The translations under genes and the position numbers were made by a program. A stretch of DNA of 37,632 bases from a virus. The notes under the pieces were generated by a model, which saw only the letters and a program-made list of their open reading frames with translations, was not told the DNA's origin and made no database searches. The stretch covers positions 1-37,632 of the IMG/VR virus record IMGVR_UViG_3300034082_004705. One strand, given 5' to 3'. Positions 1 through 37,632 of the stretch are shown here, piece after piece. Numbering within the stretch: the stretch's first letter is position 1; each line of letters starts with the position of its first letter.

Positions 1-28
1 CGTGAAAGCAGTTTTGATCACCATTTTT

Positions 29-748
29 TTAGAGCTTCACGGACTGACGACGTGGTGCATCCATCGCTACACGGTCCTGACTCTTGTAGGTTTCGAGACG
101 GATGTGGGCCTTCCACTTGCGCTTGAGATAGCGCTTCTCGGTGGCGATTCGTTCCTCACTACGAAACAAGCTATTGCCGCCGAGGTTCTTGTCACGTTCT
201 TGCACAAAACAGAATCGCGCCTCGTTCCAAACAAGACGATTGTCCATGAGTTCCTGGAGTGTGGCATCGATGTCGCACTTGCATTTGAGAAGTTCGTCCC
301 ACTTGGGCACGCCACCATTTTCATCGCGAACCACGCCGACCGCACCACCGACCCAGTGGTTCACACCAAAGGGATCATTGCGTTGCAAAAGCCGCGGATC
401 GCTCCGCTGGTGCCAGCCGAACAATCGTGCCCCTGCCCCACGAGCGCACCACGCCGAGTTTTCCAGCATGGCGAGCGTTTCGGCAATCGAGAGTTTCCGA
501 CAGCGCAAAGATACCATGCACACGCACGCGGAAATATCATCGTCGAGCATGACGATGGAATCTTCTGTAAAATGTTTCAGCACCCAGTTGCGCACGGCAC
601 TAATCCCCGCGATTTCATCAGGGATGGTTTCGATCGCGAGTCCCGTGTGACGGTAGTGTTCAGCCTCGCTTACGGGAACGAGTAGCGTCGCCGTCGGGAA
701 GAGCTTGTGGCTGGTGATCGAGCGGCTGCGACTCCGTGACAGGATCAC
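29..748 (-). CDS. phage-associated glycosyltransferase-like protein (TAGT-like)
   Basis: About 239 residues from a GTG at 748. The frame stays open further upstream, with an ATG at 820, but family-like sequence begins only at the SRSRSRS segment just after this GTG. Visible features are a short basic N-terminus, the strand IVMLDDDI (a DDD metal-binding triad expected in GT-A fold enzymes), an ARLFGW segment, PFGVNHWVGG, and a C-terminal GGNS-FRSEER-KWK region. This order matches my memory of the TET-associated glycosyltransferase family, which decorates oxidised pyrimidines in phage DNA; this is recognition by eye. It overlaps the end of the upstream ParB-like gene by about 90 bases, so the two are probably co-translated. 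No TET/JBP oxygenase is in the window. It could instead be another GT-A family enzyme. Confidence 0.62.
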   Translation of the reverse strand: MILSRSRSRSITSHKLFPTATLLVPVSEAEHYRHTGLAIETIPDEIAGISAVRNWVLKHFTEDSIVMLDDDISACVCMVSLRCRKLSIAETLAMLENSAWCARGAGARLFGWHQRSDPRLLQRNDPFGVNHWVGGAVGVVRDENGGVPKWDELLKCKCDIDATLQELMDNRLVWNEARFCFVQERDKNLGGNSLFRSEERIATEKRYLKRKWKAHIRLETYKSQDRVAMDAPRRQSVKL

Positions 749-1451
749 TAGTCGTAGGGAGAGCGGGCGAAGTTCCGGCCATGATGGCGCGGCGGCAGAG
801 TTCAATGAGTCGTTTTCCATGGAGTACGCGGCCGATGCCGATTTTTTTGGTTCTGCGTGTGATTGAATAGTCAACTTCATGCACTCCCATGAGTTGCAGG
901 ACTTGCATCCAGTCGCGCAGGTCGTGAAACATGAACACGAGGTAGTCGTGGGTTTCAAAGGCCTGGCATTCCATGCGTGGAATGGTTTCGAGTTCTTCTT
1001 CGGGAGATCCTGCTTCGTCCATGAGTTTGCGAATCTCATCCTCCATGAATCCGGTCAGTTCGATATCGAAATCAGGATCGGCGTCAGCGATGGATTGCAG
1101 CACACGGCGCAGGTCGTCTTCATCAAGTTCGGCGAGTTCCGAGAGGCGGTTGTCGGCGAGCAAGTCGGCAAGTTCCTCGGCTTCGCTGGCATAATCTTGT
1201 TCATCAATCGGGATGAGTTCACAGCCGATGAGTAGTGCCGCTTCTAGGCGTCCATGACCGCGCACGATCAGGCCTGAGCGTTTCGACACGGTTACTGGAT
1301 TGCGCCAGCCTTGCTCTTGGATGATGGAGGCAAGCAACTGAATCTGATGCGCGCTATGGCGGTTCGGATTGCTGGGATTGGGTTTCAGCTTATTCGGATT
1401 AACGAGGTTGGTATGGGCGCAGTGCACAGGAATGCTCATGATCGGCGGCAT
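660..1451 (-). CDS. ParB-like nuclease-domain protein
   Basis: 263 residues. The N-terminal 100 residues form a ParB/Srx-type domain: LKPNPSNPNRHS, then QIQLLASIIQEQGWRNPV, then the signature VRGHGRLEAALLIG with the GHxR-type motif. An acidic stretch follows, rich in E and D (LADLLADNRLSELAELDEDD), then a domain ending in a basic tail. Solo phage ParB-like proteins of this kind sit near terminase genes and act as nucleases or DNA-binding factors in packaging or DNA-modification neighbourhoods; they are not chromosome segregation proteins, and no ParA is present. It is transcribed away from the packaging operon and heads a two-gene unit with the glycosyltransferase. The ATG at 1439 (MSIPVHC) is an equally good start. 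Neither start has a clear ribosome binding site. Confidence 0.8.
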   Translation of the reverse strand: MPPIMSIPVHCAHTNLVNPNKLKPNPSNPNRHSAHQIQLLASIIQEQGWRNPVTVSKRSGLIVRGHGRLEAALLIGCELIPIDEQDYASEAEELADLLADNRLSELAELDEDDLRRVLQSIADADPDFDIELTGFMEDEIRKLMDEAGSPEEELETIPRMECQAFETHDYLVFMFHDLRDWMQVLQLMGVHEVDYSITRRTKKIGIGRVLHGKRLIELCRRAIMAGTSPALPTTSDPVTESQPLDHQPQALPDGDATRSRKRG

Positions 1452-1534
1452 GCGTCAACTTCGGGTGGAGCAATCATTACGATGAGCACGCTAGACTTCC
1501 GAAATTATGAGGATAGGATGAAGCAATAAACCAC

Positions 1535-1834
1535 ATGACCGACAAAGAAATCAGACAGGAATTTACTCGTGTATCACCGGATGGCAAAACCGTGCAGGTG
1601 ATGAAAATTTCTTGGAAGGGCTCACACACACCCATCAGCAAATGGGTGGATTTTGGGCCGATTCTTAAAAGTGCAGATGCTCTGGAGATCAATGCAATCA
1701 TAGAACAAGCCATGAGCTGCGAGAAGTTTTTCAGACGTTGCGAAAAATGCCGTGAGCTCAACCCGATTGGTTGGATGCATGATAAAGAAATTTGCCAGAG
1801 CTGCGCCGAAAGATATCGGGGCGTTGTGTATTGA
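1535..1834 (+). CDS. small zinc-ribbon-like protein, unknown function
   Basis: 99 residues, family not recognised. The C-terminal third has a paired CxxC...CxxC arrangement (Cys69, Cys72, Cys87, Cys90) typical of a treble-clef or zinc-ribbon metal site. The N-terminal part looks like a small beta-rich fold (VQVMKISWKG). It is the first plus-strand gene after the divergent ParB-like gene and lies 30 bases before the terminase small subunit, so it probably belongs to the packaging operon. A DNA-binding or regulatory role next to the terminase would be reasonable, but the sequence does not show it. The start is the ATG at 1535; the only weak upstream purine stretch is AGGATGAAG, a little far away. 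Confidence 0.6.
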   Translation: MTDKEIRQEFTRVSPDGKTVQVMKISWKGSHTPISKWVDFGPILKSADALEINAIIEQAMSCEKFFRRCEKCRELNPIGWMHDKEICQSCAERYRGVVY

Positions 1835-1864
1835 TTTCTCAGTTGACGCATCCTCCCTCTGCGG

Positions 1865-2464
1865 ATGGAAGCAGTATCACCAGACATCGCCAAAAAACTG
1901 CTCTCGCGTGACTTCGCCAATCTGGTCGGTCGCGTGCAGAAGGGCGGCAAGTTGACTCGTGCTGAACGCGCCATGCTTCAAACATTGGCGACTGGAAGTG
2001 GAGCCGCTCCCGCAACGGCAGCATCCTACGTCGAGCTCGCAGCGATCCTAGGAGTCACACGTCAGTCGATCAACAATTGGAAGAAACGAAAAGACGCGCC
2101 CAAGCCCGCTGCGAATGGATTGCACGATGTGGCGGAATGGCGGGAGTTCATGCGACGTCATGATTTGAAAGGAAGTGAAACCACCGAACCGGGTGACATC
2201 GAATCATCACTCAAGGCGCGCAAACTTCTCGCGGAAGTAGAAGAGCGGGAGCTTCGACTCGGCATCAAACGCGGTGACTTCGTGGCAGTGGAAGAAGTGC
2301 GACAGGCATGGACCGAGCTCGTGGCGCAGGCAACCTCGATGCTACGCAAGAAGTTTGAACAGGAACTCCCTCCGATTCTTTCCGGTCTCGATGCCACAGG
2401 AATTCAGGAAGAAGCCCGCCGCGCCATCGACGAGGTGTTGACGATTCTCCATCAGGGCGAATGA
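1865..2464 (+). CDS. terminase small subunit-like protein
   Basis: 199 residues. Around residues 54-82 is a clear helix-turn-helix (YVELAAILGVTRQSINNWKK), the DNA-binding head expected of Nu1-type small terminases, which recognise the phage DNA packaging site. A charged helical region follows (LKARKLLAEVEERELRLGIK), then a segment resembling the C-terminal portion of Nu1-like proteins (RGDFVAVEEVRQAW). The stop codon overlaps the start of the large terminase gene (ATGA at 2461-2464), so the two are translationally coupled, as in lambda-like packaging modules. The order small subunit, large subunit, connector, portal, protease and capsid strongly supports the call. The exact family was not verified. 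Confidence 0.82.
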   Translation: MEAVSPDIAKKLLSRDFANLVGRVQKGGKLTRAERAMLQTLATGSGAAPATAASYVELAAILGVTRQSINNWKKRKDAPKPAANGLHDVAEWREFMRRHDLKGSETTEPGDIESSLKARKLLAEVEERELRLGIKRGDFVAVEEVRQAWTELVAQATSMLRKKFEQELPPILSGLDATGIQEEARRAIDEVLTILHQGE

Positions 2465-4278
2465 ACAAGATCGAACCCTCACGTAAAAGATTAGAGCGCA
2501 TCTGGTGTGAAGCATGGCGTCCTCCTGATCGCCGGCCACCGTGGGCATGGTGCGAGGAACATATCACCTCGATCCCCTACTCTCCCATCCCCGGGCGATA
2601 TCGTTCTGCCAACTCGCCATGGATGCGTGAGCCGATGGAGGCGCTGATGGACACTAAAATCCGTATCGTAAGCATCATTGCGTCGATTCAGAGCGGTAAA
2701 ACCTCTGTCGGTGAGTTCGGTCTCTGCCACATCATCGCCAATAACCCAGGTCCCACGCTATGGCTTGATCAGACCGACGATGACGCGAAGGACCAGAGCG
2801 AAAGCAGGCTACAGAAACTCTTCGACGAGTGCGAACCGGTGAAGGCGCTCTACCCTGCGAACCGGCATAAAAAACGCAACAATACCATCCACTTTGCCAA
2901 CGGCATGACGCTATGGGTGCTGGGTGCCAACAATAAAACCAACCTTCAGCGCCGTTCCATCCGTTGGTTGGTCTGTGATGAGACATGGAGATACAAAAGC
3001 GGTCACATGGCGGAAGCAGAGGCTCGTGTCACCGCATTCGGCTGGCTGGGCAAGTGCCTGTTCATGTCGCAGGGTGGTGAGGAAGACGACGACACTCATC
3101 GCAAGCATGAAACCACCGACATGCGAGTATGGACCTTTGCATGTCCTCACTGCCACCAACGCCAGCCGTTCAAGTGGGAGCAGGTCGAGTGGAGCAAAGA
3201 CGCCCGCGATGAATCAGGCGAGTGGGATTTCCAGAAGGTGCGCGACACCACCTCCATGCGTTGTGCCTCATGCAATCATTACTTCGATGACAGCGACCGC
3301 ACCCGCCGCGAATTGAACTTGTCTGGTCGCTATCTCGTAACGAATCCAAACGCCCCGAAAGAAAACGCCGGATTTCACTGGAATGCCCTGTGCGCTATGA
3401 GTTGGGGGCGACTGGCTGAACTTTACCTCCGAGCCAAAGCCGCAGCTCGTAAAGGCGACGTAAGTCTCATTCAACAGTTCTACCAAAAACGTCTGGCTCT
3501 GGCGTGGCGCGAGTATCTTGAGGACTACAAACTCGACATCGTCCCAGGCGGTTATCTCAAAGGCGAAACGTGGGACGGCGAGGCAGGAGTTGATGCGCAA
3601 GGACGATTGGTTCCAGCCGGTGAGCCATGCGCATGTCCACTTCGCATTCTCACGGTCGATTGCCAGATGGATCACTTGTTTCTTGTCGTTCGCGCATGGG
3701 CCGAGGATGGATCCAGCCGCCTGATGTGGAATGAGCGTGTGCTGACGTTCACCGATGTGCAAACCGTGCAGGAACGATTCGGCATCCACCCGAACTTAGT
3801 TTTTATCGATGCGGGCTACGCCACCTATGACGTCTATCGCGAATGCGCAGCGCACGGATGGACCGCCCTCATGGGCGACAAGCGAGCGACATTCACCCAC
3901 AAGGTCAAGGGTCGCAAATCAATCGAGAGGTTCTATTCCCCTCGTCGCAAAGTTGTCTTAGGTCGCGGGCAAACATGTTCGGTGTTCTATTGGTCGAACC
4001 TCAACATCAAGGACACTCTCGCGCGCCTTCGTCGAAATCAAAACCCTGATGACGGACCAGTCTGGGAAGTTCCTGATGACATCGATGAGGACTATCTCGC
4101 GCAGATGGAAAGCGAGCACCGTATCAAGAAGAACGGCAAGTGGATGTGGGAACGAATCGGAAGCCGCGGCAATCATTATTGGGACGCGGAAAACATGCAG
4201 GTCACCGCAGCAACCATGCTCAAGATCGTAGGACGAGAAGCCTCAACAACAGTTGACACTCCCAATGAAGAATCATGA
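2461..4278 (+). CDS. phage terminase large subunit, GpA family
   Basis: 605 residues, a usual length for lambda gpA-type terminases, which translocate and cut concatemeric phage DNA. The ATPase half shows a Walker A-like IQSGKTS (Lys80) and a Walker B-like WLVCDETW (Asp173, Glu174). A zinc-knuckle insertion follows, with FACPHC and MRCASC (Cys228, Cys231, Cys268, Cys271), common in this family. The C-terminal RNase H-fold nuclease half carries acidic residues at Asp400 (LTVDCQMD) and Asp450 (VFIDAGY), and a late HYWDAEN motif that could supply a third metal ligand. The gene is intact, overlaps the small subunit by ATGA and overlaps the following M15 peptidase gene in the same way. Confidence 0.93.
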   Translation: MNKIEPSRKRLERIWCEAWRPPDRRPPWAWCEEHITSIPYSPIPGRYRSANSPWMREPMEALMDTKIRIVSIIASIQSGKTSVGEFGLCHIIANNPGPTLWLDQTDDDAKDQSESRLQKLFDECEPVKALYPANRHKKRNNTIHFANGMTLWVLGANNKTNLQRRSIRWLVCDETWRYKSGHMAEAEARVTAFGWLGKCLFMSQGGEEDDDTHRKHETTDMRVWTFACPHCHQRQPFKWEQVEWSKDARDESGEWDFQKVRDTTSMRCASCNHYFDDSDRTRRELNLSGRYLVTNPNAPKENAGFHWNALCAMSWGRLAELYLRAKAAARKGDVSLIQQFYQKRLALAWREYLEDYKLDIVPGGYLKGETWDGEAGVDAQGRLVPAGEPCACPLRILTVDCQMDHLFLVVRAWAEDGSSRLMWNERVLTFTDVQTVQERFGIHPNLVFIDAGYATYDVYRECAAHGWTALMGDKRATFTHKVKGRKSIERFYSPRRKVVLGRGQTCSVFYWSNLNIKDTLARLRRNQNPDDGPVWEVPDDIDEDYLAQMESEHRIKKNGKWMWERIGSRGNHYWDAENMQVTAATMLKIVGREASTTVDTPNEES

Positions 4279-4709
4279 GTAAATTCAGCGACTGGTTTGA
4301 TTCCCAGAAATTTCAGCACTTCAGCGCGAGTGAGTTCGAATCGTATTTCGCGGCGCAGCGAAAGGGAGTGAAGAACAGCACACCTCCTCAACCACTCTGG
4401 AAAAACATCGTGCCGACGTTGCGCGTTGTTGATGAACTGCGCGAGTCTTACGGAAGACCATGCCGCATCCTCAGCTCCTATCGCTCACCGGCCTACAACA
4501 AGGCTGTCGGTGGAGCACAATTCAGTCAGCACAAAGAATTTAGCGCAATCGACATCACCTTCGATGACTTGAGCACTCAACGCGTGTATGAGCGACTCAT
4601 CGCATGGCGCAAGGCTGGCAAGTTCGTGGGTGGTCTCGGTTTGTATCCGACCTCGGGCTTCATTCACATCGATACACGCGGTCGCAACTCCACTTGGAAA
4701 GGAAAATGA
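4275..4709 (+). CDS. peptidase M15-like D-Ala-D-Ala carboxypeptidase / endolysin-type protein
   Basis: 144 residues. Peptidase M15 landmarks appear in order: SSYRSPAYN (Arg70), a SxHxxxxAxD-type metal site SQHKEFSAID (His86, Asp93), and GFIHIDTRG (His131). Such enzymes cut peptidoglycan cross-links and in phages act as endolysins or entry enzymes. The usual Gly of SxHxxGxAxD is Phe here, so activity is not guaranteed although all three zinc ligands are present. There is no signal peptide. The gene is wedged between terminase and the connector/portal genes with ATGA overlaps on both sides; lysis genes usually sit elsewhere, so a virion-associated or maturation role is possible. Confidence 0.8.
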   Translation: MSKFSDWFDSQKFQHFSASEFESYFAAQRKGVKNSTPPQPLWKNIVPTLRVVDELRESYGRPCRILSSYRSPAYNKAVGGAQFSQHKEFSAIDITFDDLSTQRVYERLIAWRKAGKFVGGLGLYPTSGFIHIDTRGRNSTWKGK

Positions 4710-4972
4710 CCATGGCTCGCGGACTCTTCATCACCGGTTTTACAGTTGCCGAAGTTCTCGCCATCCAGCAGAAAGCGAAGTCGCTGCTCATGGAAGGCAA
4801 GACCATCATGAACTGGAACGACGCAGAGACTTCGGTCTCGAAGCAATTCACCATGCCAGTCGATCAGGTGCTAGAGGAATGTGGCTACGCACTCAAGGTG
4901 CTCGATCCGCAAACTTACGGCAGACCACGAACGGTATCGGCTTCTTTCATTCACGGACACCTTGCGAAATGA
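4706..4972 (+). CDS. small head-completion/connector-position protein
   Basis: 88 residues. The ATG at 4706 overlaps the previous stop (ATGA). The ATG at 4712 (MARGLFITG) lies at better spacing from the GGAAAGG purine stretch at 4696-4702 and may be the true start. No family recognised with certainty. The sequence looks alpha-helical (FTVAEVLAIQQKAKSLLMEG) and ends with a segment about DPQTYGRP. Its place between terminase and portal is where lambda-like phages encode gpW, the small head-to-tail joining protein; this assignment rests on position only. It overlaps the portal gene by ATGA at 4969-4972. Confidence 0.7.
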   Translation: MTMARGLFITGFTVAEVLAIQQKAKSLLMEGKTIMNWNDAETSVSKQFTMPVDQVLEECGYALKVLDPQTYGRPRTVSASFIHGHLAK

Positions 4973-6381
4973 ATCGCTTCCAATCCATCGCCCGACTCTT
5001 GCTCCCACCCGTGCTTTTACCCAAAGCATGGGGATCGTCGTTTGAGTCTGCGAACTGGTCGCCACGTCGTGGTGCGGTGCCAGGAGCTTCGCCATCAGAT
5101 GCACGCAAAGAACTCACGCCAGGCATCCGCACGGAACTTGTGCGCAAGTCGCGCTACCTTCACAAGAATTCTGGCTTCGTGCGCGAACTTGTGGCCAACA
5201 TGGCCATCTACTCGACTGGTGACGGCATCCGTGTTCAGGCCCAATCTTCCGACGCATCTTGGAATCGGAGCGCCGAAGAATACTTTTCCTATTGGTCCGC
5301 GCGCTGTGACATCACGCAGCGGTTTTCCTTTGAAGAATGCCAAGCGCTCGTTTGTCGGGGCATGGACATCGATGGCGAATACTTCGTCCACAAAACCCGC
5401 GACCTCGATGGCGAACCACGCATTCAGTTGATCGAGAGCCACCGCATTGGTGATGACTGGGGATCGAAGGAAACTGTCGATGGCGTCGGCCTCGATGCCT
5501 ATGGTGCGCCCGTGTTCTACCGCGTTCTGCAAGATGACAACACCGCTTACGATCTCCCTGCTTCTGCCATCCTGCACGTCCACGAACCTGAGTGGGCCGG
5601 TGGTGTGCGCAATCACCCAACGATCCAGCACTCGATCAATCATCTGCTCGATGAGATGGAGCTCCTTGCGTTAGAAAAGCATGCGGTCAAAGACAACGCC
5701 GATGTGTCCCGCATCCTCAAAACAGCACGAGGTGAGATCGACGACAATGGCGACTTCGTGGTGGGTAGTGCGCACACTGCGAATGACTCTAGCGACCCGG
5801 TCAGCTTACAACGCATCGTGGGAGGAAAGCTCGTGGCGCTCAAGCCTGACGAATCACTCGATAGCTTCCAGTCGAACCGACCCAGTCCGACCTTCACCGG
5901 ATTCCTCGAACACCTGCGTCGTGATTCAGCACTTGGCATGATCCCGTTCGAGTTCGCAGCGGATTCCAGCAAGGTTGGTGGTGCGGGAGTGCGTCTCATC
6001 GTCGCCAAGGCTGACCGTCGATTTTCCTTCCGCCAGATGATTCTCGAAAGGCGTCTCATTCGTCCGATCTGGGCTTATGTGATAGGTGACGCCATTGCCC
6101 GAGGACTGCTACCTCCCGTGCCGAGCTGGTGGAAAATGGCGATTGTAGGACCGAAGCGGGTCACCGTTGATGCTGGTCGCGAAGCACAGCAAAACCGCGC
6201 CGATGTGGAGGCGGGACTCAAGACCATCACCGATCACTACGCCGAACTCGGCGCTGACTTCCGCGAAGAAATCGAACGACGTGGCGCGGATGCCAAACTC
6301 ATCCTGGAAACTGCTGCCAAGTATGGCGTGCCTCCTGAGATGCTGTGGAAGGCAGCTGCGGGATTCATGCAAGCAAGGTAA
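4969..6381 (+). CDS. phage portal protein, lambda gpB family
   Basis: 470 residues from the ATG at 4969, which overlaps the previous stop; the frame is open further upstream but those codons belong to the preceding genes. Portal proteins form the dodecameric ring at one capsid vertex through which DNA enters and leaves. Recognisable features are an N-terminal ARKELTPGIRTELVRKSRYL segment, repeated aromatic/charged stretches (WNRSAEEYFSYWSARCD), the DIDGEYFVHK and RIQLIESHRIGD strands, a HVHEPEWAGGVRNHP segment, and a long C-terminal helix region (IRPIWAYVIGDAIARG). Length and neighbours fit PF05136-type portals. It is followed after 35 bases by the head protease gene. Confidence 0.9.
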   Translation: MNRFQSIARLLLPPVLLPKAWGSSFESANWSPRRGAVPGASPSDARKELTPGIRTELVRKSRYLHKNSGFVRELVANMAIYSTGDGIRVQAQSSDASWNRSAEEYFSYWSARCDITQRFSFEECQALVCRGMDIDGEYFVHKTRDLDGEPRIQLIESHRIGDDWGSKETVDGVGLDAYGAPVFYRVLQDDNTAYDLPASAILHVHEPEWAGGVRNHPTIQHSINHLLDEMELLALEKHAVKDNADVSRILKTARGEIDDNGDFVVGSAHTANDSSDPVSLQRIVGGKLVALKPDESLDSFQSNRPSPTFTGFLEHLRRDSALGMIPFEFAADSSKVGGAGVRLIVAKADRRFSFRQMILERRLIRPIWAYVIGDAIARGLLPPVPSWWKMAIVGPKRVTVDAGREAQQNRADVEAGLKTITDHYAELGADFREEIERRGADAKLILETAAKYGVPPEMLWKAAAGFMQAR

Positions 6382-6416
6382 TCGTTATCCCTCTGCGTTG
6401 ACACCACCGCACGGGC

Positions 6417-7688
6417 GTGAACCCGGTAATCCAACATCGCGAATGGCTGATTCAACCTGATGCCCTGCACGCCATCTCTGCCTCGTATCAAGCGCAGGCA
6501 GAACGTGCAGGAATTTTCTCCCATCAAAGCCAACAAAATTCACTCCTATCGGTGGAGGATGGAATTGGAGTCGTTGCCATCGAAGGCCCGATCCTTCGCA
6601 AAGCTGATCTCTTCGCGAAGATGTTTTATGGAGCAACCAGCTCCGAGGAAATCTCCGATGCTCTTCAAGAAATCTCTGGGCGCGATGACATCAAAGCCGT
6701 GCTCCTCAACATCGACTCTCCCGGTGGCACGGTAGCCGGAACACCAGAGCTCGCAAATGCCGTTGCAGCACTCGACAAAAAGAAACCGGTCTATGCGTTT
6801 TCCTCGGGGCTCATGTGCTCGGCCGCCTACTGGGTTGCCAGCCAAGCACGCGCCATCTATGCCACACCATCCGCTCAGGTTGGATCCATCGGCGTGGTGC
6901 AAGCCGTCGTCGATAACAGCGCCGCACTCGATCGCGCAGGCATCAAGGTGGAAGTTTTTTCCGTCGGCAAATACAAGGCGATGGGCGCACCGGGAACACC
7001 ACTGACGGATGACCAACGAGAACTCATTTCTTCCAACCTCGCCGAGATCGCCGAGGAATTTTATAGCGCCGTTCTCGCTCGTGGTCGCGCCATCCCTGCG
7101 GAAGCCATGGAAGGACAGACGTTTAGCGGTCGCCAAGCGCAGCGTCACAACCTTGCGGGTATGGTGCCAGATCGCAACGAGGCCATGCGGAGGCTTCGCG
7201 TCTATCACGCAGCGGTTGACACGAGTTCCCGTGCGATGACTGACACACTCGAAGACCAACTCGCCCAAGCCCGCATCCAAGTGGAAACCATCCAGCGGGA
7301 TCACCAAGCTCAAACCGAACTTCTCACCGAAGCATCAGCGCATGCCGAACGCCTAACGGGCGAAGTGGAATTGCTGACTGCCGAAATCGATACCCTCAAG
7401 GCCGAGCGCGATACCGCCAGTGCCGAGGTCACCACGCTGCGTAAGCAAGTGACTGACCTTCAGGCATCCAAGACTGACTTCGACAAGCGTTTGCAAATCG
7501 AGGTGGCACGAGTGGTCGCTTCCACGGGCACACCGAAACCAGCGCAAGTGACTCCCGCCGGAGAATCCACCCAATCCGCCGATCTTCACGCTCAATTCAC
7601 CGCCATCAAGGACCCTGCGGAACAAACCGCGTTCTGGCGCGGCCTCACTCCTCAGCAACAAGCCCTCATCCTCAAACACCAAGCCTAA
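6417..7688 (+). CDS. S49-family head maturation protease with C-terminal scaffold-like region
   Basis: 423 residues from a GTG at 6417. Residues about 45-265 form an SppA/S49 serine protease domain: NIDSPGG, the nucleophile segment GLMCSAAYWVAS (Ser135), and VGKYKAMG, whose Lys187 lies 52 residues later, the spacing expected for the Ser/Lys dyad. Residues about 275-360 are a strong heptad-like coiled coil (ELLTAEIDTLKAERDTASAE), followed by a Pro-rich linker and a short helix ending in KHQA. This is the lambda gpC/Nu3-like plan, in which the protease carries the internal scaffold in the same chain and both guide and clear capsid assembly. It sits between portal and capsid genes, ending 9 bases before the capsid start. 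Confidence 0.9.
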   Translation: MNPVIQHREWLIQPDALHAISASYQAQAERAGIFSHQSQQNSLLSVEDGIGVVAIEGPILRKADLFAKMFYGATSSEEISDALQEISGRDDIKAVLLNIDSPGGTVAGTPELANAVAALDKKKPVYAFSSGLMCSAAYWVASQARAIYATPSAQVGSIGVVQAVVDNSAALDRAGIKVEVFSVGKYKAMGAPGTPLTDDQRELISSNLAEIAEEFYSAVLARGRAIPAEAMEGQTFSGRQAQRHNLAGMVPDRNEAMRRLRVYHAAVDTSSRAMTDTLEDQLAQARIQVETIQRDHQAQTELLTEASAHAERLTGEVELLTAEIDTLKAERDTASAEVTTLRKQVTDLQASKTDFDKRLQIEVARVVASTGTPKPAQVTPAGESTQSADLHAQFTAIKDPAEQTAFWRGLTPQQQALILKHQA

Positions 7689-7697
7689 TCGCACGTC

Positions 7698-8594
7698 ATG
7701 CCCAATACCCTTACCAACGTCAAAGACATCAAGGTCGCCCAGCGGGCACTTATGCCGTTCACTGCCAACCTCCTACCGGTGACCGCATTTTCCACCGACT
7801 TCAGTCCCCTACCAGCGGACAAGCTCGATACCGTGCGCGTGCCACTCGTCGGTGCGCCATCGACATCAAGTGACTTCGCCGGTGATTACTCCGCCAATGC
7901 CGATTCGACTGTCACCGTCGTGCCTGTGACCTTGAACCGTCACAAATATAAAACGGTGCACGTAACAGCAAAAGAATCTGCCGAGACCGCGATGACCGTG
8001 CTCGAAACTCTGGTGGAGGCAGCCGCCCAGCAACTGGCCCAAGATGTGCTCTTGGACATTTTCAGCTGCATCACCACGGCCAACTTCGGAGCGCCAGGAA
8101 TCACGGCACTCGCCGCCACGGCATTCGACTACAAGAAGGTGCTCAGTCTGCGCGAGGCCTGTGGCAATGCCAAGATGCCGCCAAACCCACGTTCGCTGGT
8201 GCTTGATTCTGGTTACTACACCAGTATGCTAGCGGATGATATCGTGGCGAAAAGCTTCAACCTCAACCTGAATGCCCCCGCCGTTACGGAAGGCATGGTC
8301 AAACGCATCGCTGGATTCAACCTCCACGAGACAACTCTGATTCCCTCGGATCATGCGGAAAAGCTCGTCGGCTTCGCAGCCCATTCCAGCGCCGTTGCCG
8401 TGGCCATGCGCTACCTGCAACCCGTGGCCGACTACCAAGAGTCCGGTGCCGTCACCGATCCAGCCACCGGCATGACCTTCGGCTACCTGCGCTTCACCGA
8501 CACCCGCGCGAACAAGATCTTCGTCACGTTGGAGTGTCTCTACGGATTCGCCCCAGCCAAGACCGATGCCCTCAAGCGTATCGTCAAACCGTAA
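7698..8594 (+). CDS. major capsid protein, HK97-fold type
   Basis: 298 residues. It has a short N-terminal arm (LTNVKDIKVAQRALMPFTAN), a beta-rich section (DKLDTVRVPLVG, TVTVVPVTLNRHKYKTVHVT), a spine-helix-like stretch (MTVLETLVEAAAQQLAQDV), and later segments with LVLDSGYYTSML and SSAVAVAMRYLQP, which resemble the A-domain core of HK97-type capsid proteins. Its position immediately after the protease/scaffold gene supports the call more than any single motif. There is no long N-terminal delta domain, which agrees with a separate scaffold being supplied by the upstream protease. It is the last recognisable virion gene; nothing resembling tail completion or tail tube genes follows. Confidence 0.85.
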   Translation: MPNTLTNVKDIKVAQRALMPFTANLLPVTAFSTDFSPLPADKLDTVRVPLVGAPSTSSDFAGDYSANADSTVTVVPVTLNRHKYKTVHVTAKESAETAMTVLETLVEAAAQQLAQDVLLDIFSCITTANFGAPGITALAATAFDYKKVLSLREACGNAKMPPNPRSLVLDSGYYTSMLADDIVAKSFNLNLNAPAVTEGMVKRIAGFNLHETTLIPSDHAEKLVGFAAHSSAVAVAMRYLQPVADYQESGAVTDPATGMTFGYLRFTDTRANKIFVTLECLYGFAPAKTDALKRIVKP

Positions 8595-8623
8595 GCCTTT
8601 CGGGAATTGCAGAAATCAGAACC

Positions 8624-8660
8624 CACCCTCTCTCGGGAAACTGGGAGGGGGTGATTTGTT
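8624..8660. repeat. 37-bp direct repeat, copy 1 (hairpin-forming)
   Basis: This 37-base segment is found without mismatch at 11797-11833. Its ends CACCC and GGGTG pair, with further TCTC/GAGG pairing, around a GGGAAACTG loop, so a transcript would fold. It lies just after the capsid gene. With the second copy it brackets the kelch-lectin gene. It may be a terminator-like or boundary element; no T-run follows directly. Confidence 0.75.
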
Positions 8661-8731
8661 GCGTCAGCTGGATAAACAGAGGTCATAGGCCCTACACATC
8701 CATCTCGGATTCGTTTCATGGTGGAGGATGA

Positions 8732-8762
8732 GGATGCTTCGCACATCCAAAGTGTTTTTTGT
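8732..8762 (+). terminator. weak intrinsic terminator candidate
   Basis: GGATG (8732-8736) pairs with CATCC (8744-8748) around a 7-base loop and is followed, after AAAGTG, by a run of six T. The stem is only five pairs and the T-run is offset, so termination after the capsid operon is possible but uncertain. The rest of the 8595-8881 gap holds the 37-bp repeat and the palindrome before the next gene. Confidence 0.3.
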
Positions 8763-8854
8763 CGGGTAGGCGCAAATGAACGGTGGAAAAAAGTCAAGAA
8801 ATGTCAGTGAGAAACGCGGATGAGACGAAAAATTGGGGTCTTTTTTCTTGATTT

Positions 8855-8873
8855 CGTTACTGAATTAGTAACG
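8855..8873. promoter_or_regulatory. 19-bp palindrome, likely operator, before the kelch-lectin gene
   Basis: CGTTACTGAATTAGTAACG has perfect 7-base arms with a 5-base centre, ending 8 bases before the ATG at 8882. It is preceded by a T-rich stretch and CTTGATT. The left arm CGTTACT recurs upstream of two other secreted-protein genes (11949 and 15787), so it is probably a shared regulatory element: repressor operator, sigma-factor site, or both. The protein that binds it is not identifiable here. Confidence 0.5.
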
Positions 8874-8881
8874 ATGCGTGC

Positions 8882-11764
8882 ATGACTGTCCTCGATAAGT
8901 ATCTCAATGCTTTCCGCACCTTGCCTGTCTGTGCCATATTGGGCTTTATGACCATTTCCATCTTGGCGGCAGAGACGTGGTCTGTAACTGAGTCAATGAA
9001 CAATTCTCGCTATGGGCACACAGCAACTTTGTTGGCAAATGGCAAAGTTCTCATTGCAGGTGGGGAATCAAGCAGCATCTTCTCCAGTTCCGCGTTATAC
9101 GATCCCTCATCAGGAACTTGGTCGAACACCGGATCAATGAGCAATTCACGCCTTAGCCATACGGCTACTTTATTACCAAATGGTAAAGTACTCGTTGCAG
9201 GAGGATACAACGGCAATATTCTATCAAGTGTCGAGATTTACGATCCGTCGACAGGTATATGGACTAGCACTGGCTCAATGAACAGCATGCGCACCGGTCA
9301 CACAGCTACTTTGCTAACTAATGGTAAGGTGCTAGTAGTGGGGGGCGAGGGAAATTTCACTAATATCCGCAATGATGCGGAGTTGTATGATCCGAATACT
9401 GGAGTTTGGACACAGACTGGATCAATGAACAATTCACGCTGGATACATAATGCGACTTTGCTAGCAAATGGAAAGGTGCTTGTTACAGGAGGGCGTCAAG
9501 CATACCAATCGGGCGATCTTTCAACGGCAACACTTTTCGACCCAATAACAGGAACATGGTCTAATGCTGGCTCAATGAGTAGCGCAAGAATAGGTCATTC
9601 GGCGACATTGCTAAAAGATGGCACAGTATTAGTTGCGGGTGGTTGGAACGGCATGTCCGCTGTTAGCACCGTAAATTTATACAATCCCCTAACAGGTAGT
9701 TGGTCAGATGCTTCTTCACTAAGTAATCCATGCGAGAACCATACTGCGACATTACTTACAGATGGCAGGCTGCTACTGGCAGGGGGAAAAAATGGAGATA
9801 CATATTTTTCTAGGACAGTCTTATATAACCAAGATACTAATACTTGGACAAACATCACCCCAATGAGTAATGCACGCTGCGTCCATTCATCAACAATGCT
9901 AGCAGATGGCAGAGTTCTCGTCGCGGGAGGCTCAAACGCAAGCGGGGCGATTTCTAGTGTAGAGATATTTAATCTACTGTCAAATTACACTGTAACTATC
10001 TCATTATCGTCAAAAGGCGTTGTAACAGGCAACTCAAGCCCGTATCTGGAGAATACTACCGCCACCCTCACCGCCACTCCCAACCCGGGATACCGTTTCA
10101 TCGGATGGACTGGTGACGCATCGGGAGTCACTAATCCACTTGCCATCACAATGGACGCCGACAAGACCGTGGGAGCCACCTTCGAGAAGGACCTATCCGA
10201 CAACGATAGCGACGGTCTCACCGCCTATGACGAGCTGTTGGCTTTCGGCTCCAATCCGGCATTGGCCGACACCGATGGCGACGGTTTAAACGACGGTTAC
10301 GAACTCGGCATAGGCCGTTTCTCGATCATCCCAGGTCCCTTCACCTGGCAGCAGGCGCGCAACGACGCCCGGAGCAAGGGCGGTGACCTCGCCAGCTTCC
10401 CAACCGAAGACCGCTGGAACCGCGCCTTGCAAGGCATGGGCACGAATCCCTTCGAGGACTTCACAGGCCTGTGGATCGGTGCTAGCGACGCCGCAGTGGA
10501 CGGCACCTGGACCTGGGTCAATGGCGAGTCGTTCAGCTTCGCCCCGTGGGGCACCGGTCGCCCGAGTTCGACAACCGGCAACACCCTCGACTTCGCTGAA
10601 GTCAGTGGGGGTGGAGGTGCAGACATCAGCAAGTGGTATGATCGAAGCTCCAACACAATTCGTGAAGGCTATTTACTGGAAATAGGCTACGCCACCAATC
10701 CCCTCGTAGCTGATGTTGATGCCGATGGCCTGAATGATGGACAGGAGCAGACCGCGGGCACAAATCCGAAGATTGCCGACACTGATTTAGATGGTTTGAG
10801 TGATGGACAAGAGGTGAACGGAACGAAGACTAATCCCAAACTGGCAGATAGTAATGGCGACGGCACCAACGATGCCAATTCCGATCAAGATGGCGATGGT
10901 CTAAGCAACCTTGTGGAAATCACCTCATATGGAACAGATCCTATTAAGGCTGATACCGATGGTGACGGGCTTCGTGATGACTTTGAAATCGGTTTGGGAC
11001 GGTTCGCTCTGATCAGCACGCGGCTCACTTGGAACCAAGCGAAGGCGGACGCTGCCACGAGAGGCGGGCACTTGGCGACTTTTACGAGTAGTTCTGAATA
11101 CGAGCTTATGCGAACCAACATAGGGATACCATCGCTAGATAGCATCGATGGTGCCTGGGTGGGAGCAACGGACGAAGCCGCCGATGGCACGTGGCAATGG
11201 GCGAATGGGGAGCAAAGCGGGAATTTCGTGATCCCATGGGGCACGGGACGTCCCAGTAATTTGAATGGAAACACATTGGACTACTCAGAAATTTCAGGAG
11301 GCGATGGGGCTGAAGTGTGGAAATGGTATGATCGATCAGCTAGCAGCACTCGAGCAGCCTACATTCTTGAGACCGGCTTTCCCACCGATCCATTGGTTGC
11401 CGACACTGACGGAGATGGAATTGCCGACGGTCTGGAGACAAGCAGCGGACTGATACCAACGATGGCGGATATGGACATTGACGGTTGGAATGATGGAGCC
11501 GAACTGGATTTTGGTGGCAACCCCAGATCAGCCAATGTTATGCCAAACTTTCAATGCAAGCTCAACAAGGCTTCTGCCGGCAATCAGTGGATTCTACGTT
11601 TTCCAGCGACACAGGGGCAAACCTATACTATCGAGGCGAGTGAGAACCTCAGTTCATGGGATAGTATAGAATCCAATATCACAGGTAATGGAAATATCGT
11701 GACGCGAGCTTATCCTGTTGCGCCAACACAGCCCAAACGCTACTTCCGAATAAAGCGGAATTGA
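8882..11764 (+). CDS. secreted kelch-propeller / C-type lectin-like protein
   Basis: 960 residues with a signal peptide (hydrophobic CAILGFMTISILAA). Domains in order: seven kelch-like blades at about 35-365, each with a pattern like HTATLLANGKVLVAGG, enough for one complete seven-bladed propeller; a bacterial beta-repeat at about 370-437 (YRFIGWTGDASGV, then DADKTVGATFEKD); calcium-binding thrombospondin type 3-like repeats (DTDGDGLNDGYE); a first C-type lectin-like domain at about 476-600 (WIGASDAAVDGTWTWVNGE); more type 3 repeats; a second lectin-like domain at about 704-830; and a C-terminal sandwich ending YFRIKRN, common in Verrucomicrobia secreted proteins. It probably binds glycans at or outside the cell surface. 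It follows the capsid gene but has no phage hallmark. No cell-wall anchor or PEP-CTERM is visible. Confidence 0.85.
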   Translation: MTVLDKYLNAFRTLPVCAILGFMTISILAAETWSVTESMNNSRYGHTATLLANGKVLIAGGESSSIFSSSALYDPSSGTWSNTGSMSNSRLSHTATLLPNGKVLVAGGYNGNILSSVEIYDPSTGIWTSTGSMNSMRTGHTATLLTNGKVLVVGGEGNFTNIRNDAELYDPNTGVWTQTGSMNNSRWIHNATLLANGKVLVTGGRQAYQSGDLSTATLFDPITGTWSNAGSMSSARIGHSATLLKDGTVLVAGGWNGMSAVSTVNLYNPLTGSWSDASSLSNPCENHTATLLTDGRLLLAGGKNGDTYFSRTVLYNQDTNTWTNITPMSNARCVHSSTMLADGRVLVAGGSNASGAISSVEIFNLLSNYTVTISLSSKGVVTGNSSPYLENTTATLTATPNPGYRFIGWTGDASGVTNPLAITMDADKTVGATFEKDLSDNDSDGLTAYDELLAFGSNPALADTDGDGLNDGYELGIGRFSIIPGPFTWQQARNDARSKGGDLASFPTEDRWNRALQGMGTNPFEDFTGLWIGASDAAVDGTWTWVNGESFSFAPWGTGRPSSTTGNTLDFAEVSGGGGADISKWYDRSSNTIREGYLLEIGYATNPLVADVDADGLNDGQEQTAGTNPKIADTDLDGLSDGQEVNGTKTNPKLADSNGDGTNDANSDQDGDGLSNLVEITSYGTDPIKADTDGDGLRDDFEIGLGRFALISTRLTWNQAKADAATRGGHLATFTSSSEYELMRTNIGIPSLDSIDGAWVGATDEAADGTWQWANGEQSGNFVIPWGTGRPSNLNGNTLDYSEISGGDGAEVWKWYDRSASSTRAAYILETGFPTDPLVADTDGDGIADGLETSSGLIPTMADMDIDGWNDGAELDFGGNPRSANVMPNFQCKLNKASAGNQWILRFPATQGQTYTIEASENLSSWDSIESNITGNGNIVTRAYPVAPTQPKRYFRIKRN

Positions 11765-11796
11765 GTTATCGGAGAGCCCCATAGTTTTGCATTCAT

Positions 11797-11833
11797 CACC
11801 CTCTCTCGGGAAACTGGGAGGGGGTGATTTGTT
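11797..11833. repeat. 37-bp direct repeat, copy 2 (hairpin-forming)
   Basis: Exact copy of 8624-8660, located 33 bases after the stop of the kelch-lectin gene. The two copies place that gene in a 3.2-kb unit with identical ends, as expected if the gene arrived or duplicated through this repeat, or if the repeat is a common 3'-UTR hairpin that follows genes in this island. Confidence 0.75.
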
Positions 11834-11931
11834 TGGAATCTGCGCTACAGGTAAAGCTTGATTTGACCTATTGATTAAATCTCAAACATTCAGATGTGTC
11901 GATTTTGTTGTTTCTCGTGCAGGATTTTGTC

Positions 11932-11960
11932 TTGACGATTTATTGATTCGTTACTAATTC
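11932..11960 (+). promoter_or_regulatory. promoter-like region with CGTTACTAATTC motif
   Basis: TTGACG at 11932-11937 is a good -35 candidate; 17 bases later TAATTC (11955-11960) is a poor -10 candidate. The interval contains CGTTACT, also found at 8855 and 15787. It lies 6 bases before the ATG of the truncated AQIDAGGG gene, so if transcription starts here the leader is very short. Confidence 0.4.
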
Positions 11961-11966
11961 AGTCAC

Positions 11967-12086
11967 ATGAACTTCGCCACCACAGGATGCACATTGCTGA
12001 TGACCACATGGGCCTGCGCGCAGATCGATGCAGGAGGCGGCAAGGTCGCCGTCGGCGGGATGAGCAAGCGATCATTCGCCACCTGA
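11967..12086 (+). pseudogene. truncated AQIDAGGG secreted-protein gene
   Basis: A 39-codon ORF (ATG 11967, TGA 12084-12086) encodes a signal peptide-like start and then the mature sequence AQIDAGGGKVAVGGMS, ending SKRSFAT. The AQIDxGGG start closely matches the complete 15840 gene (AQIDSGGGKAQVGNLTNHG) and its promoter motif is shared. The homology stops after about 14 mature residues and the sequence then becomes AT-rich, so this is the 5' stump of a paralogue whose remainder was lost, probably when the following C39 gene entered. A short functional peptide cannot be excluded. Confidence 0.65.
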
Positions 12087-12214
12087 AGCAAATGGTGGGG
12101 TTGCGAAAATACTAGATAATCAATCACAGCCAGGTGAAAAATTTTGGAAATCAGATTTTACATAAAAAAACATCTCAAATAAAACAATAATATTTCAATT
12201 AATAAAACTTATTC

Positions 12215-13693
12215 ATGAAAATTCGAATTTTTCTAATCTTATCATTGATATTTGAAGCAACTGTTACTCTTGCACACGCGCAACTAAGAACTTTTACGAA
12301 TGCGGATGGTAGAGCTATTCAAGCGAAAATTATCAGTAAAAACGATACTCACGTTAAAATCGCCTTAGCGAATGGTAAGCAATTTAGCTTGGCGATCAAT
12401 AGTCTCTCTGAATCAGATCAGAAATACCTTAAGTCCATGGCTTCAGTAGATGAAGTAACGACATCATCTCAACGAAACTACAAACCATCACCTAATGACA
12501 AATTGGATCCTGAGACTCTCAACGATGCCGTAGGTCATAACCTATTCGCAGAGACGTCACTTTGGCTTAGTGCAGCAGAAAAAATAGCGCAAAAACTCGA
12601 TATTCCAATCGAATCGAAAACTAAAAATGCAAGTAGTTTTCGGTACTACACGCCGGAAAATTACAAAATGTTCGATGCTCATCCATATTCCGTTGCAATG
12701 TATGCGGAAAACGATCGTGTGACATCTTTTTCAATTGTTTTTGCCAATAAGGGTGATCTTTTCGGTTCCAAAGGAGGAGCGGAAGATCATTTTGATAAAG
12801 ATACACCGCCAGCACAAGCTGAAGAGATGGTCAAATCGGCTATGAAAAAAGATTATACTGCCATCACAAATGCGCTCAACAAAAAACTTGGTGAGCCTCT
12901 AAGAGATCGCATTGGAGACTCTCAATCTGTTCGCGAAAGTATGCTACGCTGGGACTGGCGAGGGCACAGTATTCTTCTTGCTAATGTAGAAGGTGCTTAC
13001 GTATCTCTGCAAATTGTACCCAGTTCTTTTGCTGACTCCGGCGGTAAGCTTTCGGCCACTCAAGATTCAGTAATGCGTTCCAGACTTCTAGCAAATCTAG
13101 AAAGTCGTGATAACGGTGATGTAGTAATCGGCGATATTCCAATGGTAGATCAAGGACCTAAGGGCTACTGCGCTCCCGCAACTACTGAGCGTGCTATGCG
13201 ATATCTAGGGATACCATCAGATATGTATATAATCGCCAATAAGGGAAATTCTGGCTACGGAGGAGGCACGAGTATGGAGTCCATATTTGAGGGCATGGCA
13301 AAACACATTAGGAGCAAGAGACGATCCGCTGATGTATGGGATGGAAAAATGCAGATTAAAGATTTAGCAAAGTATATTGATAAAGGTGTTCCGGTAATAT
13401 GGTCCCATCAAAGTACTGAAGTTTTTAATGATGTTGCGAATCAGCGAACAGCAGATCGCAAAAGTGTTACTAATTGGGAAGAATGGAAAACAAAGTTAAG
13501 CAACGAAAACGCCAAAAAAAAATTGAAACCCGATGATACAAAAAGTCATGTCGCGCTGATTATTGGATACAATAAAGAAACCAATGAAATAGCATTCAGT
13601 GATAGTTGGGGTGAACAATACAAAGAACGTTGGATTACTTTGGAGGAAGCAGAGGTAATATGTCAAGGTAGATTTTACGCCGTCAGTTTCTGA
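12215..13693 (+). CDS. secreted SHD1-domain protein with C39-like cysteine peptidase domain
   Basis: 492 residues. The signal peptide ends at about ATVTLAHA. Residues about 24-75 form an SHD1-type domain (RTFTNADGRAIQAKIISKND), frequent in Planctomycetes and Verrucomicrobia secreted proteins. The middle (90-300) is unrecognised. The C-terminal domain looks like a papain-like C39_2 peptidase: Cys319 in QGPKGYCAPATT, His445 in SHVALIIGYN and Asp463 in FSDSWG fit a Cys-His-Asp triad. It may cleave peptides outside the cell or in the periplasm; no substrate gene is apparent. The gene and its leader are visibly more AT-rich than all neighbours, with many ATA, AAA and TTT codons, indicating recent transfer. 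It occupies the place where a YQGRL-type partner would be expected. Confidence 0.78.
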   Translation: MKIRIFLILSLIFEATVTLAHAQLRTFTNADGRAIQAKIISKNDTHVKIALANGKQFSLAINSLSESDQKYLKSMASVDEVTTSSQRNYKPSPNDKLDPETLNDAVGHNLFAETSLWLSAAEKIAQKLDIPIESKTKNASSFRYYTPENYKMFDAHPYSVAMYAENDRVTSFSIVFANKGDLFGSKGGAEDHFDKDTPPAQAEEMVKSAMKKDYTAITNALNKKLGEPLRDRIGDSQSVRESMLRWDWRGHSILLANVEGAYVSLQIVPSSFADSGGKLSATQDSVMRSRLLANLESRDNGDVVIGDIPMVDQGPKGYCAPATTERAMRYLGIPSDMYIIANKGNSGYGGGTSMESIFEGMAKHIRSKRRSADVWDGKMQIKDLAKYIDKGVPVIWSHQSTEVFNDVANQRTADRKSVTNWEEWKTKLSNENAKKKLKPDDTKSHVALIIGYNKETNEIAFSDSWGEQYKERWITLEEAEVICQGRFYAVSF

Positions 13694-13702
13694 TCTGCAT
13701 GC

Positions 13703-13789
13703 ATGCTGCGTGTGGCATCCTTGATCGTCGGCCTCATGGTCGGAGCCATGTCCCTGATCGCCATGGTCAAGAAGATGCGGGGTAAGTGA
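13703..13789 (+). pseudogene. 3' remnant of the 74-aa holin-like gene
   Basis: 28 codons (MLRVASLIVGLMVGAMSLIA, then MVKKMRGK) match the last 27 codons of the 32414-32638 gene almost base for base, and homology continues about 45 bases past the stop (to about 13834). The 5' half is missing, replaced by the end of the AT-rich C39 gene. An ATG happens to be in frame, so a hydrophobic mini-protein could still be made. Confidence 0.7.
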
Positions 13790-13859
13790 TGAGAAACGCC
13801 GTACGCAGGGTGGTGTGGGACTCGGGAGCTAATCACTCTCGGGGACCTGATTCTGCCGC

Positions 13860-14228
13860 TTAATCCGTCCCCGCGATATCCCTGTCTTCATCGAAAAATG
13901 TTCCTTCAGGTGTCAGAATGAATCCATCGCATGCCTTCGAAAAATATACGGGCAAGAAACCAAGTAACGGGCGCAGGGGCATCTCCACCACCGTTGCGTC
14001 AACCCTTATAGCCCCACCGAGCATGTCGTCATAGCAGCAATCAATCACAAGCTGATATTCTTGGCCCGTCTCGGATTCAAAATCCGTTAACTCAAGATGA
14101 TCACCGTCCTGCGACTTCATCTTATCGGCAAGCTGCTCGTAAGCCAGGCCACGGAAGTAAGAAATTCGCTCCTTGAGTGCGTTGCGAGCATCACTGGGAA
14201 TGTCCTTGGCCTTCTTCATTTCTTGCAT
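13860..14228 (-). CDS. gene-cassette protein, unknown function
   Basis: 122 residues, not recognised. There is no signal peptide. The N-terminus is basic and helical (KAKDIPSDARNALKERISYF), the middle is acidic (SQDGDHLELTDFESETGQEY), and a beta-rich tail ends FDEDRDIAGTD. The start at 14228 lies directly against an attC-like palindrome, as expected for the first gene base after a cassette junction; the ATG at 14219 is an alternative. No ribosome binding site or promoter is visible. It is the last gene of the small minus-strand cassette array, and its stop lies about 30 bases from the block conserved between 13.8 and 32.65 kb. Confidence 0.6.
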   Translation of the reverse strand: MQEMKKAKDIPSDARNALKERISYFRGLAYEQLADKMKSQDGDHLELTDFESETGQEYQLVIDCCYDDMLGGAIRVDATVVEMPLRPLLGFLPVYFSKACDGFILTPEGTFFDEDRDIAGTD

Positions 14229-14312
14229 ACATCTAGCTCATCCACGGCGAAATGGAAGCTCGAATTCAAACGGGAGCGTTTACCGCCGTTGGATGAACTG
14301 GCTTGTTTCAAC
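14229..14312 (-). other. attC-like site (degenerate)
   Basis: Arm TCATCCACGGCG (14238-14249) pairs with CGCCGTTGGATGA (14284-14296): twelve pairs with one extra base on one side, the extrahelical-base pattern of attC sites. On the minus strand it starts with GAAACAAGCC and ends with CTAGAT where GTTAGAT would be expected, so the right core looks mutated. It shares its outer end with the next site at 14302-14374. Confidence 0.45.
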
Positions 14313-14374
14313 TAAGGGCGCAATCGAATGGACTCGCTATCACTCACCCATTCGCAGCACCCTTTATTGTTCTC
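14302..14374 (-). other. attC-like site, GCGAATGGG family
   Basis: CGAATGG (14325-14331) pairs with CCATTCG (14348-14354) around a loop nearly identical to the sites at 32747-32816 and 36775-36844. On the minus strand it begins GAACAATAAAGGGTGC and ends in CCTTAGTTGAAAC. The upstream gene (endonuclease/phosphatase-like) has its stop codon inside it. Confidence 0.5.
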
Positions 14375-15058
14375 CTTCTTTGTTTCGATTGTTGCTGCCA
14401 CGCCTACATGATCTGAAAGCCTTGTTCCATCTGGCGCAAATCGATCTAATATATTGATGGCGGATACGATCAAATCATTCGAAACCGCGAAATGGTCGAT
14501 AAGCCCTCGTCCTTCTTGATCGATCATCCCTTCCGTGGGCACGGTAAAACCGCCAGTCAGTGCAGTTGTCAGAGCCTTAGCAACTCGATCCGGTTGGGTA
14601 AGTCGCGGGATTCTTTGATTGAAGTCTCCAAGGATGCAAATGGGTTCTGGTGCCTTGGAATATCGATCCAATATCCGCCCAAGGGCCTCGCAATACGAAA
14701 CATGATCTTCCCACGGAGCACGATCTCTTCGGCCGCTGCGGACATGTGCATCCTTCCACGGGATGCAAACGCCAACGAATCTTATCCCCCCAGCAACTCC
14801 GGAAATAAATCGTCCTGATGGCATCATAGGGTCACCTGACATATCAGGGTAAACCCAAGGTTCTTTGCTCCAAAGGACGGCCTTCCGCCTGTCACCAGTG
14901 TTCGCATATCCATAATCAGAACCAGCTTCGATGCTATGGCCACCATGCAGAACAGTGCGAATTATCTCGGTATAGCAAACCACATCTGGATCAACCTTGA
15001 GGATCTCTTCTTTTATGATCTTAAGTCGATCACTTGTAGGTGACGCCCACTCAAGGTT
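14312..15058 (-). pseudogene. endonuclease/exonuclease/phosphatase-family gene with broken start
   Basis: The intact frame codes from a GTG at 14983 for 223 residues: GDRRKAVLWS, CILGDFNQRIPR, LIDHFAVS and LSDHVGVAATI are the GDFN, DH and SDH motifs of the Mg-dependent EEP (DNase I-like) fold, and CYTEI carries the metal-binding Glu. Homology continues upstream of the GTG: the same frame reads NLEWASPTSDRLKIIKEEIL, the expected N-terminus, back to 15058, where it meets a TGA. The nearby ATG at 15062 is out of frame. The first strand, which normally supplies an Asn ligand, therefore cannot be translated from a proper start, and the gene is probably dead or N-truncated. At the 3' end the frame runs through an attC-like site, which supplies the last residues (CCEWVSDSESIRLRP). 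Confidence 0.65.
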
Positions 15059-15213
15059 TCATGTGAGGCATTTCATTTCTTTGGAGATTGAGGTAGGAAC
15101 ACCGATTGCTCGGCGTCCCCCTCGCAGATCCCAGCGTGCGAAACTACCGCACTAGGCTCCTCGGATAGACGCGCAAACAGAGCGTGTCGATTCATTAGTT
15201 TGTTCGCTTTGAT

Positions 15214-15324
15214 TCATGCAGTTTTGGGCGGGTGCGTCAATCCATTCTTCGGATATTCTTCCACGATGCGTGCCATGGATAGACCCCATGTGAGCCATCG
15301 TTCACTGTAGCTTTTCTTTGTCAT
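15214..15324 (-). CDS. possible small protein or gene fragment
   Basis: A 36-codon ORF starting MTKKSYSERWLTWGLSMARI and ending THPPKTA. The composition (W, Y, charged residues) looks protein-like, but no family is recognised and no ribosome binding site is visible. It lies in the otherwise empty stretch 15063-15386 between the cassette array and the 63-aa membrane protein gene. It could be a cassette remnant. Apart from this ORF, nothing interpretable is seen in that stretch. Confidence 0.25.
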   Translation of the reverse strand: MTKKSYSERWLTWGLSMARIVEEYPKNGLTHPPKTA

Positions 15325-15386
15325 GGATAGTCTCCGATTCACAGCTAGATTTCCCCCTCCCCCACGTTGACAAATCCCCAGCTGTC

Positions 15387-15578
15387 ATGAAGTCACACAA
15401 ATATCTCAGCTATGTAGGGAAAATCGCCGGACTCGTATCCGCTCTCAACGTCATTCCCTTTGTCGATACATCCGTCGGTGTCATCGTCTTTGCCGCCGCT
15501 TCGATCCTCAAAGACTCGGTGAACCGCATCGGTGACCTACTCGACGACGGCAAGCCGAACAAGAGCTTCAAAAGCTGA
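15387..15578 (+). CDS. small holin-like membrane protein (63 aa)
   Basis: 63 residues from the ATG at 15387; the frame is open to 15318, but the shorter start follows TTGACA (15367-15372), which could be a -35 element. It has a short basic N-terminus (MKSHKYLSYVGKIAG), then a hydrophobic span through VIPFVDTSVGVIVFAAASIL, and a charged tail (NRIGDLLDDGKPNKSFKS). A truncated copy lies at 32176-32319, where it precedes the 74-aa membrane protein gene. A small membrane protein pair in a prophage suggests holin or lysis function; this is inference from size and context. The 74-aa partner is missing here; sequence after the downstream hairpin diverges. Confidence 0.6.
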   Translation: MKSHKYLSYVGKIAGLVSALNVIPFVDTSVGVIVFAAASILKDSVNRIGDLLDDGKPNKSFKS

Positions 15579-15602
15579 TCGGCACACCATTTTTCTCTCC
15601 CC

Positions 15603-15646
15603 GCAAATCCAAGGTTGAAGACTTCATGTTCAGCCTTGGATTTTGC
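15603..15646 (+). other. conserved RNA hairpin / terminator-like element, copy A
   Basis: GCAAATCCAAGG pairs with CCTTGGATTTTGC, twelve pairs with one bulged base, loop 19 bases, then GCGTTTGGTGCC. The copy at 32347-32384 has different stem bases with pairing retained (A-T to C-G and A-T to G-C), so the structure itself seems conserved. It lies 24 bases after the stop of the 63-aa gene and could be a terminator, an RNA processing site or a recombination site. Confidence 0.55.
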
Positions 15647-15786
15647 GTTTGGTGCCATTTTTCGGGGGCGTCGAGGGAACTGGTGGCAATTGTTTGGCTA
15701 CCAATTCTCCAAAGCGAGGCAGATAGGAGAGATTTGTGACAATCCTGCCAAAAAGTTGCGGCATCTGATTTTTTGCTTGCTTAGCT

Positions 15787-15798
15787 CGTTACTATTTT
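15787..15798 (+). promoter_or_regulatory. CGTTACT motif before the AQIDSGGG gene
   Basis: CGTTACTATTTT, preceded by TTTTTTGCTTGC, resembles the elements at 8855 (TTTTTTCTTG...CGTTACT) and 11949. It lies 53 bases before the preferred GTG start at 15840. A promoter or operator shared by three secreted-protein genes is the likely meaning. Confidence 0.4.
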
Positions 15799-15839
15799 GG
15801 TTAGAAGTTGGGTGACAAAACTTGTATACCACGACACCA

Positions 15840-16454
15840 GTGAAAACTTTATCATCCATTTTTCTCCTCATCGGCCTCATCGCCTTTCCCATGAGCGCTC
15901 AAATTGACTCAGGCGGTGGCAAAGCCCAAGTGGGTAACCTGACCAACCACGGCTCGCTGGGCGGCACTGTTGCCTCGGGCACTCTGCAGGCAGGAGCGGT
16001 GACCAATCACTCTGGCTTGATCGAGGTGCTCTACGCTGCGTCCTTCACAACGGAACCCGATGCGAACAGCAACGACATCCCCGATTCCTGGGAGCAGGAG
16101 CATTTTGCGGGGACAGGCTCATTTGATCCGAATGCGGATTCCGATGGCGATGGCACCAGCAACCGCATGGAATACATCGCTGGCACTTTGCCTACCAGCC
16201 GATCCTCAGTATTTCGTCCGTTGGGTTCGCACAATGGAACCGTGTTCACCATGCCGATGGCGACCGTGGCGGGCAGGACCTATAAGGTCTATGCGACCCG
16301 CAATCTTACGGATTGGCACTTGCAGCAGACCATCGTTGGCGATGGCACGACCAAGACCTTCAGCTTCGATGAAATGACCCTGACCAGCGGTCCTCTGCAT
16401 TCTCCCACCCATCCATCCTCCTACTTCTTCCGCGTCGAAATTTCCCTTCCTTAA
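15840..16454 (+). CDS. secreted AQIDSGGG-type protein with calcium-repeat and C-terminal sandwich
   Basis: 204 residues from a GTG at 15840 (a TTG at 15822 is also in frame). The GTG start gives an ideal signal peptide, MKTLSSIFLLIGLIAF then PMSA, with mature start QIDSGGGKAQVGNLTNHG. A repeat-like N-terminal part (NHGSLGG and NHSGLIEVLY) is followed by one thrombospondin type 3-like repeat (PNADSDGDGTSNRMEY) and a beta-sandwich (AGRTYKVYATRNLTDWHLQQ) that ends SYFFRVEISLP, the same C-terminal type as the kelch-lectin protein. It is 18 bases upstream of the YQGRL gene, so the pair is an operon. Function is unknown; such pairs recur in Verrucomicrobia and may form a surface or fibre structure. 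A stump of a paralogue lies at 11967. Confidence 0.75.
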   Translation: MKTLSSIFLLIGLIAFPMSAQIDSGGGKAQVGNLTNHGSLGGTVASGTLQAGAVTNHSGLIEVLYAASFTTEPDANSNDIPDSWEQEHFAGTGSFDPNADSDGDGTSNRMEYIAGTLPTSRSSVFRPLGSHNGTVFTMPMATVAGRTYKVYATRNLTDWHLQQTIVGDGTTKTFSFDEMTLTSGPLHSPTHPSSYFFRVEISLP

Positions 16455-16472
16455 CCATCAAAAAATCTGATC

Positions 16473-18053
16473 ATGAAACATCGTATCCTTGCCCTCGTTT
16501 GTAGCATCGCCGCCGCTTTCACGGCATCAGCACAGGTGCCCAGTCTCATCAACTACCAAGGCCGTCTCACGGATTCCAACGGCGCACCCGTCACAGGCAA
16601 CAAGAACTTCGCCATCAGCATTTATGATGCAGCTACGGGCGGGAATTTGCTCTATGAGGAAACCATCGGCGCAGTGACTCTTGACTCGAATGGAGTTTAT
16701 TCGTTCCAGTTCGGATCAGCAGGAAGCAGCACTTCGCAAGTGACAGAGACTATTGCTACGACAGACGATACAAACTTAACCTATAGCAAATCTTTATCGA
16801 ACGCACAGGTAGTGAATAATTCCATAACGGTGACAGATGGAACGAATTCCTGGAACCAGTCAGTTGGCAATCCCGGCGTGGGAGCCACGGCTACGGCTAA
16901 TACGATAGTAGGATTCGTTATTGGCGCCACTATCACAAATGGGGGTTCAGGATACACTACTGCGCCTGCTGTCACTATCACGGGAAATGGAACTGGAGCG
17001 GAGGCGACAGCAACGATCACAAACGGCGTAGTTACGGGAATCACAATTGTCAATGCGGGCAGCGGATACACCAGCGGAGCTACAATCACCATTGATGCTC
17101 CAGTCATTCCCTTCCGCGTCGATTACAGCGGAGGAATAATTTCCGCAACGTATTCATCGGTTCCAACCGCAGGACAAACGATCAGTGCTACGTATCGATA
17201 TAACACGAGCGGGATTACGGGTGCCTTAAATGCTGCGGCTGAGCAATGGATGTCTGTGAGTGTGAATGGGTTTATGCAATCTACTAGACAGAGAGTTCTT
17301 GCGGTTCCGTTTGCAGTTAACTCTGCAAAATCTCAGTGGTCGGCCTATGCAGCTGACGCTAAAGACAACAGCGCAAGAATGGCTGCATCTTCATCAAGCG
17401 AAGCGATAGCACGCTATTCAGGAGAAAACTACACTTCTATCGCAACCTCAAAAGCATCTACAGGTACAGCTTTTGGCGAGTTCTTTACAACAAGTTACGG
17501 GTATGGAGGCGGAGACTATGTTGCTCAATCACCTGTTTTAATATCATCTGCATTCGTCGGATACTCAGGGAATTACTTTTCCACATCTCTTTATGGAAGT
17601 ATTACTTTCTACTATGCGGACGGGACAAGCGCCACAGTATCATGGAGCGGTATGCTTCCAGATAATGCGCTAGACAGAACCAAAAAAAATCCATATCCAG
17701 AAAAGCTAGTTACAAGGGTATCAGGAAATCAGTATTACGAATATTGGTATGCAGGACCTCGCTCAGGAAATGCGATGGTATTGACACTTCAAACAGCAGA
17801 TACAGCTGCGATTCGATTTTCTGTGGGACGTACAGCGAAGACATATTTTGCTTGCCCCGTAGTTAATGACATACAAGCCATTAACGAAGCTGTTATTAAT
17901 GTATATTATTCTGATGGATCTTTAGAAAAAATCACTCCAAATACGTGGATTAATTTATCTCAGTCTAAAACTATTTCATTTCTAGAGCTCGAAGGGAAAC
18001 CTAAAGGAACTGGACGAATATCTCTTACTTCAATGAGGCTTTTGGGATGGTGA
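16473..18053 (+). CDS. secreted YQGRL-type repeat protein, possible fibre or surface adhesin
   Basis: 526 residues. The signal peptide ends at about FTASA. The mature start VPSLINYQGRLTDSNGAPVT, followed by FAISIYDAATGGNLLYEE, is a conserved opening seen in many Verrucomicrobia secreted proteins, rather like a small carboxypeptidase-regulatory-type sandwich. Residues about 145-205 contain glycine-rich beta repeats (TITNGGSGYTTAPAVTITG, then IVNAGSGYTSGATITI) found in tail fibre and adhesin shafts. A conserved RQRVLAVPFAVNSAKS segment at about 265 leads into a more AT-rich, unrecognised C-terminal domain of about 240 residues (FTTSYGYGGGDYVAQS), which may be the variable binding head. It probably works with the preceding AQIDSGGG protein. 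A true phage tail fibre would not need a signal peptide, so a surface role is more likely. Confidence 0.72.
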   Translation: MKHRILALVCSIAAAFTASAQVPSLINYQGRLTDSNGAPVTGNKNFAISIYDAATGGNLLYEETIGAVTLDSNGVYSFQFGSAGSSTSQVTETIATTDDTNLTYSKSLSNAQVVNNSITVTDGTNSWNQSVGNPGVGATATANTIVGFVIGATITNGGSGYTTAPAVTITGNGTGAEATATITNGVVTGITIVNAGSGYTSGATITIDAPVIPFRVDYSGGIISATYSSVPTAGQTISATYRYNTSGITGALNAAAEQWMSVSVNGFMQSTRQRVLAVPFAVNSAKSQWSAYAADAKDNSARMAASSSSEAIARYSGENYTSIATSKASTGTAFGEFFTTSYGYGGGDYVAQSPVLISSAFVGYSGNYFSTSLYGSITFYYADGTSATVSWSGMLPDNALDRTKKNPYPEKLVTRVSGNQYYEYWYAGPRSGNAMVLTLQTADTAAIRFSVGRTAKTYFACPVVNDIQAINEAVINVYYSDGSLEKITPNTWINLSQSKTISFLELEGKPKGTGRISLTSMRLLGW

Positions 18054-18291
18054 AAACTTTATTTTTTAGCTGTTTTCAGGAAATCAGCAGGCCTATACAC
18101 GTCATGGTAATCATCGCAATGCTCATAACACAGCGACACATCACATGGGGGCAGACAAGAATGGCTCGTGCTATCCAAGTTTCTTTGAATGGAAATTCCG
18201 CGCCCTCTACACCTCCAATAACAAAATTTCTGTTGCGTCGTATTCGCTAGGGCGGTCAAAATAACTTAACTGATTCCTATAAAAGTATTAT

Positions 18292-18612
18292 ATGCCAACG
18301 CTAGTCATTCATGCGCCATTCTATCAACGTGTTAACAACCGCAGAACATTCGATGATGTTTTAACGGATGGAATTGCTACGGGCTATGCCATAACAGTAG
18401 CAGAGAGGCAATTCATAGGCCCAGGTTGTCAAGTAGTGGTTTTACAAAATGACCGTAATCCGCGAAGAGCCGAAGGCGTGCTAGAAGAAATACGTCAATC
18501 TGGTTGGGCAGGAAACGGGATTATTCGCTATGACTTGCGAATTCGTAATCTCGTTGAATGCGAATTTCGCTGTGAACGTCTGAACCGCCGGGGTGTGTGT
18601 ATATTTCAGTAA
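18292..18612 (+). CDS. hypothetical protein, 106 aa
   Basis: 106 residues, ATG at 18292, no signal peptide. The N-terminus MPTLVIHAPFYQ is a beta strand, followed by a helix (RTFDDVLTDGIATGYAIT), a second strand with a Pro-Gly turn (FIGPGCQVVVLQND), a helix (RRAEGVLEEIRQSGW) and a basic tail with two Cys (ECEFRCERLNRRGVC). It reads as a small alpha/beta or PUA-like fold, but no family is recognised. It lies between the YQGRL gene and a broken copy of the membrane-protein module, about 27 bases before the point where homology to that module begins, so it probably came in with a rearrangement. The gap 18054-18291 before it holds only a possible 3' gene fragment. Confidence 0.55.
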   Translation: MPTLVIHAPFYQRVNNRRTFDDVLTDGIATGYAITVAERQFIGPGCQVVVLQNDRNPRRAEGVLEEIRQSGWAGNGIIRYDLRIRNLVECEFRCERLNRRGVCIFQ

Positions 18613-18633
18613 ATATTTAACAGCCACCCCCTT

Positions 18634-18720
18634 TTCAGCCTTGGATTTTGCGTTTGGTGCCGCGTAGGAACACACGAGCACCTTGCAAGGTATGGCAATA
18701 GGAACAGCCATCAAAAACCA
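18634..18720 (+). pseudogene. remnant of the hairpin/74-aa-gene module, copy C
   Basis: From the loop of the hairpin onward (TTCAGCCTTGGATTTTGCG, then TTTGGTGCCGCGTAGGAACA) this matches copies A and B; after CACACGA it matches the 5' part of the 74-aa gene only loosely (GTATGGCAATAGGAACAGCC). The left arm of the hairpin and the rest of the gene are missing. The integrase gene begins 45 bases further on. Confidence 0.6.
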
Positions 18721-18764
18721 TTCCGCGTATGTTAGGCAAGTTGGCGCGCGGATGGAACGGGAGG

Positions 18765-19871
18765 TTACGGGCATTCCACTCCGTTGAGGATCACTCGCCG
18801 CTTCTTGCGGTCAAAGCGGAAGGTGTTTTCCCACTGGCCGTCCTTGGGCAGAATGGCGAACCATTTCTCGGCGACCTCGGGCGTGGTCAGTTCACGGTAG
18901 TGTTTGAATATGATCGACGCCGAGTTCCCTGCCTCCAGCGCCACTTGATCGGCACTCTTGACCTTAGCAATGCGGTAAGTGATGAACGAGTGCCGCAGAA
19001 CGTTGCGTGGCCACTCGATTCCCACAGCACGTGCTAGCGCCGTGGCTTCCTTGATATACTCGCTCGACTTGATCACACGCCCACTTCTCTGCAATGGTTC
19101 CAGCCAAGCAGCAAGGTTGTCGGTGATGGGAACAAGGCGGCGCGATGCGGTCTTCGCCTGACCGGCGCGGATTTCGATCAATCGACGGCCAAGATCCACC
19201 GCATTCCAATCAAGTCGCGCGAGTTCCGCAGAGCGAATGCCAGCAAAGGCACTGATGGCCAGCAGTGGAATGAGATGCACAGGCGCGGCATGAATGATCG
19301 TGCGGAACTCATCCGGCGAGAACACCTCGATATCACTGTCCGCCACCTTCACCTTGCGCAACTGGCTCGATGCCGTGGGCTTGCCCTCAGGAAGATAGTT
19401 CTGTTCCAAGGCAAAGGAGAACAACAAGCTGACGTAGAGCAGCATCCCGTTGCGCGAGCTGGGCGACACGTTCAGACCACGCAGCCAGGCATCGATGTCG
19501 GCTGAGGTGACGTCGAGAATTTGCCCTGGATAGACAGTGGCGAAACGATTGAGCACCGAGCGGAGCTGGGATAGGTGACGTGTGCCCACTCCGTCTTGTT
19601 TCCGAGCCTCCAGCATCTGAGTGACCACCTCGGGCACCGTAGCGCGGCGGGTGATGTTGCCAAAGTGCTTGGAGTATTCGGTGGCCATTGCGGCGAGCGA
19701 TTCCGCACCAGCCAGTTGGCGCGCGTAGAGATAGTCCTCCAGAGCAATTACCTGGCAGGCTACCTCACAAGAAAAGGCGAAGAGTTGTGCCAGAGACTCT
19801 TCGACTCCCTTAGGGACATGATGCGTGATGCGAAAAAAAATCGGTTTGCACACCAAAAACTCTTTGATCAC
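18765..19871 (-). CDS. tyrosine recombinase / phage-type integrase
   Basis: 368 residues from a GTG at 19871. It has an SAM-like core-binding domain at about 75-165 (RHLSQLRSVLNRFATVYPGQ) and a catalytic domain with Arg213 (AFAGIRSAELARLDW), Lys240 (GQAKTASRRLVP), Arg293 (NVLRHSFITYR) and Tyr325 (IIFKHYREL). The usual His of HxxR is Asn290 and the later His is Asn316; I believe this branch often tolerates those changes, but activity is uncertain. The first about 20 residues look unlike the family, so the start may be truncated or the gene may begin elsewhere. It lies at the right edge of the phage/mosaic block, facing inward, where a prophage or island integrase would be. No matching att repeats can be seen because the other edge is outside the window. 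Confidence 0.85.
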   Translation of the reverse strand: MIKEFLVCKPIFFRITHHVPKGVEESLAQLFAFSCEVACQVIALEDYLYARQLAGAESLAAMATEYSKHFGNITRRATVPEVVTQMLEARKQDGVGTRHLSQLRSVLNRFATVYPGQILDVTSADIDAWLRGLNVSPSSRNGMLLYVSLLFSFALEQNYLPEGKPTASSQLRKVKVADSDIEVFSPDEFRTIIHAAPVHLIPLLAISAFAGIRSAELARLDWNAVDLGRRLIEIRAGQAKTASRRLVPITDNLAAWLEPLQRSGRVIKSSEYIKEATALARAVGIEWPRNVLRHSFITYRIAKVKSADQVALEAGNSASIIFKHYRELTTPEVAEKWFAILPKDGQWENTFRFDRKKRRVILNGVECP

Positions 19872-19927
19872 GAACGAACTTTTGAGAAATGGTCTCGGAT
19901 CAGGCAGCAGTAAAACAAATTATAACA

Positions 19928-20098
19928 TCATCTCGTTTGGCGTGACAGAAGCGATCCCCGAGTCATTGCCTTTGGAGCTATTGTCGATCTTCGCCGGGGC
20001 TGTGCTACTCCGTCGCCATCGGCCAAGACGATAACGTCTGAGGCTCTCTGGGCCCAAAGAAGACCTGTGATGAGAAGTAGCAAATTCGGCGGGAGCAT
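19928..20098 (-). CDS. possible short secreted protein downstream of the giant gene
   Basis: 56 codons starting MLPPNLLLLITGLLWAQRAS, a good signal peptide, with an unusually clear ribosome binding site AAGGAGA nine bases before the ATG at 20098. It starts 60 bases after the stop of the 3913-residue gene and so could be the second gene of that transcript. The rest is short and basic (VAQPRRRSTIAPKAMTRG), so it may be the stump of a gene cut by the arrival of the integrase region. It lies antisense to the PEP-CTERM-like tail; the two cannot both be old intact genes. Confidence 0.3.
   Translation of the reverse strand: MLPPNLLLLITGLLWAQRASDVIVLADGDGVAQPRRRSTIAPKAMTRGSLLSRQTR
19945..20034 (+). 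pseudogene. PEP-CTERM-like C-terminal remnant
   Basis: In frame with a short ORF the sequence reads EAIPESLPLELLSIFAGAVL followed by LRRHRPRR and a stop: a PEP-like motif (IPES instead of VPEP), one hydrophobic span and a basic end, the tripartite sorting tail used by the exosortase system. Nothing upstream looks like the rest of a secreted protein; that side is occupied by the integrase gene. Probably the 3' scrap of a host surface-protein gene interrupted by the island. Confidence 0.4.
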
Positions 20099-20158
20099 GG
20101 CGCGGTCTCCTTGGCTCTTGTTTTTGATAGGATGCTGTATTTCGGGCGAGAGCTGGGA

Positions 20159-23100
20159 CTAGCGAGAGACTTTGAGGCGGATAAATCGTTTGCTGGTGTG
20201 TATGGGTGCGGTATCGGTGACAGTTACCGTTTCACCCGCCGCCCCTGGGTTTGTGGCGATAATGCTCCATGTGATCAGGTCATCTGAGCCTTCCACTATG
20301 TAGATCAAATCCTCGCGTGCGCGGCGAAAAGTGAGTGTCAGCCGCCCATTGGCATTCATTTGTGTATTCAGGGAGGCTTGATTGCTTCGAGCGTTGGCAC
20401 TCATTCCGAGAGCATACTTCATGAGGTTTGGCATTCCATCATTGCTCGGATTGGCGTTGTCGGCGGCATTGCCGGAATTTGCAATCGTGCCGAAGTTGGT
20501 GAATCTCCATTCCTCAAGGCTTGTCCATGTAGTGAGAGTCGTAGTCACTTGGCTGGAGCGATCGGTGCCGTTTAGCGCGACAATGCGGAAGTGATAAACG
20601 GTGCCTGGTAAAAGGCTGCTCACGCTGAAGGTAGAAGCTTCAGCACCGACGGCATTTTCCGTCCATGTCTCAGACGCGCTCGGTTTGTGTGAAATTAGGA
20701 AACCGGTGCAGACGGAGTTTTGCGTGCCGTCGGGCGTCCAGCTGAGATCGATGGTGAAATTGGTCGTTTGTGCCGCGAGGAAATTTGTGGGAGAAATCGG
20801 CACTTTTTCAATGATAAGATCGGAGCTGATGTAGCTGATTGCATAATTTGCACCCGCCGTGATGGAGCCCTGTAGGATGGAGTAGGATCCGGCGTTTTCA
20901 CCGGGGGCTCGATTCAAGCTTCCTGTGATCTCGTCTTCTCCCTCCAATCCGGAGCTTTGATAGGTGAGCGCTGGATCCACAGCTCCATAAAGTTTCGTCT
21001 TAGCGTCCGACGTGACCGTTAGGTTCTTCGGCACGATGATGAAGGGCAGGATGCTTGATCCCTCGAGGCTGGAATCTGTCGAGCTGGCCGTGACAACGTA
21101 GTTTCCGGCATTCTTCGGGGCCTCGGTGGTGGGGCCGTAGGAAGTGATACCGATTCCCTTGTAGGTATAGGCGAATGTGCATGGCACGGTCGAAGAGGCG
21201 GAGAAGACCTTGCCGCTGCCATCGTAAATCATGCTCTGCGGCGCAGTAAAGTTGATGCCGTCGTCGGGAGTGAAGACAAGCAAGTGGTCGGCCTGGTATT
21301 CGCCTGCGATCAATTGACCCGTGCGATGGTTGCGAGTGAGCCAGGTGGGATTGTCGATCGTTCCCCCGTCGGCGGCCGACCAAAGATTCCAACCTTCTCC
21401 GCCGTGTACAATCTCCCCCGTTGCCAGATCGTAGACCTTGCAGCCATCCAACATCGACATCCGGTAAAAATAAACCCCGTCGCAGGCCATGCCGTGCTCA
21501 TCAGTGGACCAAGTGTCATTGATGACTTGATCCCTCTCCCAAGTGAGTGTGAGGCCATCGCTCGATAGCTGGTAGAGCCTGACGGTGAACTGCCCGTCGA
21601 CGGTTGGCCCCATCACACCGAGCTTACCGTCTGGTGTATCAAAGAGGCTACCATACATCCACCAGGCACAGGTGAGCATTGGATGGGAGCTATCGACCGC
21701 GACCAATGTGCTCGACCAATCCGTCGTCGAGATCCGGTAGAGTGAATCGTCATTCCGCGCATAGAGATATCCACCGGCAAATGCCATCTGATTGTTTCCC
21801 AAGGGGGGAAGATTCTCAACGGCATGGCTCTCAATCCATGTGCCATTCAAATCGTAAACGCGTATTTCCGACGCCGACGAGTTGACAAAGATCCGCGTTC
21901 CATCACAGGCGATGCCTTGAATACTAGGCATACCTGCCAGTGTCATGACGGAGGATGTCGTCTGGCCGAGCGGATCACCACCGATTCCGAACAGGCGCGT
22001 CTGAGCGATGGTCAAAAGTTCGCTCTTTGTGCCGGTGAAATTGGCATCGTCAATGGTGGCTACCACTTCATAGGCGCCTACGTCACTCGGAGCCGTGCTT
22101 TCTCCGTTGTAGGTGAGTATTGTCGTAAGTCCTTCTGGAGTCGTGCTAACCGATGCGGACTTGGCTGTTCCGTCGTAGCTGGCGTTGAGGTTGCCGAGGG
22201 TGATGCTAGCCAAGGCTTTGTGCACCGTGACGCTCACCGTGCCCGCGGCGGCTTGGTAGTTTGTCGTGTCATCCGGCGTAAAGGTGAATGCATGCGTCGC
22301 AGTGCCAGCGTCTGGTTCAGTGGCGGGATTGGTCCAAGCGAATGTGCCTGCCACCGATGCGATGCCGCCGTCGAGCGTCGAGTGGGAGAGCGATTGGCCA
22401 TAGGTGATGGCGGATGCGATGGGCGGAGTTGTCACGGTAGGTGTGGCCTTGTTGACCGTGACGCTTACCGTGCCGGTGGTGGAGGTGTAATTTGCCGTAT
22501 CGTTCGGAGTGAAAACAAAGTTTTGTGTGGTCGTGCCGGTGTCGGGAGCGGTGTTGGAATTTTCCCAAGTGAAAGTGCCTTCGACCGAGGCCTCGCCACC
22601 GATGAGTGTGGATGAGCTGAGCGTTTGGCCTGCGGCGATGGGCGTGGCTGTCGGACTGGTGAGAACGCTTGGCGTGGCCGGTGCGACAGTGACATCCAAC
22701 TCAGCAGTGAGGGCATTGTAGTTCGTTGTGTCGTCTGGTGTGAAGGTGACCGTTTGCCTCATGGTGCCTGCGGAAACGGGAGCGGTCGAGGTGAAGGTGA
22801 AGGTGCCCGAAACGCTGGTGATTCCATTGGCGAGGGTTGCTTCGGCGAGGGTTTGACCGTGAATGGCTCTTGTCACGGCGGGGAGGGCCACTAGCAGGGG
22901 GTTGGCCTTGTCCACCTTCACCTTTATCGAGACAGTGACCGGTTGATAGTGCTCGGTATCGGTGGGTGTGAAAACAAGGTTGTGCAGGCTCTCGCCCGCA
23001 TTGGGAATGGTGCCGGGATTTTCGAAGGCAAAAGTGCCCGGCACGCTGGCTGTTCCTCCGAGGAGGGGATAGGAAGCAAGTGATTCACCGTAGGTGATTC

Positions 23101-26100
23101 CGGACCGATAAGGTATGGACAAAATGGTCGGCCTGCCTTTCGTGATGGTGAAGTCGATCGTCTTTGTGGCGGCAAAATCGGGATCCGTGCTGGTGACCGT
23201 GACGGTATAGTCGCCGGGCTCGGTCGGAGGCGTGACGCTGGCGGCGTAAGTGGTGCTATCGCGGCCGGTGTAGGTGGAAGAGAATGCGAAACCGGCAGAC
23301 GAGGTGGTAAGGATTGATTGGAGCTCAGGCACTGAAACTGCAACTCCTTCTGGCGTGCGATAGACCTCGCCATTGACTCGGTAGGCTGCGGTGCCGCTGC
23401 CATTCCCCCACCACACTACCGACCCATCCGCCTTCATGGCATAGCTTCTGTTGTCGCCTGCGGCGATCGCCACGACATTGGTAAGATTCCACGGCACTAG
23501 GTTCACATTCGAGCCGGTAGGCGTGAATGGAGTGCCGCTACCCCAAGCGACCACAGTGCCATCCGATTTGAGCGCCACTCGATGATTCCGGCCCGCGGCA
23601 ACGGCCACAACTTCGTTGAGTCCAGCAGGAGGGGCTTCCAAACCCAAGGCAACTACCATGCCGTTAGATTTGAGCGCCACCATCCCCCCATCCGAGCTTG
23701 CATGGATCGCGATCACTCCGTTCAAGCCATCGGGAATCGTCGGTTGCGCTCCCCAAGCGACTACGGTGCCATCCGACTTCAGGGCATACGATGTGGAATC
23801 GCTGCCCGTGATTCCCACCACATTTAAAAGACCAGCGGGCACATTGCATTGACCTGCAGCATTGTCGCCCCAGGCAACGACGGTGCCGTTGGACTTGAGG
23901 GCGAGTGCATGGTTGCTGCCCCGGGCGATTGCCACAACACCGGATAGGTCAGACGGTGCCATGCCCATCCACGAGGCCCCCCATTCGATAACCGTGCCGT
24001 CGGACTTAAGTGCCATCGAGCTGCTAATTCCCGAAGCCACAGCAACTACACCCGTGAGACCGGCGGGCACATTGCACTGCCCTGCAGAATTATCGCCAGT
24101 GGCAAAGACTGTGCCATCGGATTTGACGACTAGGACATGGCCCCACCTACCTGCCGATAGGAGTGAGCTTCGTGACACGCGAAATGGTTTCGCCAGTCCA
24201 TCATAGGCTAGGCTTGCTGGTGGAACGACTGCGAGGTTCAGTGGGCTCACGATGCCATCGTAAACGGTCATAGGCACCGAGAAGGTTACCGCCTTGTAAT
24301 GAGCGATGTCCGCAGGAATGAAGGTCACGCTCTGGCTGGCGGGGCCGGGGTTAGGACTGGCGAATGGGAAGGAAAACTCGAAAGTACCTGGCACACTGGC
24401 AATGCCGCCGCTCAGGGTCGAGGAGTTGAGGAGTTGACCCAAGGTGATCGCAGATGCGGATGGCAGTGATGAGATGGTAGGAGTCGCGGCATTCTCACCC
24501 TCAACAAGAACGGTTATGCTAGCGGTCACCGAGTGGTAGTTGTTCGAATCCGTTGGCGTGAAGGTGATGCTTTGTGTGCTTGCTCCGGCCGGGGGAATGA
24601 AACTCGGCGTGCTGAACGCAAAAGTTCCGTTCACGCTGGCGCTGCCACCATTTAGGGTTACTGCCGAGAGGGCTTGCCCTTCCGTGATGATCGCAGCGAC
24701 CGGCAGCGAAGTCAGTGCAGGTGTGGACTTGGCGATGGTGAAATCCACCGTCTTGCTGCCGCTGAAATTCTGATCGGTGGAGGTGACCGTGAGCGTGTAA
24801 TGCCCCGCATTGGTTGGTGCCGTGGAGCTCGCTGCGTAAGTCGTGCCAGCCCGACCTGCATAACTAAAGCTGTAGGCGAAATTTCCCACACTGGTCGCCA
24901 CGGCGGCGGGGAGCGAAATCTGACTTGAATTATTGTCCCCCCAGCCGAGCAGCGAACCGTCGGACTTGAGCATCAGGAGATGGCTTGCCCCGGCCGAGAT
25001 GGCAATGACGCCGCTGCCGCTGGAAACGACTTCATTGGATCCAAACGAGCCCCAATAGACCAAGCTGCCATCTTTCTTCAGCGCGTAGGACTCGTTGTCG
25101 CCGGAGGCAATGGCCACAACATTCGTGACGCTGCTCGGGACCGTGCATTGCCCAAAATTGTTTCGGCCCCATGCGACCACAGTGCCATCAGATTTCAAAG
25201 CGATGGAGTGGTCTTGCCCGGCAGCGATCGCGACAACGCCCGACAATCCCGCCGGCACCGTGGATTCGCCGTATTGATTGCCATCCCAAGCCACCACAGT
25301 GCCATCGGATTTCAGGGCAAGCGCGTGGTCCCAGCCCGCGGCGATAGCGATCACACCGGTGAGCCCCGCCGGGATTTTCAGGGCATGTTCCTGGGTCGTA
25401 GGCATGTTGGATCCATTGTCCTTCATGCCAATAGCGGCAACGGTGCCGTCCGCTTTCAAAACGAGACTCAATCGGCCGCCACCTGCCACCGCGATTCCAT
25501 TGGTGATGGTCGGCGCCGGCGGGTCTAAGACAAGGTAGGGCGGATTAGGTGATAAGGAATATCCGGTGTAAGGAGCGAATGAGCCTTGGATATTGGCACG
25601 TTGGTGTTTGTCATTCTTCCCCCATCCCACCACTGAACCGTCTGCTTTCAGGGCAAGGCTGTGATAGAAACCGGCGGTTACCTGAATGACTCCGGATAGA
25701 TTCACAGGAACGTTGCTTTGATCATCGCTGTTCGATCCCCACGCCACCACCGTGCCGTCGGCCTTGATGGCGAGCGAATGAGCGAATCCGGCCGCGATGT
25801 GCGGCATCTGTGATACGGCATGGGTTTTGGCTGTGCCATCATACGTTAGTGAAGGCGGCGCGATCAGAGAGATCGGCCGGGAGGAACTTGAGACAAGGAT
25901 TGGAACACTGGCTGTAGCGGAGTTGTAGTTGGCGGTGTCGGTCGGTGTAAAAATGGCCTGCAGCGTGCGGGCGCCTGTCGCGAGGGTCACGCCGGATGCG
26001 GGGGAATAAACAAAAGATCCGGCGACGCTTGTGGCTGCATTGAGTTGTGTTGCGGAGAGTGCCGTGCCGTAGCTGATGCTTGCCGGTGTAGCCCATGTGA

Positions 26101-29100
26101 TTGCTGGCGTGGCCTTGGTGATCGTGAAGGTCTGGGTGGCGCTTCCAGTGTAGTTCGCATTGGTTACCGTTGCCGTAACTGCGTAGTTGCCGGCGTTGGT
26201 CGGTGGTGTCGAGGTCGGGCTGTAATTTGTGCTACCAATCCCGCTGTAGCTGTAGGTAAAGCCCGTGGAGATGCCCGATGCGGAGGCGGTGAATGTTTTT
26301 TGAGTGCCGCTGTAAACGAGGCTGGCAGGGGCCGTAAATGCGATGTTACTCGAGTTGAGTGCCACGGTGTTGGTCGTGATACTTACCGTGGAGGAAACCG
26401 GATTGTAATTGGCTGTATCGGTGGGCGTGAAAGTGATCGGGTGATTTGAGGCTCCGGCACTTGGAGTCGTGCTCGGGGTGTTGAATGCAAAAACGCCCGG
26501 CACGCTCGCCGTGCCGTTGCTCAAGCTTGAGGCAGCAAGCGATTGGCCGTAGGAGATCGCCGAGACGGTGGGATTGCTGGTGATCGTCGGCGTGGCCTTG
26601 CCAATGGCGAAATCGAGGCTCTTCGTGCCCGTGTAATTCGCATCATTGATCGAGACAGTCACGGTGTAGCTGCCCGCATAGGTTGGCGCCACAGTGCTTG
26701 GGCCATAGCTCGTTCCCGCGCGGCCCGTGTAGATGTAGGTGAAACCCGAGACACCCGCAGCTGTGGCGGCGTGGTTTTTTGAAAGTCCGTTGAAGGTGAG
26801 ATCCTCGAGAGACGGAAGAGTGATGTTTTGTGAGGAGACGGCGGCTTTGGTGACCGTGATGGTGCCGGTCGCGACCGCCGGGTTGAAGTTAACCGAGTCG
26901 GTCGGGAGGAGAGTCACGCTGAGCGGGTGGGTGCCGACTGGCAGGATCGATCCGATAGCTGGGGAATAGACCTTGGAGCTCGGAATGATCGTGTATCTGC
27001 CTTGGTTCCACCAATACGGGCTACTGGAATCAACATGATTGCTGTTAAGCGCGGTGCCGTAGGTGATGGAATTTTCGCGACTGAGGTAGTATACTATCGG
27101 CGTCACTTTGTTGATCGTGAAGTTCTGCGTGATCGTCGCGCCGTTGCCGATGGCGGTGACCGTGTAGTCGCCGGCATTGGTCGGCGCGGTGGTCGAGGCG
27201 GCGTAGGTCGTCGCTCCGCGGCCTTCGTAGCTGTAGGCGTAGGTCACGTTAAAGGTGTAGCTGCGCCCGGGAAGGCCAACGGAGGGAAACTGGGCTGAAG
27301 CGGGCGGGCTGTTTTTGCCGCGGCTGTTGTCGCCCCAGGCAACGATCGTTCCGTCCGATTTAAGGGCAATCGAGTTTCGCCATCCGGCGGCGAGGGCGAT
27401 GACGCCTGTGCCATTGACCGTTGCGGGCACCGTTGTTTCACCTCGGTCGTTGCCTCCCCATGCGACCACACTGCCATCGGACTTTATCGCGAGCGCGTGG
27501 CCGTCACCGGCCTCGATGGCAATCACGCCTGAAAGCCCGGCTGGTAGATTCCAATATGTTTCGGTGGGCTTACCCCAAGCGACCACCGATCCATCCGATT
27601 TCAATGCCAGCCCGAAGTTGGTGCCGGCCGAGATCACCGTCACGCCCGAGAGCCCTTGCGGCAGGTAGCTGAGTCCGCTCATCTCGTTGCCCCAGAAAAC
27701 GACCGTGCCATCGGCCTTGAGAGCAAGCGAACCAAACTCACCTGCGGCGATGTTTCTCACATTGGCCAAGCCCGCGGGCACATTGCATTGGCCATGGGTA
27801 TTGTCTCCCCATGCCACAACCGTGCCGTCGGTTTTGAGGGCAAGCACATGTTTTGCACTAGCCGCGATTTTATCGACCCCCGTGAGGCCGGCGGGCATCG
27901 AGCTGCTGTAGCCACCCCACGCGACCACCGTCTTATCGGATTTCAAAGCGACTGAGAGTGCATCGCCCGCTTGCACAGCGACGACTCCGCTGAGCCCGTT
28001 GGGCACGCTTGTTTGGCCATAAGTGTTTTGGCCCCATGCGAGCACCGTGCCATCGGGCTTCACTGCCAGCGTGTGATCGTTGCCCGTGGAAATTCCAGTC
28101 AGCGCGCCGAGTGCCGTCGGAAGAAATTGTTGCCCGTAGCCGAACGAACCGAAGCTCACCACCGTGCCATCGGCCTTGAGGGTGATAGTGTGATACCGGC
28201 CGGCCGAGATCGCAATGACCTCCGAGAGACCGGCAGGAATGTTGGCGAGTCCGGAGTTGTCTCGATCGCCCCATGCAACGACCGTGCCGTCGGATTTCAC
28301 CGCGACCGAGTGACTGGTTCCCGCCGAAATGGCCACCACGCCTTTGAGTCCTGCCGGAACTTTCGACTGCAATGATCCGTTGTTGCCCCATGCGACCACG
28401 GTGCCATCCGACTTAAGTGCGAGGCTGTGCCATTCGCCTGCGGAGATGGCCACCACATTGGTAAGGTCGGCTGGCGGGTAATCACGCACTCCCCAGACGA
28501 CGACCGTGCCATCCGACTTAAGCGCCATTGAGTGATATACGCCTGCCGATATAGCCACGATACCGGTAAGACCGACCGGAACAGTCGTCTGGTTGTTGTC
28601 GTTTAATCCCCAAGCGACGACCGTGCCGTCCGACTTGAGTGCAAGGTTGTGATTCCTTCGTGCCGAAATCGCCACGACGCCGCTCAAGCCTGCGGGGATG
28701 CTCGACTGACCTCGCGAGTTCTCCCCCCATGCAACGACTGTGCCGTCGGACTTGAGGGCCAGCGTGTGATAATCGCCAGCCGACACCGCAACGACATTGT
28801 TGAGGCCAGCTGGCACGTTGGTTTGGCCTTGGTTATTGGTGCCGAATGCCGATACGGTGCCATCCGACTTGAGGACGACGGAATGAATGCGGCCAGCCGA
28901 AACGAAAGGCTCATTGCGAGGCGCGCTCGCGCTTTGGAAATTTTTTGGCGATCCATCGTAAGTGAGGCTGCTCGGCGGATAGAGCGTCGCGGAAGGCGAC
29001 GATTCGCGATTGGCGATGCCGTAGAGGTTGAAGCTGCCGCTGGCGGGAGTGATGGTGATCGTGGCTGCTCCGCTGGAGTCCGCCAGGTACTTATAGTCGA

Positions 29101-31900
29101 TGCGAATCCCATTGTTGTTTCCAAACTCGTTTTGATTCACAGCGACCTGCCCCATCACGCCTTGCAGAGTGAAGTCGCGTCTCGTGGAATCTGCTCCGAC
29201 CGAAAAGAGCGACAAGACATAGCGCGTGCCGGGGATCAGGCCACGCAGCGTCACCGTCTGGACGGCGCTGCTGCCATAGACAAAATCATTGGCGAGGCTG
29301 CGGCTGGCATCGCTGAGATTGTTGTCATCGTTGATCGTAAAACTTCCGAAATTTGTCGTGGAGAGTTTTCCCTCAACCGACGGATTTCCGCCAGCAATAC
29401 CTGTGAAGGAAATTCCGCCAAGAGAAAAGGAATCGGATGATCCAAACGAGTACGCATGCGTGTAGCGATACCTGGGATCAAGGCCGCTCGTCGCGGCTGC
29501 GGTCCATGGCACGATCGTCCAGCGGGAGGCATCGATCTTCAGTTGGACCACTGTCGCCGAGGCGAACTGGCCATCCCAGGCCTTGATCGTAAAAGCATTC
29601 TGCAGGCCGGTGGTGCCAATCGTCGGTGTCCAGCGCAGCTTTTCACCGGCGGCGATCAAAGTGGTTCCAGGCACGACCGCGGCCCAAGCCGAGCTACTCC
29701 ATTTTTGCAATGTGCCGGAGCTGACCGCCTCGATCCGAAACGAGATCACATCACCATCGACATCCGCCTCATCGGCCGCGGCGGCGATCGAGGTGTAAGA
29801 AATTTCCATGGGCTCGCCTTCTGTCTGGCCCGAGATGATGTCGACCGCCGTAAGTGTGGGTGCATCGGTGCTTGGTGAAACCGACACGACCGCCTGCACC
29901 GGAGTGGCGGACTCCAGCGGGGCATCATCACGCGCCACCACCTTCAATGCGGATTGCGGCCCGTTGGCGTTGGGATCGGGAGTCCAGTAGCCAATCAAAC
30001 TGGCAGTGATCACTTTGTTGGTCGACGCATTCCACGGCGTGGCGCTGCCTTCGCTGGTGCCGATTTTCAAGCTGCCAGTTGTGACTTCCTTCACCACGAA
30101 ACTGGTGACGGCGCTGTCGATATCGGCCTCGTCGCCCTTTGCCATCAGATCTGCAAAGGTGATCAGAATCGAGGAGTCTTCGGTGCCTGCGGTGACGGGA
30201 CCCGAAAAACTCGTGAGCGTCGGCGCGTCGTTGACCGCCCCGACGGACACCTTCACTGTCTTGGTTGCCGCGGAATAAAGCGCGCCATCGTAAGCCTTGA
30301 TCGTGAAAGCGTCGCGCACCCCGTTGACGGAGTCAGGCGGTGTCCAAACGAGGTTTTCGCCCGCAGCGATCGATGTTGTTCCGGCGGTGATCGGTGTGCC
30401 ATTTTTCGTGAGCGTGCCACCGAGAAGTGACTCGATGCGGAAAGAGATCGGATCGATTGCCCAGCCATTATAAATAGCGGTACTCGTATTGTTCGGATCC
30501 GTGGCTCCCACTGCGGCGGCAAGGGTTGCGTAGGAGATGGTGAGCGGCGTGTTCTCGACGCCGCCTGAAATCGTTGCCGCTGATGTGCTGGCAAAATCCG
30601 GAGCCTGATTGGTGATCGTGAAGGACACCGGCAGAGTGCAGGTCCCAAAGCCATTGGAGGCGCGGATGTTCACCTGATAAACACCAGCACTGCCACTGCG
30701 TGGATAGCCGGAGACGACGCCACCCGTGCTCATCGTCAGACCATCAGGCAACCCGGTGGCGGTGAATATCTTGGGATCCGTGCCGGCCACATAGTAGTAG
30801 TAGCTGAAGCCACTGCCGACGGCCACCGTGTGTGCCCTCGCTGCCGCTGGAGCGCCATAGAAATAGGGAGCTTGGATCGGCAGGTTATGGGTGGTGCGGT
30901 CGGACCAGATGGTCGGGGTCCCTTCGCGCGGGCTAACTGAAATCCGGTTGTTGCCAATCGAGAGCGGGAACGTGGCGGTGAATGTTACTCGCGTGAAGCT
31001 GCTGCTATTGCGAGTGACATTGATGTATTTACTCGCAACTTGAATGTTGTTGCGATACATGTAGACATAGCCGTTGTTCGACCAGTTGTCGTGGCCGACG
31101 TAGAATTCGCCGCGCAGGTCGAATGCCATCGTCACGGTGGCGGTGCCGTTCTGGTTGTTGGTCCAGCTCGTGATCTGGGAATTCCAAGTCTCGATGTCGT
31201 TCCAATGGATGCTCGCAATTGCGTCGATTTCATCGCCAAAGTCCCCTTGCAGGGATACATCTGCCCTCTCGTAACTGGCGGCGCTGGCGATAATCCGATC
31301 GCTCAATCTGCCGACCTCAAACTCCAAATTTGTATCGCCACCCATGCCAGTGACATCCGTGCTGGCTGCAACGCGGGCATGCATCGATGTAGCCAACTGA
31401 TTGACGAAGGATCGTCCTTGGTCTGTCTCCGCAACGCGGCAGCCGTAGAGGAGAATTTGTGCGTCGGCGGAGAGCGATTCGCTCCATGCGGTGACCTGCT
31501 GCGAATAGGCGTGAAGGGAGGTTGTATCGAATGCCTGTGTGCCAAACCAGAGCTTTCCATCGCTGCCGTGCGAAATGACGCGAAGAACATCGATGTCTGT
31601 CAAAGCGCCCAGCGCCTTGGTGATTTGCGCAATGACATCGCCATTACCGTCGATTGGAATCACTTGTGAGCCGACCAGTTCCTCTTTGGGAATGCTGAAG
31701 GCCACTGCGGAATCGATCAGCACCACGCTGCGTGCGTGTACCTTGAGCGCGACCTCCGATGCGATCAGCTGCCGCATGCCAAGGGCTTGCAGACCGATGA
31801 AAATCCAAAGCAGACCAATGAATAGGGTGTTCACCAAGCACCAACAATGCGCGCGAATCGAAAATTTCTCAGAGCTAACGAGGGTCTTTTTTTTTTGCAT
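20159..31900 (-). CDS. giant secreted surface protein: DUF4347, RCC1 propellers, MBG-like repeats, FN3
   Basis: 3913 residues. There is a hydrophobic leader at about 22-42 (LVNTLFIGLLWIFIG). DUF4347 spans about 55-200, with His111 in ISHGSDGKLWFG and Cys154 in ILLYGCRVAETDQG. Then come Ig/cadherin-like modules (about 220-780), an unassigned beta domain, and RCC1 blades of the type HSLALKSDGTVVAWG in three blocks: 14 blades (about 1000-1530), 7 (about 2030-2330) and 7 (about 2580-2830). Between and after them are many about 80-residue repeats (ITYGQSLAASS-type, then FTFTPTDTANY-type) that look like MBG/Ig adhesin repeats, an extra propeller-like part (about 3300-3550), an MBG domain (about 3625), an FN3-like domain (about 3700-3790), and a C-terminal sandwich ending RFIRLKVSR as in the other secreted proteins. 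It is most likely a long adhesin. An A10 tract follows the start codon. Confidence 0.9.
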   Translation of the reverse strand: MQKKKTLVSSEKFSIRAHCWCLVNTLFIGLLWIFIGLQALGMRQLIASEVALKVHARSVVLIDSAVAFSIPKEELVGSQVIPIDGNGDVIAQITKALGALTDIDVLRVISHGSDGKLWFGTQAFDTTSLHAYSQQVTAWSESLSADAQILLYGCRVAETDQGRSFVNQLATSMHARVAASTDVTGMGGDTNLEFEVGRLSDRIIASAASYERADVSLQGDFGDEIDAIASIHWNDIETWNSQITSWTNNQNGTATVTMAFDLRGEFYVGHDNWSNNGYVYMYRNNIQVASKYINVTRNSSSFTRVTFTATFPLSIGNNRISVSPREGTPTIWSDRTTHNLPIQAPYFYGAPAAARAHTVAVGSGFSYYYYVAGTDPKIFTATGLPDGLTMSTGGVVSGYPRSGSAGVYQVNIRASNGFGTCTLPVSFTITNQAPDFASTSAATISGGVENTPLTISYATLAAAVGATDPNNTSTAIYNGWAIDPISFRIESLLGGTLTKNGTPITAGTTSIAAGENLVWTPPDSVNGVRDAFTIKAYDGALYSAATKTVKVSVGAVNDAPTLTSFSGPVTAGTEDSSILITFADLMAKGDEADIDSAVTSFVVKEVTTGSLKIGTSEGSATPWNASTNKVITASLIGYWTPDPNANGPQSALKVVARDDAPLESATPVQAVVSVSPSTDAPTLTAVDIISGQTEGEPMEISYTSIAAAADEADVDGDVISFRIEAVSSGTLQKWSSSAWAAVVPGTTLIAAGEKLRWTPTIGTTGLQNAFTIKAWDGQFASATVVQLKIDASRWTIVPWTAAATSGLDPRYRYTHAYSFGSSDSFSLGGISFTGIAGGNPSVEGKLSTTNFGSFTINDDNNLSDASRSLANDFVYGSSAVQTVTLRGLIPGTRYVLSLFSVGADSTRRDFTLQGVMGQVAVNQNEFGNNNGIRIDYKYLADSSGAATITITPASGSFNLYGIANRESSPSATLYPPSSLTYDGSPKNFQSASAPRNEPFVSAGRIHSVVLKSDGTVSAFGTNNQGQTNVPAGLNNVVAVSAGDYHTLALKSDGTVVAWGENSRGQSSIPAGLSGVVAISARRNHNLALKSDGTVVAWGLNDNNQTTVPVGLTGIVAISAGVYHSMALKSDGTVVVWGVRDYPPADLTNVVAISAGEWHSLALKSDGTVVAWGNNGSLQSKVPAGLKGVVAISAGTSHSVAVKSDGTVVAWGDRDNSGLANIPAGLSEVIAISAGRYHTITLKADGTVVSFGSFGYGQQFLPTALGALTGISTGNDHTLAVKPDGTVLAWGQNTYGQTSVPNGLSGVVAVQAGDALSVALKSDKTVVAWGGYSSSMPAGLTGVDKIAASAKHVLALKTDGTVVAWGDNTHGQCNVPAGLANVRNIAAGEFGSLALKADGTVVFWGNEMSGLSYLPQGLSGVTVISAGTNFGLALKSDGSVVAWGKPTETYWNLPAGLSGVIAIEAGDGHALAIKSDGSVVAWGGNDRGETTVPATVNGTGVIALAAGWRNSIALKSDGTIVAWGDNSRGKNSPPASAQFPSVGLPGRSYTFNVTYAYSYEGRGATTYAASTTAPTNAGDYTVTAIGNGATITQNFTINKVTPIVYYLSRENSITYGTALNSNHVDSSSPYWWNQGRYTIIPSSKVYSPAIGSILPVGTHPLSVTLLPTDSVNFNPAVATGTITVTKAAVSSQNITLPSLEDLTFNGLSKNHAATAAGVSGFTYIYTGRAGTSYGPSTVAPTYAGSYTVTVSINDANYTGTKSLDFAIGKATPTITSNPTVSAISYGQSLAASSLSNGTASVPGVFAFNTPSTTPSAGASNHPITFTPTDTANYNPVSSTVSITTNTVALNSSNIAFTAPASLVYSGTQKTFTASASGISTGFTYSYSGIGSTNYSPTSTPPTNAGNYAVTATVTNANYTGSATQTFTITKATPAITWATPASISYGTALSATQLNAATSVAGSFVYSPASGVTLATGARTLQAIFTPTDTANYNSATASVPILVSSSSRPISLIAPPSLTYDGTAKTHAVSQMPHIAAGFAHSLAIKADGTVVAWGSNSDDQSNVPVNLSGVIQVTAGFYHSLALKADGSVVGWGKNDKHQRANIQGSFAPYTGYSLSPNPPYLVLDPPAPTITNGIAVAGGGRLSLVLKADGTVAAIGMKDNGSNMPTTQEHALKIPAGLTGVIAIAAGWDHALALKSDGTVVAWDGNQYGESTVPAGLSGVVAIAAGQDHSIALKSDGTVVAWGRNNFGQCTVPSSVTNVVAIASGDNESYALKKDGSLVYWGSFGSNEVVSSGSGVIAISAGASHLLMLKSDGSLLGWGDNNSSQISLPAAVATSVGNFAYSFSYAGRAGTTYAASSTAPTNAGHYTLTVTSTDQNFSGSKTVDFTIAKSTPALTSLPVAAIITEGQALSAVTLNGGSASVNGTFAFSTPSFIPPAGASTQSITFTPTDSNNYHSVTASITVLVEGENAATPTISSLPSASAITLGQLLNSSTLSGGIASVPGTFEFSFPFASPNPGPASQSVTFIPADIAHYKAVTFSVPMTVYDGIVSPLNLAVVPPASLAYDGLAKPFRVSRSSLLSAGRWGHVLVVKSDGTVFATGDNSAGQCNVPAGLTGVVAVASGISSSMALKSDGTVIEWGASWMGMAPSDLSGVVAIARGSNHALALKSNGTVVAWGDNAAGQCNVPAGLLNVVGITGSDSTSYALKSDGTVVAWGAQPTIPDGLNGVIAIHASSDGGMVALKSNGMVVALGLEAPPAGLNEVVAVAAGRNHRVALKSDGTVVAWGSGTPFTPTGSNVNLVPWNLTNVVAIAAGDNRSYAMKADGSVVWWGNGSGTAAYRVNGEVYRTPEGVAVSVPELQSILTTSSAGFAFSSTYTGRDSTTYAASVTPPTEPGDYTVTVTSTDPDFAATKTIDFTITKGRPTILSIPYRSGITYGESLASYPLLGGTASVPGTFAFENPGTIPNAGESLHNLVFTPTDTEHYQPVTVSIKVKVDKANPLLVALPAVTRAIHGQTLAEATLANGITSVSGTFTFTSTAPVSAGTMRQTVTFTPDDTTNYNALTAELDVTVAPATPSVLTSPTATPIAAGQTLSSSTLIGGEASVEGTFTWENSNTAPDTGTTTQNFVFTPNDTANYTSTTGTVSVTVNKATPTVTTPPIASAITYGQSLSHSTLDGGIASVAGTFAWTNPATEPDAGTATHAFTFTPDDTTNYQAAAGTVSVTVHKALASITLGNLNASYDGTAKSASVSTTPEGLTTILTYNGESTAPSDVGAYEVVATIDDANFTGTKSELLTIAQTRLFGIGGDPLGQTTSSVMTLAGMPSIQGIACDGTRIFVNSSASEIRVYDLNGTWIESHAVENLPPLGNNQMAFAGGYLYARNDDSLYRISTTDWSSTLVAVDSSHPMLTCAWWMYGSLFDTPDGKLGVMGPTVDGQFTVRLYQLSSDGLTLTWERDQVINDTWSTDEHGMACDGVYFYRMSMLDGCKVYDLATGEIVHGGEGWNLWSAADGGTIDNPTWLTRNHRTGQLIAGEYQADHLLVFTPDDGINFTAPQSMIYDGSGKVFSASSTVPCTFAYTYKGIGITSYGPTTEAPKNAGNYVVTASSTDSSLEGSSILPFIIVPKNLTVTSDAKTKLYGAVDPALTYQSSGLEGEDEITGSLNRAPGENAGSYSILQGSITAGANYAISYISSDLIIEKVPISPTNFLAAQTTNFTIDLSWTPDGTQNSVCTGFLISHKPSASETWTENAVGAEASTFSVSSLLPGTVYHFRIVALNGTDRSSQVTTTLTTWTSLEEWRFTNFGTIANSGNAADNANPSNDGMPNLMKYALGMSANARSNQASLNTQMNANGRLTLTFRRAREDLIYIVEGSDDLITWSIIATNPGAAGETVTVTDTAPIHTSKRFIRLKVSR

Positions 31901-32038
31901 GGAATGACGATTTTTTCTAGATCTACGGCTGAGCCAACAATTACATTCAGAAGCCGGCTATATCAATTATGGATTATTTCAGTCTTGTTGGAATGTCAGG
32001 AATTCGCTTTTCGAATTGATTTACATCGAGAAAAAACC

Positions 32039-32131
32039 ATGCAAACACCGTTGAATTCATCTCGTAATTGGCACTTTATTCGCTGCTTTATTAGCTTTTC
32101 CGCCCTCTTAGTCAATACATTATTTATTTAG
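32039..32131 (+). CDS. possible leader-peptide remnant or small membrane peptide
   Basis: A 30-codon ORF beginning MQTPLNSSRN and ending FSALLVNTLFI. The last residues repeat LVNTLFI from the leader of the neighbouring giant protein, and both begin MQ, although codons differ and the gene points the opposite way. It could be the stump of a second giant-type gene or chance. The rest of 31901-32175 is AT-rich and shows no other feature. Confidence 0.25.
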   Translation: MQTPLNSSRNWHFIRCFISFSALLVNTLFI

Positions 32132-32175
32132 TCGGATTTTTTCTCTCAGGAAGATTTGTCGAGCAGGCACCAAGC

Positions 32176-32319
32176 ATGATAGCTCTCAATGTCATTCCCT
32201 TTATCGATACATCCGTCGGTGTCATCGTCTTTGCCGCCGCTTCGATTCTCAAAGACATGGTGAACCGCATCGGTGACCTGCTCGACGACGGCAAGCTGAA
32301 CAAGAGCTTCCGTGGTTGA
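32176..32319 (+). pseudogene. 5'-truncated copy of the 63-aa membrane protein gene
   Basis: 47 codons beginning MIALNVIPFIDTSVGVIVF and ending LLDDGKLNKSFRG, nearly identical to residues 19-63 of the 15387 protein (for example FVDT to FIDT and SVNRIG to MVNRIG). The first 18 residues are lost at a junction with AT-rich sequence, but an in-frame ATG at 32176 could still start a shorter hydrophobic peptide. It precedes the hairpin and the 74-aa gene, giving the most complete copy of the module. Confidence 0.6.
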
Positions 32320-32346
32320 TGCCACACCATTTTTCCCACGATCCGC

Positions 32347-32384
32347 CATCCGAGGTAAGAGGACCTGTTTCCCTGCCTCGGATG
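32347..32384 (+). other. conserved RNA hairpin, copy B
   Basis: CATCCGAGG (32347-32355) pairs with CCTCGGATG (32376-32384), loop 20 bases, followed by TTGCGTTTGGTGCC as in copy A. Two stem positions differ from copy A with pairing kept on both sides. It lies between the two small membrane protein genes, so it may control or process their joint transcript. Confidence 0.55.
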
Positions 32385-32413
32385 TTGCGTTTGGTGCCGC
32401 GTAGGAACACACG

Positions 32414-32638
32414 ATGAGCTCATGTGGTATTGTAGAAACTGCCCTAACCATGCGCACCCACCTCGACAGCGATTCGATTCTCACTGCCACGGTAGGCATT
32501 GCTTCTCCCGTGCTTGGAGTCATCACCTCATTCCAAGAACAGATCGAGTGGACGCTGCGTGTGGCATCACTCATCGTCGGCCTCATGGTCGGAGCCATGT
32601 CCCTGATCGCCATGGTCAAGAAGATGCGGGGGAAGTGA
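32414..32638 (+). CDS. small two-helix holin-like membrane protein (74 aa)
   Basis: 74 residues from the ATG at 32414, which has AGGA nine bases upstream (GTAGGAACACACG); an ATG at 32450 would give 62 residues. Two hydrophobic spans (TATVGIASPVLGVITSF and VASLIVGLMVGAMSLIAMV) are separated by QEQIEWTLR, with a basic end KKMRGK: the layout of a class II-type holin. A holin function is inferred from size, topology and repeated association with phage-derived genes; family not verified. A 3' half copy lies at 13703 and a 5' scrap at 18.69 kb. About 40 bases after its stop the cassette array begins, at both 13.8 and 32.68 kb. Confidence 0.6.
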   Translation: MSSCGIVETALTMRTHLDSDSILTATVGIASPVLGVITSFQEQIEWTLRVASLIVGLMVGAMSLIAMVKKMRGK

Positions 32639-32675
32639 GTGAAAACATGCGGGTGGTGTTGGACTGGGAACTAAT

Positions 32676-32812
32676 CAAGTCGTTAGGCAAGGGCTGCATA
32701 CCACACAAAACGCATAAGGTCGGCGATCACAGGTCGCTCCGGGCTTGTTCAACTAAGGACGCAGGCGAATGGGCTCGTTATCACTCACCCATTCGCTGCA
32801 CCCTTTATTGTT
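32676..32812. repeat. 137-bp repeat, copy 1 (cassette end with attC-like site)
   Basis: Starts CAAGTCGTTAGGCAAGG and ends CTTTATTGTT; by eye it matches 36704-36840 with four mismatches. It contains the attC-like site at 32747-32816 plus about 70 bases between it and a perfect GTTAGGC core at 32682-32688. The repeat marks two equivalent cassette boundaries, one next to the 74-aa gene and one next to the IS91-like element. Confidence 0.85.
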
Positions 32813-32816
32813 AGCC
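32747..32816 (-). other. attC-like site of the lipoprotein cassette
   Basis: On the minus strand it runs from GGCTAAC (close to RYYYAAC) to GTTGAAC (fits GTTRRRY). Stem arms GCAGGCGAATGGG (32761-32773) and CCCATTCGCTGC (32788-32799) pair over twelve positions with one extra G unpaired, the extrahelical base typical of attC. Total length about 70 bases. The preceding gene's TAA lies inside the first core box. Confidence 0.6.
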
Positions 32817-33299
32817 CTTGTGTTTGACTGCATCCATCACCAGCCACCCTCCACGGCGCCTTTCAAGTGTCGCCGACCAAGGCAGATATCTTCCCCCGCT
32901 GGGAGTGAAGATCATCAACGACGGGTGATCCACCGCGACTCTTGTCGCCCCGCTTGCTGAATCCGTCAATCGCCGGATTGTAACTGGACTCTGTGCGCCA
33001 TCAGCAGGATTCGTCCACCGATCAACCCCTACGCCCGGTTTGGAATACTCCATTACCCAGCCCTCCATCGTCTCCAGATCCAACTCCCAGATCGGCAGGC
33101 TCAATGCAACCTCACGCAGATCATTCTCGTTCCTCGGACTGAGCGGCTTTACGTCGGGGATGAAATTACCCTTCGTAAACACTCCCATCTTCCAGTCATC
33201 TTGGGCTTGAGAAACAACGTTCCCGCTATCAGGTCGAAGAGAACACGAAATGGCAAAGGATGCGATAAGGAGAGTGGAGAGGAACAATTTGATTCTCAT
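32811..33299 (-). CDS. cassette-borne lipoprotein, unknown function
   Basis: 162 residues. A lipoprotein signal MRIKLFLSTLLIASFAISCS has the lipobox Cys at about residue 19. The mature part (DDWKMGVFTKGNFIPDV, LSLPIWELDLETMEGWVMEY, LERRRGGWLVMDAV) is not recognised but looks like a small beta-rich periplasmic domain. The ATG is 11 bases after the core box of the preceding attC-like site and the TAA is in the core box of its own, the tight packing typical of integron cassettes. No promoter or ribosome binding site is evident, so expression would depend on outside transcription. Confidence 0.7.
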   Translation of the reverse strand: MRIKLFLSTLLIASFAISCSLRPDSGNVVSQAQDDWKMGVFTKGNFIPDVKPLSPRNENDLREVALSLPIWELDLETMEGWVMEYSKPGVGVDRWTNPADGAQSPVTIRRLTDSASGATRVAVDHPSLMIFTPSGGRYLPWSATLERRRGGWLVMDAVKHKG

Positions 33300-33309
33300 A
33301 TATTTTTGG

Positions 33310-33434
33310 GGCTAACGTCGAAGTCCTCTCACACCTGCCCGGGGGCGAGGCTTCGACTATGGGTTGAGGGTTGAATGGTCATGACGGATTGAACTCGCGG
33401 CGGGGCAGGTGTTGAGAGCGACGCCTTGTTCGGC
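33310..33434 (-). other. attC-like site between the membrane-protein and lipoprotein cassettes
   Basis: On the minus strand it runs from GCCGAACAAGGCG to CGACGTTAGCC. Arms CTCTCACACCTGCCC (33326-33340) and GGGCAGGTGTTGAGAG (33403-33418) pair over fifteen positions with one extrahelical base. The terminal loop is long (about 60 bases), like the variable loops of chromosomal-integron attC sites. The core boxes deviate slightly from the RYYYAAC/GTTRRRY consensus. Confidence 0.6.
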
Positions 33435-33461
33435 GTGCCGTTTTTTGGAGGAAGGAAGATA

Positions 33462-33986
33462 CTACCAGTAGGCAGAGCTCTGATAAGTCCGCCCGGTCTT
33501 CGTATCATGATAGTAATTGTGTGCACCTCCGTTGCTCGCCGCGTAGGTATACTCGACCGTATCCTTTGTCACAATCCATCCAAGCGGACCGATTGCATTT
33601 CCGATATTTTCGGGGTTCGCTGGTGATCTTTCGCTGAAAGAATCGAGCGCCTCCCCAGGGCGAGCGAAGCGTTTGTCGAGGAAAGCGTTGAGGTCTTTCT
33701 CGGTTATAGTGTAGATGGCGTAGTGATCGAGCAAGTCCCTCCGCAGCGTGATGTCGGTAGCGGCAGGCGGGATCAGATTCCGGCCTCTCTCTGGCCACCA
33801 AATACTACTTCTACTCGCATGGTGTGTATCGACTCCATAGGTCCAGAAAAGAGTCGCGGCGAGAACTAAGGCGAGAGCGAGGATCACGACGAATACCTTG
33901 AGGACGATTCCGCTGAGCGACGACTTAGACTGTGGAGGGTTTGGTTCTTCTTGCCCCGTGATTGGAGACTCGTTGGCTTGTTTCAT
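33462..33986 (-). CDS. cassette-borne single-pass membrane protein, unknown function
   Basis: 174 residues. A polar N-terminus (MKQANESPITGQEEPNPPQS) is followed by one transmembrane span at about 25-48 (VFVVILALALVLAATLFW) and an exported domain of about 125 residues with DLLDHYAIYTITEKDLNAFL, IGPLGWIVTKDTVEYTY and YYHDTKTGRTYQSSAYW. No family is recognised. Tyr and Trp richness suggests a small extracytoplasmic beta domain. It lies between attC-like sites at 33310-33434 and 34057-34145, with its start 71 bases after the upstream site. Confidence 0.7.
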   Translation of the reverse strand: MKQANESPITGQEEPNPPQSKSSLSGIVLKVFVVILALALVLAATLFWTYGVDTHHASRSSIWWPERGRNLIPPAATDITLRRDLLDHYAIYTITEKDLNAFLDKRFARPGEALDSFSERSPANPENIGNAIGPLGWIVTKDTVEYTYAASNGGAHNYYHDTKTGRTYQSSAYW

Positions 33987-34056
33987 TGCAGGATGATTGC
34001 ATTGGTTCGTGAAACCAGTGTGAAGGCACGATGAATTTTCTGGGAATTAATTCCTA

Positions 34057-34145
34057 GCCGAACGTTAGATGTGGAGGCACCGGCGGATCAAGCTCCGATT
34101 TAACTAGAGGCGGTATCGCCGGTTGCCTCGCATGACTTGTTGAAC
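34057..34145 (-). other. attC-like site interrupted at its outer end by the IS91-like element
   Basis: On the minus strand it runs from GTTCAACAAGTC to ATCTAACGTTCGGC. Arms GAGGCACCGGCG (34074-34085) and CGCCGGTTGCCTC (34117-34129) pair over twelve positions with one extrahelical base. The cassette gene that should precede it is not present; the IS91-like element sits there instead. GTTAGAT (34064-34070) on the plus strand is a further consensus-like core. Confidence 0.58.
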
Positions 34146-34243
34146 TAAGCCGCTGCGCGTCAGGGTGTTAGATGATGGTGGCATCGTCGAGAAGAAATCG
34201 TTAGTTGGATGGTCATGGGTGATGTGCTCAGGTTCGTTCTGCA

Positions 34244-35299
34244 ATGAAAAAAGCAAGCACTACCCAGACCATCCGCCCCGAAGCAAGCCCTAACGCCTCC
34301 ACGCTGTCGAGCAAATCCACCGAAGCGGGATATCAAAAACTTCCCGCTGCCTATCGTCCCCTTGAAGGCAAAACCAAACGTGATCCCATCGATTACGTCT
34401 CTCACCTCTATCCTTCGATGGAGGCATTCGCTCAATTCTTAACCCTACGCTTCGATGCAAAAACCACACGCCATTCGTATTACCGTCAACTCGGCTTGTT
34501 CGTAAAATTTTGCCACTGTGATCCTGCCTCTATCTCCGAAGAGCAGTTGCGCGACTACATCCTCTACGTAAAAACCAAAAAGAATTGGAAGCCTAAGACC
34601 ATACGCCAGGCCGCTGCTGCCGCGCGTTTGTTTTTCGTCGAAATGCTCGGTCACGAGGAATGGAAAGTATTTTCCCAAATCCGCACCAAAGACCACGAGG
34701 TGCTTCCCGCCGTGCTCACGCGTGAGGAAGTCAAACAACTCCTCGCCCACATCCGTTTGCGTCGTTACCGCACGCCCATCAAGCTGATTTACTGCTGCGG
34801 CTTGCGTCTTTCTGAGTGCCTCTCGCTCACCATTCACGACATCGATGCCAAGGAGGGCAAGCTCTGGATTCGTGGTAGTAAAAACCACAAAGACCGCATG
34901 ATTCCGATTGCCAAAAGTATGATCGAGGACCTGCGCCGCTACTGGGCGATTCACCGCCATCCGCTACTGCTCTTTCCCAACGTCGGCCGCGGCGACAACG
35001 ATCGCTCACTCACCGCGTCACGTATGAACGCTGCCACGCGCCCCATGCCCGTCAGTTCGCTCCAACGCCTTATGGTCGAAGCACGCAAGGAACTTAACAT
35101 CCCCACCTGCACCTGCCACACCCTGCGCCACAGTTTTGCCACCCACCTCGTCGAAGCTGGCGCCAGTCTCCACACCGTCAAAGCCTTGCTCGGTCATGCC
35201 CACATCGATACCACCATGATCTATCTGCATCTCACCCACCGCTCCGAACAGGAGAGTCGTCATCTCGTTGAAGCACTTAGCCGAGATCTGCCCCGTTAG
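34244..35299 (+). CDS. tyrosine recombinase of the IS91-like element
   Basis: 351 residues. A disordered N-terminus leads to a core-binding domain at about 55-140 (TRHSYYRQLGLFVKFCHCD) and a complete catalytic set: Arg188 (YCCGLRLSECLSL), Lys213 (GSKNHKDRMIPI), His292 and Arg295 (HTLRHSFATHLVEAG), His318 (LLGHAHIDTTMIY) and Tyr327. It lacks the extra helix region between the second and third boxes that marks integron integrases, so it is not IntI. In IS91-type elements such recombinases sit just upstream of the transposase and may resolve or help integrate the element. The stop is 31 bases before the transposase ATG; the two form one operon. Confidence 0.9.
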   Translation: MKKASTTQTIRPEASPNASTLSSKSTEAGYQKLPAAYRPLEGKTKRDPIDYVSHLYPSMEAFAQFLTLRFDAKTTRHSYYRQLGLFVKFCHCDPASISEEQLRDYILYVKTKKNWKPKTIRQAAAAARLFFVEMLGHEEWKVFSQIRTKDHEVLPAVLTREEVKQLLAHIRLRRYRTPIKLIYCCGLRLSECLSLTIHDIDAKEGKLWIRGSKNHKDRMIPIAKSMIEDLRRYWAIHRHPLLLFPNVGRGDNDRSLTASRMNAATRPMPVSSLQRLMVEARKELNIPTCTCHTLRHSFATHLVEAGASLHTVKALLGHAHIDTTMIYLHLTHRSEQESRHLVEALSRDLPR

Positions 35300-35330
35300 T
35301 TTAGCGCGCGATTGATCACAGAAAAATATC

Positions 35331-36497
35331 ATGGCACTCACCGTCATTGATGCGCTGCGCCGCTTTCTACCGACTCATCGGCGAAATCACCATCACGCGA
35401 TGAACCCGGCACAGCGCCGCGCCACTTGGGCCATCACCCATTGCCGCACCGCAGAGATGGGCGGGCACCTTCATGCCTGCGCTCCATGCCTTACGCGCCA
35501 ATTTCACTTCCACTCCTGCAACCACAGATCATGTCCCCAGTGCGGCAAGGACGCCACCGTGCAATGGATCGAACGAGAACTCGGCAAACGCGTCGGTGCC
35601 CCTTACTTCATGGTCACCTTCACACTTCCCGAAGAACTGCGAAGCCTGTTTTTCACGAACCACGCAAAAGACATCTATCAACTCTTCTTTCACGCTGCCT
35701 CCAGTGCTCTTAGCGACTGCTTAGCCAACCCCCGTTGGCTCGGCGCAAAACACAGCGGCTTCACCATGGTCCTCCACACCTGGAACCAGCGCCTGCACTT
35801 TCATCCCCACATCCACTGCATTGTGCCAGGCGCGGGGATCGATACAAATGGTCGCGTCGTCACCGTGAAGAACGCCAACTTCCTCGTGCCACAGCCCGCC
35901 TTACGCCGTGTCTTTCGTGCGCGCTTTCGCGATCGCCTCGCCGCCCTCGAAGAACAACAATCGCGTGAGGCGAAGCCTTTTACGCGACCCTCCATCCCTA
36001 CCACCGTCTGGGCAAAAGACTGGGGTGTGGATCTACGCCCCTTTGGTAGTGGTGAAAACATCATCAAATACCTCGGCCGCTACGTCACCCGCACCGCCAT
36101 TGGCGATACACGCATGGTATCGATTACCGATACCCACGTCAGCTTCCGCTGGAAAAACCGCGCACATGGCGACGAGCAAAAAATCGAGATGCTCGAAGGC
36201 GGCGAGTTTGTCGCCCACTACCTCCGCCATGTCCTGCCACGCGGTCTACGAGCCATACGCCACTGCGGCTTTTGCCATCCAGCCGCCAAAGTCAAACGAG
36301 AGCGCATCGCTTTTCACACCGGGCGGCCATTGCTCATCGGCACGTTAGAAACCATCACCCCGCACAAGCCTCCGCACACCATCGCCTGCCCCTGCTGCGG
36401 CGGGCCCATGACAAAACTCCTACGGCTTCTCCCCGCGTGGAAACAAAACCGACTCACCCGCGCCCCGCCAGTAGTAAAAAAACGCCACAGCGCATGA
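35331..36497 (+). CDS. IS91-family rolling-circle transposase (HUH, Y2)
   Basis: 388 residues. The N-terminal zinc-binding domain has a Cys/His cluster (Cys38, His46, His48, Cys50, Cys53, Cys63, Cys68, Cys71; HSCNHRSCPQCGKD). The Rep-like core shows the strand PYFMVTFTLPEEL, the HUH motif LHFHPHIHCIVPGAG (His160, His162), and two catalytic tyrosines in IIKYLGRYVTR (Tyr247, Tyr251), as in Y2 transposases. A second small zinc site, IACPCCGGPM, is near the C-terminus. The protein nicks single-stranded ends and moves the element by rolling-circle transfer. It appears complete and potentially active. Confidence 0.93.
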   Translation: MALTVIDALRRFLPTHRRNHHHAMNPAQRRATWAITHCRTAEMGGHLHACAPCLTRQFHFHSCNHRSCPQCGKDATVQWIERELGKRVGAPYFMVTFTLPEELRSLFFTNHAKDIYQLFFHAASSALSDCLANPRWLGAKHSGFTMVLHTWNQRLHFHPHIHCIVPGAGIDTNGRVVTVKNANFLVPQPALRRVFRARFRDRLAALEEQQSREAKPFTRPSIPTTVWAKDWGVDLRPFGSGENIIKYLGRYVTRTAIGDTRMVSITDTHVSFRWKNRAHGDEQKIEMLEGGEFVAHYLRHVLPRGLRAIRHCGFCHPAAKVKRERIAFHTGRPLLIGTLETITPHKPPHTIACPCCGGPMTKLLRLLPAWKQNRLTRAPPVVKKRHSA

Positions 36498-36703
36498 AAC
36501 CTCCCGCATCACACCACTGCCGAGCTGGAATCCATCTTTCGCTCACGAAACATGGCAAAGCAGAGCCACGCCCGCGAAGAGGAAAATACGAAAAAATCCC
36601 GCATTCCAAACCCAGTCCAATCACTCCATCATCTTCATCCGAGAAGAATCGGCACCAAGAACTCGCAAGAAACAACGCCAAAACAGCGGGAGTGCGAGCC
36701 AAC

Positions 36704-36840
36704 CAAGTCGTTAGGCAAGGACCGCATTCCACACAAAACGCATAAGGTCGGCGATCACAGGTCGCTCCGGGCTTGTTCAACTAAGGGCGCAGGCGAATGG
36801 GCTCGTTATCACTCACCCATTCGCTGCACCCTTTATTGTT
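36704..36840. repeat. 137-bp repeat, copy 2
   Basis: Partner of 32676-32812, differing at four positions by eye. Its left edge CAAG is the insertion point of the IS91-like element, which shows the element landed at a sequence also present, uninterrupted, at the other array end. Confidence 0.85.
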
Positions 36841-36844
36841 CGCT
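36775..36844 (-). other. attC-like site of the secreted-protein cassette
   Basis: Same family as 32747-32816: arms GCAGGCGAATGGG (36789-36801) and CCCATTCGCTGC (36816-36827), one extrahelical G. On the minus strand it ends in CCTTAGTTGAAC (GTTGAAC fits GTTRRRY) and begins AGCGAACAATAAAGGG. The upstream gene terminates inside it. Confidence 0.58.
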
Positions 36845-37384
36845 TTGTTTTTTTGGAAAACCTCTCCACCCCCAACTGATGCCTGCGGAAATCGTAGGGA
36901 ATCCGTCGTATAATAATGCTGCTTCGTCATACGGCTTGATGAAAGTCTCGAAAACCATTTTCGTTTTCACCTTGCCTAACTTTTCGCTCTGAAAGCTGAT
37001 CTCATTCCTACCACCGTGGGAATGTCCGGCATACTGCCCTTCAATCCAACCAGATCCCCCAAGAGATTGGAAATACCACTTGGGCTCTTCCCCTTTCGGT
37101 TCAAACCTATGCGGATCGATAAAGAAAGCTGTTCCTATCCGCTTCTTGCCAGGATCATAATATACAGAATCAATAATATTCGTGGAAATAACCTCCCCGT
37201 CGGGCCATTCTCGAATCGTAGTCTCCCTAAAGATGACAACACTATTTTCTGGGGCTGTGCCACTTAAGATCCACTTGTAAGCGCCAAGGTCTTCCGGAGA
37301 TAATGTTGTAGCAATCTCAACTTGCTGCGAGAAGCAGATCGGGGAGAGAAGCAGGAAAGCGATGATGGTTGTTAATGGTTTCAT
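36833..37384 (-). CDS. cassette-borne secreted protein, unknown function
   Basis: 183 residues from the ATG at 37384; an upstream in-frame TTG lies within the attC-like core and is not preferred. The signal peptide MKPLTTIIAFLLLSPICFSQ is clear. The mature part (LGAYKWILSGTAPENSVVIF, YYDPGKKRIGTAFFIDPHRF, SGWIEGQYAGHSHGGRNEIS) is not recognised. Its end, FPKKQSEQ, and its TAA fall in the attC-like site at 36775-36844. It starts only seven bases from the core box of the site at 37391-37515. All three intact cassette genes in this array encode exported proteins, which is notable. Confidence 0.7.
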   Translation of the reverse strand: MKPLTTIIAFLLLSPICFSQQVEIATTLSPEDLGAYKWILSGTAPENSVVIFRETTIREWPDGEVISTNIIDSVYYDPGKKRIGTAFFIDPHRFEPKGEEPKWYFQSLGGSGWIEGQYAGHSHGGRNEISFQSEKLGKVKTKMVFETFIKPYDEAALLYDGFPTISAGISWGWRGFPKKQSEQ

Positions 37385-37390
37385 TTTATT

Positions 37391-37515
37391 GGCGAACGTC
37401 AAAGGCCTGGCACCCGCTACCGGGAGCGCCCCTCCGCTTCAGGTTGAGGTTTGTCGCTACCCTTCGACTTCGACTGGGTGCGGGTAGCGGGTTGTCCAGT
37501 GCCGCCTTGTTGAAC
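37391..37515 (-). other. attC-like site abutting the second IS91-like copy
   Basis: On the minus strand it runs from GTTCAACAAGGCGG to GACGTTCGCC. Arms CTGGCACCCGCTACC (37407-37421) and GGTAGCGGGTTGTCCAG (37483-37499) pair over about fourteen positions with unpaired bases near TGG/CCA. The long loop resembles that of 33310-33434. Its CTTGTTGAAC end (37506-37515) coincides with the left end of the second IS91-like copy. Confidence 0.55.
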
Positions 37516-37632
37516 TAAGCCGCTGCGCGTCAGGGTGTTAGATGATGGTGGCATCGTCGAGAAGAAATCGTTAGTTGGATGGTCATGGGTGATGTGCTCA
37601 GGTTCGTTCTGCAATGAAAAAAGCAAGCACTA
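37510..37632 (+). mobile_element. left end of a second IS91-like copy (runs off the window)
   Basis: 37506-37632 is identical to 34136-34262 (127 bases), which includes the element's left non-coding end and the first codons of its recombinase. The element continues beyond the window. Identity at the nucleotide level indicates recent transposition. As with the first copy, it lies at the outer end of an attC-like site. Confidence 0.88.
37614..37632 (+). CDS. tyrosine recombinase of second IS91-like copy, 5' fragment
   Basis: The ATG at 37614 corresponds to 34244 in the first copy and encodes MKKAST before the window ends. Only the start is visible, so integrity of the rest is unknown. Confidence 0.75.

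Follow-up and report, generated by a model that had tools for sequence, protein, structure and literature searches.

Tail-less head-gene block of a Verrucomicrobia siphophage prophage, very probably the product of an internal deletion

Introduction

Does a block of packaging and head genes that ends at the coat gene belong to a satellite that takes its tails from a helper phage, or to a prophage that has lost its own? The question is raised by a linear IMG/VR fragment, a single metagenome contig of 37,632 bases (IMGVR_UViG_3300034082_004705), which was analyzed at its full length and is referred to here as the window. Capsid-forming PICIs (cf-PICIs; Alqurainy et al. 2023, as described in PMC10690885) resemble the window in encoding their own terminases, portal, protease, and coat and in having no tail genes; their gene set also includes head-tail connectors and an HNH endonuclease, and they need a helper only for tails (PMC10690885). 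Given that an intact tail-less head block resembles a capsid-forming satellite, placing such a block among its relatives guards against a wrong call. We conclude that the window very likely holds a temperate, lambda-like siphophage prophage of Verrucomicrobia that was inactivated by an internal deletion together with the loss of its right end.

Results and Discussion

An intact operon of packaging and head genes

The head and packaging operon occupies positions 1865-8594 on the plus strand, and every frame in it is open. It begins with an intact terminase small subunit (TerS, 1865-2464; phrog_57, 1.7e-12), which is followed by a GpA-type large subunit (TerL, 2461-4278; Pfam GpA_ATPase, 7.8e-41, and GpA_nuclease, 2.7e-21), an M15 peptidase endolysin (4275-4709; Pfam Peptidase_M15_3, 2.1e-19; phrog_894 endolysin, 2.1e-26), and, in the connector position, an 86-aa gene of cluster c15 (4712-4972; HMM 2.2e-48) with an open frame. 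A lambda-family portal comes next (4993-6381; Pfam Phage_portal_2, 2.7e-36); its open reading frame spans 4588-6381 while homology begins at ~4990, so its start is approximate. The operon closes with an S49/ClpP-type head maturation protease with a possible scaffold tail (6417-7688; Pfam Peptidase_S49, 3.7e-30; phrog_53, 1.2e-56) and a P22-coat-like major capsid (coat) protein (7698-8594; phrog_283, 5.3e-26; Pfam P22_CoatProtein, 6.1e-06). A lysis gene thus sits within the packaging module, where the M15 endolysin, accompanied in many relatives by c19, lies between TerL and the portal.

When compared with three close relatives (dS ~0.17-0.55), TerS, TerL, the portal, the S49 protease, and the coat gave omega values of ~0.01-0.09, with TerS at 0.01-0.02 against close relatives. 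By this measure, all five genes are under strong purifying selection. Profiles built from the tail-side clusters of relatives gave no hit in the window with E<=10, although all head clusters, c63, and c19 were found. Family searches, open frames, purifying selection, and the null result with the tail profiles thus bear out the original prediction of an intact packaging and capsid operon without tail genes. Its names for the terminases, portal, protease, and coat also stand; the exceptions are the 99-aa frame at 1535, which it had taken for the small terminase, and the M15 endolysin, which it had not named. That 99-aa frame (1535-1834, plus strand) has no family match and occurs in only some relatives, at 44-97% identity.

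Left of the terminase block, the minus strand encodes a TET-associated-type glycosyltransferase (GT, 29-1039; Pfam TAGT, 7.4e-07; phrog_842, 1.8e-10) and a ParB-like, methyltransferase-associated ParB protein (660-1451; phrog_498 and phrog_620; cluster c9). Both are conserved left neighbors of the block, and the GT is 85-98% identical in close relatives. The window begins at the GT gene, and the left end of the prophage is cut off. The retention of the GT and ParB-like genes (29-1451) beside the terminase hints at modified phage DNA.

Relatives of the head block carry tails

A coat protein search of viral contigs returned 158 matching stretches, from which 80 loci at 78-99% identity were kept. 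A TerL search of genome contigs added 33 loci, nearly all from Verrucomicrobiota, including Akkermansiaceae, Prosthecobacter, Akkermansia, and Chthoniobacter flavus. One 3.1-kb contig binned as Bacteroidales (L104) carries this TerL at 70%, probably through a binning error. Gene order in the relatives was read after clustering of the predicted proteins. Downstream of the coat gene, the relatives have a variable cargo slot and then the conserved clusters c4, c5 or c14, and c16 or c17, a set that continues through c10, c7, c8, the tape measure c11 (phrog_9959, 6.1e-74), c18, and further tail genes. Tail genes are present in 38 of the 38 loci whose sequence extends 6 kb or more past the coat gene on the right, and 28 of these 38 extend to the tape measure. 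The loci without tail genes have 5.9 kb or less on that side, where at least L002, L005, L008, and L043 hold large cargo. The tail set is also present in L006, L009, and L010, whose coat proteins are 98-99% identical to that of the window.

The same head block is therefore widespread in other contigs and genomes, with tails wherever enough right flank is available, and we found no tail-less lineage. This speaks against the capsid-forming satellite put forward in the original prediction, which had itself named tail genes in closely related loci as a refutation; stable taillessness across the lineage would be expected of a cf-PICI.

The gene order of the relatives also bears on the whereabouts of the missing genes. 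Both ends of the contig are open, and the window contains an IS91-like transposase and repeats, as might be expected if the tail module had moved and now sat beyond a contig end. In all relatives with enough sequence, however, the tail genes are found immediately past the coat slot on its right, and the left side, where the original prediction had allowed for tail genes, is occupied by early genes, which the closest relatives encode on the minus strand. We regard a relocated tail module as extremely unlikely.

The first conserved gene past the cargo slot, c4, resembles the lambda head-tail attachment family Phage_attach of Pfam, a weak match (1.6e-4) that falls below Pfam's cut-off. In the PDB, its AlphaFold model (pLDDT 81) matched the stopper-terminator complex of siphophage R4C (2.9e-4) and the neck of lambda (8.0e-4), and c4 is accordingly a predicted head stopper. 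The model of c10 (pLDDT 47) was set aside.

The closest full prophage lies on JAFLEH010000019.1 (MAG UWPOB_VERRUCO3, Verrucomicrobia; G024:C11, hereafter the C11 prophage). It agrees with the window in its GT (90% amino acid identity), ParB (86%), TerS (86%), and TerL (89%), in the order of M15, portal, S49, and coat, and in the presence of c63, c19 (84%), and the integrase (73%). Its genes run coat, c12, c4, and on through the tape measure to c81, c63, c19, and the integrase, which lies on the minus strand; one minus-strand cargo gene stands between c63 and c19. Unlike the window, the C11 prophage has the stopper, the tail module, and the tape measure between the coat slot and c63 (~11 kb from c4 to c63), and it retains a full-length integrase with a tRNA-Arg directly beside the integrase start. 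Verrucomicrobia phage P8625 (NC_029047.1), a cultured siphophage, shares with the window the order GpA terminase, portal, Clp protease, and P22-type coat, but it is lytic, and its coat and terminase are only ~25% identical to those of the window. After the coat, it carries homologues of c4 and c5, a tape measure, tail fibres, and a c63-like gene; its tail has been imaged by electron microscopy (PMC4642752).

The intact order is thus coat, cargo, stopper and tail (~11 kb), c63, c19, integrase, and tRNA. It is given here for a widespread but little-described Verrucomicrobia siphophage prophage family with variable cargo slots, and it helps to separate real satellites from remnants in the phylum.

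A probable scar marks the place of the missing module

Downstream of its coat gene, the window encodes secreted-looking proteins (a kelch protein and a C39-like protein), the holin-like c19, and an integrase, much as originally described, except that the integrase is truncated. The C39-like cargo gene (12215-13693, plus strand) has its stop codon at what we read as a deletion scar (13694-13705), where the window lacks the stopper, the tail module, and the 5' part of c63. The last 27 of the 62 codons of c63 follow at 13706-13786 on the plus strand (74% over 27 aa; HMM 6.6e-12). Given that the stopper c4 is among the absent genes, the gap has cost the element not only its tail but its head stopper too. 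From the C39 cargo onward, the order in the window is the 3' end of c63, c19, cargo, and integrase. Among virus contigs, the three whose integrases are nearest to that of the window read integrase, c19, c63, then the tail genes and the tape measure. The window therefore keeps the genes that flank the missing module, arranged as in its relatives, with c63 cut short at the scar.

The small holin-like gene c19 (15386-15583, plus strand; open reading frame 15318-15578), which adjoins the integrase in intact relatives, is 84% identical in amino acids and 79% in DNA to its counterpart in the C11 prophage. Two minus-strand genes, one of 122 aa and one Exo_endo_phos-like of 223 aa, lie between c63 and c19 (13860-14983), and this insertion contains an IS-end-like repeat at 14307-14388.

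The integrase and the right end are damaged

The prophage integrase (18765-19871, minus strand) is 5'-truncated. It is 73% identical to the C11 integrase over residues 40-362, its homology ends at ~19741, and the N-terminal region of the relatives' integrases (~130 residues) is absent from the window. At the DNA level, the terminator and integrase are 72% similar to those of the C11 prophage. In several relatives, the integrase frame appears, from translations, to read back into the 3' end of a tRNA gene, which fits tRNA integration in these relatives. An Rfam search gave no match. A tRNA search across the window found none, and the tRNA-Arg of the C11 prophage produced only chance-length matches, leaving no tRNA or attachment site after the integrase. 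The 5' truncation and the missing tRNA together argue that the right attachment site of this prophage has been lost. At the other end of the comparison, a search for attL of the C11 prophage gave no convincing direct repeat. Likewise, for the window neither an empty site nor a host flank could be recognized, which counts against a deletion.

Some 300 bases beyond the integrase ends the gene for a 3,913-aa protein (20159-31900) with DUF4347, many RCC1 repeats, MBG, and fn3, which may be a host gene or cargo. Next, at 32182-32636 on the plus strand, comes another scrap from the right end of a related prophage, in rearranged form, with a c19 fragment and then a full c63. This scrap repeats 13700-13789 and 15441-15569 at 93-95% DNA identity, and its c19/c63 order is reversed relative to intact prophages. 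Farther right, 34136-37632 holds the IS91-like transposase and a tyrosine recombinase. A 155-bp repeat occurs after the transposase (36689-36843) and elsewhere in the window (32661-32815), in addition to the further repeat at 14307-14388. We considered an integron attC for the 155-bp repeats and set it aside because the copy at 36689-36843 follows an IS91-like transposase; the nearby recombinase, judged by eye, is also unlike an integron integrase.

The contig ends on the right with an exact 127-bp copy of 34136-34262 and is an assembly break at a k=127 repeat. Such a break in a metagenome contig invites the suspicion that the scar is itself an assembly chimera, in which the ends of one or two family prophages were wrongly joined and the real prophage has a tail. 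Several related prophages can share one genome, and an exact search for the junction in other virus contigs did not find it, so that it is unique in the virus collection. On the other hand, there is no long exact repeat at 13694-13706 to explain a wrong join, and both the truncated integrase and the rearranged scrap at 32.2-32.6 kb suggest that the region has truly decayed. An assembly error is, in our estimate, quite unlikely.

Probably a defective prophage rather than a satellite

The window shows the traits of the Verrucomicrobia siphophage family: the head operon TerS, TerL, M15, c15, portal, S49, and coat, with GT and ParB genes to its left, and the right end of c63, c19, and a minus-strand integrase, of which c63 and the integrase are truncated. 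As in a defective prophage, the flanking genes stand in intact order and the genes at the breakpoints are truncated. The window is therefore filed as a defective, not a complete, member of this lambda-like siphophage prophage family. The original prediction had named loss of the tail genes as its alternative, and this is the part that the evidence favors: both flanks are kept in order, c63 is cut at the scar, and the integrase lacks its 5' part with no tRNA or attachment site beyond it.

We propose that a deletion of ~11 kb, a size taken from the closest full prophage, took out the stopper and tail, and that a second rearrangement would have removed the right attachment site. The resulting element would be unable to build infectious particles or to excise by itself, and on induction it might produce at most DNA-filled heads without stopper or tail. 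The lack of decay in the head genes makes it probable that the deletion is young compared with the divergence from relatives that have tails. Taken from sequence comparison, the undecayed head genes indicate either a recent deletion or heads that may still be of some use; the data fit both.

A cf-PICI-like satellite would build its own heads and take tails from a helper phage. The window has much in common with such an element, including its own TerS, TerL, portal, protease, and coat in an intact block under purifying selection, an integrase nearby, and no tail genes, and helpers may be at hand because related prophages can share one genome. It differs from the cf-PICIs at several points. It lacks the head stopper, which a cf-PICI would require as its head-tail connector (PMC10690885), and also the genes that follow c4; only c15 remains in connector position. 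The integrase is broken and its tRNA and attachment site are absent on the right, the left end lying outside the window; a truncated phage gene, c63, sits at the scar; and the relatives have tails. A capsid-forming satellite is thus very improbable. The head-block genes gave no match to an HNH endonuclease, though one may lie left of the GT gene, where the window starts.

One published proposal casts defective prophages as proto-satellites (PMC11389934). Here, an element that had lost its tail and stopper could still package its own DNA with its own heads and terminase, to be finished with the stoppers and tails of a sibling prophage. One genome, G024 (UWPOB_VERRUCO3), holds at least three prophages of the family, with L085, L093, and L098 noted alongside. 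Several genomes hold more than one, which makes trans-complementation conceivable; even so, we give a proto-satellite very little credence. The preferred reading remains a prophage inactivated by deletion.

Cargo is flanked by duplicated terminator-like hairpins

The post-capsid slot of the window is bracketed by two exact copies of a 37-bp hairpin on the plus strand. Copy 1 lies 3' of the capsid gene (8624-8660), and copy 2 (11797-11833) ends a cassette whose gene encodes, by Pfam, a kelch/C-type-lectin/TSP3-repeat protein (8882-11764, plus strand). Two hairpin copies likewise occur in the post-coat slot of L025, L028, and L051, and the slot is filled by other cargo in relatives. The C39-like cargo beyond copy 2 (Pfam PF13529, 3.6e-08) had no relatives in a search of viral contigs. 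A further cargo segment on the plus strand (15629-18661), comprising c35/c36 and a 106-aa frame, is enclosed by a pair of identical 28-bp segments of the c19 terminator (15629-15656 and 18634-18661), which places this cargo inside that terminator. The arrangement suggests that duplicated terminators serve as recombination sites through which cargo enters or leaves. Across the relatives (L002-L113), up to three cargo slots were seen: one separates portal from protease, one lies after the coat and ahead of c4, and one precedes the tape measure. Their contents are very different and include proteins of 1,185 to 2,086 aa.

Follow-up and report, generated by a model that had tools for sequence, protein, structure and literature searches.

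A cluster of attC sites lacking an integron integrase is termed a CALIN. Qi et al. (2023, PMC9892861) reported integrons and CALINs in 21 phages; in the available part of that text, attC arrays, sometimes with an integrase gene (intI) and an attI site, are described from both temperate and virulent phages, and phage attC sites are stated to work with IntI1 in an assay. Two related phenomena are described in the accessible portions of other reports: cassettes may use non-classical genomic targets, named attG (PMC12901181), and group IIC-attC introns insert by a TTGT/T rule, antisense to the cassettes (PMC7923331).

Here we describe the gap between two small genes, geneB and geneA, of verrucomicrobial temperate phages. 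We read it, with a probability of about two in three, as a fixed cargo site that holds an integrase-less, phage-borne integron platform. Like the phages of Qi et al., these genomes contain attC arrays; the available part of PMC9892861 does not mention Verrucomicrobia and describes neither a single locus common to many phages nor an attI kept without intI. Several attC sites without intI, as in locus L032 with four sites, are also the mark of a CALIN, but at least nine of the loci here keep an attI too, which puts them outside that name. Chromosomal integrons of the same order (G003:C372, G011:C182, and G002:C112) share the attC family (G003 and G011) and the attI (G003 and G002) of the phage loci. 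Unlike the phage loci, they have an intI, which in G003 and G002 is located behind attI and points the same way as the cassettes. As at attG, to judge from the accessible part of PMC12901181, cassettes lie beside genomic sequence other than attI or attC, namely at the geneB stop, whereas here a recognizable attI is present on the geneA side. The literature searched, which lay outside most subscription papers, yielded no account of this locus and none of integrons in verrucomicrobial phages.

Results

A site between geneB and geneA occurs empty and filled

The DNA analyzed is IMG/VR record IMGVR_UViG_3300034082_004705, 37,632 bases, referred to as the window at its full length. It carries tailed-phage genes: those for terminase, portal, S49 protease, and the major head protein lie at 1.9 to 8.6 kb, and 18765-19871 encodes a phage-type integrase. 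The window also has a perfect 37-bp direct repeat (8624-8660 and 11797-11833), hairpin-like and with TTTGTT at its end, which brackets a 960-aa kelch/lectin-domain gene after the major head gene and may mark another cargo insertion. A single minus-strand open reading frame (ORF) of 3913 aa with many internal repeats occupies 20159-31900.

geneB is a small membrane-protein gene of 74 aa, and geneA is another small membrane gene found 3' of geneB in verrucomicrobial phages and prophages. Relatives of geneB were found at 20 loci in Verrucomicrobiota genomes and on viral contigs, and relatives of geneA on viral contigs and, within the order, in 41 of 386 genomes. The window has a complete geneB at 32414-32638, within a plus-strand segment (32182-32638) that also contains a geneA with a truncated start. 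The sequence-only reading had placed a cassette array at the end of the 74-aa gene near 13.7 kb. The gene end is indeed there, but merely as its last 27 codons (13706-13786); with the stop codon, this plus-strand fragment (13706-13789; 100% to residues 48 to 74 of the 32414-32638 copy by tblastn) is the left edge of the cargo site. The right edge is geneA at 15387-15578 on the plus strand, preceded by CGTTGACA. The label "holin-like" was not borne out, as the window copy of geneB had no Pfam or PHROG match and 17 relatives gave matches solely at E values of >0.01.

We compared 40 distinct loci with geneB followed by geneA, merging those with identical 120 bp around geneA and skipping geneA matches that started after residue 3. 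Another 18 geneA rows, whose contigs lack geneB, were excluded. Most loci are metagenome-assembled genomes (MAGs) or metagenome contigs, and many viral records are fragments. The spacing from geneB stop to geneA, measured in L005 (which has several geneB copies) from the nearest copy, is bimodal: 19 loci are empty (17 to 19 bp) and 21 are filled (260 to 4212 bp). The L006 contig (L027), outside the 40 since a contig end cuts its geneA, is 94.4% identical to L005 over 5711 bp up to the geneB end, after which L005 has a clean 4.75-kb insert. The cargo ORFs are mostly antisense. A tape-measure gene lies upstream of the site (L005, L032, L036, and L203) and a phage integrase lies downstream (L036, L041, and the window).

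Cargo intervals carry attC and attI homologous to those of chromosomal integrons

Loose attC scans gave many false matches and were replaced by a model, R1, built on chromosomal sites alone: nine attC sites beside intI in two MAGs (G003 and G011), themselves picked by a loose scan. R1 was run on 85 loci (0.92 Mb) and recognized attC sites with E values down to 3e-19. Matches with E values of <0.05 were found in the geneB-side cargo of L005, L028, L032, L036, L041, L188, L196, L201, and L205, that is, in 7 of the 21 filled loci and in L028 and L032, whose contigs end before geneA. For the 80 phage-type loci (L136 to L138, L007, and L008 being left out of the 85, and matches with E values of ≥0.05 dropped), 14 of 21 matches fell within cargo intervals, which make up 4.9% of the bases, matches in the same locus not being independent of one another. 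The other seven lie outside the gap: three in the window at 33.3 to 37.5 kb, two in L188 past geneA, one in L032 upstream of the tape-measure gene, and one in L079. At least two attC sites without intI, as in a CALIN, are present in L005, L041, L201, and L032, the last with three of its four sites at E values of <0.05 and one at 0.06. In L036, L028, L032, and L201, the geneB stop codon lies within the R' box of the last attC, and over 117 bp the terminal attC of L036 shares 95.7% identity with a chromosomal attC of L138.

At the opposite end, the right flanks of the cargo resemble one another, and in most rows their common stretch ends in GTT at the cassette start. In L036 and its closest relatives it includes two direct repeats, and it matches the sequence adjoining intI in G003 and G002. 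With the G003 attI as the query, nhmmer (E < 0.001) found it in nine phage-type loci (L204, L036, L041, L192, L188, L212, L203, L196, and L200); seven are among the 21 filled loci, while L204 and L192 have no geneB on the contig. The attI generally precedes geneA by no more than about 200 bp. The L188 copy that adjoins geneA scores an E value of 0.01, and stronger copies are further away; attI-like copies are at 2-66, 2700-2750, 4146-4241, and 4866-4989 of that locus, with attC matches on both sides of geneA. L032 has a second cassette unit in plus orientation (3053-3768), just upstream of the tape-measure gene, in which a weak attI (E value of 0.02) precedes the unit and an attC has an E value of 6e-10.

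Among genomes of the order, the attI sequence is present in 26 of 386. For about 9 of the 30 chromosomal loci retrieved (L250, L252, L253, L254, L263, L264, L265, L271, and L274), the neighbor of this sequence is an intI or part of one; in L249 it is geneA, and the remaining loci show remote recombinase matches or, over the flank covered, none.

Taken together, attC (E < 0.05) or attI (E < 0.001) was detected in 10 of the 21 filled loci (L005, L036, L041, L188, L196, L200, L201, L203, L205, and L212); the window would be the eleventh solely if its attC is counted by family similarity. Ten others had neither attC (model R1, E < 0.05) nor attI (E < 0.001), and the gap therefore takes other cargo too. 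L034 has the right flank of L036 but other cargo. The right border CGTTGACA is unlike an IntI crossover, and the empty sites differ from the product expected of clean IntI excision; the first arrival of the platform was therefore probably a different event. A fixed insertion site at a phage gene, as the sequence-only reading had proposed, agrees well with the empty and filled relatives, the clean 4.75-kb insert, and the chromosomal-type attC and attI.

The anchor stretch is an intron remnant

That reading also held that two arrays in the window share one anchor, and the two anchors are alike (13705-13835 versus 32554-32677; 132 columns, 87.9% identity, E value of 1e-37). It took the roughly 45 bases after geneB for an attI-like sequence. 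Judged by its sequence, this stretch is instead the 3'-terminal part of a group IIC-attC intron, comprising the 3' strand of domain V and domain VI (13798-13852, plus strand; 94.5% identical to L237 1662-1716, in an intact intron). The same intron end was found in L007, L008, and L228 to L230, and in L008 it comes directly after a short ORF, which we take for the last part of a group II intron maturase. With the 44-residue maturase end as the query, 35 of 288 genomes were matched, with no match in plasmids and none in Pfam. An intact copy in G274 encodes a 541-aa protein with RVT_1 and GIIM domains, and its downstream stretch is 94.5% identical to window positions 13798-13852. By eye, its 5' end GTGTG comes after ...GGATTGT of an attC, and TAGCC follows its 3' end. 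The G274 copy thus resembles the group IIC-attC introns in the accessible part of PMC7923331 in its reverse transcriptase/maturase, its insertion at TTGT/T of an attC, and its antisense orientation to the cassettes. The window differs from them in retaining 3' ends alone, one of them a 55-bp remnant (94.5% identity) fused to geneB. Because the stretch matches an intron 3' end, the geneB anchor is not an attI; in relatives, attI sits at the opposite end of the array, by geneA, and the chromosomal attI query (nhmmer) had no match in the window.

geneB joined to the same remnant recurs in a related MAG, repeatedly (L007 and L008). L008 7250-13900 holds three complete copies of geneB and a partial one, with cassette-type genes between them. 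The MAG records L007, L008, L015, L019, and L020, which carry these phage genes, bear the label Akkermansia muciniphila.

A second group II intron domain V-VI remnant (15087-15161, minus strand) was matched by RF00029 at 32.7 bits (gathering threshold, 40; E value of 3.7e-4). It belongs to another intron and occupies the position where relatives have attI. The right flanks of L205 and L224, as well as L005 (10765-10964), contain the segment around it. At gathering thresholds, Rfam had no match in the window, and the group IIC-attC type was not significantly recognized by Rfam.

A candidate decayed cassette array at 13.86 to 15.06 kb

The two minus-strand ORFs that had been pointed out, 13860-14228 (122 aa) and 14312-14983 (223 aa), exist, but the frame of the latter is closed by a stop at 15059-15061. 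The first is a cassette-type ORF without a Pfam or PADLOC family. The second belongs to a cassette-type gene (14312-15043) with an Exo_endo_phos domain (Pfam, 6e-8), broken upstream by that stop. For 10 cassette-type proteins, PADLOC returned no family.

Between these genes lies a putative minus-strand attC (14229-14307; hairpin z score of −4.2), assigned by blastn similarity to the family of L005 8006-8094 and 9265-9351 (L005 8011-8090, 87.5%; L005 9254-9347, 78%). Those L005 relatives match R1 at E values of 0.04 and 1.2; in the array itself, 14229-14307 included, R1 gave no attC match at E values of ≤10. With at most one attC, the array is not a CALIN. We interpret it as a degenerate integron cassette array in the cargo site, because of its position, the similarity of 14229-14307 to the L005 attC, and the intron remnant.

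The palindromes between the flagged genes had been described as all of one GCGAATGGG type. Three copies of this type exist in the window, but a single one lies within 13.86 to 15.06 kb, and the element at 14229-14307 is of a different attC family. The hairpin region 14300-14388 is 88% identical to 36770-36857, and 14300-14371 is 90% identical to 32742-32812. The exact palindrome GCGAATGGG..CCCATTCGC is present in two of the three copies (none expected in 100 shuffles), the 14.3-kb copy being imperfect. To judge from the repeats and their extent, the element of about 65 bp (14306-14375) is inside the R'' part of the attC at 14229-14307. It starts after AAC and stops before AAG, within the would-be R'' of another site, a placement read in the three window copies, in L007, twice in L008, and in L136 and L205.

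The same hairpin forms one end of an element with a tyrosine recombinase and an IS91-type transposase (Pfam) at about 34136-36850 on the plus strand. This 2.7-kb element is 97.8% identical to L136 4273-6991 (G001), and a second copy starts in the window (37506-37632, 100% identical to 34136-34262). Three different attC sites have an end of this element in their R'' box. These data suggest an IS91-like element that targets attC. That the hairpin is the cassettes' own attC, as had been assumed, is doubtful because it lies inside another site (AAC...AAG) and ends the IS91/recombinase element; it is probably an insertion targeting attC. The 351-aa recombinase of the 2.7-kb element (34244-35299) was considered as an integron integrase and set aside, as it adjoins the IS91-type transposase and both move as one element.

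The second array of the window (33.3 to 37.5 kb) has three minus-strand attC sites by model R1 without intI and so qualifies as a CALIN: 33310-33434 (E value of 3e-18), 34057-34145 (1.3e-5), where the IS91/recombinase element starts in the R'' box, and 37391-37515 (6e-18), where the second copy starts. Self-comparison of the window found no segment common to the two arrays besides the anchor and the hairpin element, and no cassette is shared. A single large segmental duplication, named beforehand as the alternative that would defeat the shared-anchor idea, is ruled out as a full account by this self-comparison, the states of the 40 loci, and the L005/L027 pair.

Integron integrases are found in host genomes

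No integron integrase, beside attI or elsewhere, scored above the TIGR02249 cutoff in the 40 viral records, a set outside which the window lies; 6 of 12 host MAGs had one above the cutoff. The other parts of a complete integron are present, with cassettes starting from a fixed GTT at attI in nine phage-type loci and attC at cassette 3' ends. In G001:C51 (L136), a contig of the MAG closest to the window, intI adjoins geneA and the cassettes are divergent. This complete integron integrase (1381-3008, 430 aa) has its 3' end 150 bp from geneA, and intI-bearing platforms therefore exist at the same place.

Discussion

In the best-preserved relatives, the order is geneB, attC, one or more minus-strand cassettes, attI, and geneA, with no integron integrase found. 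From such comparisons we propose that an integron lost intI but retained attI on settling in the geneB-geneA gap. The IntI of the host chromosome would add cassettes at attI (G^TT) and remove them at attC, with the geneB stop codon as the far end of the array, in four phages within the R' box of the last attC. The phage would be a carrier that borrows a host enzyme, and cassettes may still be moving. In the window, an intron remnant takes the place of the last attC, a palindromic element lies in the putative attC beside it, and the position of attI is occupied by a second intron remnant. Host IntI probably serves the platform; for the fuller proposal, that a phage lineage has domesticated an integrase-less integron and loads and unloads cassettes with host IntI, shuttling them between chromosomal integrons, we see even odds.

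The main competitor is that the gap is a moron hot spot of the ordinary kind, close to the integrase end of temperate phages, in which integron pieces arrived passively, now and then, by illegitimate or homologous recombination and formed no working platform. Counted in its favor are the 10 of 21 filled loci without an attC or attI signal, a right border that is not an IntI-type junction, the absence of intI from the 40 viral records, and L034, which combines the right flank of L036 with other cargo. Across several phages, however, the GTT behind attI is the shared starting point of different cassettes, and the terminal attC meets the geneB stop at its R' box in four; this is more order than passive arrival predicts, and we consider the hot spot unlikely, though a serious rival.

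The anchors in the window could also be mere copies, a short duplication of the geneB end and intron remnant with unrelated genes beside it and no insertion site. Their 88% identity and the repeats of geneB with the same remnant in L007 and L008 fit this, and for the anchor it holds. Since it does not extend to the empty and filled states of 40 loci and leaves the L005/L027 pair and the attC and attI at the gap unexplained, we regard it as very improbable. Still harder to credit is that the palindromes are transcription terminators of moron genes: a model of chromosomal attC sites recognizes many of them, with E values down to 3e-19, and a chromosomal-type attI is at the opposite end, even though strong hairpins at gene 3' ends look like terminators and attC sites have weak terminator activity according to the available part of PMC9892861. 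For the GCGAATGGG element itself, a terminator is possible.

Phage integrons have so far been reported as scattered cases. If the integrase-less platform is real, a conserved phage locus with attI and without intI would be a standing receptor for host cassettes, and it would offer a concrete route by which the cassette pools of different bacteria are mixed. The dependence of a phage on host IntI would become testable, and the matched empty and filled phages would suit direct experiments.
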